From Candidatus Fimimorpha excrementavium (GTDB lineage: Bacteria; Bacillota; Clostridia; Lachnospirales; Lachnospiraceae): a stretch of 64,000 nt of DNA. The position numbers and the translations under genes are program-made. Numbering within the stretch: position 1 is the stretch's first letter; every line of letters starts with the position of its first letter. Under the pieces are notes generated by a model. That model was not told the origin of the DNA. It searched no databases and saw only the letters and a program-made list of their open reading frames with translations. The stretch lies in the NCBI GenBank assembly GCA_018710785.1, contig DVJD01000116.1:48524-112523 (forward strand), given 5' to 3'. This document shows positions 1-64,000 of the stretch, in pieces.

Positions 1-222
1 GGAGGCTATGCCCTGACCATGATCGCCTATGATGAAAAAGCTGTGACACAGACCCAGGAAGTACTGAATGGTCTTTATAATTTGGGAACATTTGTACCGG
101 GTATTTTGTTCCTATGTGTGGCAGCAATGCTGGCTTTTGTATATCCCTTGTCAAAAAAACGTGTGAACAGAAACGTGGAAATCCTGCGGGAAAGAAGAAA
201 GAAACTGGAAGAGGGCAAATAG
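1..222 (+). CDS. C-terminal end of a GPH/MFS-type sugar:cation symporter, truncated by the window edge
   Basis: Reading frame is open from base 1; hydrophobic segment LGTFVPGILFLCVAAMLAFVYPLSKKRVNRNVEILRERRKKLEEGK resembles GPH symporter C-termini; sits upstream of a GH2 gene. Confidence 0.7.
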   Translation, partial: GGYALTMIAYDEKAVTQTQEVLNGLYNLGTFVPGILFLCVAAMLAFVYPLSKKRVNRNVEILRERRKKLEEGK

Positions 223-272
223 GGAAATGGTTCCGATACGGACAGAAATCGTATATTTTAGGAGGATGAGAG

Positions 273-2561
273 ATGAGACAGGTACTATCATTAAATCAGA
301 ACTGGTATTTTTCAAAAGGTGAGGAAATTCCTGCCAATGCATCAGAAGCGGCTGAAAACGGCTGGAGAAAGGTGGAGATTCCACATACGTATAACGCATT
401 CGACGGACAGGACGGCGGCGGGGATTATTATCGCGGGAAAGCCGTATACATCAGAGAGATTCAGAGGCCGGAGGTTCCGGCGGATGCCAGGATTTATATC
501 GAGTGGGAAGGAGTCAACTCCATTGCGGAGGTTTTTGTAAATGGAAACAAGAAAAAAGAACACCGCGGCGGGTACAGCGCATTCCGGGTGGATGTGACGG
601 AGGAATTGAAAGCAGATAGAGCGGTTTTGGCGGTTTTGGTGGATAATGCCAATCATTCGGATGTCTACCCCCAGATGGCGGATTTCACATTTTATGGCGG
701 TATGTATCGGGATGCCAAGATGATAGTCGTTTCGCCAACCCATTTTTGTCTGGACTACTATGGAAGCCAGGGGCTGGCATTTCAGTCGAAAATCCAGGGA
801 GAGGATGCGAAAATCAGCCTGTCCGCGTGGATTACAGAGCCCCAGGAGAGTGATGCAGTCCAGTTTGAAATCATAGATGAAGAGGATCACACAGTGGCAG
901 AATGCTTCGTTCCGGCAAAGGATTGTGTCGAGACAGCAGCATGGATCAGAGCAGTTCATCTGTGGCAGGGAGTGGAAGATCCTTACCTTTATACGGTGAT
1001 CGCACGTATTATCCGCCACAATGAAGTGCTGGATGAAGTGGAAGCCGATCTGGGTGTGAGGGAATACTATGTGGATCCGGAGAATGGATTTTTCTTAAAT
1101 GGAAAATCCATGCCGCTGCGCGGCGTATCCCGCCACCAGGATATGCTTGGAAAAGGAAATGCACTGACAGAAGAGGATCACTGGGACGATGCCTATCAGA
1201 TTGCGGAACTGGGAGCCAATACGGTGCGTCTGGCCCATTATCAGCACAACCAGGCATTTTATCAGGCCTGTGATGCGCTGGGATTTATCGTGTGGGCGGA
1301 GATCCCATTTATCTCTGCCATGAATAGCGATCCCAGGGGACATGAAAACTGCAGGGAACAGATGAAAGAACTGATTTATCAGAACTTCAATCACCCGTCC
1401 ATCTGTTTTTGGGGAATTTCCAATGAGATCACCATCGGCGGAGAGAGACCGGGACTGTATGAAAATCTTGTGGATTTGAATCAGCTGGTAAAGGAACTGG
1501 ATCCCACCAGACTGACGACCATGGCGCAGCTGTCCATGCTCCCCAAGGATTCCAGTCAGAATCAGATTACTGATGTGGTCAGCTACAATCTGTATTTCGG
1601 ATGGTATGGCGGAAGCTATACGATGAATGAAGAGTGGTTTGACGAATTTCATCGGATGCATCCGGACCGCCCGTTCGGCGTTTCCGAATATGGGTGCGAG
1701 GGAATCATCAGCTGGCATTCGGACACGCCGAAGTGCAAAGATTATTCGGAAGAATATCAAGCCGAATACCATGAACATATGGCAAAAATCATCGAGGAAC
1801 GCCCGTATCTGTGGGCAACCCATGTCTGGAATATGTTTGATTTTGGCTGTGATGCCAGAGATGAAGGCGGTGTCAAAGGAAGAAACAACAAAGGGCTTGT
1901 CACCTTGGACCGAAAGATCAAGAAAGATGCTTACTATGTGTATAAGGCTTATTGGTCAAAAGAACCGTTTGTCTATATTACGGGAAGACGATATGCCAAG
2001 CGTCCGTACGACACCATGACCGTGAAGGTATATTCCAATCAGAGCCAAGTGACACTGACCGTCAATGGAAAAGAAGTGGAAACGAAATGCGCAGATAAGA
2101 TTTTCCTGTTTGAAGATGTGAAACTGGATGAAACCGTCAATTGCGTGACAGCCAGCGCAGAGGGATGCCCATCCGATACCGTGACCTGGATCCGCACAGA
2201 ACAGCCGGATTCCTGCTATGTGATGCCCGTGGAAGAAGAGGATGACAGAGAAGGCGTAAAGAACTGGTTTGATGAGGCGGACGGGGACGAGCAGCTGCCG
2301 GAACTGACCTTTGAGGAAGGCTATTACAGTGTCCGGGATATTGTGGCCGATCTCTTAAACGATGAGAGAGCCTGCACTATTTTGCTGGATGCCCTGAATA
2401 AATACGGAACCATGCAGGTGAAAAAATCCAGACTGGGAATCATGTCCGGACTTCCGGCAGAGGATATGATTGGAATGGTTGCTCCGAATCTGGAAACGGA
2501 GGAAATTATACTGAAAAGGACCAATGCCGCACTCCAAACCATTGCCAAAAAAGACAATTAA
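273..2561 (+). CDS. Glycoside hydrolase family 2 (beta-galactosidase/beta-glucuronidase-like)
   Basis: 762 aa; GH2 motifs such as LRGVSRHQDMLGKGNALTEEDHWDDAYQIAELGANTVRLAHYQH and WGISNE; RBS aggagg upstream. Confidence 0.9.
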   Translation: MRQVLSLNQNWYFSKGEEIPANASEAAENGWRKVEIPHTYNAFDGQDGGGDYYRGKAVYIREIQRPEVPADARIYIEWEGVNSIAEVFVNGNKKKEHRGGYSAFRVDVTEELKADRAVLAVLVDNANHSDVYPQMADFTFYGGMYRDAKMIVVSPTHFCLDYYGSQGLAFQSKIQGEDAKISLSAWITEPQESDAVQFEIIDEEDHTVAECFVPAKDCVETAAWIRAVHLWQGVEDPYLYTVIARIIRHNEVLDEVEADLGVREYYVDPENGFFLNGKSMPLRGVSRHQDMLGKGNALTEEDHWDDAYQIAELGANTVRLAHYQHNQAFYQACDALGFIVWAEIPFISAMNSDPRGHENCREQMKELIYQNFNHPSICFWGISNEITIGGERPGLYENLVDLNQLVKELDPTRLTTMAQLSMLPKDSSQNQITDVVSYNLYFGWYGGSYTMNEEWFDEFHRMHPDRPFGVSEYGCEGIISWHSDTPKCKDYSEEYQAEYHEHMAKIIEERPYLWATHVWNMFDFGCDARDEGGVKGRNNKGLVTLDRKIKKDAYYVYKAYWSKEPFVYITGRRYAKRPYDTMTVKVYSNQSQVTLTVNGKEVETKCADKIFLFEDVKLDETVNCVTASAEGCPSDTVTWIRTEQPDSCYVMPVEEEDDREGVKNWFDEADGDEQLPELTFEEGYYSVRDIVADLLNDERACTILLDALNKYGTMQVKKSRLGIMSGLPAEDMIGMVAPNLETEEIILKRTNAALQTIAKKDN

Positions 2562-3484
2562 TCCGGAAGATCCTCCACCGTCAGATGGGATTGACGATAT
2601 TCATTGGGAGACATGCCGTATTCTTTTTTGAATGCCCGGTAAAAACTGGAATAGTCATGGAATCCGTACTGCAGAAAAAGCTGTGTGATGGGGATGGAAC
2701 CCAACAGGGCATCTTTGCAGGCAGAAAGCCTTTTTTTCATGATGTACTGATGGACGGATAGTCCGATGGTATCTTTAAACAAGTGGGCAATATAAAATTT
2801 ACTGACGAAAAATTCCTGTGCGAGGAGTGTGAGGGAAAGATCCTCAGTCAGATGGCTGGTGATGTACTCACAGAGATTTTGGAAAAGCGTTTTGGCGCTT
2901 ACCGGGCTTAGGGAATTATTCTGGCTGTGGACGAGCCGGTTCAGATAGAGAAGCAGACTGTTGACTTGCAAAAGAATCTCGGCTTCTTTTCCGAACCGGT
3001 TTCCCTGTATTTCTTCCAGGATGGAAAACAACCGGGTGTGTATGGTGTTAAACGTTACCGCATCGCTGGAAAACAAAAAGTTTTTTGTGGTGCTGACGTA
3101 TTGCATCAGATATCCGAAGGCCGTGGAGATGTCCATCAGACGGGTGCAGTAATCCTGGCTGATCCACAGGACAAAACGGCGGTAGGGCTTGTCCGGATTG
3201 ATCATGGATGGCGAGTGGGGCGTATTGGGAGGAATCAGGAGAAAATCTCCGGGAGACACCAGATAAGAGTTCTCTTCAATGGTGATGGAAACATCCCCCT
3301 CCAGAAAAAAATAAAATTCATAATAATCATGGGCATGGACCGGGACGGGCTTTAGATGCAGATCACTGTAATAATAAAGCTCAAAATCCCTGGATATCAT
3401 ATACTGGCGGGTGGAAAAAGCCGTCTGGAATTTCCTCTGGGATGTGAGATGGGATTGGGATATCGGTCTGCTGCTGGATGACAT
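2558..3484 (-). CDS. AraC family transcriptional regulator with N-terminal cupin-like domain
   Basis: 308 aa; cupin-like HAHDYYEFYFFLEGDVSI and C-terminal AraC HTH (LSLTLLAQEFFVSKFYIAHLFKDTIGLSVHQYIMKKRL...YGFHDYSSFYRAFKKEYGMSPNEYR). Confidence 0.92.
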   Translation of the reverse strand: MSSSSRPISQSHLTSQRKFQTAFSTRQYMISRDFELYYYSDLHLKPVPVHAHDYYEFYFFLEGDVSITIEENSYLVSPGDFLLIPPNTPHSPSMINPDKPYRRFVLWISQDYCTRLMDISTAFGYLMQYVSTTKNFLFSSDAVTFNTIHTRLFSILEEIQGNRFGKEAEILLQVNSLLLYLNRLVHSQNNSLSPVSAKTLFQNLCEYITSHLTEDLSLTLLAQEFFVSKFYIAHLFKDTIGLSVHQYIMKKRLSACKDALLGSIPITQLFLQYGFHDYSSFYRAFKKEYGMSPNEYRQSHLTVEDLPD

Positions 3485-3727
3485 AGGACTACCTTCTTTC
3501 TTTGAAAACGTTCATTGGATTTCCGGTGGGAAATGTGTTCCATTTCCAGTATAAGGGAAAACAGCAACTTTTGCAATGATTACAACAATTCCGGCAATGG
3601 AAAAATGACGGAGGATTTTTTATAATAAAGTTACAAATGAAAAGAGACAGAAGAAATATATAAGGGCGATTTTTACAAAGATAAAGCGGCCTTAAATAGA
3701 ATGAAACAGAGAAAGGAAGAAAAAATT

Positions 3728-4804
3728 ATGGAAATGACACTCAGATGGTATGGAAGCAAATTTGATACGGTGACTCTGCAGCAGATCCGTCAGATTCCGG
3801 GAGTGACCGGCGTGATTACGACCCTGTATGATAAGGCAGCAGGGGAAGTATGGGAAGAGGATGAGATCCGCGCCATGATCGCGGAAGTGGAAGCCGCTGG
3901 TCTTCGTGTATCCGGAATTGAGAGCGTGAATATCCATGATGCCATCAAGACCGGCGCTCCGGAGAGAGAGCAGTATATTGAAAATTACATTACCACACTG
4001 GAAAATCTGGGAAAATGCGACATTCACATGGTATGCTATAATTTCATGCCGGTATTTGATTGGACACGTACGGAACTGGCCAGAAAGAGACCGGATGGCT
4101 CCACGGTTTTGGCCTATACGCAGGAGGCTGTGGACAACCTGGATCCGGAAAAAATGTTTGATTCCATCGCCGGTGATATGAATGATACCGTGATGCCGGG
4201 ATGGGAACCGGAACGTATGGCAAAGGTAAAGGAATTATTTGCCATGTATAAGGATGTGGATGATGAGAAACTGTTCGAAAATCTGAAATATTTCCTGGAG
4301 CGGATCATGCCTGTATGTGATAAGTATGATATCAATATGGCGATCCATCCGGATGATCCGGCCTGGAGCGTATTCGGACTTCCAAGAATCATCACCTGTA
4401 AGAAAAATATTCTCCGCATGATGGAGATGGTGGATAATCCGCATAACGGCGTGACCTTCTGCTCCGGTTCCTATGGCACGAATCTGCAGAATGATCTTCC
4501 GGATATGATCCGCTCCTTAAAGGGCAGAATCCATTTTGCTCATGTGCGTAATCTGAAATTCAACTCTCCGACGGACTTTGAAGAAGCGGCGCATCTGTCT
4601 TCCGATGGAAGCTTTGATATGTATGAAATCATGAAAGCACTCTACGATATCGGATTTGACGGGCCGATTCGTCCGGACCACGGCCGTATGATCTGGGGAG
4701 AAGTGGCCATGCCGGGATATGGCTTATATGACCGTGCGCTGGGAGCAACCTATCTGAATGGTCTGTGGGAGGCCATTGTAAAGAGCAACGCAAAGAAGCA
4801 GTGA
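3728..4804 (+). CDS. uxuA: Mannonate dehydratase
   Basis: Translation MEMTLRWYGSKFDTVTLQQIRQIPGVTGVITTLYD... typical of UxuA; start chosen at the ATG after aaaggaagaaaaaatt. Confidence 0.93.
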   Translation: MEMTLRWYGSKFDTVTLQQIRQIPGVTGVITTLYDKAAGEVWEEDEIRAMIAEVEAAGLRVSGIESVNIHDAIKTGAPEREQYIENYITTLENLGKCDIHMVCYNFMPVFDWTRTELARKRPDGSTVLAYTQEAVDNLDPEKMFDSIAGDMNDTVMPGWEPERMAKVKELFAMYKDVDDEKLFENLKYFLERIMPVCDKYDINMAIHPDDPAWSVFGLPRIITCKKNILRMMEMVDNPHNGVTFCSGSYGTNLQNDLPDMIRSLKGRIHFAHVRNLKFNSPTDFEEAAHLSSDGSFDMYEIMKALYDIGFDGPIRPDHGRMIWGEVAMPGYGLYDRALGATYLNGLWEAIVKSNAKKQ

Positions 4805-4843
4805 TGCGATAGAATGCGATAAAGGAAAGGTTTGGTGAGTGGT

Positions 4844-6457
4844 ATGCAGTTAAATGCAAAGGGTTTGGAAAACAGAGCTGCCTGGGAAGCAGCCGGTTTT
4901 TCCCTGCCGAATTTTGATCGGGAAACGGTGACGGAAAACACAAAGAAAGCTCCGTTTTGGATTCATTTTGGCGCCGGAAATATTTTCCGCGCATTTCAGG
5001 CCAATGTGGTTCAGAATCTTCTGAATGAAGGCGTGCTGGACAGAGGTCTTGTGGTGGCTGAGGGATACGATTATGAAATCGTGGAGAAGATGAATCGTCC
5101 ATGCGACGATTACTCCATTTTGGTGACGCTGAAGGTTGACGGAACGGTGGAAAAAACCGTGGTGGGCAGCGTGGTGGAATCTCTGATTCTGGACAGCGAA
5201 GATGAGAAAGAATACTCCCGTTTAAAAGAAATCTTTGAAAACGATTCTCTGCAGATGGTATCCTTTACCATCACAGAAAAGGGTTACAGCCTGGTAAACG
5301 GAAAGGGCGAGACACTGCCGGATGTGGCTGCTGATTTTGAGGCCGGACCGCAGAAGCCAAAGAGTTATATCGGAAAAGTGGCCTCTCTTCTGTATACCCG
5401 TTTCCTTTCCGGGAAAAAGCCGGTGGCCATGGTGAGCATGGACAACTGCTCCCACAATGGCGATAAGCTGTATGCGGCCATCACTGCCTTTGCCGATGCA
5501 TGGGAGAAAAATGGTCTGGCGGAGAACGGCTTCTCTGCTTACGTAAAGGATAAGTCCAAGGTATCGTTCCCGTGGACCATGATTGATAAGATTACTCCTC
5601 GTCCGGATGCTTCCGTGGAAGAGATTCTGAAAAAGGACGGTGTGGAAGGCTTGGATCCGGTCATCACTTCCAAACATACCTATGTGGCCCCGTTTGTCAA
5701 TGCAGAGGAAGTGCAGTATCTGGTCATCGAAGATGCGTTCCCCAATGGAAGACCAAACCTGGAAAAGGGCGGATTGATCTTTACCGAGAGGGAAACGGTG
5801 GATAAGGTGGAAAAGATGAAAGTCTGCACCTGCCTGAATCCGCTCCATACGGCTTTGGCCGTATACGGCTGTCTGTTGGATTATCAGCTGATTTCCAAGG
5901 AAATGCAGAATCCGCAGCTGAAGCGTCTGGTGGAAATCATTGGTTATGAGGAAGGACTTCCGGTGGTGGTAAATCCGGGCATCATTGACCCGAAGGCATT
6001 CATCGACGAAGTATTGAATGTCCGCATACCGAATCCATTCATGCCGGATACGCCCCAGCGTATTGCAACGGATACCTCCCAGAAACTGGCGATTCGTTTT
6101 GGCGAGACCATTAAGGCATATCAGAAGTCCGATCAGCTCAATGTCAGCGATTTGAAGATGATTCCGCTGGTATTTGCAGGATGGCTGCGCTATCTGATGG
6201 CTGTGGATGACAATGGAAATCCATTCACCCTCAGCCCGGATCCGCTGCTGGATACGGTATGCCCCTATGTGAAGGATATCAAACTGGGAGATACAGTGGA
6301 TGCGCTTACGGTACTGCGCCCGATCTTATCCGATGCCTCCATCTTCGGAGTGGATCTGTATGAGGCAGGGCTGGCAGAGCTGGTGGCACAGTATTTCAAT
6401 GAGCTGATTGCAGGGCCGAAGGCTGTGGAACAGGTACTGAAGAAATATGTGAAATAA
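4844..6457 (+). CDS. Mannitol dehydrogenase family, probable fructuronate reductase (alternative TTG start at 4832)
   Basis: Long-chain mannitol dehydrogenase signature (HFGAGNIFRAFQANVVQNLL); directly after uxuA. Confidence 0.88.
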   Translation: MQLNAKGLENRAAWEAAGFSLPNFDRETVTENTKKAPFWIHFGAGNIFRAFQANVVQNLLNEGVLDRGLVVAEGYDYEIVEKMNRPCDDYSILVTLKVDGTVEKTVVGSVVESLILDSEDEKEYSRLKEIFENDSLQMVSFTITEKGYSLVNGKGETLPDVAADFEAGPQKPKSYIGKVASLLYTRFLSGKKPVAMVSMDNCSHNGDKLYAAITAFADAWEKNGLAENGFSAYVKDKSKVSFPWTMIDKITPRPDASVEEILKKDGVEGLDPVITSKHTYVAPFVNAEEVQYLVIEDAFPNGRPNLEKGGLIFTERETVDKVEKMKVCTCLNPLHTALAVYGCLLDYQLISKEMQNPQLKRLVEIIGYEEGLPVVVNPGIIDPKAFIDEVLNVRIPNPFMPDTPQRIATDTSQKLAIRFGETIKAYQKSDQLNVSDLKMIPLVFAGWLRYLMAVDDNGNPFTLSPDPLLDTVCPYVKDIKLGDTVDALTVLRPILSDASIFGVDLYEAGLAELVAQYFNELIAGPKAVEQVLKKYVK

Positions 6458-6480
6458 GATGAAATAAAAATCGTAAAATA

Positions 6481-6543
6481 AAGAGGGATGCTGTAAAATC
6501 CGGGCCATCCAAAAGACCAGTTGGATTTTGCAGCATCCCTTTT
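6481..6543. terminator. Bidirectional intrinsic terminator between the uxuA operon and a convergent gene
   Basis: Near-perfect inverted repeat aagagggatgctgtaaaatcc / ggattttgcagcatccctttt. Confidence 0.88.
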
Positions 6544-6556
6544 CTGCCGGGGATTG

Positions 6557-6958
6557 TCACGCATCGGATTTTGTTCGTCTGGCAGCCTCCATGGCAGCAT
6601 GCTCTCGTTGCAGTTCCTGGTAACATTCCAGAATGGTCCAGTGCTGGTTGGTGGGGGTCAGGATGGCTTTATAGGGGATGGGCTTCAGCTTCTTTTTCCG
6701 GATGCCGTTGAGCACATCGTTCAGGCGGGCGTTGGATAATCCGCAGAAAATTATGGATTCTGTTTCCAAATCTTCCCCGTCATATTCCGGATAGTCGCCT
6801 TCCTCCAAGGTCCCGGCCAGCACGCCCAGAGGTTTGCTGTATTCCGCCAGCTCCACACTGCGGACTTTCATTTTCATGGAAGCCAGAAGCAGCTGAAGCT
6901 CTCTCTTTTGTTTGGGATCGTCAAAATGAAATAATAAAACGGTTTCGCGCATAAACAA
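6557..6958 (-). CDS. DUF3783-like protein
   Basis: 133 aa; MFMRETVLLFHFDDPKQKRELQLLLASMKMKVRSVE...LTPTNQHWTILECYQELQREH resembles the DUF3783 family. Confidence 0.65.
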   Translation of the reverse strand: MFMRETVLLFHFDDPKQKRELQLLLASMKMKVRSVELAEYSKPLGVLAGTLEEGDYPEYDGEDLETESIIFCGLSNARLNDVLNGIRKKKLKPIPYKAILTPTNQHWTILECYQELQREHAAMEAARRTKSDA

Positions 6959-7194
6959 TTCTCACTTTCCTGTAGGATACAAAACAGCCGGGAGCAGCCG
7001 GTCGTAATGCTATCCATAGTTTAATATAAAAGGCGGAAAATTACAATGGGGAAACGAAAGGGAAGCGAAAAGGAAAAGGAAAACACAAACGGCAAAAGTG
7101 TGGTATAATAACTAGGAAAGTGAGGATCATGCTTGCATGAATCCTCATTTGACGAGAAAACCATCGAAACGGCAGTTGAGATGGTATACTAGCA

Positions 7195-7219
7195 GCAGGT
7201 GAGCCTGTGGGAGCTTACT
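7195..7219 (+). ncRNA. Short repeated hairpin element, copy 1 (5' leader of yaaA)
   Basis: gcaggtgagcctgtgggagcttact; helix GTGAGC/GCTTAC; second copy at 16871-16895 with compensatory change. Confidence 0.5.
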
Positions 7220-7254
7220 GACATGAGGGAAAAAGACAAGGAGGGGAGCAGGCG

Positions 7255-8004
7255 ATGCAGATCATCATTTCACCGGCGAAGAAGATGAATGTGGATACGG
7301 ATACGTTTCCCGTGCTGGGACTTCCGGAATTTCTGGAGGAGGCCAGAGTGCTGATGGCATATATGAAAAAGCAGGATTTTGCCAGCCTGAAGCGGATTTG
7401 GAAATGCAATGATACGCTGGTGTCCCTGAATCAGGAGCGGTTTGCGCACATGGAACTGGAGAAGAATCTGACACCGGCCATTTTGTCCTATGAGGGGCTT
7501 CAGTATCAATATATGGCCCCGAAGGTGATGGAAACGGCTTCTCTGGAGTACCTACAGAAGCATCTGCGTATTCTGTCCGGGTTTTATGGGATTTTGAAAC
7601 CGTTTGACGGCGTGACGCCGTACCGTCTGGAAATGCAGGCAAGGCTGGGCAGTGAGGGGCTGGATTCCCTCTATGCTTTTTGGGGGAGCCGGATGGCAGA
7701 TGTTTTGAGCCGCGAGAGCCGTTTGATTCTGAACCTGGCTTCCAGGGAATACAGTAAGGCGGTGCTTCCCCATCTGCCAAAGAAGGTCACCGTGGCGACG
7801 GTGGTATTCGGAGAAAAGAGACAGGGAAAGATCATGGAAAAGGGGACCATGGCCAAGATGGCCCGGGGGGAAATGGTACGGTTTTTGGCGGAGACAGGAG
7901 GGGAGGATCTGGAAGCGGTCAAACGGTTTTCCGGGCTGAATTACTGTTTTCATCCGGAAGAATCCAAAGAAGATACCCTGGTATTTTTAAAATCCGTCAG
8001 CTGA
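7255..8004 (+). CDS. yaaA: Peroxide stress protein YaaA
   Basis: MQIIISPAKKMNVDTD... and the C-terminal NYCFHPEESKEDTLVFLK are typical of YaaA/DUF328. Confidence 0.93.
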   Translation: MQIIISPAKKMNVDTDTFPVLGLPEFLEEARVLMAYMKKQDFASLKRIWKCNDTLVSLNQERFAHMELEKNLTPAILSYEGLQYQYMAPKVMETASLEYLQKHLRILSGFYGILKPFDGVTPYRLEMQARLGSEGLDSLYAFWGSRMADVLSRESRLILNLASREYSKAVLPHLPKKVTVATVVFGEKRQGKIMEKGTMAKMARGEMVRFLAETGGEDLEAVKRFSGLNYCFHPEESKEDTLVFLKSVS

Positions 8005-8089
8005 GGATGAAAAATGCAGAGCAGCCGGAGCGTTCTGTGTGATAGAAGGCGCGGTATAGAAACAAATAGGTAAGCAGGAGGAAAGAAAT

Positions 8090-8560
8090 ATGTTGAACGT
8101 AGGAGAACAGGCACCAGGATTTACCCTGTGCGATCAGAATGGAAAGGAAGTCTCTCTGGAAGATTTTGCCGGACAAAAAGCAGTCCTTTATTTTTATCCA
8201 AGGGACAATACACCCGGGTGTACCAGACAGGCCTGCGCATTTAAAACCATGTATGAAGAGTATCAGAAACGCGGAATCGCCGTCATTGGCATCAGCAGAG
8301 ACAGTGTCAAATCCCACAGCAATTTCGCGGCCAAGTATGAACTGCCGTTTGTGCTGCTGTCCGATCCGCAGCTTCAGGCCATACAGGCATACGATGTCTG
8401 GAAGGAAAAGAAACTGTATGGAAAGGTTTCCATGGGCGTCGTGAGGACCACCTATGTCATTGATGAAACAGGAAAAATTGTCTGGGCTAAGGAAAAGGTA
8501 AAGCCGGATACGAATGCAGAAGAGATTTTGGAAGTCATTTTGGATTCCAGGGAGCAATAA
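8090..8560 (+). CDS. bcp: Thioredoxin-dependent peroxiredoxin (BCP type)
   Basis: VGEQAPGFTLCDQNGKEVSLEDFAGQKAVLYFYPRDNTPGCTRQACAF: peroxidatic Cys motif. Confidence 0.95.
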   Translation: MLNVGEQAPGFTLCDQNGKEVSLEDFAGQKAVLYFYPRDNTPGCTRQACAFKTMYEEYQKRGIAVIGISRDSVKSHSNFAAKYELPFVLLSDPQLQAIQAYDVWKEKKLYGKVSMGVVRTTYVIDETGKIVWAKEKVKPDTNAEEILEVILDSREQ

Positions 8561-8588
8561 GCCGGGCAAACGGATGTGTCTGCCCGGC
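8561..8588. terminator. Hairpin between convergent bcp and apt
   Basis: gccgggca ... tgcccggc inverted repeat. Confidence 0.7.
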
Positions 8589-8595
8589 AGCTGTC

Positions 8596-9126
8596 TCACT
8601 TGCCTTCGTAGGTGATCAGGCTTCTGACATCGTAGCGGGATAATTTTTCGCGCCCCTTCAGCCCGGCCAGTTCCATGACAAAACAGATGCGGACCACCTC
8701 TCCGCCCAGCTTTTCCACCAGGTGACAGGCCGCTTCTACCGTTCCGCCGGTGGCCAGAAGATCGTCGATGATGACGTATTTTCCGCCTTTTTTGATGGCG
8801 TCCTCATGGATTTCAATCTCGGCTTCCCCATATTCCAGGGCATACTTTTCCGAGATTGTTTTTCTGGGGAGTTTTCCTTTTTTGCGGATGGGAATAAAAC
8901 CGGTCCCGTCGGCATAGGCCACCGGCGTGCCGAAGATGAATCCTCTGGCTTCCAGAGCCACGACGCCGTCATAGGACAGACCATCCGTAAGCTGAATCAG
9001 TCCGTCCACAGCCATCTTGAAGCCGTCGGGATCCTGAAGGATGGTGGTGATATCACGGAAAATAATCCCCGGTTCCGGAAAATCCGGGATACTGGTAACA
9101 TAGTCTTCTAAATGTTCATGTTTCAT
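8596..9126 (-). CDS. apt: Adenine phosphoribosyltransferase
   Basis: MKHEHLEDYVTSIPDFPEPGIIFRDITTILQDPDGFK...VIIDDLLATGGTVEA (PRPP loop); ATG at 9126 behind ggagg. Confidence 0.96.
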   Translation of the reverse strand: MKHEHLEDYVTSIPDFPEPGIIFRDITTILQDPDGFKMAVDGLIQLTDGLSYDGVVALEARGFIFGTPVAYADGTGFIPIRKKGKLPRKTISEKYALEYGEAEIEIHEDAIKKGGKYVIIDDLLATGGTVEAACHLVEKLGGEVVRICFVMELAGLKGREKLSRYDVRSLITYEGK

Positions 9127-9143
9127 GGCAGCCTCCATTCCAA

Positions 9144-9220
9144 GCATAATATGCTTGCATAATATGCTTGCATAATTGCTTGTATAATATGCTTGCGTGT
9201 GCGCTTAAGCGATTATGCTT
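9144..9220. repeat. Imperfect ~13-bp tandem repeat (gcataatatgctt)n upstream of apt
   Basis: gcataatatgctt gcataatatgctt gcataattgctt gtataatatgctt gcgtgtgcgctt aagcgattatgctt. Confidence 0.8.
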
Positions 9221-9346
9221 GGTTCTCATTTTGTAATTACGGTTATGGCGGTCAATGGCCGGACAAATGGTTCCGGTGTTCATCCGCTCCGATAACAGTA
9301 TACAATATTTTTTTAACCGAATCAAGGAAGTACGGGCTTCTGGCAG

Positions 9347-9412
9347 GACAAACGCATGAATGAATCGATTGTGAACAAAATGGAAATCCGGACGGTCGGA
9401 GAGAACGAACCT
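9347..9412 (+). repeat. Dispersed repeat, copy A (60/66 identical by eye to 15298-15363)
   Basis: gacaaacgcatgaatgaatcgattgtgaacaaaatggaaatccggacggtcggagagaacgaacct. Confidence 0.9.
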
Positions 9413-9585
9413 GAGATGCTTTTTGGAAATAAAAGAATTGGTGAGGAGCGATGAGGATGGTTTGCTGCGGATAAACAGCCGTCCGGGATTGCAGAATCCG
9501 GGAAAAGCACATATAATAGAAACAGCGACGCAGTAACCAAACAGGAATGGCCTGAGGGCCTCACAGAGTAGAAAAGAGGAAAAGA

Positions 9586-10773
9586 ATGGAGAAATTTAAA
9601 CGGATATTTGTGGTGGTAATGGATTCCTTTGGTGCAGGAGGCGCGACGGATGCGGCCAAGTACGGCGATGAGGGCGCGGATACCATGGGACATATCGCAG
9701 AGTGCGTGGAACTTAAGATTCCAAATCTGCAGAAGCTGGGACTTTCCAATCTGCATCCGTTAAGGGGAGTGGAACCGGCGGCGCATCCCATGGGCTATTA
9801 TACGACGCTTCAGGAGAGAAGTGTGGGGAAGGATACGATGACGGGCCACTGGGAGATGATGGGGCTTTATACGGAGAAGCCATTTATCACATTTACGGAA
9901 ACCGGATTTCCTCCGGAGCTGATCCGGGAGCTGGAAAAGAGAACCGGCCATAAGGTCATCGGCAATAAGAGCGCCAGCGGTACGCAGATCCTGGATGAGC
10001 TGGGAGAAGAAGAAATCGCCACCGGGCACATGATTGTCTATACGTCGGCGGATTCGGTCCTTCAGATCTGCGGAAATGAGGAGACCTTTGGCCTGGATGA
10101 ACTGTACCGGTGCTGTGCCATCGCCAGGGAACTCACCATGAAGGATGAGTGGAAGGTGGGCCGCGTCATTGCCCGCCCCTATGTGGGAAAGAAGAGGGGA
10201 GAGTTTAAAAGAACCAGCAACCGCCACGATTATGCGGTAAAGCCATCCCATCCCACGGTGCTGAATCTGTTAAAAGAGGCAGGGTATGATGTGCGGTCCA
10301 TCGGGAAGATCAATGACATTTTTTCCGGGGAGGGAATCACGGAGGCAGTAAAATCCAAAAGTTCCGTTCAGGGAATGGAGCAGACCATCGAGGCAGCCGA
10401 ACAGGATTTCCACGGACTTTGTTTTGTCAATCTGGTGGATTTTGATGCGCTTTGGGGACACCGGAGGGATCCGAAGGGATACGGAGAAGAAATCATGCGG
10501 TTTGATGAAAAACTGGGGATTCTTCTGGAAAAACTTCGGGAGGACGATCTGCTGATCATCACAGCGGATCACGGCAATGACCCCACATATAAGGGAACGG
10601 ACCACACGAGGGAAAAGGTGCCGTTTCTGGCATACTCGAAAGCATTTACCCAATCGGGAGAACTGCCGGGGCAGGATACCTTCGGCGTCATCGGCGCCAC
10701 GATTGCGGATAATTTTTCCGTTTCCATGTGTGACTATATGATAGGAAAATCCATTTTGGAAGCGCTGAAATAA
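9586..10773 (+). CDS. deoB: Phosphopentomutase
   Basis: [30 protein letters not shown]... and [24 protein letters not shown]. Confidence 0.97.
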
Positions 10774-10824
10774 CATGACAGCTGAAAAATGACAAGAAAA
10801 AATACTTGATGATTGAGGGAATGT

Positions 10825-12564
10825 ATGAAACTACTGAAGAAATTTATTCGATATTATCGGCCGTACCAGAAGGTGTTCTATCTGGATATGGTCTGCGCGC
10901 TGGTGATCAGTGCAGTGGATTTGGCGTTTCCGCAGATCCTGAACTATTTAAATGACACCTTGTTTGTATCGGACCGACAGCAGATTCTAAACAGCCTGTT
11001 TTTCCTGGCAGTGGGCCTGATTGTGATGTACGCCGTGCGGGCAGTCTGCAAATATTACGTATCTGCCCAGGGACATATCATGGGATCCCATATGGAGAGG
11101 GACATGAGACAGGATCTGTTTGATCAGTATGAGCGCCTCTCCTTCTCCTATTATGATAACAATAATACGGGGGAAATGATGAGTAAGCTGGTCAGCGATT
11201 TGTTTGATATCGCCGAGTTTGCCCACCACGGACCGGAGAATATTTTCATTTCTCTGCTGAAAATCATCGGTTCATTTGTGCTGCTTTGCTGGATCAATGT
11301 ACCTTTGACCATTCTGCTGATTCTGGTAACCCTGGTGATGCTTTTGTTTTCTCTGCGCCAGAATAAGAGAATGCAGGCCACCTTCATGGATAACCGGAGA
11401 AAAATCGCCGGAGTCAACGCAGCGCTTCAGGATACGCTGGCCGGTATTCGTGTGGTAAAATCCTTCACCAATGAAGATGTGGAGAGGGAAAAATTTGCGG
11501 ACAGCAATGAAAAATTTCTGCAGAGCAAAAAGGATAATTATAACTGCATGGGCCGTTTTCAGGGAGGGAATAATTTCTTCCAGGGAATGCTGTATGTGAC
11601 CATCCTGGTGGGAGGCGGATTTTTCATCGCCAATGGAACCCTGGAACCCATCGCTCTGGCCACCTATGCCCTGTATATTAATATTTTTATCACGCCCATC
11701 GAAGTGCTCGTGGAATTTACCGAGATGCTTCAGAAGGGATATTCCGGTTTCAAGCGGTTCAATGAAGTCATGGAGACGGCTGTGGATATCAAAGATGAGC
11801 CGGGAAGCGTGGACTTAAAAGATGTCAAAGGCGTCATTGACTATAAGGATGTGAGCTTCAGTTATGACGGAGAGGAAACGGTGCTGGATCACATCAATAT
11901 TCACATCGATGCCGGGCGCTCCATCGCTTTGGTGGGACCCAGCGGCGGCGGCAAGACGACGATCTGCTCCCTGCTCCCCCGGTTTTATGATGTGAGCAGC
12001 GGAAGCATCCAGATCGATGGAAAAGATATCAGAGGGCTGACGTTAAAATCCCTCAGACAGGCCATCGGTATCGTGCAGCAGGATGTGTATCTGTTTTCCG
12101 GAAGCATACGGGACAATATCTCCTATGGCGACCGCAATGCCAGTGAGGAACAAATCATCGAGGCGGCGAAGAAGGCCAACATTCATGAATTTATCATGAG
12201 CCTTCCTGACGGCTATGACACGTATGTGGGAGAGCGGGGAACCCGCCTTTCCGGCGGACAGAAGCAGAGAATCTCCATTGCCCGTATTTTCCTGAAAAAT
12301 CCCAAAATTTTGATTTTGGATGAAGCCACCAGCGCCCTGGACAATGAAAGTGAGCGCCATATCCAGAAGAGTCTGGAAGAATTGGCCAAGAATCGTACCT
12401 GTATCACCATCGCCCACCGGCTTTCCACCATCCGCGGCGCCGATGAGATCATTGTCATCGGAGAAAAAGGTATCGAAGAGCGCGGAACCCACGAGGAATT
12501 GCTGAAGGAAAATAACATTTATGCCAGATATTACCGTCTGCAGTTTGAAGGCCTGGAAGAATGA
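10825..12564 (+). CDS. ABC transporter, fused permease/ATP-binding (ABC exporter type)
   Basis: TM region followed by Walker A GPSGGGKTT, signature LSGGQKQR, Walker B ILILDEATSALD. Confidence 0.95.
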   Translation: MKLLKKFIRYYRPYQKVFYLDMVCALVISAVDLAFPQILNYLNDTLFVSDRQQILNSLFFLAVGLIVMYAVRAVCKYYVSAQGHIMGSHMERDMRQDLFDQYERLSFSYYDNNNTGEMMSKLVSDLFDIAEFAHHGPENIFISLLKIIGSFVLLCWINVPLTILLILVTLVMLLFSLRQNKRMQATFMDNRRKIAGVNAALQDTLAGIRVVKSFTNEDVEREKFADSNEKFLQSKKDNYNCMGRFQGGNNFFQGMLYVTILVGGGFFIANGTLEPIALATYALYINIFITPIEVLVEFTEMLQKGYSGFKRFNEVMETAVDIKDEPGSVDLKDVKGVIDYKDVSFSYDGEETVLDHINIHIDAGRSIALVGPSGGGKTTICSLLPRFYDVSSGSIQIDGKDIRGLTLKSLRQAIGIVQQDVYLFSGSIRDNISYGDRNASEEQIIEAAKKANIHEFIMSLPDGYDTYVGERGTRLSGGQKQRISIARIFLKNPKILILDEATSALDNESERHIQKSLEELAKNRTCITIAHRLSTIRGADEIIVIGEKGIEERGTHEELLKENNIYARYYRLQFEGLEE

Positions 12565-12648
12565 TTACCAAAAGGGAGAGCCTGTGATAATGGCGGGGAA
12601 TAAAATTCTGATATAAAAGCAAGCGGTTTGAAACGGAGGTTGACAGTC

Positions 12649-15279
12649 GAAATGAATGCATTGGATTTAAGCGGAAGCTGGTATTATGAGACAGATGAGG
12701 CGGATATCGGCATCGCAGAAAACTATTATAATAAAACATTGGAAAAAGGCGGATTTGTTCTGCCCGGTTCCGCCTGCCAGAATCAGGTGGGCAAGAAGCA
12801 GGAATACTATGACACATTTTCCAGGGAGGCCATCCGGGCGCCGCGGGAAAAGTATGAATACATTGGGCCCCTTTGGCTGCAAAAGGAGATTGAAGTTCCG
12901 CAGGAAGCGGCGGGAAAAGCCATTTATTTTTCCATGGAACGGGTGAATGTGGCTTCGGATCTTTGGGTGGACGGGGAAAAAATCGGAAGACAGGTCATTG
13001 AACTGTCGGCTCCCCATACGTATGATCTGACCGGCCGCCTGGAGCCGGGTATCCATCGGATCACTCTCCGCCTGGACAACCGGGATCTGGTCAGCCTGGA
13101 CAACATGTCCAGCGGATACAGCATCGACACCCAGGGATACTGGAACGGAGCCATCGGCACGATCCGGCTTTGGTGGGAGGAAATCTGCCACATTGCATCC
13201 ATTCAGATATATCCGGAGGAATCCGGCATCGCAGTCCATGTCACAGAGGCAAGCGATTGCCATTACGCCAAGCGTCGGTCGGCGGAACTGACGCTGACGG
13301 TGACGGACCCGGATGGAAAAGAGCTGGAGAGTAAAACCTATGCCAATGTGATGTTCAATTCCAGACAGGTGGAGCATCTGCGGTATGGCATGGAGGCGAT
13401 TCGATGGTGGGACGAGTTTTCGCCGGATCTTTACCGCCTTACGGTGACCATGCGGGTGGAAGGCCGTGTGACGGACCGAAAAACTCAGGTCTTTGGCATG
13501 AGGCTGATCCGATCCGAGGACGGAAAATTTTTGCTGAACGGAAAACAGATCTCTCTGCGGGGAACCACGGACTGTGCCATCCATCCGCTGACCGGATACC
13601 CGCCCATGGACCTGGAAACGTGGAAAAAGAAACTCTCCATCGTGAAAGAATATGGACTGAATTATGTGCGCTTCCACGCGTGGTGTCCGCCGGAGAGCGC
13701 CTTTGCGGCAGCCGATGAACTGGGAGTGTATCTCTCTGTGGAAATGCCGTTCTGGCTGAATAAGGATGTCTGCCGTCTGGAGGCCGGGGATGATCCGATC
13801 CACAGAACGTACTTTACCCAGGAAGCCATCACCATATCGAAGACGTATGGGAATCACCCTTCCTTCCTGCTCTTTTCCAATGGGAATGAAATCATGGGAG
13901 ATTTTGAGCTTCTGGAAGATATCACGGTGCTGATGAAAGGATACGATAAGAGAAGGCTGTATACCCTGACATCCAATTTTGATCATCCGGTGGCTCCCTG
14001 CGAAGATTATTTCTGTGCCTTTGAGGCCGACGGTCACCGCACCAGGAATCAGACTCTGCAGGATCTGGTGGCGGAAAGCACCTGCCTGGATTTTAAAGAA
14101 GCCGTGGAGGCCATCCCCGTCCCGGTGGTCTCCTTTGAAGTGGGACAGTACTGCATATATCCGGATGTGGATCTGATCCCGCGCTATACCGGAAACATGC
14201 TTCCTGTCAATTTGGACGTGATTCAAAAATCCATGGAAAAAAACGGGATCCGTTCCCGTCTGGATATGTATAAAAAGGCATCGGGAAAACTGGCGGCCAG
14301 ACTGTACAAAGAAGATCTGGAAAGCGCGCTTCGCACCAGGAATCTTGGCGGAATCAGTCTCCTTGCGCTGACGGATTACACAGGGCAGAGCACGGCCATG
14401 GTGGGAATCCTGGACGTATTCTGGGAGAGCAAAAAGATCCTGGAGCCGGAGGAATTTCGAAGATTCTGCGGCCCGGTGGTGCCTCTGTGGAAAGCAAAGC
14501 GGATCTTTTCCAACCGGGAGACGCTGGAGGCGGAGTTGGATCTGTATGATTTTGGCAAAGAACCCATCAGGGATCCGCTGTTTCATCTGGTGATCCGGGA
14601 TGGGGATCGGATTTTCTATGAGACAGAGACCAAAGAGCGCCGGATCTCGATATCGCTTTCTTCCATTCAAAGGTCTGCCCTTCTCACTGTCACCCTTATG
14701 GTAGGGGAATACCGGAATGACTGGCGTATATTCGCTTTTGCGGAACCGGAAGAAAAGAAAGAACTGACCGTGCTTCGCGGAAATTCCCCGGAGCTGAAGG
14801 AAATGATCGAAAACGGGGGAAGAGCTCTGGTGGGAAAGGAAGGGCTGCACCATCCGATTCCGGGCAGTTTCGTCCCCGTCTTCTGGTCTCCGGTGCATTT
14901 TCCCACCTCCCAGCCCTGCGGCGCGCGGATTGATGCCGACCATGAAGCCCTGGCAGCCTTTCCCACGGATGACGGCCTGGACTTCCAGTGGAAATCTCTG
15001 ATGGATCACTGTGAGGCGGCGGATATCGGTGGATTCGGCGAAGCCTTTCATCCCATTGTGGAGATGGTGCCGAATTTTGTGGACAATCGTCCAAGCACGC
15101 CTCTGTTTGCCGCAAAGGTTGGAAAAGCGGAGATTCTGTACTGCGGATTCGATCTGGACAGAGAGGATCCCGCCACCAAGCAGATGAGAGAAAGCCTGGC
15201 CGATTATCTGGCCCACGGTTCCTGGGAGAAGGAAGCGCAGGTGGAACCGGAGAAATTTCTGGAGCTGTTTCAGGCATAG
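12649..15279 (+). CDS. Glycoside hydrolase family 2 protein with C-terminal extension
   Basis: Sugar-binding, immunoglobulin-like and TIM-barrel regions (LRGTTDCAIHPLTGYPPMDLETWKKKLSIVKEYGLNYVRFHAWCPPESAFAAADELGVYLSVEMPFW); ATG 12649 or upstream TTG. Confidence 0.85.
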   Translation, partial: EMNALDLSGSWYYETDEADIGIAENYYNKTLEKGGFVLPGSACQNQVGKKQEYYDTFSREAIRAPREKYEYIGPLWLQKEIEVPQEAAGKAIYFSMERVNVASDLWVDGEKIGRQVIELSAPHTYDLTGRLEPGIHRITLRLDNRDLVSLDNMSSGYSIDTQGYWNGAIGTIRLWWEEICHIASIQIYPEESGIAVHVTEASDCHYAKRRSAELTLTVTDPDGKELESKTYANVMFNSRQVEHLRYGMEAIRWWDEFSPDLYRLTVTMRVEGRVTDRKTQVFGMRLIRSEDGKFLLNGKQISLRGTTDCAIHPLTGYPPMDLETWKKKLSIVKEYGLNYVRFHAWCPPESAFAAADELGVYLSVEMPFWLNKDVCRLEAGDDPIHRTYFTQEAITISKTYGNHPSFLLFSNGNEIMGDFELLEDITVLMKGYDKRRLYTLTSNFDHPVAPCEDYFCAFEADGHRTRNQTLQDLVAESTCLDFKEAVEAIPVPVVSFEVGQYCIYPDVDLIPRYTGNMLPVNLDVIQKSMEKNGIRSRLDMYKKASGKLAARLYKEDLESALRTRNLGGISLLALTDYTGQSTAMVGILDVFWESKKILEPEEFRRFCGPVVPLWKAKRIFSNRETLEAELDLYDFGKEPIRDPLFHLVIRDGDRIFYETETKERRISISLSSIQRSALLTVTLMVGEYRNDWRIFAFAEPEEKKELTVLRGNSPELKEMIENGGRALVGKEGLHHPIPGSFVPVFWSPVHFPTSQPCGARIDADHEALAAFPTDDGLDFQWKSLMDHCEAADIGGFGEAFHPIVEMVPNFVDNRPSTPLFAAKVGKAEILYCGFDLDREDPATKQMRESLADYLAHGSWEKEAQVEPEKFLELFQA

Positions 15280-15297
15280 GAGGGAAGGAGCCCTCAA

Positions 15298-15645
15298 GAC
15301 AAACGCATGAGTAAATAAATTGTGAACAAAATGGAAATCCGGACGGTCGGAGATAGCGAACCTTTCCCCTGTCGGGGCGCTTTCGCTCCGAAACATGAAC
15401 GAACATAGACTACGGCATGCGAAAGTCTTTGCGTGTTCATGTTCAAAACGTAGCGGTACTAAGATTTTTCTGCGCCGTGCCGGCTGGAAAAATCAAGTAC
15501 CGCTGCGTTTTTCAACATGAACAGCCCAAAAAGTATTGCAAGAAGTATCTAGGCTGGTTTATGTTTTAAGCGTAAGCGGTCCGGCAAAGCGTCTCCCACC
15601 TCTCTTTGGCGTCCGGTTCATCCATTGTTCATCCATGCGTTTGTC
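15298..15645. mobile_element. Candidate non-autonomous repeat element (MITE-like) with inverted ends GACAAACGCATG
   Basis: gacaaacgcatg at 15298-15309 and catgcgtttgtc at 15634-15645; left 66 bp repeated at 9347-9412; contains a large palindrome. Confidence 0.55.
15434..15523. repeat. Large imperfect palindrome, 37-nt arms with 16-nt loop
   Basis: tgttcatgttcaaaacgtagcggtactaagatttttc / gaaaaatcaagtaccgctgcgtttttcaacatgaaca. Confidence 0.9.
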
Positions 15646-15666
15646 CGGAGGATCCCTGCCTTACAA

Positions 15667-15715
15667 TTGACACTTTAGGAGTCCTGTGATAAAATTTTTG
15701 ATTAGTTAAAACTAA
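15667..15715 (+). promoter_or_regulatory. Sigma70-type promoter with palindromic operator candidate
   Basis: TTGACA-N17-TAAAAT (15667-15695) followed by TTAGTTAAAACTAA at 15702-15715. Confidence 0.7.
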
Positions 15716-15735
15716 CAAAAAGGAGGACGATCCAT

Positions 15736-16695
15736 ATGGAACTGACGATTGGGAAGGAGACAATCCGAAGCGGGGAAAAGAAAAACCTGACGCTTCCGGT
15801 GACGGAGAAGACCCATCTGCCGCTGACTGTGATCTGCGGAAAAAGACCGGGAAAGACGGCATTGATTTCTGCCGGGGTGCACGGCGCGGAGTATCTGGGG
15901 ATTCAGGCTGTTTTGGAATTATCCAGGGAGCTGGAGCCGGAGGACGTTTCGGGAACCATTTTGTTTCTTCTGGATGCCAATTGGGAGGCTACGGTCCGTT
16001 TTGCCCGCTGGGTGGTTCCGGAGGATGGACAGAATCTTAACCGCGCATTTCCAGGGGATCCCCATGGCAGTCTGTCAAAAAAGATCGCCCACGTGATGGC
16101 AGAAGAACTCCAGAAAAAGGCGGATTTTTATCTGGATATCCACTGCGGCGATATCCACGAACAGGTGATGCCCTTTGTCTATTACGCAGGGGTAGCGAAA
16201 GACGAGGTGGTGGAAGAAGCCAGACAGATGGCCATGGCGGCCGATATGGCAGTGCGCACCCGATCCGGTGCCACCAGCGGAGCCAACAATTATGCGGCGG
16301 CCTGCCAAATTCCGTCTTTGCTGCTGGAACGGGGAGGAAACGGAATCGTCACCCGCAGCGGGGTGGAAGCGTATAAAAGGGATATCCGAAATATCTTAAA
16401 ATTCCAGAACGTTTTAAAGGGAGAGCCTGTCCATACGGTAAGACAGAGAGAAGTGGTTTCGGCCCGGTACATTGACAGTACCAGGGAGGGATTATGGTAT
16501 CCGAGGTTTGGTGCAGGAGAATGCTTCAAAAAAGGAGAGATCCTGGGAGAAGTATGCGATATTTGGGGAAAGAGACTGGAATGTGTGACGGCCGGGTACG
16601 ATGGAATCATCCTTTATGAGACTGTCGGCATGGGCGTACGTCCGGGGGAATCTTTGGTTGCCTACGGAAGGTTTCAAAATTCGCAGAATCTCTGA
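15736..16695 (+). CDS. Succinylglutamate desuccinylase/aspartoacylase (M14-like) family protein
   Basis: GVHGAEYLGIQAVLELSRELEPEDVSGTILFLLDANWEATVRFARWVVPEDGQNLNRAFPG...YLDIHCGD zinc-ligand pattern. Confidence 0.88.
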   Translation: MELTIGKETIRSGEKKNLTLPVTEKTHLPLTVICGKRPGKTALISAGVHGAEYLGIQAVLELSRELEPEDVSGTILFLLDANWEATVRFARWVVPEDGQNLNRAFPGDPHGSLSKKIAHVMAEELQKKADFYLDIHCGDIHEQVMPFVYYAGVAKDEVVEEARQMAMAADMAVRTRSGATSGANNYAAACQIPSLLLERGGNGIVTRSGVEAYKRDIRNILKFQNVLKGEPVHTVRQREVVSARYIDSTREGLWYPRFGAGECFKKGEILGEVCDIWGKRLECVTAGYDGIILYETVGMGVRPGESLVAYGRFQNSQNL

Positions 16696-16732
16696 ACAAA
16701 TATCTAAACAGCAAGGAAGTCTGAATGTTTGT

Positions 16733-16786
16733 AACGCCTTCAAAGCAGATGAGGGAATGTCCGAAGTCTGCTTTGGAGGCGTTTTT
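16733..16786 (+). terminator. Intrinsic terminator
   Basis: aacgccttcaaagcaga ... tctgctttggaggcgttttt. Confidence 0.92.
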
Positions 16787-16870
16787 ATGTACAGAAAATT
16801 GTGAGAGAAAAGATGGAATATAGTAAGGTTTCCGTAAGACAGACCTGTGTAAAAATATGATACAATGAGC

Positions 16871-16895
16871 GCAGGCGAGCCCGTGGGAGCTTGCT
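16871..16895 (+). ncRNA. Short repeated hairpin element, copy 2 (5' leader of efflux operon)
   Basis: gcaggcgagcccgtgggagcttgct; helix GCGAGC/GCTTGC. Confidence 0.5.
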
Positions 16896-17007
16896 CATAC
16901 AAGGCGGGCGGTGAATGCTGATCACAGACTCTGCCTGTGATTATTGGCGAGGAATGTTAGGAGCATGCTTGCATGTATCAAAAATAAATGATTCGCGGAG
17001 GATGAAT

Positions 17008-18342
17008 ATGAAAAAGAAAGTTTGGATCGGGACGGCTGCGGCTGTTTTGGTAATCGGAGCAGCCGGAGCCGGTATTTGGATGCTGCAGGGAGAGGAAAAG
17101 GAAGAGGAAGCCGTTTATGTCAGCAACGTGGCATCGATGATGAATATGGCGGGGAGCGGACTGGGAAATCGGTATACCGGTGTGGCGGAAACACAGCAAT
17201 CCTGGGAAGCAGAATTTCAGGCAGATAAGGAAGTGGCGGAATGGTATGTGGAAGAGGGCCAGGAAGTGGCAGAGGGAACGCCCCTTTTTCGGTATGATAC
17301 GGCAAAAACGGAAGAGAGCCTGGCGCAGGCCCGACTGGATTTGGAGACCATTGCCAATGATAAAATCAATCTGAATCAGCAGATTGCAGCCTTGGAAAAA
17401 GCCAGAAAAGAGGCAGAAAAAGAGGAACAGGTTTCCTACGATATTGAACTGTTGAATGCACAGGCCAGTCTAAAGGCAAAAGACCTGGAGGAAGCCAATA
17501 AAACGTCCGAAATCAGTTCTCTGCAGAACATTATTGATACAGCCACGGTATCCAGCCCAATCGCGGGCATTGTCAAATCCATGAATAAAACCGGCGATCA
17601 AACGAATGTCAATGGGAGAATTCAGCCGTTTGTATCCATAGTGGGATCAGGAGGTATCCGGATTAAGGGAACAGTGAATGAACTGAATCTGGCATCACTG
17701 GGGGAAGGCGCCTCGGTGATTATCCGGTCCAGAGCCGATGAGAATGTCATATGGAAAGGGACACTCACAGAAATTGATACGAATCCCCAGCAAAATTCCA
17801 TGGATATGGGCGGTTATACCGAGTCCACCAAGTATCCATTTTATGTGGAACTGGAAGACACGGCAGGATTGATGCTGGGACAGCATGTGCTGGTGGAAAT
17901 GGATTACGGACAGGCAGAGAAAAGGCAGGGAATATGGCTGGATGAATTTATGATTGCGGAGGCGGACACGGCGCCTTATGTATGGGCAGATGACGGCACG
18001 AATCATTTGGAAAAAAGAAGAGTGGTTTTGGGAGAATATGATGAAGAACGGAATCAGTATGAAATTCAAAGCGGACTCATGCAGACGGACTGGATCACAT
18101 TTCCTGAAGAAGAGTTAAAGGACGGCATGCAGACCATGAAAAGCCAGACCGGGCAGATGGGGAAACCGCTTCCGGAGGAGGAAGGAGAGCCGCAGGAGGA
18201 GCAAATGATGGAACCGGGCAATTCCGACGATGCCGTGATCAATGGCGTTCCTGACAATGGAGCGGTGATGGAAGAAGAGATGATTCTTGGAGCCGGTGAG
18301 GCGGGAAGTCGGAAGGAATGGAAAGGGGGAGACCGCCTGTGA
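17008..18342 (+). CDS. HlyD/MacA-like efflux adaptor (membrane fusion protein)
   Basis: N-terminal TM segment, short coiled coil, TVSSPIAGIVKSMNKTGDQTNVNGRIQPFVSIVGSGGIRIKGTVNELNLASL. Confidence 0.88.
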   Translation: MKKKVWIGTAAAVLVIGAAGAGIWMLQGEEKEEEAVYVSNVASMMNMAGSGLGNRYTGVAETQQSWEAEFQADKEVAEWYVEEGQEVAEGTPLFRYDTAKTEESLAQARLDLETIANDKINLNQQIAALEKARKEAEKEEQVSYDIELLNAQASLKAKDLEEANKTSEISSLQNIIDTATVSSPIAGIVKSMNKTGDQTNVNGRIQPFVSIVGSGGIRIKGTVNELNLASLGEGASVIIRSRADENVIWKGTLTEIDTNPQQNSMDMGGYTESTKYPFYVELEDTAGLMLGQHVLVEMDYGQAEKRQGIWLDEFMIAEADTAPYVWADDGTNHLEKRRVVLGEYDEERNQYEIQSGLMQTDWITFPEEELKDGMQTMKSQTGQMGKPLPEEEGEPQEEQMMEPGNSDDAVINGVPDNGAVMEEEMILGAGEAGSRKEWKGGDRL

Positions 18343-19016
18343 TTTTGCAGTTGGAACAGATTTGTAAAGAATATATACAGGGATCCATGAGAGTCTCTGT
18401 GCTGAAGAATATCACCTTTTTCATGGAAGAAGGAGAATACGTGGCGGTTATGGGACCGTCCGGTTCCGGGAAGACAACGCTGATGAATATAATCGGATGT
18501 CTGGATCAGGCCACATCGGGCACCTATTGTTTGGACGGCAAAGATATCAAAACATGCAGTGAAGCGCAGATGGCGGATATCAGACTGAGAAAAATCGGAT
18601 TTGTATTTCAGAATTTCAATCTTTTGCCGCGCCAAAACGCCCTGGAAAATGTGGAACTGCCCCTTACCTATGCCAAAATTCCGAAAAAAGAGAGGAGGCA
18701 GAGGGCAGAGGAAGCCCTGTGCCGGGTAGGACTAAAGGATCGAATCCGTTTTCTGCCGAGCCAGCTTTCCGGAGGACAGAAACAGAGAGTGGCCATAGCC
18801 AGAGCTCTGGTCAACCATCCGAAACTGCTTTTGGCAGATGAGCCGACCGGGGCTTTGGATTCCAGATCCGGCGAACAGGTGATGGAATTGTTCCAAAAGC
18901 TGAATGAAGAAGGAACCAGTATTCTGATGATTACCCATGACGCGGATGTGTCATCCAGGGCAAAGAGACGTGTTCTGATACGGGACGGAATACTGAGGCA
19001 GGAGGATATGGAATGA
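18339..19016 (+). CDS. MacB/LolD-type ABC transporter ATP-binding protein
   Basis: GPSGSGKTTLMNIIGCLDQATSGTYCLDGKDI, LSGGQKQRVAIARALVNHPKLLLADEPTGALDS; GTG start overlaps upstream TGA (GTGA). Confidence 0.95.
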   Translation: MILQLEQICKEYIQGSMRVSVLKNITFFMEEGEYVAVMGPSGSGKTTLMNIIGCLDQATSGTYCLDGKDIKTCSEAQMADIRLRKIGFVFQNFNLLPRQNALENVELPLTYAKIPKKERRQRAEEALCRVGLKDRIRFLPSQLSGGQKQRVAIARALVNHPKLLLADEPTGALDSRSGEQVMELFQKLNEEGTSILMITHDADVSSRAKRRVLIRDGILRQEDME

Positions 19017-20881
19017 GAAGAAAACGATATGCGGCGCTTGCTTTGGCAGGTACGCTGATGATGTCAGGTATGTTCTGCGCGTGTGGAGAAGGCCCGGTGG
19101 CAAACGTCATTTCTGTGGCAGAATTAAACAGCGGGTATTACGGCGGGACAGTCAGTCTGAATGGGTATGTTACGGATGAGGCTTCCCAGAATGTCTACCT
19201 GAAAGAAAATCAGAAAATCGAAGAAATATATGTAAGTCCGGGAGATCGTGTCACCAAAGGACAGGCACTGGCGGCACTGGATAAAGAGTCGGTTCGTCTT
19301 CAGCTGGAAGAGGAAGAGCTGAAAAATCAAAGTTTGCAGCTTCAAATCCAAAAATGCCGACAGGATTTGGCTGAACTGGAAAAAGGGAAGATTCCGTCGG
19401 AAACCATCATAAAAAAAGAAATGACACCGGTGAAAGGCGGAAAACGGGAAGCTGAAACCGAAGGAGAGGAAGAAACGAGCGTCTGTTCCATTCTGGATGA
19501 GACGTCTGTACCCGTGACAGGAAAGGGAACAAAGAAAGAACCGTATCTTTTTCTGGTAAAAAAGGAATGCGCGGTCATGGGAACCTTTTTCAACAAAATG
19601 GCACAAAAGCCGTACTGGTTTCGGCTGGAAGTGCGTGAAGAGGATCGGCCGGAGGGAAAGGTGGTGCAGGCCTGGAACGGGGATGGCAGCCTGCTGAAAA
19701 AATGGCATCCCGAAAGCCGGATTATGCTGGAAAATCTGGAAGCTGTGACCGAATTGAAAGATGCGCTGAAACCGGTAGCACTTCCGGAAGAACCGACAAA
19801 GCCGGAGGAGACGAAGCCGGAGGAAAGTCAGCCGGAGGAAACGATCCCGGAAGAGAGTCAGCCGGAGGAGACAAAACCGGAGGAAAGCCTTCCGGAGGAG
19901 ACAAAACCGGAAGAGAGTCAGCCGGAGGAGACAAAACCCGAGGAAAGTCAGCCGGAAGAGACGATCCCGGAAGAAAGCCTGCCGGAGGAAATCATCTCCG
20001 ATGGGGAATTTCCGGAAGAGACGTTGCCGGATAGTTGGGACGGTGACTGGAGCGATGTCTGGGAGGATGGCGGTTTCCATTGGGAGATCGGTTCCGGCAA
20101 AGAGTCCTGGATCGAAGAACCGACGGAAGATCCGGCTGTCATGGCAGAGGAGATCAGGCAAAGAAAAGAAGAAAAGAATAAGGAATTGCGCGGACTGGAA
20201 CTTCAGATTCGGCAGTCTGATTTGAATAAGCAGAATTTGGAAAAAGATTTGGAGCAGGGAACCATAAACAGCGCAGTGGATGGCGTGGTCAAATACGTCA
20301 ATGATCCGAGAAGCGAATCCGTCTCTTCCTCCGATCCCATGATCCAGGTGGTGAGCCAGGAGGGCTGGTATATCATGGGAGAGTGCAAAGAAACCATGCT
20401 GGAGTTTCTGAAAGAGGGGGACCGCATCAGTGGTTTTTCCTATGAAAGCGGGATGTCATTTGAGGTAGAGATTCGGGAAATCAGCCGGTTCCCGTCGACG
20501 GAAACCAACCATTATGATAATGAAAATGTCTCCTATTATCCCTTTATCGCATATTTGGAGAACACAGAGGGACTGAAAAAAGATGAGTATGCCGAACTTA
20601 CGATTCCCAATGGGGAATCGGGAACGGATGGAATTTATCTGAACAAGGCCTTTATCCGGCGGGAAGATGGAATGGATTATGTGATGAAAAGGGGGGATGA
20701 CGGTACCCTCATGCGTCAGGAAGTCACACTGGGAAGAATCGTATACGGGGAAAATTATGAGATTCTGTCCGGGCTGGATTCGGAGGATTACATTGCATTC
20801 CCATACGGAAAGCATGTGAAAGAAGGAGTAAAAACGGAAGAACAGTCAGCGAACGACTTTTGGGAGGAAGCATATGGTTGA
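19013..20881 (+). CDS. HlyD/MacA-like efflux adaptor with lipobox-like N-terminus and a large Pro/Glu repeat insertion
   Basis: LMMSGMFCACGE signal/lipobox-like; coiled-coil halves separated by ~250 residues including (PEETKPEESQ)n; DGVVKYVNDP adaptor motif. Confidence 0.85.
   Translation: MRRKRYAALALAGTLMMSGMFCACGEGPVANVISVAELNSGYYGGTVSLNGYVTDEASQNVYLKENQKIEEIYVSPGDRVTKGQALAALDKESVRLQLEEEELKNQSLQLQIQKCRQDLAELEKGKIPSETIIKKEMTPVKGGKREAETEGEEETSVCSILDETSVPVTGKGTKKEPYLFLVKKECAVMGTFFNKMAQKPYWFRLEVREEDRPEGKVVQAWNGDGSLLKKWHPESRIMLENLEAVTELKDALKPVALPEEPTKPEETKPEESQPEETIPEESQPEETKPEESLPEETKPEESQPEETKPEESQPEETIPEESLPEEIISDGEFPEETLPDSWDGDWSDVWEDGGFHWEIGSGKESWIEEPTEDPAVMAEEIRQRKEEKNKELRGLELQIRQSDLNKQNLEKDLEQGTINSAVDGVVKYVNDPRSESVSSSDPMIQVVSQEGWYIMGECKETMLEFLKEGDRISGFSYESGMSFEVEIREISRFPSTETNHYDNENVSYYPFIAYLENTEGLKKDEYAELTIPNGESGTDGIYLNKAFIRREDGMDYVMKRGDDGTLMRQEVTLGRIVYGENYEILSGLDSEDYIAFPYGKHVKEGVKTEEQSANDFWEEAYG
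19802..19981 (+). repeat. Six 30-bp in-frame tandem repeats encoding PEET[KI]PEES[QL]
   Basis: Units of ccggaggagacgaagccggaggaaagtcag read in frame. Confidence 0.95.
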
Positions 20882-22127
20882 GAATATTCGTTTATCATTT
20901 CAGGGAATCTGGTCACATAAGATGCGTTCGTTTCTCACCATGCTTGGAATCATCATTGGCATCGCATCCATCATCGCCATCGTTTCCACCATACAGGGAA
21001 CGAATGAGTTGATTAAACAGAATCTGGTGGGATCCGGAGACAACAGTATTTATGTGAAATTAAATCAGGGAGATTCCGAATATTATCTGGAAAACGGCAC
21101 TCCATCCGGGATCATACCGCTGTCCAAGCAGCAGAAGGAATCCATCCGGAGTCTGGAGGCAGTCAAATCAGCCACATTTTACCGGACGAGATCCTATGTT
21201 CCGGTTTATGGAAATCAGACCTCTTTTGAGGGAAATGTATATGGAATCGATGCTGATTATCTGAAGACCTGCGGATATCGTTTGATTAAGGGCAGAAATT
21301 TTGTCAGCCAGGATGGAAACGCATTTCATAAAGCGGCTATTTTGGATCGGGCATCGGCACAGACTTTGTTCGGCGGGGAGGAACCTCTGGGAAGAAGCAT
21401 TGAGATTCAGGGAGAACCGTTTACCGTCATAGGAGTTGCGGAAAAAGAGGAGAATGACAATCTGGTCATCCAATCCATGAAAGATTATATGACGTACCAT
21501 CAGAATGAAACCCTTGGGATCATCTTTATCCCGTCGGAGACATGGCCGATTTTATATGAGTTTGATGCGGCGGAAAATGCGGTGATCCGTGCAGTCAGTA
21601 CACAGCAGATGACGGAAGCCGGAAATGCCACATCGGAATTGATGAATTCCAGTATCATGTCAGAGATGGCAGAGAATGGTTTTTCATATAAAGCGGATGA
21701 TCTGCTGAAAAAGGCGAAAGACTTACAGGAAGTCAGCGAAAGCACCAATCAGCAGCTGATCTGGATTGCAAGTATTTCACTTTTGGTCGGCGGAATCGGT
21801 GTCATGAATATCATGCTGGTATCGGTGACGGAGCGGACCAGAGAAATCGGATTGAAGAAGGCAATCGGAGCCAGAAAAGGGAAGATTCTGGCCCAGTTTT
21901 TGACGGAGGCAGCGGTATTGACCAGCCTGGGAGGAATCCTGGGGGTGGCAGGCGGCATCGCGGCGTCTGAGGTGATTTCCAGAGTATCCCAGACGCCTGT
22001 GGCCATCAGTATACCGGCCATATTGGCAGCAGTTGTGTTTTCCATGGGAATCGGAATTCTGTTTGGGCTGCTTCCCTCCATCAAGGCGGCCAATTTAAAT
22101 CCCATTGATGCCCTGCGCTATGAATAA
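20874..22127 (+). CDS. MacB/FtsX-like ABC transporter permease
   Basis: MVENIRLSFQGIWSHKMRSFLTMLGIIIGIASIIAIVSTIQG and C-terminal GGIGVMNIMLVSVTERTREIGLKKAIGA. Confidence 0.95.
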   Translation: MVENIRLSFQGIWSHKMRSFLTMLGIIIGIASIIAIVSTIQGTNELIKQNLVGSGDNSIYVKLNQGDSEYYLENGTPSGIIPLSKQQKESIRSLEAVKSATFYRTRSYVPVYGNQTSFEGNVYGIDADYLKTCGYRLIKGRNFVSQDGNAFHKAAILDRASAQTLFGGEEPLGRSIEIQGEPFTVIGVAEKEENDNLVIQSMKDYMTYHQNETLGIIFIPSETWPILYEFDAAENAVIRAVSTQQMTEAGNATSELMNSSIMSEMAENGFSYKADDLLKKAKDLQEVSESTNQQLIWIASISLLVGGIGVMNIMLVSVTERTREIGLKKAIGARKGKILAQFLTEAAVLTSLGGILGVAGGIAASEVISRVSQTPVAISIPAILAAVVFSMGIGILFGLLPSIKAANLNPIDALRYE

Positions 22128-22159
22128 GAAAAAGAGGGGGGCGATACCCTCCTTCTTTT
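22128..22159. terminator. Terminator after efflux operon
   Basis: agaaaaagaggg gggcgata ccctccttctttt. Confidence 0.65.
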
Positions 22160-22169
22160 GCGCGAAAAA

Positions 22170-22215
22170 CCCGGAAAGCGGCTGCCGTGCTTGGCACGGG
22201 CAGACATTTTCCGGG
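22170..22215. repeat. Stem-loop related to the one in the pyrG leader
   Basis: cccggaaagcggctgccgtgc ttg gcacgggcagacattttccggg. Confidence 0.6.
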
Positions 22216-22249
22216 TAAATGAATATGCGATGTCTGTTTCGCTATTTGA

Positions 22250-24349
22250 CTAAATGGAGAAGAGAAGCTGATCGTAGGTCGGATAGGACAGATACTGATC
22301 AGGGATCAGCGCTTCTGCCTCATTGACTGCACTGCGGATGCGTTCCATGTCGGAAAGAACATTCTCATGGTAAGCCTTTGCCGTAAGAAGGGCATCATCC
22401 AAAGCTTCGGCTGCTTCCATATTCTGAAGAAGAGAAGCCAGATTGGAGGAAATTTCTGCCTGCAGGCTGCTCAGTGTGGTGATGAGCTCGGTGTCGTAGG
22501 CAAGGGGCATGCCTGGGATGAGGGTTTTCTTTTTCACAGCGGTATCGGCAATCTGTTCCACATAGGCAGATATGGACGGAAGGACTTCTTTTTTCAGCAT
22601 CTCTTCCAGTGTCTTGCCTTCGATATGGATGGTCTTTGAATAGTTTTCCAGAAGAATCTCATAGCGGGATGTGATTTCTTCTTTGGTAAACACACCGTGT
22701 CTGGTGAACAGTTCGATATTTTTTGGATCAATGAAATGTTCCAGAGCATCCGGCGTGGAAACCAGATTTGGAAGACCGCGGCGTTTTGCTTCTTCCACCC
22801 ATTCTTCTGTATAGCCATTCCCATTGAAAATAATCCGTTTGTGGCTAAGCAGGGTACTCTTTAAAAGGTCATGAATGGCAGCCGGAAGCTCTTCCTGTGA
22901 TACGGATTCCAGCTTTTCAGAAAACTGGCGAAGAACCTCTGCGACAGCTGTGTTTAATACGATATTGGGTGTCGATACAGAAGCAGAGGAACCAAGCATA
23001 CGGAACTCGAATTTGTTTCCGGTAAAAGCAAACGGTGAAGTACGGTTGCGGTCCGTGGTATCCTTTGTAAAATGCGGCAGCACATGGGCACCCGTTTCCA
23101 GCTGTTCTCTCTGGACGCCGTTGAAATACGTATCATTTTCTATGGAATCCATGACAGCCTGCAGTTCATCGCCCAAGAAGATGGAGACGATGGCCGGCGG
23201 CGCTTCATTGCCTCCCAGACGGTGATCGTTTCCGGCGCCGGCCACAGAGATACGCAGAAGATCCGCATAGTCATCCACTGCCTGGATGACAGCCATTAAA
23301 AAGATGAGAAACTGGGTGTTTTCACCTGGAGTTTTTCCCGGATCCAGCAGGTTTACTCCCGTGTTTGTGATGAGGGACCAGTTGTTATGTTTGCCGCTGC
23401 CGTTGATGCCTTCGAAGGGTTTTTCATGGAGAAGGCAGACAAATCCGTGTTTTCTGGCCACTTTACGCATCATTTCCATGGTAAGCTGATTGTGATCGAC
23501 AGCTACATTGCTGGTCTCGAATATGGGCGCCAGCTCGTGCTGCGCGGGAGCGACTTCATTGTGTTTGGTTTTTGCCGGAATTCCAAGCTTCCAAAGTTCT
23601 TTGTCCAGATCATGCATAAAGTCAGCGATCCTGGGCTTCAGAGCTCCAAAGTAATGGTCTTCCATTTCCTGTCCCTTGGGAGCCGCTGCGCCGAAAAGAG
23701 TCCGTCCGCAGAAGACCAGGTCCTTTCTCTTTTTGTACAGATCCCGTTCCACGATAAAATATTCCTGTTCCGGTCCCACAGTCGTATTCACACTGGTAAC
23801 ATCTGTGTTTCCCAAAAGGTGAAGAATACGTGTGGCCTCTTTGCTCAAAGTTTCCATGGAGCGCAGGAGCGGTGTTTTCTTATCCAAAACTTCCCCGCTG
23901 TAGGAACAGAACGCAGTGGGTATGTACAGGGTGTGATCTTTGATAAAAGCAGGAGATGTGGGATCCCATGCGGTGTATCCTCTGGCTTCAAAGGTGGCTC
24001 TCAGACCGCCGGATGGAAAACTGGAAGCATCGGGTTCACCTTTTACCAGCTCTTTTCCGGAAAAATCCATGATAATTTGACCGTCTCCTGTCGGGGAGAT
24101 AAAGCTGTCATGTTTTTCCGCTGTATAGCCGGTCATGGGCTGGAACCAATGGGTATAGTGGGTCGCTCCGTTTTCTACGGCCCATTCTTTCATGGCCACG
24201 GCCACGGCATTGGCCACATCCAATTCCAGATGGGTACCGTTTTCCATGGTTTTTTTGAGTGCTTTGTAAATATCTTTTGGTAATTTGGCCCGCATGACCT
24301 TATCATTAAATACAGAACTGCCGAATAATTCAGGAATATTAGATGCCAT
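22250..24349 (-). CDS. glnN: Glutamine synthetase type III
   Basis: 699 aa; VNTTVGPEQEYFIVERDLYKKRKDL, EVAPAQHELAPIFE, GSGKHNNWSLITNTGVNLLDPGKTPGENTQFL typical of GSIII. Confidence 0.96.
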   Translation of the reverse strand: MASNIPELFGSSVFNDKVMRAKLPKDIYKALKKTMENGTHLELDVANAVAVAMKEWAVENGATHYTHWFQPMTGYTAEKHDSFISPTGDGQIIMDFSGKELVKGEPDASSFPSGGLRATFEARGYTAWDPTSPAFIKDHTLYIPTAFCSYSGEVLDKKTPLLRSMETLSKEATRILHLLGNTDVTSVNTTVGPEQEYFIVERDLYKKRKDLVFCGRTLFGAAAPKGQEMEDHYFGALKPRIADFMHDLDKELWKLGIPAKTKHNEVAPAQHELAPIFETSNVAVDHNQLTMEMMRKVARKHGFVCLLHEKPFEGINGSGKHNNWSLITNTGVNLLDPGKTPGENTQFLIFLMAVIQAVDDYADLLRISVAGAGNDHRLGGNEAPPAIVSIFLGDELQAVMDSIENDTYFNGVQREQLETGAHVLPHFTKDTTDRNRTSPFAFTGNKFEFRMLGSSASVSTPNIVLNTAVAEVLRQFSEKLESVSQEELPAAIHDLLKSTLLSHKRIIFNGNGYTEEWVEEAKRRGLPNLVSTPDALEHFIDPKNIELFTRHGVFTKEEITSRYEILLENYSKTIHIEGKTLEEMLKKEVLPSISAYVEQIADTAVKKKTLIPGMPLAYDTELITTLSSLQAEISSNLASLLQNMEAAEALDDALLTAKAYHENVLSDMERIRSAVNEAEALIPDQYLSYPTYDQLLFSI

Positions 24350-24422
24350 AAACAGACACTCCTTTCAAATATGGATTCTTGGACAATGACCTTGCAAGGG
24401 AGCCGGAAAACCGGCAAAAGAA

Positions 24423-24457
24423 AAAGGCACCTTGGACCAATAATCCAAAGCGCCTTT
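24423..24457 (-). promoter_or_regulatory. Attenuator-like terminator hairpin in glnN leader
   Basis: Minus strand: gcAAAGGCGCTTTGGAttattggTCCAAGGTGCCTTTttc with U-tract, ~10 nt after predicted TSS. Confidence 0.8.
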
Positions 24458-24471
24458 GCTTTCTGTGAAGT

Positions 24472-24499
24472 AGTATACACGATTTTGGGGGATTGTCAA
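24472..24499 (-). promoter_or_regulatory. glnN promoter
   Basis: Minus strand TTGACA-N16-TATACT. Confidence 0.85.
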
Positions 24500-24548
24500 G
24501 AGGGTAAAAAAATTTTTTTTGCGTCTGCCCCGCTCAATACGTTCAGGG

Positions 24549-24577
24549 TTGACAAATCTGAAAAAAATATGGTATTT
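24549..24577 (+). promoter_or_regulatory. purF promoter
   Basis: TTGACA at 24549 followed at 17 bp by GTATTT; the -10 is weak. Confidence 0.6.
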
Positions 24578-24589
24578 CTTTATAGGAGC

Positions 24590-24629
24590 AAAGGGGCTTC
24601 GATTTTTCAGGGTCGAAGTCTCTTTTTTT
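24590..24629 (+). promoter_or_regulatory. Attenuator-like terminator hairpin in purF leader
   Basis: ggagcAAAGGGGCTTCGAtttttcagggTCGAAGTCTCTTTtttt. Confidence 0.82.
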
Positions 24630-24688
24630 ATTGAAAAGTCCTTTTGGAGACCACAGATGCTGTGCCAGAAGGCGGAAAAGAGGAAGAG

Positions 24689-26068
24689 ATGAGCGGAGAC
24701 AAGCTGAAAGAAGAATGTGGCGTATTTGGAATGTATGACAGGGACGGAAACAATGTGGTTCCCTCCATTTATTATGGACTGACAGCCCTTCAGCACAGGG
24801 GGCAGGAGGCCTGCGGGATGGCTGTATCGGATACAAGCGGGCCAAAAGGAAATATGAAGTACCACAAGGGGATGGGACTGGTCAGCGAAGGGATGAAGGA
24901 AGATGCGCTGAAGGGAATGAAAGGGAATCTGGGCATCGGCCATGTCCGTTATTCCACCACAGGAGCTTCCACCCCGGAAAATGCCCAGCCCCTGGTATTG
25001 TCCTATGTGAAAGGCTCTCTGGCCCTGGCACATAATGGAAACCTGGTCAACACAGAGGAACTGAGAAGAAAACTGGAAGAAGCAGGGGCCGTATTTCACA
25101 CGACGACAGATTCGGAGGTGATCGCCTATCACATTGCCAGGGAACGGGTTCGCACCGATACCGTGGAAGAGGCTGTGAAAAATACGGCAAAAAAAATAAG
25201 GGGCGCCTATGGACTGGTGATCATGAGCCCGCGCAAGCTGGTGGGGGTCAGGGATCCGTTGGGGTTAAAGCCGCTCTGCCTTGGCAGACGCGGAAATGCC
25301 TATGTCATTGCCTCGGAAAGCTGTGCGCTGGCCGCCGTGGGAGCCGAGTTTGTGCGGGATATACGGCCTGGTGAGATTGTCACGATTACAAAAGAGGAAA
25401 TCCGTTCTGATATGGGACTGGCACAGGAAACACATGCCCATTGTATTTTTGAATATATTTATTTTGCCCGTCTGGACAGCACCATGGACGGCATCAATAT
25501 TTATGACGCGCGGATCCGAGGAGGCAGGGCTTTGGCAAAAGCGTATCCGGCCGAGGCGGATGTGGTCTGCGGCGTACCCGATTCCGGCCTTGCCGCAGCC
25601 AGAGGATATGCGATGGAATCCGGTATTCCATTTGAACTGGCCTTTCACAAAAACAGTTATATTGGCAGGACTTTTATCAAACCGACCCAGGAGGAAAGGG
25701 AATCCAGCGTGCATATGAAACTGAGTATTTTGGAACCGGTGGTCAGGGGAAAACGGATCATACTGGTGGATGATTCCATCGTAAGGGGAACGACCATTGC
25801 CAATCTGATCCACATGCTGAAAAAGGCCGGAGCCAAGAGCGTCCATGTTAGGATCAGCGCACCTCCGTTTCTGCACCCCTGTTATTTTGGAACCGACGTG
25901 CCTTCCAATGACCAGCTGATTGCCGTATCCCATTCTCCGGAGGAAATCTGTCAGCTGATCGGGGCAGACTCCCTTGGCTATATGAAGCTTACGGATCTGC
26001 CGGATATGGTGGGAAATCTTCCCTACTGCAGTGCATGTTTTGACGGAAATTATCCCATGACGGTGTAA
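24689..26068 (+). CDS. purF: Amidophosphoribosyltransferase
   Basis: MSGDKLKEECGVFGMYDRDGNNVVPSIYYGLTALQHRGQEACGMAV ... VDDSIVRGTTIANLIHMLKKAGAKSVHVRISAPP. Confidence 0.97.
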   Translation: MSGDKLKEECGVFGMYDRDGNNVVPSIYYGLTALQHRGQEACGMAVSDTSGPKGNMKYHKGMGLVSEGMKEDALKGMKGNLGIGHVRYSTTGASTPENAQPLVLSYVKGSLALAHNGNLVNTEELRRKLEEAGAVFHTTTDSEVIAYHIARERVRTDTVEEAVKNTAKKIRGAYGLVIMSPRKLVGVRDPLGLKPLCLGRRGNAYVIASESCALAAVGAEFVRDIRPGEIVTITKEEIRSDMGLAQETHAHCIFEYIYFARLDSTMDGINIYDARIRGGRALAKAYPAEADVVCGVPDSGLAAARGYAMESGIPFELAFHKNSYIGRTFIKPTQEERESSVHMKLSILEPVVRGKRIILVDDSIVRGTTIANLIHMLKKAGAKSVHVRISAPPFLHPCYFGTDVPSNDQLIAVSHSPEEICQLIGADSLGYMKLTDLPDMVGNLPYCSACFDGNYPMTV

Positions 26069-26144
26069 AGCAGCCGTGCTTGACAAAACAGAAGAAACAA
26101 AAGAAGAATGAAAAAAATAGTTTTTAGGGATTTACAAAACGGAA

Positions 26145-26173
26145 AAAATGGTTTATAGTATACAAGATTTAAG
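26145..26173 (+). promoter_or_regulatory. pyrG promoter
   Basis: TTTACA-N17-TATAGT within gatttacaaaacggaaaaaatggtttatagtatacaag; coordinates to within a few bases. Confidence 0.7.
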
Positions 26174-26227
26174 TATCGCATCTGTCAACACAGAAACAGT
26201 TAAGACACAAATTTAAGAAACAACTGA

Positions 26228-28024
<1,797 letters not shown>

Positions 28025-28096
28025 TCCGTTTTCTCTGACTTGTGAATGTTTCGCAATTACCGAAAAAATAATGATAGGACAGAAAGGAAGAATGTT

Positions 28097-31000
28097 ATGG
28101 GAGCGATCAGAAGAGATACATATGCCGAAACGGGTTATTCGGGCTTGTACCGCCCGCAGTTTGAACATGACAATTGCGGGATCGGTGCCGTAGTCAGCAT
28201 CCGCGGGGAAAAATCACATAAAGCAGTGACGGATGCTCTGAAAATCGTGGAAAATCTGGAACACAGGGCAGGAAAAGACGCGGAAGGGAAAACCGGGGAC
28301 GGCGTGGGAATTCTTCTGCAGATCTCCCATCGATTCTTTTCCCGTGTCTGCGGTGAGCTGGGGATTTCCATCGGACAGGAGAGAGAATACGGCATCGCGC
28401 AGATTTTCTTTCCCCAGGATGAGAGAAAGCGCGGCCAGGCGAAAAAGATGTTTGAAATCATCGTGGAAAAGGAAGGCCTTTCTCTGCTTGGATGGAGAGA
28501 TGTGCCGGTTTGTCCGAAGGTTTTGGGACAGAAGGCACTGGAATGCATGCCCTGCATCATGCAGGCCTTTATAAAAAAGCCGGAAGAAGTGCAGAAGGGG
28601 CTGGACTTTGACCGCCGTCTTTATATTGCCAGACGGGAATTTGAACAGAGTACAGACAACACCTATGTGGTATCCATGAGCAGCCGAACCATCGTATACA
28701 AGGGAATGTTTTTGGTGGGACAGCTTCGGACCTTTTTCTCCGATCTTCAGGATCACGATTATGAGTCTGCCATCGCCATGGTCCACTCCCGTTTCAGTAC
28801 CAATACGAATCCCAGCTGGGAGCGGGCCCATCCCAACCGTTTTATGGTGCACAATGGAGAGATCAATACCATCCGCGGAAATGCCGATAAGATGCTGGCG
28901 AGGGAAGAGAATATGGAGTCTGTCCATCTGAAGGGACAGCTTCACAAAGTGCTCCCCGTCATCAACCGGGATGGCTCCGATTCGGCCATGCTGGATAATA
29001 CCCTGGAGTTTCTGGTGATGAGCGGCATGGATCTGCCTTTGGCCGCCATGATTACCATACCGGAACCATGGGACAATAATGACACCATATCCATGGGAAA
29101 ACGGGATTTTTATCAGTATTATGCCACCATGATGGAGCCATGGGATGGTCCTGCATCCATCCTCTTTTCCGACGGAGATGTGATGGGAGCGGTTCTGGAC
29201 AGAAACGGCCTGCGCCCTTCCAGATATTACATCACATCCGATGATATGCTGATCCTTTCTTCTGAGGTGGGGGTTCTGCCGGTTCCGGAAGAGAAGATTG
29301 TGTTAAAAGAACGTCTCCATCCGGGCAAAATGCTTTTGGTGGATACGGTGGGGAAACGGCTGATCGGCGACGATGAATTGAAAGAATACTACGCCGGAAA
29401 ACAGCCTTACGGCGAATGGCTGGACAGCAACCTTCTCAACTTAAAGGAAATCAAGATCCCGAATCTGCGTGTGGAAGAGTACGATGCGGCTAAGCGGGCG
29501 CGTCTGCAGAAAGCCTTCGGGTATACGTATGAGCAGTATCGGACCTCTATTTTGTCGCTGGCTATGAATGCCTCCGAAAGCATCCAGGCCATGGGTACGG
29601 ATATTCCGCTGGCCGTTCTGTCGGAAAATCACCGTCCGCTGTTTGATTATTTTAAGCAGATGTTTGCCCAGGTGACCAATCCGCCCATCGATGCCATCCG
29701 TGAAAAGATCGTCACCAGCACGGCTGTCTATGTGGGCAGGGACGGCAATCTTTTGGAGGAAAAATCGGAAAACTGTCAGGTACTGAAGATTCATAATCCG
29801 ATTCTGACCAATACGGATATGATGAAAATCAAACATATGAATCATCCGGGATTTCAGGTGGCTGTGGTATCTATCCTGTACTACAAGAGTACCAAGCTGA
29901 AGCGTGCCATGGACCGGCTGTTTGTGGAAGTGGATAAGGCATACCGGGACGGAGCCAATATTCTGGTGCTGTCTGACCGGGGCGTGGATGAAAATCACAT
30001 GGCGATCCCGTCTCTGCTGGCGGTGTCGGCCGTCCATCAGCACCTGGTGAAGACAAAGAAGAGGACCAGTCTGGGCATCATTCTGGAATCAGGAGAGCCG
30101 CGGGAAGTCCACCATTTTGCCACACTTCTCGGATACGGCGCCTGTGCGGTAAACCCGTATCTGGCCCAGGAAACCATCCGCGAGCTGATCGATAATCACA
30201 TGCTGGAAAAGGATTACTATGCGGCTGTGGATGATTATAACAAGGGAATCCTGGACGGTATCGTAAAGATTGCATCCAAGATGGGAATCTCCACCATTCA
30301 GTCCTATCAGGGTTCTCAGATCTTTGAGGCAGTGGGCATCTCCGATGAAGTGATTCAGGAATATTTCACGGGTACCGTCAGCCGGGTGGGAGGAATCACA
30401 CTGGAAGATATCGAAGAAGAAGTGGACCGTCTCCACTCCCAGGCCTTTGATCCTCTGGGATTGAACAGTGATCTGACCTTAAATAGTGTGGGAAATCACA
30501 AAATGCGAAGCGAAGGGGAGAAACACCGCTACAATCCGGGAACCATTCACCTGCTGCAGGAATCCACGAAACGCGGCGATTATGCCATGTTCCGGGAGTA
30601 CACCAGCCTGGTGGATAAGGAAAACACAGGTAATCTTCGAAGTCTTTTTTCCTTCGTCTATGCCGAGCATCCTCTGCCTTTGGAGGAAGTGGAACCGGTG
30701 GATTCCATCGTGAAGCGGTTTAAGACAGGGGCCATGTCCTACGGTTCCATCTCGAAAGAAGCCCATGAGACTCTGGCCATCGCCATGAATCATCTCCATG
30801 GAAAGTCCAACACAGGAGAAGGAGGAGAGAGTGAGGAGCGTCTGGATTCGGCCGGAACAAATGATGACAGGTGTTCGGCCATCAAACAGGTGGCCAGCGG
30901 CCGTTTCGGCGTGACCAGCCGATATTTGGTCAGCGCCAGAGAAATTCAGATTAAGATGGCCCAGGGCGCAAAACCGGGAGAAGGCGGCCATCTTCCGGCC

Positions 31001-32671
31001 AAAAAAGTCTATCCGTGGATTGCCAAAACCCGTCATTCGACGCCTGGCGTCAGCCTGATTTCCCCGCCGCCGCATCATGACATTTATTCCATCGAGGACT
31101 TGGCGGAGCTGATCTATGATTTGAAAAACGCAAATAAGTATGCAGATATTTCCGTAAAATTGGTTTCCGAGGCCGGTGTGGGAACGATCGCGGCCGGTGT
31201 GGCAAAGGCAGGAGCACAGATTATCCTGATCGCAGGTCATGATGGCGGGACTGGAGCGGCTCCGGGCAGTTCCATCCACAATGCGGGGCTTCCCTGGGAA
31301 CTGGGTCTGGCGGAAGCCCATCAGACACTGCTTCAGAATGGACTGAGAAACCGGGTCCGCATTGAGACGGACGGAAAACTGATGAGCGGCCGGGATGTGG
31401 CCATAGCCGCCATCCTGGGTGCGGAAGAGTTTGGATTCGCCACGGTTCCCCTGGTCACCATGGGATGCGTCATGATGCGCGTCTGCAACCTGGATACCTG
31501 TCCGGTGGGCGTGGCCACGCAGAATCCGGAACTTCGCAAGCGTTTCCGCGGCAAACCGGAATATGTGGAAAACTTTATGCGTTTTGTGGCACAGGAGCTG
31601 CGGGAATATATGGCAAAACTGGGTGTGCGCACAGTGGATGAGATGGTGGGCCGGACGGATCTTCTGCAGATTTCCGGGGATGCGAAACAGCCTCACCACG
31701 GAAAACTGGACCTTAGTGCCATCCTGCAGAACCATTATCCGAAGGAAAAAGCAGTATTTGATCCCAAGGCAGTATATGACTTTAAGCTGGATCAGACGCT
31801 GGATGAAAGAGTTCTGCTGAAAGCCTGCAGACCGGCTCTGGAGAAAAAAGAACCGGTGACCGTATCTTTGGAAGTGGGAAATACCGACCGGGCATTTGGT
31901 ACAATCCTCGGCTCCGAGATTACGCGCCGTCATAAAAACGGACTTCCTGAGGACACGATTCGCATTCAGTGCAAGGGAGCCGGCGGCCAGAGCTTCGGCG
32001 CATTTATTCCCAAGGGACTTACCCTGGAACTGGAAGGCGACTGCAATGATTACCTCGGAAAAGGACTCTCCGGCGGAAAGCTGGTGATTCGGATGCCGAA
32101 GCATGCATCCTACCGCTCCGATGAAAATATCATCGTCGGCAATGTGGCCTTATACGGAGCCACCAGCGGCACCGCATTTATCAACGGAGTGGCCGGAGAG
32201 CGTTTCGCTGTGCGAAATTCCGGCGCCAATGCCGTAGTGGAAGGTGTGGGCGAACACGGATGCGAGTATATGACAGGCGGCCGTGTGGTGGTTCTCGGAA
32301 AGACGGGAAAGAATTTTGCCGCCGGTATGAGCGGAGGAATTGCCTACGTGCTGGATGAGCATAATACGCTGTATAAGAATTTGAATAAATCCATGATTCT
32401 CATTGAAAAAGTGGATAATAAATACGATGAGCAGGAATTAAAGCAGCTGATTGAATCCCATGTGAAGGCCACGGGATCAGAAAAAGGAAAAGAAATTCTT
32501 GACAGGTTTGATGACTATGTGACAAAATTTAAAAAGCTGATTCCGAAGGAATATAAAAAGATGATGGTCTTGAGCGCGAAACTGGAGGAAAAGGGGCTGA
32601 CCGGTGAACAGGCACAGATGGAAGCCTTTTATGAGAGCATTCGTTCTTCTGAGAACGGAAAAAAGCAGTAA
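28097..32671 (+). CDS. gltB: Glutamate synthase large subunit
   Basis: FEHDNCGIGAVVSI N-terminal nucleophile region; central GEGGESEER...GAKPGEGGHLPAKKV; GXGXG C-terminal domain. Confidence 0.97.
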   Translation: MGAIRRDTYAETGYSGLYRPQFEHDNCGIGAVVSIRGEKSHKAVTDALKIVENLEHRAGKDAEGKTGDGVGILLQISHRFFSRVCGELGISIGQEREYGIAQIFFPQDERKRGQAKKMFEIIVEKEGLSLLGWRDVPVCPKVLGQKALECMPCIMQAFIKKPEEVQKGLDFDRRLYIARREFEQSTDNTYVVSMSSRTIVYKGMFLVGQLRTFFSDLQDHDYESAIAMVHSRFSTNTNPSWERAHPNRFMVHNGEINTIRGNADKMLAREENMESVHLKGQLHKVLPVINRDGSDSAMLDNTLEFLVMSGMDLPLAAMITIPEPWDNNDTISMGKRDFYQYYATMMEPWDGPASILFSDGDVMGAVLDRNGLRPSRYYITSDDMLILSSEVGVLPVPEEKIVLKERLHPGKMLLVDTVGKRLIGDDELKEYYAGKQPYGEWLDSNLLNLKEIKIPNLRVEEYDAAKRARLQKAFGYTYEQYRTSILSLAMNASESIQAMGTDIPLAVLSENHRPLFDYFKQMFAQVTNPPIDAIREKIVTSTAVYVGRDGNLLEEKSENCQVLKIHNPILTNTDMMKIKHMNHPGFQVAVVSILYYKSTKLKRAMDRLFVEVDKAYRDGANILVLSDRGVDENHMAIPSLLAVSAVHQHLVKTKKRTSLGIILESGEPREVHHFATLLGYGACAVNPYLAQETIRELIDNHMLEKDYYAAVDDYNKGILDGIVKIASKMGISTIQSYQGSQIFEAVGISDEVIQEYFTGTVSRVGGITLEDIEEEVDRLHSQAFDPLGLNSDLTLNSVGNHKMRSEGEKHRYNPGTIHLLQESTKRGDYAMFREYTSLVDKENTGNLRSLFSFVYAEHPLPLEEVEPVDSIVKRFKTGAMSYGSISKEAHETLAIAMNHLHGKSNTGEGGESEERLDSAGTNDDRCSAIKQVASGRFGVTSRYLVSAREIQIKMAQGAKPGEGGHLPAKKVYPWIAKTRHSTPGVSLISPPPHHDIYSIEDLAELIYDLKNANKYADISVKLVSEAGVGTIAAGVAKAGAQIILIAGHDGGTGAAPGSSIHNAGLPWELGLAEAHQTLLQNGLRNRVRIETDGKLMSGRDVAIAAILGAEEFGFATVPLVTMGCVMMRVCNLDTCPVGVATQNPELRKRFRGKPEYVENFMRFVAQELREYMAKLGVRTVDEMVGRTDLLQISGDAKQPHHGKLDLSAILQNHYPKEKAVFDPKAVYDFKLDQTLDERVLLKACRPALEKKEPVTVSLEVGNTDRAFGTILGSEITRRHKNGLPEDTIRIQCKGAGGQSFGAFIPKGLTLELEGDCNDYLGKGLSGGKLVIRMPKHASYRSDENIIVGNVALYGATSGTAFINGVAGERFAVRNSGANAVVEGVGEHGCEYMTGGRVVVLGKTGKNFAAGMSGGIAYVLDEHNTLYKNLNKSMILIEKVDNKYDEQELKQLIESHVKATGSEKGKEILDRFDDYVTKFKKLIPKEYKKMMVLSAKLEEKGLTGEQAQMEAFYESIRSSENGKKQ

Positions 32672-32683
32672 AGGAGGAGAATC

Positions 32684-34168
32684 ATGGGAAAACCAACAGG
32701 ATTTTTAGAATATGAGAGAGAGACGGCTCTGGTGCAGGAACCAAATGAGCGGATTCGTCATTTTCATGAATTTCGGACTCCTTTAAATGTGGAAAAGCAG
32801 CAGCGGCAGGGAGCTAGATGCATGGACTGCGGGGTTCCGTTCTGCCAGTACGGGGGAATGATAAGCGGCATGGCGTCCGGATGCCCTCTGCACAACCTGG
32901 TTCCCGAGATGAATGACCTGGTGTATATGGGAAACTGGCGGCAGGCATACCTGCGTCTCTCCAAGACCCATTGCTTTCCGGAGTTTACCTCCAGGGTCTG
33001 CCCGGCCCTGTGTGAGGCGGCCTGTACCTGCGGTTTGGATGGAAAAGCGGTGTCCACGAAAGAAAATGAAAGAGCCGTGATTGAAACCGCATTCCGGGAG
33101 GGCTGGGTAACGCCCCAGGTCCCCCGGGTGCGCACCGGGAAAAAAGTGGCAGTGGTCGGCAGCGGACCGGCCGGGATGGCGGCGGCCATGCTTTTAAACC
33201 GAAGAGGACACAGCGTGACGGTTTTTGAGAGAAGTGACCGCGTCGGAGGATTGCTGCGGTATGGAATCCCCAATATGAAACTGGAAAAATCCATCCTGGA
33301 TCGGAGGATCCGGCTGATGGAAGAAGAGGGTGTCTGCTTTCAGACCGGCGTAAATGTGGGAAAAGATTTAAAAGCAGAGGAACTCTTAAAAGAATATGAC
33401 CGGGTGCTTCTGGCCTGCGGCGCGTCCCATCCCAGGGATATCGCAGTGCCGGGACGGGATGCGAAGGGGATCCTTTTTGCAGTGGATTTTCTTGGAACTG
33501 TGACAAAGCGCCTGCTGGACAGTGATTTTTCCGATGTACCCTATGAGATGGCAAAGGGAAAACATGTCCTTGTCATCGGCGGAGGAGACACGGGAAATGA
33601 CTGTGTGGGGACAGCCATCCGCCTGGGTGCAAAATCAGTAACCCAGCTGGAGATGATGCCAAAGCTGCCAGAGCAGCGGACCGAGGAAAATCCGTGGCCC
33701 GAGTGGCCGCGGGTGCTGAAAACCGACTATGGCCAGGAGGAAGCCATCGCCGTATTCGGAAAGGACCCCAGGGTTTATCAGACGACCGTAACCGAATTTC
33801 TGAAAGATAAAAAAGGAAATGTCTGCAAAGCGAAGATCATCCGCCTGGAACCGAAAAAAGATGAGACCTCCGGCAGAATGCTCATGGCGCCGGTGGAGGG
33901 CAGCGAGCAGGTGATTGCAGCAGACCTGGTACTGATTGCCGCCGGATTTTTGGGAAGTGAAAGTTATGTGGCGGACGCGTTTAAAACGGAATTGGATCCG
34001 CGTACCAATGTGAAGACATCAAACAACGGATACGAGACAACGACGGAGCACGTATTTGCTGCGGGCGATATGCGGAGGGGACAGTCCCTTGTCGTATGGG
34101 CCATCCGGGAAGGAGAAGAAGCAGCCCGTGCCATTGATCGTTCCCTGATGGGATATACCAATTTGTAG
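32684..34168 (+). CDS. gltD: Glutamate synthase small subunit
   Basis: MGKPTGFLEYERE...RCMDCGVPFCQYG...GCPLHNLVPEMNDLVYMGNWRQAY; FAD/NAD motifs. Confidence 0.97.
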   Translation: MGKPTGFLEYERETALVQEPNERIRHFHEFRTPLNVEKQQRQGARCMDCGVPFCQYGGMISGMASGCPLHNLVPEMNDLVYMGNWRQAYLRLSKTHCFPEFTSRVCPALCEAACTCGLDGKAVSTKENERAVIETAFREGWVTPQVPRVRTGKKVAVVGSGPAGMAAAMLLNRRGHSVTVFERSDRVGGLLRYGIPNMKLEKSILDRRIRLMEEEGVCFQTGVNVGKDLKAEELLKEYDRVLLACGASHPRDIAVPGRDAKGILFAVDFLGTVTKRLLDSDFSDVPYEMAKGKHVLVIGGGDTGNDCVGTAIRLGAKSVTQLEMMPKLPEQRTEENPWPEWPRVLKTDYGQEEAIAVFGKDPRVYQTTVTEFLKDKKGNVCKAKIIRLEPKKDETSGRMLMAPVEGSEQVIAADLVLIAAGFLGSESYVADAFKTELDPRTNVKTSNNGYETTTEHVFAAGDMRRGQSLVVWAIREGEEAARAIDRSLMGYTNL

Positions 34169-34181
34169 GAGGAAAACTGAC

Positions 34182-35276
34182 ATGAACGCATTTCTGATTT
34201 TGGAGAACGGCCGGGTATTTTCCGGCAGAAGCATAGGAGAGGGAGGAGAGTGGATCAGTGAAATCGTCTTCAATACCTCCATGACCGGGTATCTGGAGGT
34301 GCTGACCGATCCCTCCTATGCCGGACAGACCGTCTGCATGACGTATCCGCTGATTGGAAACTACGGCATCTGCGAGGAAGATGCAGAGTCGGAACGGCCG
34401 TGGGTGAGCGGCTTTCTGGTCCGGGAGCTGTCCCGGATCCCCAGCAATTTCAGAAGCCGGGAAACCATTCAGTCCTATTTAAAGCGCCATGGGATACCAG
34501 GAATCGAGGGCATCGATACCAGAGCTTTGACCAGACAGCTTCGGGATGCCGGAACGATGAATGGTATGATTACCACCGATGAGAACTATAATCTGCCGGA
34601 GGTTCTCGAAAAAATCCGTGCCTATCGCGTGGAAAAAGCGGTGGAGCGTGTGACCTGCAGAAAGAAAACCGTCCTTCCGGGAGACGGATACCGCGTGGCG
34701 CTCATGGACTTGGGGGCAAAGAGAAACATTGCCCGCTCTCTCCAGAATCTGGGATGCCAGGTGACCATATGGCCCGCCAGTACCAGCGCAGAAGAAATCC
34801 TGGCGGATCAGCCGGATGGCATTCTGGTATCCAACGGACCGGGAGATCCCAAGGAATGTACCTATGTCATTGAACAGCTGAAACAGTTATACGCATCGAA
34901 CGTACCGATCTTGGCCATCTGTCTGGGACACCAGCTGATGGCTCTTGCCATGGGCGGAGATACCCACCGGTTAAAATACGGCCATCGGGGAGGAAATCAC
35001 CCGGTGAAGGATCTTCTGACCGGAAAAGTATCCATCACATCCCAGAATCACGGCTATGTGGTGGACACAAGCCAGATGGATCCCAAAATCGCCGTACCGG
35101 CGTTTGTCAATGTCAATGACGGTACCAATGAAGGAATCCGCTATGTGGGAAAGAACATCCTGACGGTGCAGTTCCATCCGGAAGCCTGCCCCGGCCCCAG
35201 GGACTCTGCGTACCTGTTTGCTACATTTATGGAAATGATGGGAGGAAAAAAACATGCCGAAGAATCCGCAAATTAA
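34182..35276 (+). CDS. carA: Carbamoyl-phosphate synthase small subunit
   Basis: MNAFLILENGRVFSGRSIGEGGEWISEIVFNTSMTGYLEVLTDPSYAGQ; GATase motif ILAICLGHQLMALAMGG. Confidence 0.97.
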   Translation: MNAFLILENGRVFSGRSIGEGGEWISEIVFNTSMTGYLEVLTDPSYAGQTVCMTYPLIGNYGICEEDAESERPWVSGFLVRELSRIPSNFRSRETIQSYLKRHGIPGIEGIDTRALTRQLRDAGTMNGMITTDENYNLPEVLEKIRAYRVEKAVERVTCRKKTVLPGDGYRVALMDLGAKRNIARSLQNLGCQVTIWPASTSAEEILADQPDGILVSNGPGDPKECTYVIEQLKQLYASNVPILAICLGHQLMALAMGGDTHRLKYGHRGGNHPVKDLLTGKVSITSQNHGYVVDTSQMDPKIAVPAFVNVNDGTNEGIRYVGKNILTVQFHPEACPGPRDSAYLFATFMEMMGGKKHAEESAN

Positions 35277-38200
35277 AAAAGTACTGATGCTTGGAAGCGG
35301 TCCGATCGTCATCGGACAGGCAGCGGAGTTTGATTATGCCGGGACTCAGGCCTGCCGTGCGCTGAAAGAAGAAGGAATCGAAGTGGTGCTTTTAAACTCC
35401 AATCCGGCTACGATTATGACGGATCCGGATATCGCCGATAAAGTCTATATTGAACCGCTCACCGTTTCGGTGGTGGAGCAGCTGATTGATAAAGAAAAAC
35501 CGGACAGCGTTCTGCCGACCCTGGGCGGACAGGCAGGCTTAAATCTGGCCATGGAACTGGAGGAAAGCGGATTCTTAAAAAGCCGGGGCGTGCGCCTGAT
35601 CGGTACGACAGCAGCCACCATTAAAAAGGCGGAAGACCGCCAGGAGTTTAAAACAACCATGGAAAAGATCCATGAGCCGGTGGCGCCGTCTCTGGTGGTG
35701 ACCGATGTGGAAAGCGGCCGCGCTTTTGCAGAACAAATCGGATACCCGGTGGTGCTTCGGCCGGCCTACACCCTGGGCGGAAGCGGCGGAGGCATCGCGT
35801 CCGACGAAGAAGAACTCATGGAGATTCTGGCCAACGGACTTCGACTCTCCCGAGTGGGGGAAGTTTTGGTGGAGCGATGCATCGCCGGATGGAAGGAAAT
35901 CGAATACGAAGTCATGCGTGACAGCGCGGGAAACTGCATCACCGTCTGCAATATGGAAAACATTGATCCGGTCGGGGTGCATACCGGGGACAGCATGGTG
36001 GTGGCCCCCTCACAGACGCTGAGTGATAAAGAGTATCAGATGCTTCGAAGCTCTGCTTTGAATATTATCGCAGAGCTGGGAATCACCGGCGGATGCAACG
36101 TCCAGTACGCATTGAATCCGGATAGTTTCGAATATTGTGTCATCGAGGTAAACCCGAGAGTCAGCCGTTCTTCTGCTCTGGCCAGCAAAGCCACGGGATA
36201 TCCCATCGCGAAAGTGGCAGCCAAGATCGCCCTGGGCTATACCCTGGATGAGATCAAAAATGCGGTGACGGGAAAGACCTATGCCAGCTTTGAACCCATG
36301 CTGGATTACTGCGTGGTAAAAATGCCCCGCCTGCCGTTTGATAAATTTATCCATGCAAAGCGTACCCTGACGACCCAGATGAAGGCCACCGGGGAAGTGA
36401 TGAGCATCTGCATGAATTTTGAGGGCGCCCTGATGAAAGCCATCCGTTCTCTGGAACAGCATACAGACAGCCTGCTGTCCTATGATTTTTCCAAATTGTC
36501 GGAGGAAGAATTCAGCGAACAGCTGAAGAAGGTGGATGATCTGCGCCTTTGGAGAATTGCGGAGGCGGTGAGAAGAGGGTGGTCCCTGGAGGACATCCAC
36601 GAAGAAACGAAAATCGATCTCTGGTTTCTCGATAAAATCGCCTCTCTGGTGGAGATGGAGAAGAGACTGAAGACAGAAAAATTGGATGAAGAACTCCTTC
36701 GGGAGGCAAAGCGCATGGAATTTCCGGATTCCGTGATTGCGCGCCTTGGAAATATCAGTGAAAAAGAAGTGGGCGCGCTGCGGAATCAGTGGGGCATCCA
36801 TGCTTCCTACCGTATGGTGGATACATGTGCAGCCGAGTTTGAAGCGGAATCTGCCTACTACTATTCGGTATATGGAGGAGAAAATGAGGTCAGCCCCGAC
36901 AGCAAAAAGAAAAAGGTGCTGATTCTGGGCAGCGGTCCCATCCGAATCGGCCAGGGCATCGAATTTGACTTCTGTTCCGTCCACTGTGCATGGGCCTTTG
37001 AAAAGGAAGGATACGAAACCATCATTGTGAATAACAATCCGGAGACGGTCAGCACGGATTTTGACATTGCCTCCCGCCTGTATTTTGAGCCTCTGACCAG
37101 GGAAGATGTGGAAAATATTGTGCGTCTGGAAAAACCGGACGGCGCGGTGGTGCAGTTTGGCGGCCAGACAGCCATCAAACTGACGAAGGATCTGATGGAG
37201 ATGGGCGTGCCGATTTTGGGAACTTCTGCCGATGATGTGGATGCCGCGGAAGATCGGGAGCGTTTTGATGAGATTCTGGAGCAGTGCCGCATACCAAGAC
37301 CCAAGGGCGAGACCGTATTCAGTGTCGAAGAAGCCAAGGCGGCAGCGGCAAGGCTGGGGTATCCGGTTTTGGTTCGTCCATCCTATGTGCTGGGCGGCCA
37401 GGGCATGCAGATTGCCATCAATGATGAGGATGTGGAGCAGTATATCGGTGTCATCAACCGAATCGCCCAGGAACATCCCATCCTGGTGGATAAGTATCTG
37501 AGAGGAAAAGAAATCGAAGTGGATGCTGTCTGCGACGGGGAGGATATTCTGATCCCTGGTATCATGGAACATATTGAGCGGGCGGGAATCCATTCCGGCG
37601 ACAGTATTTCGGTGTATCCGGCCCGTTCCATCAGCGAAGGGGTACAGGAAACGATTGTGGAGTATACCAAGCGGCTGGCCAGGGCGCTTCACGTCATCGG
37701 ACTGATTAATATTCAGTTTATCGTATGCGGGGAAGAAGTATATGTCATCGAAGTCAACCCGCGCTCCAGCCGTACGGTCCCCTATATCAGCAAGGTGACC
37801 GGTATCCCCATCGTGCCCCTGGCAGCGAAGGTGATCCTGGGAGAAACGATCAAAGATATGGGCTATCAGCCGGGACTTCAGCCGAAATCCCGCTACTGTG
37901 CAGTGAAGATGCCAGTCTTTTCCTTCGAGAAAATCCGGGGAGCCGATGTGGACATGGGACCGGAGATGAAGTCTACGGGAGAATGCCTCGGCATCGCCGA
38001 ACACTTTACGGAAGCCCTGTATAAAGCATTTATGGGGGCAGGCATGCGCCTTCCGCGCTATAAAAATATGGTGATCACTGTGCGGGATGAGGATCAGGAA
38101 GAGGTCAAAGGCATCGCCCGTTCCTTTGCTGATATGGGATATACCATCTACGCGACAAGCGGGACAGCCCGGGCTCTTTCACAGGCAGGACTTTCGGTGA

Positions 38201-38457
38201 AAGTCGTCAGAAAGATGGAACAGGAATCGCCCAATCTGCTGGATCTGATTCTGGATCATCATCTGGATCTCATCATTGACATCCCCCACCGCGGAGCGGA
38301 ACATTCCAAAGACGGATTCCTGATCCGAAGAAACGCCATCGAGACGGGCGTACACGTCATCACCTCGCTGGATACGGCGGCGGCGCTGGCAAAAAGTATG
38401 AAATCAGCAGGAAAACAAAACCTCTCACTGGTGGACATCGGTACGATTTTGCGTTGA
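35254..38457 (+). CDS. carB: Carbamoyl-phosphate synthase large subunit
   Basis: MPKNPQIKKVLMLGSGPIVIGQAAEFDYAGTQACRALKEEG; duplicated ATP-grasp halves. Confidence 0.98.
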   Translation: MPKNPQIKKVLMLGSGPIVIGQAAEFDYAGTQACRALKEEGIEVVLLNSNPATIMTDPDIADKVYIEPLTVSVVEQLIDKEKPDSVLPTLGGQAGLNLAMELEESGFLKSRGVRLIGTTAATIKKAEDRQEFKTTMEKIHEPVAPSLVVTDVESGRAFAEQIGYPVVLRPAYTLGGSGGGIASDEEELMEILANGLRLSRVGEVLVERCIAGWKEIEYEVMRDSAGNCITVCNMENIDPVGVHTGDSMVVAPSQTLSDKEYQMLRSSALNIIAELGITGGCNVQYALNPDSFEYCVIEVNPRVSRSSALASKATGYPIAKVAAKIALGYTLDEIKNAVTGKTYASFEPMLDYCVVKMPRLPFDKFIHAKRTLTTQMKATGEVMSICMNFEGALMKAIRSLEQHTDSLLSYDFSKLSEEEFSEQLKKVDDLRLWRIAEAVRRGWSLEDIHEETKIDLWFLDKIASLVEMEKRLKTEKLDEELLREAKRMEFPDSVIARLGNISEKEVGALRNQWGIHASYRMVDTCAAEFEAESAYYYSVYGGENEVSPDSKKKKVLILGSGPIRIGQGIEFDFCSVHCAWAFEKEGYETIIVNNNPETVSTDFDIASRLYFEPLTREDVENIVRLEKPDGAVVQFGGQTAIKLTKDLMEMGVPILGTSADDVDAAEDRERFDEILEQCRIPRPKGETVFSVEEAKAAAARLGYPVLVRPSYVLGGQGMQIAINDEDVEQYIGVINRIAQEHPILVDKYLRGKEIEVDAVCDGEDILIPGIMEHIERAGIHSGDSISVYPARSISEGVQETIVEYTKRLARALHVIGLINIQFIVCGEEVYVIEVNPRSSRTVPYISKVTGIPIVPLAAKVILGETIKDMGYQPGLQPKSRYCAVKMPVFSFEKIRGADVDMGPEMKSTGECLGIAEHFTEALYKAFMGAGMRLPRYKNMVITVRDEDQEEVKGIARSFADMGYTIYATSGTARALSQAGLSVKVVRKMEQESPNLLDLILDHHLDLIIDIPHRGAEHSKDGFLIRRNAIETGVHVITSLDTAAALAKSMKSAGKQNLSLVDIGTILR

Positions 38458-38482
38458 CAAACGGGTGGGGCATTGCTATAAT
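38454..38482 (+). promoter_or_regulatory. glnA promoter
   Basis: Consensus TTGACA-N17-TATAAT; -35 overlaps the carB stop codon. Confidence 0.92.
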
Positions 38483-38495
38483 AATGTCCAGGAGC

Positions 38496-38540
38496 AAGGG
38501 CGTTCTTCTGATGGGATATCATTGGAAGTGCGCCCTTTTT
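38496..38540 (+). promoter_or_regulatory. Attenuator-like terminator hairpin in glnA leader
   Basis: ggagcAAGGGCGttCTTCtgatgggatatcattgGAAGtgCGCCCTTttt. Confidence 0.85.
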
Positions 38541-38612
38541 ACGTGGTCCCATCCCGCGGTTTGGCGGGAGCAAACAGAGAACATGCGAAATATAAAAGAA
38601 AAGAGGAATACT

Positions 38613-39968
38613 ATGGAACAATTGACGAAGGAAGATGTACTTCGGCTGGTGGAAGAAGATGATGTGGAATTTATCCGCCTTCAGTTTACTGATATGTTCG
38701 GAATCATGAAAAATATTGCGATCACAGCCAGAGAATTGCCAAAGGCCCTGAATAACGAATGCATCATTGACGGAAGTTTCATTGATGGGATGGAAGGGGA
38801 AGAGGTTACGGATATGTATCTGCATCCGGATCTCAGTACGTTTGCCATTCTGCCGTGGCGGCCGCAGCAGGGGAAGGTGGCGAGACTTCTCTGTGATATT
38901 TACCGCCCTGACCAGACGCCATATCCCATCAGTTCCCGCTATGTACTGGACCGTGTCTCCAGGGAGGCAAAAGAAAAGGGGTATGAGATTTTAGTGGATC
39001 CGGAATGTGAGTTTTTCCTGTTCCATACCGATGATGACGGGATGCCCACCACAGTCACCCATGAAAGGGCAGGCTACTTGGATTTAAGCCCGGTGGACCT
39101 GGGAGAAAATGCCCGGAGGGATATTGTGCTGACCTTGGAAGAGATGGGATTTGAGATTACATCATCCCACCATGAGATCGCACCGGCCCAGCATGAAATT
39201 GATTTTGATTATGCGTCGGCTTTCCAGATGGCAGATCAGATTATGACGTTTAAAGTGGCCGTGCGCACGGTGGCAAAGCGTCATGGACTGCATGCCACCT
39301 TCATGCCAAAGCCCATTGCGGGAGTGAATGGTTCCGGTATGCACATCAATCTGGCTGTATTCAAAGATGGAAGAAACATTCTGCAAAAGGAAGATGACAG
39401 TCTGGGACTGAGCAAAGAAGGGTATTATTTTATCGGCGGTCTTTTGGCCCACAGCAAAGAAATGGCAGCCATCACAAATCCTCTGGTAAATTCCTATAAG
39501 AGACTGGTTCCGGGATTTGAAGCGCCCACGGAAGTGACCTGGTCCGAGTACAGCAAAAATTCTCTGATTCGTCTGCCCATGGGACGAAGAGGAAAAAACG
39601 GAGGCGGACAGGAGACGGGAACGCCGCTGGTTCAAAATAAGATTGAGCTGAGAAGTCCGGATGCTTCTGCCAACCCCTACCTGGTGTTTGCCGTCTGCAT
39701 TGCAGCGGGACTCCACGGGATTCAAAATAAGATCGATCCGGCCTGCTTTTTTAAGAATAAGTCGCCACGGACCGATGAGACGGGATTTGAACGCCTTCCG
39801 CAGAGCCTGAAAGAGGCCATCGATATCATGGAAGAAAGCAAATGGATGAAAGAAGTTTTGGGCGCAGAGTTTTTTGAAAAATATCTGGCAGCCAAGAAGA
39901 AGGAGTGGGAAACCTATTCCAGACAGGTATCGAATTGGGAACTGGAAGAATATCTGTATCGATTCTGA
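38613..39968 (+). CDS. glnA: Glutamine synthetase type I
   Basis: MEQLTKEDVLRLVEEDDVEFIRLQFTDMFGIMKNIAIT; ITSSHHEIAPAQHEIDF; HATFMPKPIAGVNGSGMHIN. Confidence 0.97.
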   Translation: MEQLTKEDVLRLVEEDDVEFIRLQFTDMFGIMKNIAITARELPKALNNECIIDGSFIDGMEGEEVTDMYLHPDLSTFAILPWRPQQGKVARLLCDIYRPDQTPYPISSRYVLDRVSREAKEKGYEILVDPECEFFLFHTDDDGMPTTVTHERAGYLDLSPVDLGENARRDIVLTLEEMGFEITSSHHEIAPAQHEIDFDYASAFQMADQIMTFKVAVRTVAKRHGLHATFMPKPIAGVNGSGMHINLAVFKDGRNILQKEDDSLGLSKEGYYFIGGLLAHSKEMAAITNPLVNSYKRLVPGFEAPTEVTWSEYSKNSLIRLPMGRRGKNGGGQETGTPLVQNKIELRSPDASANPYLVFAVCIAAGLHGIQNKIDPACFFKNKSPRTDETGFERLPQSLKEAIDIMEESKWMKEVLGAEFFEKYLAAKKKEWETYSRQVSNWELEEYLYRF

Positions 39969-40008
39969 TATCTGTTTCGACTAAAAAATAGACAAAGAGG
40001 TGCATGGG

Positions 40009-40563
40009 ATGAACAGCAGTATCATAGTAGTATTCCCCAATATGGATGATGCAAAGAAAATCTGCGGGATTTTAGTGCGTCATGGATTTTCCGTAGCGGG
40101 TGTGTTTAACACAGCGGCTCATGCACTGGCAGGGGCATCGGAACTGGATGGCGGGATTGTCATCAGCGGATGTAAACTTTCGGATATGGGGTATGCAGAT
40201 CTGAGGGAATATCTGCCAAAAACCTTTGAACTTCTGGTAATCGGTTCGCCCAAAATGCTTTCGTCTGTGAACGGAACGGTTTTGACGATCCAGACACCGA
40301 TGAAATCGTCCGATTTATTAAATACGGTGGAAATGGTGCTGGCACAGCAGGAGAGAAAGCGGAAAAAGGAAAAAAAGAAGCCGAAGCCCCGCTCCTGGAA
40401 AGAACAGAATTATATTAACAATGCAAAGAATCTTCTGATGGAGAGAAACCATCTGTCAGAGGAAGAAGCCTTTCGGTATATTCAGAAAAGCAGCATGGAT
40501 TCCGGGACCAATATGGTGGAGACCGCCCAGATGATTTTGATGCTGATGATCTATGAAGAATAA
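40009..40563 (+). CDS. Response-regulator-like protein with C-terminal ANTAR domain
   Basis: Degenerate receiver-like N-terminus and C-terminal NNAKNLLMERNHLSEEEAFRYIQKSSMDSGTNMVETAQMIL, matching the ANTAR pattern. Confidence 0.87.
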   Translation: MNSSIIVVFPNMDDAKKICGILVRHGFSVAGVFNTAAHALAGASELDGGIVISGCKLSDMGYADLREYLPKTFELLVIGSPKMLSSVNGTVLTIQTPMKSSDLLNTVEMVLAQQERKRKKEKKKPKPRSWKEQNYINNAKNLLMERNHLSEEEAFRYIQKSSMDSGTNMVETAQMILMLMIYEE

Positions 40564-40573
40564 CGGGATGGAG

Positions 40574-40607
40574 AAGGGGAAGCCGCAGAATTCGCAGCTT
40601 CCCCTTT
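40574..40607 (+). terminator. Terminator after the ANTAR gene
   Basis: aaggggaagccgc agaattc gcagcttccccttt. Confidence 0.75.
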
Positions 40608-40742
40608 GACGTTTCAAATCGGATAGTCTAAGCCTTTTATTCCAGCCGACGGTTTAAGATTCGTTCCAGCTGCTTTAAATCATCGAATGGAAATCGCCTC
40701 AAAACGAAACAGCAAAATATACAGCCAACAGGACAAAGAGGA

Positions 40743-40771
40743 TTGGGAATTTTCAAAAAATGTGGTATACT
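40743..40771 (+). promoter_or_regulatory. Promoter of SLC13-like gene
   Basis: TTGGGA-N17-TATACT. Confidence 0.6.
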
Positions 40772-40911
40772 CCATGGTGTACAGGGAAAATGGATGCCGA
40801 TGAGGGGCTTTTGGATGATACATTGCATGTCAAAGGTGTGATGGCGGGAGGAACCTTTCTTCCCGTCGGCAGCGAATCAGAAATATGATAGATATAGACA
40901 GGGGAGAAACG

Positions 40912-42039
40912 ATGGTGTTAAAAAAGGTTATGCAAAAGGCAAAACAGGATGTGGTTTTGACTGCGGCGTGGGTACTGGCCGTGGGATCGGCTTTTTTGAT
41001 CCCTCCGGATCAGCAATATATTGAATATTTGGATGGGAAGACGCTGGGCCTTTTGTTCTGTCTGATGACAATCATGGGCGGACTGCAGAATCTGGGATTT
41101 TTTACAAGAATCGGAAGCCGCTTTATCCGCTGCGTAAAGAGTACGGTATCTCTGAGCGCCAGTTTGATCTTTCTGTGCTTTTTTTCCAGCATGGTGATTA
41201 CCAATGACGTGGCGCTGATTACCTTTGTGCCGTTTACCATGGTGATTCTTTCCATGGTGGAAAAGAAGGAATATATGGTTCCCATCGTGACGATGCAGAC
41301 CATAGCCGCGAATCTGGGGAGTATGGTGACTCCCATCGGCAATCCGCAGAATCTGTATCTCTACTCCAGGATGGATCTGGGACTGTTTCCCTTTATGGGC
41401 ATTATGCTTCCATATGCAGTGGTGACGGGAGGGATGCTGGCATTGTTTTTAGCAATGCAGAAGAAAGAAAAGATACGTCATGTGGAAGTGGTTTTGCAGG
41501 AACAGATTCGCAAGCCTGCGAAAGAGTGGATGTACGGAGGATTATTTTTGCTGTCAGTGGGTGTGATTGCCGGTGTGCTTCCGATTTCAGCGGTGTTTGT
41601 GATTACGGTTCTGGTGACGGCTTGCTTTGACCGAACGGCTTTTCGGAAGGTGGATTATGGTCTGCTGCTTACGTTTATCGGTTTTTTCATATTTATTGGC
41701 AATATGAAGCGTATCCCGCAGTTTTCTTCCCTTCTCTCGTCCTTCCTTCAGGGAAACGAGGTGGTGACCGCCGTGCTGACCAGTCAGGTGATCAGTAATG
41801 TGCCAAGCGCTCTTTTGCTGTCCGGATTCACGGATCAGACCAGAGAATTGGTGATCGGAACGAATCTGGGCGGATTGGGGACGCTGATCGCATCCATGGC
41901 AAGCCTGATTTCCTACAAACAGGTGGTGCGGGAAGCGCCGCAGCAGAAAGGGAGATATCTGGCCTATTTTACAGGTGCCAATCTGATTTTTCTGGCGGTC
42001 CTGCTGGGACAATATTTCCTTATGAATTCCATTATGTAA
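40912..42039 (+). CDS. SLC13/ArsB/NhaD-like anion or ion permease
   Basis: Hydrophobic protein with MVITNDVALITFVPF and VISNVPSALLLSGF, typical of the ArsB/NhaD/SLC13 superfamily. Confidence 0.85.
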   Translation: MVLKKVMQKAKQDVVLTAAWVLAVGSAFLIPPDQQYIEYLDGKTLGLLFCLMTIMGGLQNLGFFTRIGSRFIRCVKSTVSLSASLIFLCFFSSMVITNDVALITFVPFTMVILSMVEKKEYMVPIVTMQTIAANLGSMVTPIGNPQNLYLYSRMDLGLFPFMGIMLPYAVVTGGMLALFLAMQKKEKIRHVEVVLQEQIRKPAKEWMYGGLFLLSVGVIAGVLPISAVFVITVLVTACFDRTAFRKVDYGLLLTFIGFFIFIGNMKRIPQFSSLLSSFLQGNEVVTAVLTSQVISNVPSALLLSGFTDQTRELVIGTNLGGLGTLIASMASLISYKQVVREAPQQKGRYLAYFTGANLIFLAVLLGQYFLMNSIM

Positions 42040-42046
42040 ATAAATA

Positions 42047-42071
42047 GGGGGAGTGCAGAATTCGCACTCCC
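42047..42071. terminator. Hairpin between convergent permease and phosphoesterase genes
   Basis: gggagtgc agaattc gcactccc. Confidence 0.75.
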
Positions 42072-42091
42072 ATCCTATGGAACGCACGGAC

Positions 42092-42715
42092 TCAGCTTCT
42101 CTTGGGTTGTCCAAGCTTGGTTTCATCCACCTCCAGGAGATACTGCTGAAACCCATTGATGATGGTGGTGTCTTTGTACTGAGAGATGCGTTTGTATTTC
42201 CCGCCGTAGGTGGCGTGGACATGGCCATGGATAAAGTAAGACGGGCTGTACTCGTCCATCAAGTCCACAAAGGCCTCGAATCCCATGTGAGGCAGGTCAT
42301 CGCTGTCGTTGATTTTATAGGCCGGGGAATGGGCAAGAAGGATATCGAATCCTTTATGGCGGTGCAGGGAAAACCACATTTTCCTTGCCCGCTTTTTCAT
42401 TTCCTTTTGTGAAAACTGATGGGGACCGTCTTTATAACGCATGGAACCGCCCAGCCCCAGAATACGGACTCCTTTATGGACATAGATCTGATTTTCTATG
42501 CAGAGACAACCTTCCGGAGGCGTTTTCTCATAGCAGCCATCGTGGTTGCCGTGTACATATAAGACAGGAGCGCTGGTAAAGGTAGCGATAAATGACAGGT
42601 ATTGGGGGGACAAATCTCCGCAAGATAAAACCAGATCAACACCCGCCAGCTTGCTTCTGTCAAAATAATCCCAAAGTGATTTACATTCTTCATCTGCTAG
42701 AATTAGTATTTTCAT
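42092..42715 (-). CDS. Metallophosphoesterase
   Basis: LSCGDLSPQYLSFI, YVHGNHDG, LLAHSPAYK, YFIHGHVH motifs. Confidence 0.93.
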   Translation of the reverse strand: MKILILADEECKSLWDYFDRSKLAGVDLVLSCGDLSPQYLSFIATFTSAPVLYVHGNHDGCYEKTPPEGCLCIENQIYVHKGVRILGLGGSMRYKDGPHQFSQKEMKKRARKMWFSLHRHKGFDILLAHSPAYKINDSDDLPHMGFEAFVDLMDEYSPSYFIHGHVHATYGGKYKRISQYKDTTIINGFQQYLLEVDETKLGQPKRS

Positions 42716-44772
42716 AAGTAAAGACCGTCCTTGTTTAAATCTTTTACTCCTACGCCCTGAAGGCGGACAATTGCTTGTGCTTCTTTGGAAAGCTCCTCCA
42801 TCGAAGGAAAGGACCCGATTACATTATTGTTTAACCAGTCCATGTGGATGATTTCTTCTGGGGTGATGGAAGTATTTTCATCGCGGTGCACAATCCCTGT
42901 TTGAGAAGTCAAAATACCGGAAAAAGGATTGAAATCGCTGGAAATAATATTACTCTTGACCAGTTCAACCAAACGCTTTAAGCCGGTTGGGAGTTTTTGA
43001 GAATAGATAATGTCGATGACATCAGCAGACATTCCCCACCAGTAGTTGATGGCATGCATGCCTTCTTCCATGTTGTCTTCACTTTCCCAGCTGCCGTTTA
43101 ATATGCTTTCTATGAGTTTTTTGTAAAAAGCGCCCCAGTGCCAGATGGGCATCGCAATATTATCCATGTCGGTGCCATTGTAATGGCTCAGGCCAAAGCG
43201 GCGGTTTCGAAGCCCCGGTGTGATCAGATCCTGACTGGAGATATAGGAGATGCCTTTGGAACGGAAATCGCTGATGATCTCATTTTGGCTTTTTACAGTG
43301 CTCCATTCCAGATATACCCTGGAGCGGGGATTTACCATCTGGGCGCCAAGAGCAAAGGCATTGATGCCGGCGGTGATTCCGCAGATGGGGTAATCGGCGA
43401 TGTAGCCGATCTTGCCATTTTCTGCCAGAGAGCCGGCGATGATTCCTGCCAAAAATTTGGCTTCATGCAGACGGGCATAGTAGGTGCGGATGTACCGGTG
43501 AGGGCAGTACAGAGAACAATTGAGTATTTTCACATCAGGATGGCTGATGGCTGCCTTCAGACTGGCCTCCATAAACTGCGGCGTGGTGGTGAAAATGATA
43601 TCATTTTCTTCCGAAGCTGCCTTTTCCACTGCTTCATCGGCGGAATCGCCGGGAGTCACGTTATCCGTATAAGAAGTTTCAATCTGGTCACCGAAGGTTT
43701 CCTCCAGATAATACCGCCCCAGTTCATGGCCATACGTCCAGCTGGAGGTCTCGGCGGTCTTATCATGAATAAATGCAACTTTTAACTTTTTATTGCTGGA
43801 TGGCCACAAGCGTCCGAAAAATGTTTTCTTAGGCTCTTCGGAAGGATCCATCAAAAGTTCCACCGATTGGTCTTCCGTCAAAAGCATGATCTCATCCCAG
43901 ATTTTCTGGAGCTCTTCTTTCATCTGAGACGGAAGTTTCTGCACCATATCCTTATAGCCATAGATGTTCAGGTAAACCAGCATGGCATCCGCCGGTGTTA
44001 TGGAGAGCCGTTCTCCTCCGTTTTCCTGGAAGGCTTTGGCAAACCGGTAGTAACAGGAGCGGAAATCCTCTTTCTGCAGATCCGTCCATGGCTCCGAAGA
44101 ATCCGGGCTGATAAACTGAAGAAGTTTTGTGAATCCGCCTTCTTCACTGAACCAGATATAGTTGACATTTGTAATTTTATAGAAAGACAGGAATTCATAA
44201 TAAATTTTATTTTCCTTTTCATCGGTGCGCTTGGGAACCAGGCGGGTGACAGTGCCCGGAATGGTGACCGCGTCAAAATATTTCAGGACGCTGACCCGTT
44301 TGTTCCCCTCTACGACGTAAAAGCGGTTCATGAATTCATATGCCTTGATGGGATCACGAATCCCTTCTTTCAGATGGGCATCACAGAGACTGGACCATTT
44401 GAAAGCAAACTCACTGCTGGAATTCAAAAGAGGCATAAAATTGGGCGCAAAGGCAGTACGCCTTCCGACTGCGTACGTGCCGACGATTAATTTAATGGGA
44501 ATTTGCACAAGCCCGAGGGGAACTTCAGATACCACGTCTGTGTGAGACAGCAATTCTTCCAGAACCTGGAGATACGGATATGTGCCGTGCATCAGGTGTT
44601 CCTGATAGGAACGTTCCCCCATGCGGAGGGCTTTATTATAATCACCGAATGACATTTCTATCACTTTCCTTTCCTGATTTAAGGGGAGCATTCTTTTATA
44701 AACATCATAATATTCATTATGAATGATTTCTGCTACATCATAACAATAAATGCAGAACAATCTTTTTGTCAA
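42712..44772 (-). CDS. BMP/Med-like ligand-binding domain protein with ParB-like N-terminal region and no visible signal peptide
   Basis: FYVVEGNKRVSVLKYFDAVTIPGTVTRLVP (ParB/Srx-like) then KVAFIHDKTAETSSWTYGHELGRYYLEETFGDQIETSY...GKIGYIADYPICGITAGINAFALGAQ (BMP-like). Confidence 0.75.
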   Translation of the reverse strand: MTKRLFCIYCYDVAEIIHNEYYDVYKRMLPLNQERKVIEMSFGDYNKALRMGERSYQEHLMHGTYPYLQVLEELLSHTDVVSEVPLGLVQIPIKLIVGTYAVGRRTAFAPNFMPLLNSSSEFAFKWSSLCDAHLKEGIRDPIKAYEFMNRFYVVEGNKRVSVLKYFDAVTIPGTVTRLVPKRTDEKENKIYYEFLSFYKITNVNYIWFSEEGGFTKLLQFISPDSSEPWTDLQKEDFRSCYYRFAKAFQENGGERLSITPADAMLVYLNIYGYKDMVQKLPSQMKEELQKIWDEIMLLTEDQSVELLMDPSEEPKKTFFGRLWPSSNKKLKVAFIHDKTAETSSWTYGHELGRYYLEETFGDQIETSYTDNVTPGDSADEAVEKAASEENDIIFTTTPQFMEASLKAAISHPDVKILNCSLYCPHRYIRTYYARLHEAKFLAGIIAGSLAENGKIGYIADYPICGITAGINAFALGAQMVNPRSRVYLEWSTVKSQNEIISDFRSKGISYISSQDLITPGLRNRRFGLSHYNGTDMDNIAMPIWHWGAFYKKLIESILNGSWESEDNMEEGMHAINYWWGMSADVIDIIYSQKLPTGLKRLVELVKSNIISSDFNPFSGILTSQTGIVHRDENTSITPEEIIHMDWLNNNVIGSFPSMEELSKEAQAIVRLQGVGVKDLNKDGLYL

Positions 44773-44889
44773 GGTATTTCTTGATTTCCTGACAGAAGCC
44801 CTGTGAAGGAAAATCCGCCGACGATAGTTGCATTTTCCCTGATTTATGTTATACTAAGGAATAGTAAAGAATCAAAGAGAGGTACCCGT

Positions 44890-45594
44890 ATGGATAAGAC
44901 GAGACGAGTTCTGCTCAAGCTTAGCGGAGAAGCGCTGGCAGGACCCAGGAAAACAGGATTTGATGAGGAGACAGTGAAGAAGGTGGCTTCCCAGGTGAAG
45001 GCCTCTGTGGATCAGGGAGTTCAGGTCGGTATTGTGATCGGCGGAGGGAATTTCTGGAGAGGCAGACAGAGCGATGCCATCGATCGTCCAAAGGCTGACC
45101 AGATCGGCATGCTTGCCACGATTATGAACTGTATTTATGTATCTGAAATCTTCCGCACGGCTGGTATGAAGACTGAGATTTTTACGCCGTTTGTGTGCGG
45201 TGCCATGACGAAACTGTTTTCCAAGGATGAGGCCAATGAAGCATTCCGTCAGGGGAAAGTGGTATTTTTTGCCGGAGGTACCGGACATCCATATTTCTCA
45301 ACGGATACGGGAATTGTACTGCGTGCCATTGAAATGGAAGCGGATATTATTCTGCTGGCAAAAGCAATAGACGGAGTTTATGACAGCGATCCGGCTGTAA
45401 ATCCGGATGCCAGAAAGTATGACACGATATCCATTCAGGAAGTGGTGGACAAGCGTCTGGCTGTGATCGATCTGACCGCCTCCATCATGTGTCTGGAAAA
45501 TCATATGCCGCTGGCCGTATTTGGACTGAACGAAGAAAACAGTATCACGAATGCGATGAACGGGACGATTACAGGAACCATTGTGACGGCATAA
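44890..45594 (+). CDS. pyrH: UMP kinase
   Basis: RRVLLKLSGEALAG...VGIVIGGGNFWRGRQ...DQIGMLATIMNCIYVSE. Confidence 0.97.
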   Translation: MDKTRRVLLKLSGEALAGPRKTGFDEETVKKVASQVKASVDQGVQVGIVIGGGNFWRGRQSDAIDRPKADQIGMLATIMNCIYVSEIFRTAGMKTEIFTPFVCGAMTKLFSKDEANEAFRQGKVVFFAGGTGHPYFSTDTGIVLRAIEMEADIILLAKAIDGVYDSDPAVNPDARKYDTISIQEVVDKRLAVIDLTASIMCLENHMPLAVFGLNEENSITNAMNGTITGTIVTA

Positions 45595-45680
45595 GGCGTT
45601 TGCGGTGGATCGTAAGCTGCCCATGCAAAAATCGTGTCGGACAGCAGAATGGAATAATTTAGAATGGGAGAGAGTAAAAT

Positions 45681-46235
45681 ATGAACGAAGCGATTGCTAA
45701 ATTTAAAGAAAAAATGCAGAAAACTTGCAATGGACTGGAAGCAGAATTTGCAACCATCCGTGCCGGAAGGGCCAACCCCAATGTATTGAATAAAATCATG
45801 GTGGAGTATTACGGAGTGCCGACTCCGATGCAGCAGGTGGCCAATATTTCTGTGCCGGAAGCAAGGATGATCCAGATTCAGCCATGGGAAAAAACGCTGA
45901 TCAAAGCCATTGAAAAGGCGATTCTGGCATCGGATCTGGGAATCACACCGTCCAATGACGGCCATGTGATCCGTCTGGTATTTCCGGAATTGACAGAGGA
46001 GAGAAGAAAAGAACTCGTTAAGGATATTAAGAAGAAAGGCGAAGCAGCCAAGGTTGCAGTCCGCAACGTGCGCCGTGATGCCAACGATGCGCTGAAAAAG
46101 CAGAATAAAGCCAACGAAATTACAGAAGATGAACTGAAAGAGGGCGAAGAAGATATTCAGAAGATGACAGATAAATTCATCGCTGAAATTGATAAGTTGG
46201 TAGAAACTAAGTCCAAGGAGATCATGACCGTATAA
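45681..46235 (+). CDS. frr: Ribosome recycling factor
   Basis: [50 protein letters not shown]. Confidence 0.98.
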
Positions 46236-46369
46236 TTGGGAGCGTGAAGTTGTTGGATTTACTGATCGAAATGGCAGAAGAGGGGAAACCATGCATATGG
46301 AATGCGCAGGGTCCCCGGATGCCGCGAATGGATAAAAATCGCAGCATGGAAAACAGGTCTTGAAAAAAT

Positions 46370-46397
46370 AGGGGTGGGTGAAGGCCTGCCCCTTTTT
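46370..46397 (+). terminator. Terminator-like hairpin between frr and uppS
   Basis: aggggtggg tgaagg cctgccccttttt. Confidence 0.6.
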
Positions 46398-46439
46398 AGC
46401 CTTTTGGAAGAGCAGTGCTGCGAGGGAATGGAGAAAAGT

Positions 46440-47156
46440 ATGGAACAAGAGAGAAAAATACCGGCTCATGTGGCGATTATCCTGGACGGCAATGGGCGCT
46501 GGGCAAAGAAGAGAGGCCTTCCAAGGACCATGGGTCACACGGAGGGGTGTAAAGTGGTGGAGCAGACGGTGGAAGATGCTGCACGTCTGGGAATTTCATA
46601 TCTGACTGTCTATGCGTTTTCGACGGAGAACTGGAAACGTTCCGATGAAGAAGTGGGAGCTTTGATGCAGTTATTCCGCTACTATATGAAGCGGCTTTTA
46701 AAAGTGGCGGTAAAAAATAATGTGCGGGTAAAGATGATTGGAGAAAAAAGTCGATTTGCATCGGATATTATAGCGGGAATCGATGCCCTGGAAGAACAGA
46801 CGAAGGACAATACCGGGCTGACGTTTACCATCGCTGTCAATTATGGAAGCAGGGACGAGATCCGTCGTGCTGTCACAAAGATTGCGGAGGAAGTGGAAGC
46901 GGGAACGCTGACGGCCGATGCGATTACGGAAGAGACGATACAGAATCATTTGGATACAGCAGGGATTCCGGACCCGGATTTATTGATCCGAACAAGCGGG
47001 GAACTGCGGCTTTCCAATTTTCTGCTGTGGCAGTGTGCCTATACGGAGTTCTACGTTACGGATATTTACTGGCCTGATTTTAATAAGGAAGAACTGGAAA
47101 AGGCCATAGACAGCTATAATAAGCGTGACAGACGCTACGGCGGGGTGAAAAAGTAG
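46440..47156 (+). CDS. uppS: Undecaprenyl diphosphate synthase
   Basis: HVAIILDGNGRWAKKRGLPRTMGHTEGCKVV...LLIRTSGELRLSNFLLWQCAYTEFY. Confidence 0.96.
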   Translation: MEQERKIPAHVAIILDGNGRWAKKRGLPRTMGHTEGCKVVEQTVEDAARLGISYLTVYAFSTENWKRSDEEVGALMQLFRYYMKRLLKVAVKNNVRVKMIGEKSRFASDIIAGIDALEEQTKDNTGLTFTIAVNYGSRDEIRRAVTKIAEEVEAGTLTADAITEETIQNHLDTAGIPDPDLLIRTSGELRLSNFLLWQCAYTEFYVTDIYWPDFNKEELEKAIDSYNKRDRRYGGVKK

Positions 47157-47175
47157 AAGGGGAAAGGATGGTCTT

Positions 47176-48015
47176 ATGGCAGAAAAGAAAACGATAGATA
47201 TGAAATCCTTTATAATCCGGCTGATCAGCGGCATCGTTCTGGTATTGATTGCCTTGATTACGGTACCCAGGGGCGGTGTTGTTTTGTGGGCGGCGGTTGG
47301 AATCATATCGCTGATCGGGATCGGTGAACTGTATCATGTTTTCCAAATCCATAACAAACTGCTGGGTTTTGTCGGTTATCTTGGGGCAGTGGGGTATTAT
47401 CTGCTTCTGCTGTTTGACGGACAGCAGTGGACGCTTCCTTTGCTGGTTGTCCTGTTTATTCTCTGTATAGCGGTATACGTCTTTGCGTTTCCAAAGTATC
47501 AGACGGAGCAGGTTATGGGCGCTTTTTTCGGAATGTTTTATGCGGGAATTCTTCTGTCCTGTCTGTATCTCACCAGAGAGATGAGCGACGGCCTCTATCT
47601 GGTATGGCTGATTTTTTTAAGCTCCTGGGGATGCGATACCAGTGCATATTGTGTTGGGATTTTATTCGGGAAACATAAGATGACGCCGGAGCTGAGCCCG
47701 AAAAAAACGGTGGAAGGCGGGATCGGAGGCGTCGTGGGAGCCGGGCTTTTGGGCCTGATTTACGGAGCCGTATTCAGCGGGCAGATGGATGAATTTGCCA
47801 ATCCGGCTTTGGCCTGTGCCGCCATCTGCATGATCGGCGCACTGATTTCTCAGGTGGGTGATCTGGCTGCCTCAGCCATTAAAAGAAACCACGGAATCAA
47901 AGATTACGGAAAGTTAATTCCAGGACACGGCGGGATCATGGACCGGTTTGACAGCATCATTTTTACGGCGCCCATGATCTATTATGCTGCTATGATGCTG
48001 CAGAACGTGTTATGA
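47176..48015 (+). CDS. cdsA: Phosphatidate cytidylyltransferase
   Basis: Hydrophobic; C-terminal SAIKRNHGIKDYGKLIPGHGGIMDRFDSI signature. Confidence 0.96.
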   Translation: MAEKKTIDMKSFIIRLISGIVLVLIALITVPRGGVVLWAAVGIISLIGIGELYHVFQIHNKLLGFVGYLGAVGYYLLLLFDGQQWTLPLLVVLFILCIAVYVFAFPKYQTEQVMGAFFGMFYAGILLSCLYLTREMSDGLYLVWLIFLSSWGCDTSAYCVGILFGKHKMTPELSPKKTVEGGIGGVVGAGLLGLIYGAVFSGQMDEFANPALACAAICMIGALISQVGDLAASAIKRNHGIKDYGKLIPGHGGIMDRFDSIIFTAPMIYYAAMMLQNVL

Positions 48016-48051
48016 CAGTGTGCGCGTTTGCGTGCGGGAATGAGGTGAAAG

Positions 48052-49200
48052 ATGAAACAGATTGCAGTTCTTGGCTCCACCGGTTCCATCGGAACACAGA
48101 CCCTGGAGGTGGTGCGGGCCAATTCAGATATCAAGGTGGTTTCCCTGGCTGCCGGAAGCAATATCGAACTTCTGGAGCAGCAGATACGGGAATTTAAGCC
48201 CAAGGTTGCCTGCGTGTGGAGAGAAGAGAAAGCGAGAGAACTGAAAGAAAAGGTTTCCGATCTTCCTGTGACAATCACTTCCGGTATGGAAGGGCTGATA
48301 GAGGCCGCCGCAGCGGAGGAAGCGGAAATCGTGGTAACGGCAGTGGTGGGCATGATCGGAATTCGTCCGACCATAGCAGCCATGGAAGCGGGCAAAGATA
48401 TTGCGCTGGCCAACAAAGAGACCCTTGTGACGGCCGGACATATTATCATGCCGCTGGCAGAGGAAAAACATGTCCGGATTCTTCCGGTGGACAGCGAGCA
48501 TTCCGCCATTTTTCAGTGTCTGAATGGGGAAGAGAAAAAAGAAATCAGCCGAATTCTTCTGACGGCGTCCGGAGGACCGTTTCGCGGAAAGACGAGGGAA
48601 GAGATGCGCGCGATCCGTGTGGAAGACGCGCTGAAGCATCCAAACTGGGCCATGGGAAGAAAAATCACCATCGATTCTTCCACCATGGTCAACAAAGGTC
48701 TGGAAGTGATGGAGGCAAAATGGCTGTTCGGTGTGGGGCTTGACGATGTGGAAGTGGTGGTGCAGCCGCAGAGCATCATTCATTCCATGGTGGAATTTTC
48801 CGACGGAGCGGTGATGGCTCAGCTGGGGACGCCCGATATGAAGCTGCCGATTCAGTATGCGCTTTATTACCCCCACAGGCGCCATCTGGGAGGAAAACGC
48901 CTGGATTTTGCCGCGCTGTCTAAGATTACATTTGAGGCGCCGGATATGGTAAATTTCCCGGGACTTCGGCTGGCATATGAAGTGGGAAGAAAGGGAGGCT
49001 CTGCCCCCACCGTCTTCAACGCAGCCAATGAGATGGCGGTCGGCCTGTTTTTGGACAGGAAGATCGGCTATTTGGATATTACCGATATCATAGAAAAAGC
49101 AGTGGAAGAAATTCCGTTTAAAGAACAGCCGACTCTTAACGAGATTTTAGAGACAGAGCAGGCAACATATGAGTTTATTAAAGGCAGGTGGAGCGATTGA
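48052..49200 (+). CDS. dxr: 1-deoxy-D-xylulose-5-phosphate reductoisomerase
   Basis: MKQIAVLGSTGSIGTQTLEVV; ALANKETLVTAGHI; PVDSEHSAIFQCL. Confidence 0.97.
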   Translation: MKQIAVLGSTGSIGTQTLEVVRANSDIKVVSLAAGSNIELLEQQIREFKPKVACVWREEKARELKEKVSDLPVTITSGMEGLIEAAAAEEAEIVVTAVVGMIGIRPTIAAMEAGKDIALANKETLVTAGHIIMPLAEEKHVRILPVDSEHSAIFQCLNGEEKKEISRILLTASGGPFRGKTREEMRAIRVEDALKHPNWAMGRKITIDSSTMVNKGLEVMEAKWLFGVGLDDVEVVVQPQSIIHSMVEFSDGAVMAQLGTPDMKLPIQYALYYPHRRHLGGKRLDFAALSKITFEAPDMVNFPGLRLAYEVGRKGGSAPTVFNAANEMAVGLFLDRKIGYLDITDIIEKAVEEIPFKEQPTLNEILETEQATYEFIKGRWSD

Positions 49201-50294
49201 TCATATTCAGTATTCTGGCGATTATACTGATCATCACACTGGTGATTGTGGTACACGAATTCGGACATTTTATTTTGGCAAAAAAGAATGGGATAGCGGT
49301 CATAGAGTTTTCCGTGGGGATGGGCCCCAGGATTTTCAGTTTCGTGAGAAACGGAACGAGATATTCCCTGAAATGGATACCCTTTGGCGGATCCTGCCAG
49401 ATGCTTGGAAATGATGAAGGAATTCCGGATGCCGATGCGGATATCAAGGCGGACGCAGAACATGCATTTTATAATAAGTCCGTCTGGGCGAGGATTTCCG
49501 TCGCTGCCGCAGGGCCGATTTTCAATTTTGTACTGGCATTTGTGCTGGCAGTCATCGTTGTCTCCTCTGTGGGAGCCAATATCCCTTATATCCAGGGAAT
49601 CATCGACGGGGGAGCCGCTCAGCAGGCGGGTCTTCAGGTGGGAGATAAGGTCACAGAGGTGAATGGGGAAACGATTCATCTTTATAAGGAACTGATGTTG
49701 TATCTGCAGATGCATCCGGGTGAAACGCTGAATGTGGAATACGTCCGGGACGGGGAGACCCATCAGACGACGATTACCCCCGCCTGGGATGAGGAAAGTC
49801 AAAGATATCTGATGGGAATCCAGGGAGTCACCGGCCTTTGCTACGATGTCAGCGTGGGGGAAGTGTTCCAATATGGATTTTATGAGATGGAATACAGCAT
49901 CGTATCGACGATAAAATCCCTGGGAATGCTGTTCCAGGGGAAATTGACGATGGATGATTTTTCCGGCCCGGTGGGGATGACGAACATGGTCAATGATTTG
50001 GTGGAGGACGTCAGTGAATCCACACAGGGGGAAGATTTTGGCACCAGGGCGCTGATGATGTTTGTCAATCTGGCAAACTTTACCCTTCTTTTAAGCGCGA
50101 ATCTTGGGGTATTAAATCTCCTTCCGATTCCGGGACTGGACGGCGGACAGCTGCTGTTCCTAATCATAGAGGCCATCAAGGGAAAACCGGTATCCAGCCA
50201 GAAGGTGGGCTTGATCACCATGATCGGTTTTATCTGCCTGATGGTATTCATGGTCTTTGTATTGTTTAATGATGTGAAAAAAATATTTATCTGA
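49188..50294 (+). CDS. rseP: Site-2 RIP metalloprotease (RseP family)
   Basis: VVHEFGHFILAK zinc motif; PDZ region; NLGVLNLLPIPGLDGGQLL. Confidence 0.95.
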   Translation: MERLIIFSILAIILIITLVIVVHEFGHFILAKKNGIAVIEFSVGMGPRIFSFVRNGTRYSLKWIPFGGSCQMLGNDEGIPDADADIKADAEHAFYNKSVWARISVAAAGPIFNFVLAFVLAVIVVSSVGANIPYIQGIIDGGAAQQAGLQVGDKVTEVNGETIHLYKELMLYLQMHPGETLNVEYVRDGETHQTTITPAWDEESQRYLMGIQGVTGLCYDVSVGEVFQYGFYEMEYSIVSTIKSLGMLFQGKLTMDDFSGPVGMTNMVNDLVEDVSESTQGEDFGTRALMMFVNLANFTLLLSANLGVLNLLPIPGLDGGQLLFLIIEAIKGKPVSSQKVGLITMIGFICLMVFMVFVLFNDVKKIFI

Positions 50295-50392
50295 CAGATG
50301 GGCAGTTGTAAAAGAGATATTCACGGAGGAAATTCAGCCTGGATGTGTTTTACAATTGCCTCTTTTGCAAAAGCACGGGAAAGGATGGTTTT

Positions 50393-51448
50393 ATGTATCG
50401 GGATCATACCAAAAAGATAAGCATAGGGGATCGGGTGATCGGAGGCGGAAATCCGATTCTGATTCAGTCCATGACAAATACCAGGACAGAAGATGTGGAA
50501 GCGACCGTGGTGCAGATTCACAGACTGGAAGAGGCGGGATGCGAGATCGTCCGCTGTGCCGTTCCCACCATGGAAGCGGCCATGGCGCTTCGGCTGATTA
50601 AAGAGCAGATTTCCATTCCGCTGGTTGCGGATATCCATTTTGACTATCGTTTGGCTATTGCCGCCATAGAAAACGGTGCGGATAAAATCCGCATCAATCC
50701 GGGAAACATCGGTTCGGAAGAACGTGTGAAAGCGGTGGTGGAAAAGGCAAAAGAGCATCAGATTCCCATCCGCGTGGGCGTCAACAGCGGTTCTCTGGAA
50801 AAGCATCTGGTGGAAAAATATCACGGCGTGACGGCGGAAGGGATCGTGGAAAGCGCGCTGGATAAGGTGCGGATGATTGAAAAATATGATTATGATAATC
50901 TGGTCATCAGCATCAAGTCTTCGGATGTCATGATGTGCGTAAAAGCCCATGAATATCTGGCGCCGCGGACGAACTATCCGCTTCATGTGGGTATCACGGA
51001 ATCCGGTACGCTCATCTCCGGAAATATCAAATCATCCATCGGCCTGGCGCTGATTCTGAACCAGGGCATCGGGGACACGATCCGGGTTTCCCTGACCGGG
51101 GATCCGGTGGAAGAGGTAAAGTCAGCCAAGCTGATCCTGCGTACCCTGGGACTTAGAAAGGGCGGCATCGAAGTGGTGTCCTGTCCCACGTGCGGACGAA
51201 CGCAGATTGACCTGATCGGTCTGGCGAATCAGGTGGAAACCATGGTCTCCGGTTTTGATCTGGATATTAAAGTGGCTGTGATGGGCTGCCCGGTCAACGG
51301 ACCGGGGGAGGCCAAGGAAGCAGACATCGGCATCGCAGGCGGTGTGGGCATGGGACTTTTGATCAAAAAAGGAGAAATCATAAAAAAACTTCCGGAAGAT
51401 CAGCTGATTCCCGCGCTGCGCGAAGAATTGATAAATTGGAAAGGGTAA
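50393..51448 (+). CDS. ispG: (E)-4-hydroxy-3-methylbut-2-enyl-diphosphate synthase
   Basis: IGDRVIGGGNPILIQSMTNTRTEDVEATV; CPTCGRT; AVMGCPVNGPGEAKEADIGIAGG. Confidence 0.97.
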   Translation: MYRDHTKKISIGDRVIGGGNPILIQSMTNTRTEDVEATVVQIHRLEEAGCEIVRCAVPTMEAAMALRLIKEQISIPLVADIHFDYRLAIAAIENGADKIRINPGNIGSEERVKAVVEKAKEHQIPIRVGVNSGSLEKHLVEKYHGVTAEGIVESALDKVRMIEKYDYDNLVISIKSSDVMMCVKAHEYLAPRTNYPLHVGITESGTLISGNIKSSIGLALILNQGIGDTIRVSLTGDPVEEVKSAKLILRTLGLRKGGIEVVSCPTCGRTQIDLIGLANQVETMVSGFDLDIKVAVMGCPVNGPGEAKEADIGIAGGVGMGLLIKKGEIIKKLPEDQLIPALREELINWKG

Positions 51449-51452
51449 TGAA

Positions 51453-54400
51453 ATGTCAAAACACTTTTTGGAAACCTTTCCGACCCTGAAGCTGGAGAAA
51501 GAACTGGCCGAGCTTATGGAACTGGTGGAAGTACTGCATATCAATTATACCAGGGATAAGAGCGCGATTCTTATCTACATCCGTTCTCCAAGACTGATAC
51601 AGAAGGACTGCATATACGGGTTGGAAGAGCAGATTACAAAACAGTTATTCGGCGGACAGGATTTAAGGGCTGTGATTATTGAACAGTATGAACTGTCTGA
51701 ACAATATACGCCGTCCACGCTGCTGGACGTGTATCAGGATAGTATTCTGCTGGAATTCAAGAAAAACAGTGATCTGGAGTACAATCTTTTAAGAAAGGCA
51801 AAGTGGAATTTTATCGGAGAAGATGTGCTGAAGATCACCATGGAAGACACCATGTGGGCCCATGACAGAAGCCTGGATATCAAACATCGGTTGGATAAAG
51901 TATTCGGAGAGCGCTGCGGGTTTTCTCTGGATATCCGGTTTGAATACGCAGAAGCCAAGACTTCCCGCCTGCGAATGGAGGCGGAAGAGAGGGAAAAAAG
52001 AGAGATTGCCCGGGTGATGGCAGGTCTCAAATCTTCCAGCACTTCCACGGAAGAAGCCGATGCCCAAAGCGGCGCCGATGTACCGTGGGATGTGGGAGAA
52101 GACAAACCCAAAGAAGCGGCAAAAGAGAAGCGGGAAATCCGGTCCGAAAAAACAGGTGTATCCGGCGGCACTTCCCAGAAAGAAAAATCGACGTCCCCAT
52201 CCCATTTCTCCATGGAGAGCAAAGGAAGAGCGGGAACGCTTAATAAAAAGGGAAGCAGAGGATTCCAGAGAAAATTCGTGCGCTCAGACAATCCCAATGT
52301 TATTTTCGGCCGGGATTTTGACGATTCCCCCATTAAAATCGAAGAGATTGTGGAAGAGATGGGCGAAGTTACCATCCGCGGAAAAATTTTAGATGTCGTG
52401 ACGAGAGAGCTTAGAAATGGGGAAAAGACCATCGTCAGCTTCCCGGTGACAGATTTGACCGATACGATTATGGTGAAGATTTTTGTTCCAAATGAAAATC
52501 TTTCAGAGCTGTTGGAAAAATTAAAGAAGGGCGCCTTTGTCACAGTCAAGGGCATGAGCCTGGTGGATAAGTTTGACCGGGAAGTGGCGATTTCATCTGT
52601 GGTGGGCATCCGAAAGAGCGAAGACTTTACCAGTAAGCGGGTGGATCATGCGCCGGTCAAGCGGGTGGAACTGCACTGCCATACCAAGGCCAGTGAAATG
52701 GATGCCGTATCGGAGGTCAAGGACTTGATCAACCAGGCAAAAGCCTGGGGACATCGGGCCATGGCTGTGACCGACCACGGCTGTGCCTATGCGTTTCCGG
52801 ATGCCCTCCATGCCCTCTCGAAAAATGATCCGTTTAAGGTGATCTATGGTGTGGAAGGCTATCTGGTGGATGATCTGAAAGAATGCGTGGTGGATCCCAG
52901 GGGCCAGAGTCTGGGCGGAGCCTATGTGGTGTTTGATATTGAAACCACGGGATTCAGTCCTATAAAAAATAAAATCATCGAGATCGGCGCCGTAAAGGTG
53001 GAAGCGGGAAAAATCGTGGACCGTTTCAGTACCTTTGTCAATCCTCAGGTTCCCATTCCGTTTCACATTGAGCGCCTGACGGGCATCGACGACAGCATGG
53101 TGGTGGGGGCGAGGACCATTGAAGAAATCCTTCCGGAGTTTCTGAATTTCTGCGAGGGAGCTGTCATGGTGGCCCACAATGCCTCCTTTGACATGAGTTT
53201 TATCATACATAACGCAAACCTGCAGGGAATGGAGTATCAGCCCACCTATGTGGATACGGTGGGATTGGCCCGCTTTTTGCTCCCGCGGCTGAACCGCTAC
53301 AAATTGGATACCGTGGCCAAGGAACTGGGAGTGGTCCTGGAAAATCATCACCGGGCGGTGGATGATGCCGAAGCCACAGCGGGAATCTTTCAGAGGCTTC
53401 TGGAACGGTTGAAAGTGCAGGGGATGGAGACCTTGGATGAGGTGGCGGAGAAGGCGATCCTGGGGCCGGATGCCATCAAAAAGCTGCCGACGTATCATGT
53501 GATTGTGCTTGCCGCCAATGAGGTGGGGAGAATCAATATGTACCGTCTGATTTCCATGGCCCATGTGGACTATTTTGCAAGGCGCCCCCGTTTCCCCAAA
53601 TCGGAACTGTTAAAATACAGGGAAGGACTGATCATCGGCTCGGCCTGCGAGGCCGGGGAATTGTTCCAGGCCATTGTGCGCGGCGAGTCGGATGCCGATA
53701 TTGCCAAAATCGTCAGCTTTTATGATTATCTGGAAATTCAGCCCATCGGCAACAATCGGTTCATGCTGGAGAAGGAAGACAGTCCGGCTAAAACCGTGAA
53801 AGATCTGGAAGATTATAACCGGAAAATCGTGGAACTGGGCGAACAGTTTCACAAGCCGGTCTGCGCCACCTGCGATGTGCATTTCATGAACCCGGAGGAT
53901 GAGGTTTACAGGAGAATCATCATGGCTGGAAAAGGATTTGCCGATGCGGATAACCAGGCGCCGCTGTATTTCCGAACCACGGATGAAATGCTGGAGGAGT
54001 TTGCCTATCTGGGCAGCGATAAGGCCTATGAGGTGGTGGTGACCAATACCAATCTCATCGCGGACATGATCGACCGGATTGAGCCGGTGCGCCCGGACAA
54101 GTGCCCTCCTGTCATCGAAAATTCAGACCGGGATCTGCGTGACATGTGTTATGCCAAGGCCAGGTCCATGTACGGAGAAAAACTGCCCACCATCGTGGAA
54201 GAACGTCTGGAAAAGGAACTGAAATCCATCATCTCCAATGGATTCGCCGTGATGTATATCATCGCCCAGAAGCTGGTTATGAAATCGCTGACAGACGGCT
54301 ATATGGTCGGCTCCCGCGGTTCGGTCGGTTCCTCTTTTGTGGCTACCATGTCCGGAATCACAGAGGTAAACCCACTGAGTCCCCATTATTACTGTCCCCA

Positions 54401-56000
54401 TTGCCATTACAGCGATTTTGATTCCGAGGAAGTGAAAAAATATTCCGGCGGTGCCGGATGCGATATGCCGGATAAGCTGTGTCCGGTCTGCGGCCAGCCG
54501 CTGAAAAAAGACGGATTCGACATTCCGTTTGAGACCTTCCTTGGTTTTTACGGAGACAAAGAGCCGGATATCGATCTGAACTTCTCAGGGGAATATCAGA
54601 GTAAGGCCCATGCCTATACGGAAGTTATCTTCGGGGAGGGACAGACGTTCCGCGCCGGTACCATCGGTACCCTGGCGGATAAGACAGCTTTTGGATATGT
54701 GAAGAACTACTACGAAGAGAGAGGGATTACCAAGAGAGTTTGTGAGATCAACCGTATCGTGGAAGGGTGTACCGGGGTCAGACGGACCTCCGGTCAGCAT
54801 CCGGGAGGAATCATCGTTCTGCCGTTGGGAGAAGAGATTTATTCCTTCACCCCGGTTCAGCATCCCGCCAATGATATGACGACCAATACGATCACGACCC
54901 ACTTTGATTATCACTCCATCGACCACAACCTGCTGAAGCTGGATATCCTCGGCCACGATGATCCCACCATGATCCGTATGCTGGAAGATCTGACCGGACA
55001 GGATGCGAAGACATTTCCGCTGGACAGCAAAGAGGTCATGTCTCTGTTTAAGGATACCTCTGCCTTGGGCGTGACGCCGGAAGAGATCCACGGCTGCAAG
55101 CTGGGAGCGCTTGGTATCCCGGAATTCGGTACAGACTTTGCCATGCAGATGCTGATCGATACAAAACCGCAGTATTTTTCTGATCTGATCCGTATCGCCG
55201 GACTTTCCCATGGTACGGATGTGTGGCTGGGAAATGCCCAGACACTGATCCAGGAAGGAAAGGCGACGATTTCCACTGCCATCTGTACCCGTGATGATAT
55301 TATGATTTATCTGATCAGCAAAGGCGTGGAGAACGGCATGGCATTTAAGATCATGGAATCGGTTCGAAAAGGAAAGGGACTGACGCCGGAATGGGAAGAG
55401 GAGATGGTAAAACACGGCGTGCCGGACTGGTATATCTGGTCCTGCAAAAAAATCAAATACATGTTCCCCAAAGCCCATGCGGCGGCCTATGTTATGATGG
55501 CGTGGCGAATCGCTTACTGTAAAGTGTTTTATCCGCTGGCCTACTATGCCGCGTTTTTCAGCATCCGTGCCACCGGTTTCACCTATGAACTGATGTGCAT
55601 GGGAAAGGAAAAACTGGAGGCTCATATGGCTGATTACAAAAAGAGGATGGATTCGCTCTCCAAAAAGGAGCAGGATACCTACCGGGACATGCGCATCGTT
55701 CAGGAAATGTACGCCAGAGGCTTTGAATTCCTGCCCATCGATGTATACCGCGCCCAGGCGACCCGGTTCCAGATCATAGACGGAAAACTGATGCCTTCCT
55801 TCAGCGCCATCGACGGTCTGGGGGAAAAGGCGGCGGAAAGCATCGTGGAGGCGGCTGCCAAGGGACCGTTTCTGTCCCAGGATGACTTCAGAACCCGCAC
55901 CAAGGTCAGCAAGACCGTGGTGGATAAGCTGGTGGAGCTGGGGATTTTAAAAGGTCTGCCGGAATCCAACCAGCTGTCGCTGTTTGATCTGGTGAGCTGA
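51453..56000 (+). CDS. polC: DNA polymerase III PolC-type alpha subunit
   Basis: Embedded exonuclease YVVFDIETTGFSPIKNKIIEIGAVKV; PHP motif ELHCHTKASEMDAV; 1515 aa. Confidence 0.98.
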   Translation: MSKHFLETFPTLKLEKELAELMELVEVLHINYTRDKSAILIYIRSPRLIQKDCIYGLEEQITKQLFGGQDLRAVIIEQYELSEQYTPSTLLDVYQDSILLEFKKNSDLEYNLLRKAKWNFIGEDVLKITMEDTMWAHDRSLDIKHRLDKVFGERCGFSLDIRFEYAEAKTSRLRMEAEEREKREIARVMAGLKSSSTSTEEADAQSGADVPWDVGEDKPKEAAKEKREIRSEKTGVSGGTSQKEKSTSPSHFSMESKGRAGTLNKKGSRGFQRKFVRSDNPNVIFGRDFDDSPIKIEEIVEEMGEVTIRGKILDVVTRELRNGEKTIVSFPVTDLTDTIMVKIFVPNENLSELLEKLKKGAFVTVKGMSLVDKFDREVAISSVVGIRKSEDFTSKRVDHAPVKRVELHCHTKASEMDAVSEVKDLINQAKAWGHRAMAVTDHGCAYAFPDALHALSKNDPFKVIYGVEGYLVDDLKECVVDPRGQSLGGAYVVFDIETTGFSPIKNKIIEIGAVKVEAGKIVDRFSTFVNPQVPIPFHIERLTGIDDSMVVGARTIEEILPEFLNFCEGAVMVAHNASFDMSFIIHNANLQGMEYQPTYVDTVGLARFLLPRLNRYKLDTVAKELGVVLENHHRAVDDAEATAGIFQRLLERLKVQGMETLDEVAEKAILGPDAIKKLPTYHVIVLAANEVGRINMYRLISMAHVDYFARRPRFPKSELLKYREGLIIGSACEAGELFQAIVRGESDADIAKIVSFYDYLEIQPIGNNRFMLEKEDSPAKTVKDLEDYNRKIVELGEQFHKPVCATCDVHFMNPEDEVYRRIIMAGKGFADADNQAPLYFRTTDEMLEEFAYLGSDKAYEVVVTNTNLIADMIDRIEPVRPDKCPPVIENSDRDLRDMCYAKARSMYGEKLPTIVEERLEKELKSIISNGFAVMYIIAQKLVMKSLTDGYMVGSRGSVGSSFVATMSGITEVNPLSPHYYCPHCHYSDFDSEEVKKYSGGAGCDMPDKLCPVCGQPLKKDGFDIPFETFLGFYGDKEPDIDLNFSGEYQSKAHAYTEVIFGEGQTFRAGTIGTLADKTAFGYVKNYYEERGITKRVCEINRIVEGCTGVRRTSGQHPGGIIVLPLGEEIYSFTPVQHPANDMTTNTITTHFDYHSIDHNLLKLDILGHDDPTMIRMLEDLTGQDAKTFPLDSKEVMSLFKDTSALGVTPEEIHGCKLGALGIPEFGTDFAMQMLIDTKPQYFSDLIRIAGLSHGTDVWLGNAQTLIQEGKATISTAICTRDDIMIYLISKGVENGMAFKIMESVRKGKGLTPEWEEEMVKHGVPDWYIWSCKKIKYMFPKAHAAAYVMMAWRIAYCKVFYPLAYYAAFFSIRATGFTYELMCMGKEKLEAHMADYKKRMDSLSKKEQDTYRDMRIVQEMYARGFEFLPIDVYRAQATRFQIIDGKLMPSFSAIDGLGEKAAESIVEAAAKGPFLSQDDFRTRTKVSKTVVDKLVELGILKGLPESNQLSLFDLVS

Positions 56001-56066
56001 AAACGAATATGACGAAAAAGAAGGGTGCATATCAGGTCACAGAAAAATAATCCTGCTGTTTGAATT

Positions 56067-56129
56067 TTGAAATACAAATCTGATTGAATGTACGATGTAA
56101 GCGAATAGTCAGCCGGATTTGTATTTCAA
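56067..56129. repeat. 14-nt perfect inverted repeat downstream of polC
   Basis: ttgaaatacaaatc ... gatttgtatttcaa. Confidence 0.85.
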
Positions 56130-56251
56130 TGGACAAACTGCTGATTATTTTTCTGGGTGATATTTGTAAAAAAATAGAAAAACTTGCTTGACACTTTTTC
56201 GAGGATATGGTATTCTATATAAGTCGCTGATAGCTGACCAACATATCATAT

Positions 56252-56322
56252 AGGGGTATAGTTCAATGGTAGAGCAACGGTCTCCAAAACCGTAAATAGG
56301 GGTTCGAATCCCTTTACCCCTG
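56252..56322 (+). tRNA. tRNA-Trp (CCA)
   Basis: Acceptor AGGGGTA/TACCCCT, anticodon loop CTCCAAA, T-loop GGTTCGAATCC; 3' CCA not encoded. Confidence 0.95.
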
Positions 56323-56401
56323 CTTTTGGATCCTTGTAAATAGCAATATTTGCAGGGTTTTTTGTTATTCTGCCAGCACGTTTTGGAAAGGAGCAGCAGC
56401 C

Positions 56402-56656
56402 ATGTTTTTTCACAGAAAGAAAAATCCCCTGGACGATAAACTGAACGAGCTTCAGATGAATCTGGAAAATAATTATAAAGATCTGGCCATCTTCGCCCGC
56501 AAAGAGGCAGACGCCATGTATTCCCAAATGAAAGCCGAAGGGAGACTGAAGGAAAAAGAGGCGCTGGCGTATCGGAAACGGCTGGATGATTACGCAAAGA
56601 AAATGGAGCATTATGACCATACCAATATCTCCAATTTTCTGAAGGAGCGTTACTAG
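56402..56656 (+). CDS. Small charged hypothetical protein (84 aa)
   Basis: RBS aaaggagcagcagcc before ATG; MFFHRKKNPLDDKLNELQMNLENNYKDLAIFARKEADAMYSQMKAEGRLKEKEALAYRKRLDDY. Confidence 0.75.
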   Translation: MFFHRKKNPLDDKLNELQMNLENNYKDLAIFARKEADAMYSQMKAEGRLKEKEALAYRKRLDDYAKKMEHYDHTNISNFLKERY

Positions 56657-56769
56657 GGAGCTGAATCATGCGGCGTGACAGTTTTTGCACAAATTGTTTG
56701 AAAAGTACTTGCAATTTGGCAAAAAGGTGCTATAATAAAAGAACAGTTGGAAATGAATTTGTTTTTTTT

Positions 56770-56840
56770 GCAGATATAGTTCATCGGTAGAATGCTAGCT
56801 TCCCAAGCTGGAGAGGCGGGTTCGATTCCCGTTATCTGCT
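56770..56840 (+). tRNA. tRNA-Gly (CCC)
   Basis: Acceptor GCAGATA/TATCTGC, anticodon loop TTCCCAA, T-arm GGGTTCGATTCCC. Confidence 0.94.
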
Positions 56841-57042
56841 TATTATTAGAGGTTGAAGTCATTGTAAAGTCAGTGATTTCAGCCTTTTTTTGATACGAAA
56901 ATGATACTCTGCTTCCATATGGCTTGTAAGTGAAGCCAGAAATATCATTCTATTTTTGCTGAAAATTAGGGAAAAGTGCATTGTATTCCAAAGGAGGGTT
57001 AGGTATAATAATCGGGAAAGAAAAAAGGAGTGAAAAGAGACG

Positions 57043-59238
57043 ATGAAATCGCTTGTTTTAGCTGAAAAACCCTCGGTGGGAAAAGATATTGCAAGGGTAC
57101 TGCAATGCCGGAAACCGGTTGCAGGCGGACTGGAAGGAGAACACTATATTGTGACGTGGGCCTATGGCCATCTGGTGACCTTGGCAGATCCGGAGCAGTA
57201 TGAGGACCGCTATAAGACATGGAGAATGGAAGATCTGCCCATGCTTCCGGATCAGATGAAGCTGGAGGTGATCCGGCAGACAGGAAAACAGTATCATGCA
57301 GTAAAAGAGCTGCTGATGCGTAAAGATGTGGGGCAGGTGATCATCGCCACCGATGCAGGAAGAGAGGGCGAACTGGTGGCAAGGCTCATTCTTTTAAAGA
57401 GCGGATGCCGCAAGCCGCTGAAACGCCTGTGGATCAGTTCGGTCACCGACAAGGCCATCAAAGAAGGATTTCAGAATCTGAAGGACGCAAAAGCCTATGA
57501 AAATCTGTACCAGGCGGCCATGAGCCGGGCAGAGGCCGACTGGCTGGTGGGCATCAACGCGACGAGAGCTTTGACATGCAAATACAATGCCCAGCTTTCC
57601 TGCGGACGGGTTCAGACGCCGACCCTGGCCATGATCGAGGATCGGGAGCAAAAGATCAGGGAATTCCGGCCGCAGACGTATTACGGTATACAGGCGGTAT
57701 GCCGTGTGAAGGATAAAAGCGTCACGCTGACCTGGCAGTCGGAAAAGGGAATGGCCAGCAGCTTTGATGAGGCATATATACAAAAAACAGCAGAGCGTCT
57801 CCAGCAGAAAAATGAGACGGTATATGCGGAGACAGAACAGGTAAAAAAGGCGGCGCAGCTGGTACCGGCACCGGCCCTCTATGATCTGACGGAGCTTCAG
57901 CGGGATGCCAACAAGAAGTTTCAATATTCAGCCAAGCAGACGCTGAATATCATGCAGAGACTTTATGAAACCCATAAGGTGCTGACCTATCCGAGAACCG
58001 ATTCCAGGTATCTTACGAAAGATATTTTGGGGACCATAAAAGAACGGCTGCGCGCCTGCAGTACCGGACCGTATAAAGCCCTGGGAGGTCCTTTGCTGGC
58101 AAAGCCGCTTCCGGATAAACCGGCATTTGTCAATGATGCGAAAGTATCGGATCACCATGCCATCATTCCCACGGAACAGTATGTGGATCTGGCTGCCATG
58201 AGTGTGGAAGAGCGAAGAATCTATGATCTGGTGGTTCGCCGCTTTTTTGCTGTCATGTACCCATCGGCCAGATATGAAAACGTATCGGTGAAGATGAAGA
58301 TCGGCTCCGAAACGTTCACGGCCAAGGGAAAAATCATACAGGATATGGGATGGAAGGCAGTCTATGAAAACGGAGAAGGCGAAGAAGGAGAAGAGTCCAG
58401 CCAGAAGATACCGCCCATGGAAAAGGGGCAGCGCTTTCCTGTGATCAAACTGTCTGTCACGAAGGGACAGACCAAGCCGCCTGCGGCATTTACGGAAGCC
58501 ACCCTTTTATCAGCCATGGAAAATCCCATCCCGTTTTTAAAAGAAAACAATCCAAAAGAGGCGGCGATTTTGAAGGAAACCGGAGGATTGGGAACGGTGG
58601 CCACGCGTGCAGATATCATAGAAAAACTGTTTACCGGTTTTCTGATTGAGAAAAAGGGAAATGAACTGCATACGACAGCAAAGGCGCGCCAGCTGTTAAA
58701 ACTGGTTCCGAAAGATTTGAAAAAACCGGAGCTGACTGCAGACTGGGAAGGAAAGCTTTCCAGTATGGCCAAAGGGAAACTGGACCGGCGGCTGTTCATG
58801 GGAGAAATCCGGGAATACACAAAAGAACTGGTGAATGAGATTAAGGATGCTGACGGGCAGTTCCGCCATGATAATCTCACCAATAAGAAATGCCCCAGAT
58901 GCGGAAAGCGGATGCTGGCGGTCAATGGGAAAAATGCCAAACTGCTGGTCTGCCAGGACAGAGAATGCGGGTATCGGGAGACCGTTTCCAGAACCTCCAA
59001 TGCCAGATGCCCGGTCTGCCACAAAAAGATGGAACTGTCCGGAAAAGGAGAGGATGCCGTATTCTTCTGCAGCTGCGGATACCGGGAAAAACTGAAAAAA
59101 TTCAAAGAACGCAGGGAGAAAGAAGGCGGCGGCGTAAGCAAAAAAGATGTGGCCCGCTATATGAAACAGCAGCAGAAAGAGGCACAGGAATCGGTCAATA
59201 CTGCATTTGCGGATGCATTGAAGAATTGGAAAATATAG
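57043..59238 (+). CDS. topB: DNA topoisomerase III with C-terminal zinc ribbons
   Basis: KSLVLAEKPSVGKDIARVL; ATDAGREGELVARLIL; LTYPRTDSRYL; CPRCGKRM and CPVCHKKM. Confidence 0.93.
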   Translation: MKSLVLAEKPSVGKDIARVLQCRKPVAGGLEGEHYIVTWAYGHLVTLADPEQYEDRYKTWRMEDLPMLPDQMKLEVIRQTGKQYHAVKELLMRKDVGQVIIATDAGREGELVARLILLKSGCRKPLKRLWISSVTDKAIKEGFQNLKDAKAYENLYQAAMSRAEADWLVGINATRALTCKYNAQLSCGRVQTPTLAMIEDREQKIREFRPQTYYGIQAVCRVKDKSVTLTWQSEKGMASSFDEAYIQKTAERLQQKNETVYAETEQVKKAAQLVPAPALYDLTELQRDANKKFQYSAKQTLNIMQRLYETHKVLTYPRTDSRYLTKDILGTIKERLRACSTGPYKALGGPLLAKPLPDKPAFVNDAKVSDHHAIIPTEQYVDLAAMSVEERRIYDLVVRRFFAVMYPSARYENVSVKMKIGSETFTAKGKIIQDMGWKAVYENGEGEEGEESSQKIPPMEKGQRFPVIKLSVTKGQTKPPAAFTEATLLSAMENPIPFLKENNPKEAAILKETGGLGTVATRADIIEKLFTGFLIEKKGNELHTTAKARQLLKLVPKDLKKPELTADWEGKLSSMAKGKLDRRLFMGEIREYTKELVNEIKDADGQFRHDNLTNKKCPRCGKRMLAVNGKNAKLLVCQDRECGYRETVSRTSNARCPVCHKKMELSGKGEDAVFFCSCGYREKLKKFKERREKEGGGVSKKDVARYMKQQQKEAQESVNTAFADALKNWKI

Positions 59239-59269
59239 GCAGCCGGGTGAAATTGCGGAAAAAACAGGC

Positions 59270-61984
59270 ATGAGCAGAGCATGTGAGACATACATTGAAG
59301 TACAGATTGTACCAATGGAATGGGAGGCGCTCATGTTTGAAGAAAAGACCATAAAAGAAACGGAACGGGCTCTGGGGACGGATATCGAGGTGGGGCTGAC
59401 GCAGCGGGAAGCGAAGCGAAGGCTCAGTGAAGGAACAAACGAACTGATCGGAGAGGAAAAAAAGACCTTTTTCGGGATGTTCATGGAACAGTTGGCAGAT
59501 CCTCTGATTTATGTTTTGATGGGGGCAGGCGTCATATCAGCGTTTCTGGGAGAATGGCAGGATGCCGGAATCATCCTTTTTGTCATCCTTTTAAATGCCT
59601 TTGTGGGATGCGTTCAGGAGGGAAAAGCAGCAAAGGCGTTGGAAGTTTTGCGGAAAATGACGAGTCCCGTTGCTTTTGTAAAACGGGAGGGGCAGCTGTG
59701 TGAGATTATGGCCCGGGACTTGGTGCCCGGAGATCTGGTGGTGCTGGAGGCAGGCATGCAGGTACCAGCGGATATCCGGCTGACCAAGGCGGTCCGTGCC
59801 ATGGCAGATGAATCGGCGCTGACGGGAGAGTCGGTGCCGGTCAGAAAAGATGCCGGGTTTACCGCAGGGGAATCATTGCCCATAGGGGATCGGAAGAATA
59901 TGGCGTTTTCCTCCACCTATCTGGTTTATGGACGGGCAGAGGGGATTGTGACGGCCACCGGCATGGATACGGAGATTGGCATGATCGCCCAAGGGCTGAA
60001 TCAGGGGAAGCGGGAAATGACGCCTCTGCAGAAACGTCTGGCAGATTTGGGAAAATGGCTGTCCATTGCGGCAGTGGGGCTCTGTGCCTCCCTTTTTGCA
60101 TTGGCGATCCTGCAGAAACGGGATCTTTTTGATATGTTTTTGACGGCCATTTCTCTGGCAGTGGCCGCGGTGCCGGAGGGCCTGCCTGCCATTGTGACAA
60201 TTGTTTTGGCACTCAGTGTATCCAGAATGGTAAAAGTGCATACGATTGTGAGAAAACTGCCGTCGGTGGAAACCCTGGGATGTGTCAGCGTCATCTGTTC
60301 GGATAAAACAGGAACTTTGACGCAAAATAAAATGCGGGTGGTTGCCTGCTACATGGATGGGCAGACCTTTGAACCCAAAACCATGGATCGAAAGACACAT
60401 GCCAGGCTGGCCGAGGGGTTTTTGCTCTGTAATGACAGTTTGCTGGATTCGGAAACAGTCATAGGGGATCCGACAGAACTTGCCCTTCTGGAGCTGGGCG
60501 ATTCCATTGGAATCTCGAAAAAAGAATTGGAAAAGAAGTATCCGCGGGTGGATGAGATCCCATTTGATTCCGAGCGGAAGCGGATGACAACGATCCATAG
60601 AAATGGAAACGGGATGCGCACCTATGTGAAAGGATCCGGGGATGTGCTGCTGCAGCGGTGTACCCGTATTGTTTGGGGAGGAAATATTGTCCCCATTCAG
60701 GCCAGCCACAAAACTGCTGTGCGCCAGGCTATGGATACCATGGCGAAACAGGCGCTGCGGGTATTGGCACTGGCCATGGACGAGGGAAACAATAAGACAG
60801 AAGAAGACCTTATTTTTGTCGGACTGGCCGGAATGATGGACCCACCCAGGCCGGAAGCGGCGAAAGCCATTCAGATATTCAAAAAGGCATCGGTAAAAAC
60901 GGTGATGATTACCGGAGATCATGTGGATACCGCATTTGCCATTGCAAGGCAGCTGGGGATTGCTGAGGAGATGGGCGCGTGTATGACGGGAAGGGAGCTG
61001 GATGATCTCTCCGATGGAGAACTGCAAAACAGGATTGGTTCCATCACTGTGTTTGCCCGGGTTTCCCCCAGCCACAAAACCAGAATTGTAAAAGCATTCC
61101 AAAACAGGGGAGAAATCGTGGCCATGACAGGCGATGGAGTCAATGATGCCCCTTCCCTGAAAGCGGCCGATATTGGGATCGCCATGGGAAAGGGAGGAAC
61201 GGATGTGGCAAAGAATGCCGCTGATCTGGTGCTGACGGACGATAACTTTGCGACCATAGAAAAGGCGATGGAAGAAGGGCGCGGAATCTATGAAAATATT
61301 AAGAAGACGGTAATATTTTTGTTATCATCCAATTTTGGGGAGATTATCACCATGTTTTTTGCCATAGCGGCAGGACTGGCATCGCCGCTGAAAGCAGGGC
61401 ACATTTTGTGGATCAATCTGATTACAGATACCCTGCCTGCTCTGGCCCTTGGGACCGATCAAAACGACGGGGAGCTGCTGATGGAAGAAGCGCCAAGAAG
61501 TCCAAAGGAAAGCCTTTTTTCAGGAAACGGATTGTTTTGCACCCTGTTTTATGGATGCATTATCGGGGGAATCAGTCTGATCGCATTTTTGACCATTCCC
61601 ATTGTCCATATGCTGGGGGCCGGAGATGGCTGGCAATGGAAGACCATCGGTGCCATGTTTGCGGATCCCGTCCTGCTGGAGCGATCCCAGACATATGCGT
61701 TTACCGTTTTAGGATTATCCCAATTGTTTCATGCCGTGGGAATGCGGGAAGTGACGGTGTCTGTATTCATGGGAAAACAGAAAAAGAATCTGCTTCTCAT
61801 TGCCGCGTTTGCCGTTGGTATTGGGTTACAGCTGGCCGTGACGGAAATTCCATTTTTGATTCAGGTATTCCACACCGTCCGTTTGACTGTGGGGGAGTGG
61901 ATCGGCCTGCTGTTTCTGTCTTCTGTGCCCCTATGGGCGCATGAAGGGCTATGTTTTGGAATGAGAAAAAGAAAAAGTGATTAA
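59270..61984 (+). CDS. P-type cation-transporting ATPase (Ca2+-type, P2); real start may be an ATG near 59318 or 59333
   Basis: CSDKTGTLTQNKMRVV, TGDGVNDAPSLKAADIGIAMGKGGTDVAKNAADLVLTDDNFATI. Confidence 0.95.
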   Translation: MSRACETYIEVQIVPMEWEALMFEEKTIKETERALGTDIEVGLTQREAKRRLSEGTNELIGEEKKTFFGMFMEQLADPLIYVLMGAGVISAFLGEWQDAGIILFVILLNAFVGCVQEGKAAKALEVLRKMTSPVAFVKREGQLCEIMARDLVPGDLVVLEAGMQVPADIRLTKAVRAMADESALTGESVPVRKDAGFTAGESLPIGDRKNMAFSSTYLVYGRAEGIVTATGMDTEIGMIAQGLNQGKREMTPLQKRLADLGKWLSIAAVGLCASLFALAILQKRDLFDMFLTAISLAVAAVPEGLPAIVTIVLALSVSRMVKVHTIVRKLPSVETLGCVSVICSDKTGTLTQNKMRVVACYMDGQTFEPKTMDRKTHARLAEGFLLCNDSLLDSETVIGDPTELALLELGDSIGISKKELEKKYPRVDEIPFDSERKRMTTIHRNGNGMRTYVKGSGDVLLQRCTRIVWGGNIVPIQASHKTAVRQAMDTMAKQALRVLALAMDEGNNKTEEDLIFVGLAGMMDPPRPEAAKAIQIFKKASVKTVMITGDHVDTAFAIARQLGIAEEMGACMTGRELDDLSDGELQNRIGSITVFARVSPSHKTRIVKAFQNRGEIVAMTGDGVNDAPSLKAADIGIAMGKGGTDVAKNAADLVLTDDNFATIEKAMEEGRGIYENIKKTVIFLLSSNFGEIITMFFAIAAGLASPLKAGHILWINLITDTLPALALGTDQNDGELLMEEAPRSPKESLFSGNGLFCTLFYGCIIGGISLIAFLTIPIVHMLGAGDGWQWKTIGAMFADPVLLERSQTYAFTVLGLSQLFHAVGMREVTVSVFMGKQKKNLLLIAAFAVGIGLQLAVTEIPFLIQVFHTVRLTVGEWIGLLFLSSVPLWAHEGLCFGMRKRKSD

Positions 61985-62005
61985 TGAATCAAAGGAGCAC
62001 AAAAG

Positions 62006-63415
62006 ATGAAGATTGAAAATGATTTGGGGAGAGATGATATAAAAAAATTGGTGCTTCGCATTGCGATTCCATCTATGCTGGCGCAATTCGTGAATGTATT
62101 GTACAGCATTGTGGACCGAATGTTTATCGGAAATATTCCGGTGATTGGCGAGCAGGCATTGGCCGGCGCCGGAATCTGCGGCCCCATTGTAACGCTGATT
62201 ACATCTTTTGCCACCCTGGTCGGGATCGGCGGGGCGCCGCTTTTAAGTATCCGATTGGGAGCAAAGGACGAAAAGGGAGCAAGACAAATACTGGCCAATT
62301 GTTTTATTATGCTATTGGTGCTGTCCATCCTGATTCCCATCCTTGTTTTGACCACCAAAAGCGGGCTGCTGCGGGCTTTTGGGGCCAGCGATGTGACTTA
62401 TCCCTATGCCGATGAATACATGACGGTGTATGTCATGGGCGCGGTGTTTGCATTAATCTCTGCCGGGATGAATCAGTTTCTGATCTGTCAGGGATATGCA
62501 AAAAGGGGAATGATCTCCGTTATGATTGGAGCAGTCACCAATATTGTTTTGGATCCGGTGTTTATTTTTGTCTTCAATATGGGGGTTGCAGGAGCTGCCA
62601 TTGCAACGGTGATCTCTCAGGCGGTTTCCAGTGCCTACATTTTGTATTACCTCTTTTCCCCAAAAGTTCCAATCCGTATTACATTTGGGGGCTATCGCAT
62701 TCGAGTCATGAAAAGAATCCTGATGTATGGGCTGTCTCCTTTCATTATAATAGCATTTGACAGTCTGCTTATTATAGGTATGAATGTGACCCTGAAACTG
62801 TATGGGGGCAGTGAGGGGGATATGTACATTACATGTGCGACCATCATGCAGAGCTTTTTCCTGATGATTACCATGCCCCTCGGAGGGATCACAGGTGGAA
62901 CGCAGTCCATTTTGGGATATAACTTTGGAGCGGGAAATGTGGAACGCATCCGGCAGGCACTCCGGGTGATTGCAGCATTGTGCCTGCTGTTTAATGGAAT
63001 TATGATGGTGGCGGCGTTTACGGCTTCTCCTTTTTTTGTCCGTTTGTTTACTTCCAATGAAGAATATGCCGAATTATCGGTTTGGGCGATCAAAATGTCT
63101 GTTTTGGGGCTGATTCCGCTGGCACTGCAGTATTCATTTGTGGATGCCTTTACGGGAATGGGTCTTCCGACATCGGCTTTGCCTCTGTCGTTCATGAGAA
63201 AATTCAATTATTTCCTTTTGCTTTTCCTGCTTCCGATGATTTGGGGGGCGCGTACCATTTTCTATGTGGAACCGATCGTGGATGTCATCGCAGGAATTAT
63301 TACGACAATTGTCTTTCTTAGCAAAATTAATAAAATTTTAAATAAACGAAAATTGGAAGCGGAGGCGGAAGCGCAGCTGGAAGAGGACAGTAAAAAAATG
63401 CAGAAAATTCAGTGA
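62006..63415 (+). CDS. MATE family efflux transporter
   Basis: IAIPSMLAQFVNVLYSIVDRMFIGNIPVIGEQALAGAGICGPI; 12-TM-like hydrophobicity. Confidence 0.94.
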   Translation: MKIENDLGRDDIKKLVLRIAIPSMLAQFVNVLYSIVDRMFIGNIPVIGEQALAGAGICGPIVTLITSFATLVGIGGAPLLSIRLGAKDEKGARQILANCFIMLLVLSILIPILVLTTKSGLLRAFGASDVTYPYADEYMTVYVMGAVFALISAGMNQFLICQGYAKRGMISVMIGAVTNIVLDPVFIFVFNMGVAGAAIATVISQAVSSAYILYYLFSPKVPIRITFGGYRIRVMKRILMYGLSPFIIIAFDSLLIIGMNVTLKLYGGSEGDMYITCATIMQSFFLMITMPLGGITGGTQSILGYNFGAGNVERIRQALRVIAALCLLFNGIMMVAAFTASPFFVRLFTSNEEYAELSVWAIKMSVLGLIPLALQYSFVDAFTGMGLPTSALPLSFMRKFNYFLLLFLLPMIWGARTIFYVEPIVDVIAGIITTIVFLSKINKILNKRKLEAEAEAQLEEDSKKMQKIQ

Positions 63416-63438
63416 AGCGGATATTCGCCATTCGCTTC

Positions 63439-63582
63439 GCCGCTTGCCGAAACGGTTAAAGGATGTCGGGAATAATGAAAAATCCGTATAGCTTCTAAAA
63501 AAAGAATTCAGCAATTTTTACTGAACAGACAGCAGCTTTTTCTGAGCGACGCGGATCCAGCAGAATTCCCGACATAAGCGGC
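63439..63582. repeat. Nested inverted repeats downstream of MATE gene
   Basis: gccgctt / aagcggc (63439-63445, 63576-63582) and atgtcgggaat / attcccgacat (63463-63473, 63565-63575). Confidence 0.7.
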
Positions 63583-63662
63583 TATAAGCAGGGAAGGAGT
63601 AGAATGAATACAAACTGGTAAGGATAAGGATGAAAGAGACTGTCAAAAAATGAAAAAAGTGG

Positions 63663-63691
63663 TTGACAAATAAATATTGATGCGCTATTAT
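63663..63691 (+). promoter_or_regulatory. rRNA-operon-like promoter P1
   Basis: TTGACA-N17-TATTAT. Confidence 0.8.
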
Positions 63692-63820
63692 ATATGAGTC
63701 GTTTGGAGAAAGCTTAAAAACAATTGAGAAAATAGAAGAATTAAAGCTTTGAAGATTGACAATGACTTTCATAATAGAATAAATATCTGAAAATAAAGAG
63801 AAAAGATATGAAGAAAGTTG

Positions 63821-63849
63821 TTGACAAATGAAAGGCGATGTGGTAAAAT
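63821..63849 (+). promoter_or_regulatory. rRNA-operon-like promoter P2 and leader
   Basis: TTGACA-N17-TAAAAT followed by ccttgataactgaacagt, like sequences preceding Firmicute 16S genes. Confidence 0.75.
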
Positions 63850-64000
63850 ACCAAATGTCTCGCGAGAGACCATGAACCTTGATAACTGAACAGTATAACC
63901 AACCCTGAAGATTCTGTAGAGAAAATTCAGAACGGTAGAAAGAAATTTCTACAGCCTAAAAAACAGTAAAGCCTGTTGAAAAACAGGAACGGATGAATTA

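Follow-up and report, generated by a model that had tools for sequence, protein, structure and literature searches.

The window, i.e., the whole stretch of 64,000 nucleotides analysed here, derives from contig DVJD01000116.1 of Candidatus Fimimorpha excrementavium, a member of the Lachnospiraceae. It carries, in this order, glnN (on the minus strand), purF, pyrG, gltB, gltD, carA, carB, glnA and a gene for an ANTAR-domain protein. The gene glnN encodes a type III glutamine synthetase (22250–24349, minus strand; Pfam GSIII_N, 4e-82). All further genes of the block lie on the plus strand: purF for amidophosphoribosyltransferase (24689–26068; Pfam GATase_7 and Pribosyltran), pyrG for CTP synthase (26414–28024; Pfam CTP_synth_N, 9e-127), gltB and gltD for the glutamate synthase subunits (28097–34168; Pfam), carA and carB for the carbamoyl-phosphate synthase subunits (34182–38457; carA by Pfam, carB from its sequence and its location behind carA), glnA for glutamine synthetase (38613–39968; Pfam Gln-synt_N/C) and the ANTAR gene (40009–40563), whose product of 184 amino acids is a NitR-like protein combining an ANTAR domain with a receiver fold that lacks the phosphorylation residues.

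The spacing of the genes points to two longer transcription units. From pyrG to carA the gaps measure 72, 12 and 13 bases, respectively, and carA overlaps carB. Since the gaps are this short and a search of the pyrG–gltB gap for a strong forward promoter or a terminator found neither, pyrG-gltBD-carAB probably forms a single unit. Only 40 nt, free of a terminator, separate glnA from the ANTAR gene, and for this reason the two genes are probably cotranscribed as one unit that ends near a probable terminator read from the sequence (GGGGAAGC...GCTTCCCCTTT; 40576–40607, plus strand). The gene after this unit (40915–42039) codes for a CitMHS-type transporter, which also adjoins the ANTAR gene in two close relatives (L144 and L148).

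The preliminary description of this DNA had recognized an ANTAR pattern at the C-terminus of the 40009–40563 protein and had placed its gene next to glnA, and both observations held. Pfam assigned residues 132–177 to the ANTAR domain PF03861 (E = 5.5e-16; 58.5 bits, cut-off 27.3), and the domain was present in 50 of 50 homologues. A weak Pfam match to DacZ_T (24.3 bits, below the cut-off of 27) was set aside. The genome, which is about 98% complete, contains a single ANTAR gene, namely this one. At 77 of 80 related loci, mostly from Lachnospiraceae, a same-strand glnA lies immediately upstream of the ANTAR gene; at two of the remaining three loci the contig ends within glnA, and at the third the contig is too short. 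Counted by genome, this NitR-like linkage was found in at least 28 of the 30 ANTAR-bearing genomes of the order.

The leaders of glnA, glnN, purF and pyrG each contain a short hairpin with a hexaloop bearing A at position 1 and G at position 4 (A1/G4), and in all four this hairpin overlaps the 5' arm of an intrinsic terminator. The glnA promoter matches the consensus at 12 of 12 positions (TTGACA-N17-TATAAT with TG before the second hexamer; 38454–38482, plus strand) and is conserved in glnA leaders of other species. It is followed by the hairpin AGGAGC[AAGGGC]GTTCTT (loop in brackets; 38490–38507, plus strand), the proposed ANTAR site and antiterminator, which was found by a structure-aware scan and shows covariation across the family, and by a terminator whose 5' arm starts inside the hexaloop (38496–38541, plus strand; folding z-score −5.0). 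Upstream of glnN, on the minus strand, a promoter matching the consensus at 11 of 12 positions (TTGACA-N16-TATACT; 24472–24499) precedes the hairpin AAAGC[AAAGGC]GCTTT (24447–24462; structure-aware scan) and a terminator identified by covariance model and folding (24415–24457). The purF promoter has a weak second hexamer (TTGACA-N18-TATTTC; 24549–24578, plus strand); the purF hairpin GGAGC[AAAGGG]GCTTC (24585–24600, plus strand; scan) recurs with altered stems in four further ANTAR genomes, and its terminator (24590–24632, plus strand) was again identified by covariance model and folding. Finally, the pyrG leader carries the hairpin CTGAC[AAAGGC]GTCAG (26224–26239, plus strand; scan), present in four other ANTAR genomes, in one of them with a wholly different stem, and a terminator (26229–26291, plus strand; folding z-score −5.35) that would gate pyrG, gltB, gltD, carA and carB. 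Glutamine-consuming genes, i.e., purF, pyrG and probably carAB (24549–38457), share this type of attenuator with the genes of ammonia assimilation.

Since the loop and the 3' stem of each hairpin form the start of the terminator 5' arm, hairpin and terminator are mutually exclusive. Folding of the first bases alone gave the hairpin, whereas the whole leader folded into the terminator; the z-scores of the four leaders lay between −4.4 and −5.4. Their hexaloop-plus-terminator scores ranged from 18 to 20; in 150 dinucleotide shuffles of the window, a total of four matches reached at least 15, the best one 16.5. An Rfam search of the window found no known riboswitch and no matching family. The published 13-base P2 consensus, applied in loosened form to the whole genome, yielded 21 matches as compared to 17 for the reversed pattern, and the P2 pattern alone is therefore uninformative. 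By inspection, the P2 matches accompanied by a promoter and a terminator were those of glnN, purF and glnA, while the pyrG leader was missed by this pattern and found by the structure-aware scan. A further hexaloop, GCAGC[AAAGGC]GTTGG at position 59632 of the window, has a weaker terminator-like partner (score 10).

The combination known from ANTAR targets, an A1/G4 hexaloop on a short stem overlapping an intrinsic terminator, is not confined to the window. It occurs ahead of glnA at 49 of 77 homologous loci, where hairpin and terminator each show compensatory changes. About one third of the glnA loci do not have the leader hairpin, and at least some of these have gltD or another gene directly upstream. 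A covariance model was built on 42 glnA leaders from other genomes, with the window sequence left out. In this alignment, all cells of the hairpin helix (100%) were paired, and 11 double (two-sided) changes were counted in it; the overlapping terminator helix was paired in 92% of cells and had 94 double changes over nine pairs. Pairing of the terminator helix collapsed when it was slid by one column. Applied to the window, the model ranked the glnA leader first (52.8 bits), followed by glnN (21.6 bits, E = 0.0067) and purF (16.1 bits, E = 0.14); the pyrG leader was weak (E = 2.2). The hairpin was found in the purF and pyrG leaders of five genomes each, all of them ANTAR-bearing: the stems vary (CTGAC/GTCAG versus GAAGC/GCTTC), whereas the loop is always AAAGGC or AAAGGG.

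In 41 relatives, the model matched the leaders of glnA, glnN, gltB, amtB, asnB, gdhA and carA, and additionally those of an archaeal-type glutamate synthase gene and of a gene for a transporter substrate-binding protein. In the source genome, the genome-wide search with the model gave glnA and, beyond it, nothing but a chance terminator pair; as the model is tuned to glnA terminators, the regulon may exceed the genes listed here.

The number of hexaloops per leader differs from that of the systems studied so far. The leaders bound by EutV, NasR and AmiR have two hexaloops, and antitermination by EutV requires both at a set distance (PMC3369931, PMC8934654). The minimal ANTAR site has been redefined as one hexaloop; antitermination by a single hexaloop has been proven for no antiterminator, and the question was left open (PMC8934654). 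In the leaders analysed here, the distance from the −10 box to the loop had a median of 12 nt, with all but four distances between 5 and 17 nt (65 of 74 leaders, i.e., those with a good promoter call). The hairpin starts within a few bases of the transcript start predicted from the promoter consensus in about 60 of 74 leaders, and in the window the glnA, glnN and purF hairpins lie at the predicted 5' end of the transcript. Because the predicted start is at or just before the hairpin, no room is left for a transcribed second (P1) hexaloop ahead of it. In the 100 bases upstream, 3 of 74 leaders had a P1-like hairpin as compared to 7.5 expected from shuffles, which preserved base composition only. 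The remaining 71 of 74 leaders are without a P1-like hairpin upstream, where the promoter is in the way, and a single hairpin is likewise seen ahead of glnA in other orders of the class. The dual hexaloop (P1 plus P2) is not a defining feature of the ANTAR protein family.

Two related leaders look dual, the gltB leader of L126 with GTC[AATGGA]GAC 44 nt upstream and the glnN leader of L120 with GGGC[AATGGG]GTCC; single and dual forms thus coexist. At pyrG, the leader is longer and the clearest promoter call is some 70 nt upstream, so that a hairpin position at the 5' end is not clear-cut for this gene, although a search for a P1-like hairpin found none. Together with the dependence of EutV on both hairpins, these cases would suit a conventional dual-hairpin ANTAR system in which the second hexaloop was overlooked, either since transcription starts further upstream, e.g., by readthrough from carB into glnA, or since P1 departs from the A1/G4 pattern. 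Such a system is improbable in view of the near-perfect TTGACA-N17-TATAAT promoter at a fixed 10–16 nt before the hairpin in most glnA leaders and of the P1-like hairpins being rarer upstream than in shuffled sequences.

The distribution of the leader motif followed that of the ANTAR gene. At E ≤ 0.01, the motif was found in 20 of 30 genomes with an ANTAR gene and in 1 of 11 genomes without (Fisher p = 0.0014). The single exception, a match at glnN in G030, is missing the full hairpin stem. Apparent matches in the ANTAR-free genomes G023, G030 and G040 were rejected as weak or as having no proper hairpin. Hairpins in purF and pyrG leaders were absent from the genomes without ANTAR. Two ANTAR-free genomes of the same genus gave no match to pyrG either, for which reason they may simply be missing the region. 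The preliminary description had proposed that the ANTAR protein acts on the attenuators of this block. Comparison strongly supports such an action: the genome has one ANTAR gene, four leaders carry the hexaloop, the structures covary, and the motif co-occurs with the gene.

With regard to RNA contacts of the protein, the alignment to EutV shows the following: E151, K140 and M163 are invariant and are the counterparts of EutV E160, K149 and M172, and position 155, aligned to the aromatic Y164 of EutV, is Y, F or H. The RNA-contact residues R142, K143, K147, R175 and R177 of EutV showed no conservation in the family. K143 and K147 of EutV make their loop contacts from the second chain, and it may be speculated that the loss of these cross-chain contacts and the loss of P1 reflect a different mode of binding. 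Non-conservation of several contact residues, RNA binding by the ANTAR protein being a proposal only, and the glnN match in G030, a genome without a detected ANTAR gene, are what could be cited for the attenuators being served by another factor (an RNA-binding protein, a small RNA or a metabolite), with the ANTAR protein regulating other targets or only glnA. This explanation is highly improbable. It would have to accommodate a loop that stays constant at A1 and G4 while the stems change freely, a geometry of hexaloop and terminator like that of known ANTAR targets, and the co-occurrence with the sole ANTAR gene; moreover, the window has no Rfam riboswitch, and the G030 match has no full hairpin stem.

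The preliminary description had further called the N-terminus receiver-like without an obvious phospho-acceptor context and had suggested that it may sense something other than phosphorylation. An AlphaFold2 model, computed from an alignment with 50 relatives (mean pLDDT 91), showed a receiver fold, then a long helix forming a coiled coil and then a three-helix ANTAR domain; EutV, Rv1626, FixJ and AmiR were among the top fold matches in the PDB. The Pfam receiver model did not match the 40009–40563 protein and matched only 5 of 50 homologues. The phosphorylation residues were read off an alignment to EutV and 81 homologues. The phospho-acceptor aspartate of β3 is replaced by G, S or A in 81 of 81 aligned family members, the acid pair of β1 is replaced (LPK in the family), and the lysine position of β5 is mostly M, T or Y. 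No histidine kinase gene was found among the neighbouring open reading frames, as had been noted before. Thus, the hallmarks of a two-component response regulator, i.e., acid pair, phospho-acceptor aspartate, lysine and an adjoining cognate kinase, are absent, and a receiver fold without phosphorylation residues, as in AmiR, is what remains. By this alignment, the N-terminal domain qualifies as a pseudo-receiver across the family, which supports the idea of a signal other than phosphorylation. Varying remnants of the phosphorylation site are retained in glnA-linked ANTAR proteins from other orders of the class (L173–L201), which suggests that the receiver function may have been lost gradually. 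The preserved receiver fold and the residues kept in some of the more distant proteins, e.g., L175, leave a very small probability that phosphorylation of the receiver persists, through a kinase encoded elsewhere or on a different residue, set against a β3 aspartate in 0 of 81 family members and the additional loss of the β1 and β5 residues.

Taken together, the 40009–40563 protein is best read as a NitR-type ANTAR antiterminator of nitrogen-assimilation genes that acts via a single hairpin in most leaders and is controlled by something other than phosphorylation; we assign this reading a probability of about 0.82. We infer the following course. When active, the ANTAR domain would bind one A1/G4 hexaloop hairpin in the nascent leader RNA of glnA, glnN, purF or pyrG. 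The bound hairpin would be held closed, the loop and 3' stem would be unavailable as the terminator 5' arm, and the terminator would be blocked. RNA polymerase would then read through into glnA, glnN, purF and pyrG-gltBD-carAB, and readthrough past glnA into the ANTAR gene itself would provide positive autoregulation. In most leaders, one hairpin at or near the transcript start would suffice, with no P1 hairpin upstream. Activity would be set by a partner or ligand at the pseudo-receiver. That the 5' hairpin mainly stabilizes the mRNA and the terminators are constitutive dampers without regulated antitermination is hardly credible. Stem-loops at the 5' end can protect messages, and the hairpin does lie at the predicted 5' end, but protection calls for a stem and not for an invariant hexaloop, and the terminator overlap, the double covariation and the linkage to the ANTAR gene would be left unaccounted for.

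Several points count against the NitR-type reading: the hairpin is missing at about one third of the glnA loci, the pyrG leader is weak by the model, several of the EutV contacts are not conserved, and EutV itself depends on two hairpins. In addition, no physiological reason is evident for grouping purF, pyrG and carAB, whose products consume glutamine, with genes that scavenge nitrogen.

Among known systems, NitR of Clostridium saccharobutylicum comes closest. It is described as an ANTAR regulator of the glnA/glt cluster, an antiterminator that induces GS/GOGAT on nitrogen limitation (Stutz et al. 2007, as cited in PMC6316151), and a similar link between ANTAR and nitrogen was drawn for C. 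thermocellum (PMC4676874). As far as these descriptions of NitR go, both it and the present protein are ANTAR proteins linked to GS/GOGAT genes, whereas the reach proposed here adds glnN, purF and pyrG, and the leader RNA element is identified and conserved. EutV, the ethanolamine regulator of Enterococcus faecalis and the best match in the PDB, shares the receiver fold, the coiled coil, the ANTAR domain and the A1/G4 hexaloop overlapping a terminator. However, EutV receives its phosphoryl group from the kinase EutW and depends on P1 and P2 at a set spacing, whereas the present protein has no phosphorylation site and its leaders mostly have one hexaloop. AmiR, the amidase regulator of Pseudomonas aeruginosa, likewise combines a pseudo-receiver with ANTAR and is controlled by its partner AmiC instead of a kinase; no AmiC-like gene adjoins 40009–40563, and the AmiR leader differs in having two hairpins. 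ANTAR RNA elements fronting nitrogen genes, as in the present leaders, were predicted by Ramesh et al. 2012 before genes for glutamate/glutamine synthase, ammonium transport and other nitrogen functions (PMC3369931). Their search required a dual-hairpin motif, and single-hairpin leaders would therefore not fit.

With regard to the signal, no match to the PII family was found in the source genome, while 13 of 14 control genomes matched; nitrogen sensing must therefore take another route. Since glnA is the constant neighbour of the ANTAR gene, glutamine synthetase is the obvious candidate for a partner of the pseudo-receiver, in analogy to the pair of AmiC and AmiR and to TnrA. The linkage thus offers a concrete, testable guess on the signal. 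Glutamine synthetase controls TnrA in Bacillus (PMC6316151), and the ANTAR protein could likewise read the state of glutamine synthetase; this likeness is a proposed analogy only, as is the contact between glutamine synthetase and the ANTAR protein, and TnrA differs in binding DNA, the ANTAR protein RNA. An extension of the NitR-type reading, unlikely as it stands, would see here a form of ANTAR antitermination that is widespread, needs just one hairpin where the transcript begins and is run by a pseudo-receiver protein held off by feedback-inhibited glutamine synthetase from the same transcript. If true, ANTAR control read from glutamine synthetase would mirror, at the level of RNA, the TnrA control of Bacillus; some of the bacteria concerned, including the present one, lack PII.

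The general idea is already known: PMC6316151 and PMC4676874 give accounts of NitR, encoded beside glnA in Clostridium, as a regulator of this kind. Relative to the literature, the primary NitR paper aside, what appears to be new is the placement of a single hairpin at the 5' end, the wide occurrence of this arrangement and the extension to purF, pyrG and carAB; part of the findings on the single hairpin and on purF, pyrG and carAB may already be contained in the primary NitR work. The leaders, conserved in many Lachnospiraceae and other Clostridia, are natural test cases for antitermination by a single hexaloop, being very short, tractable RNAs. They point to a nitrogen circuit of gut bacteria that would join ammonia assimilation with glutamine-consuming nucleotide synthesis, here without PII.

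Variants with G at the first loop position, e.g., GAAC[GAAGGC]GTTC, were seen near position 1501 in L119, L120 and L127 (reverse strand), and one of them precedes a gene for a LuxR-type regulator. These variants suggest that A1 may be replaceable, or they may be chance matches.
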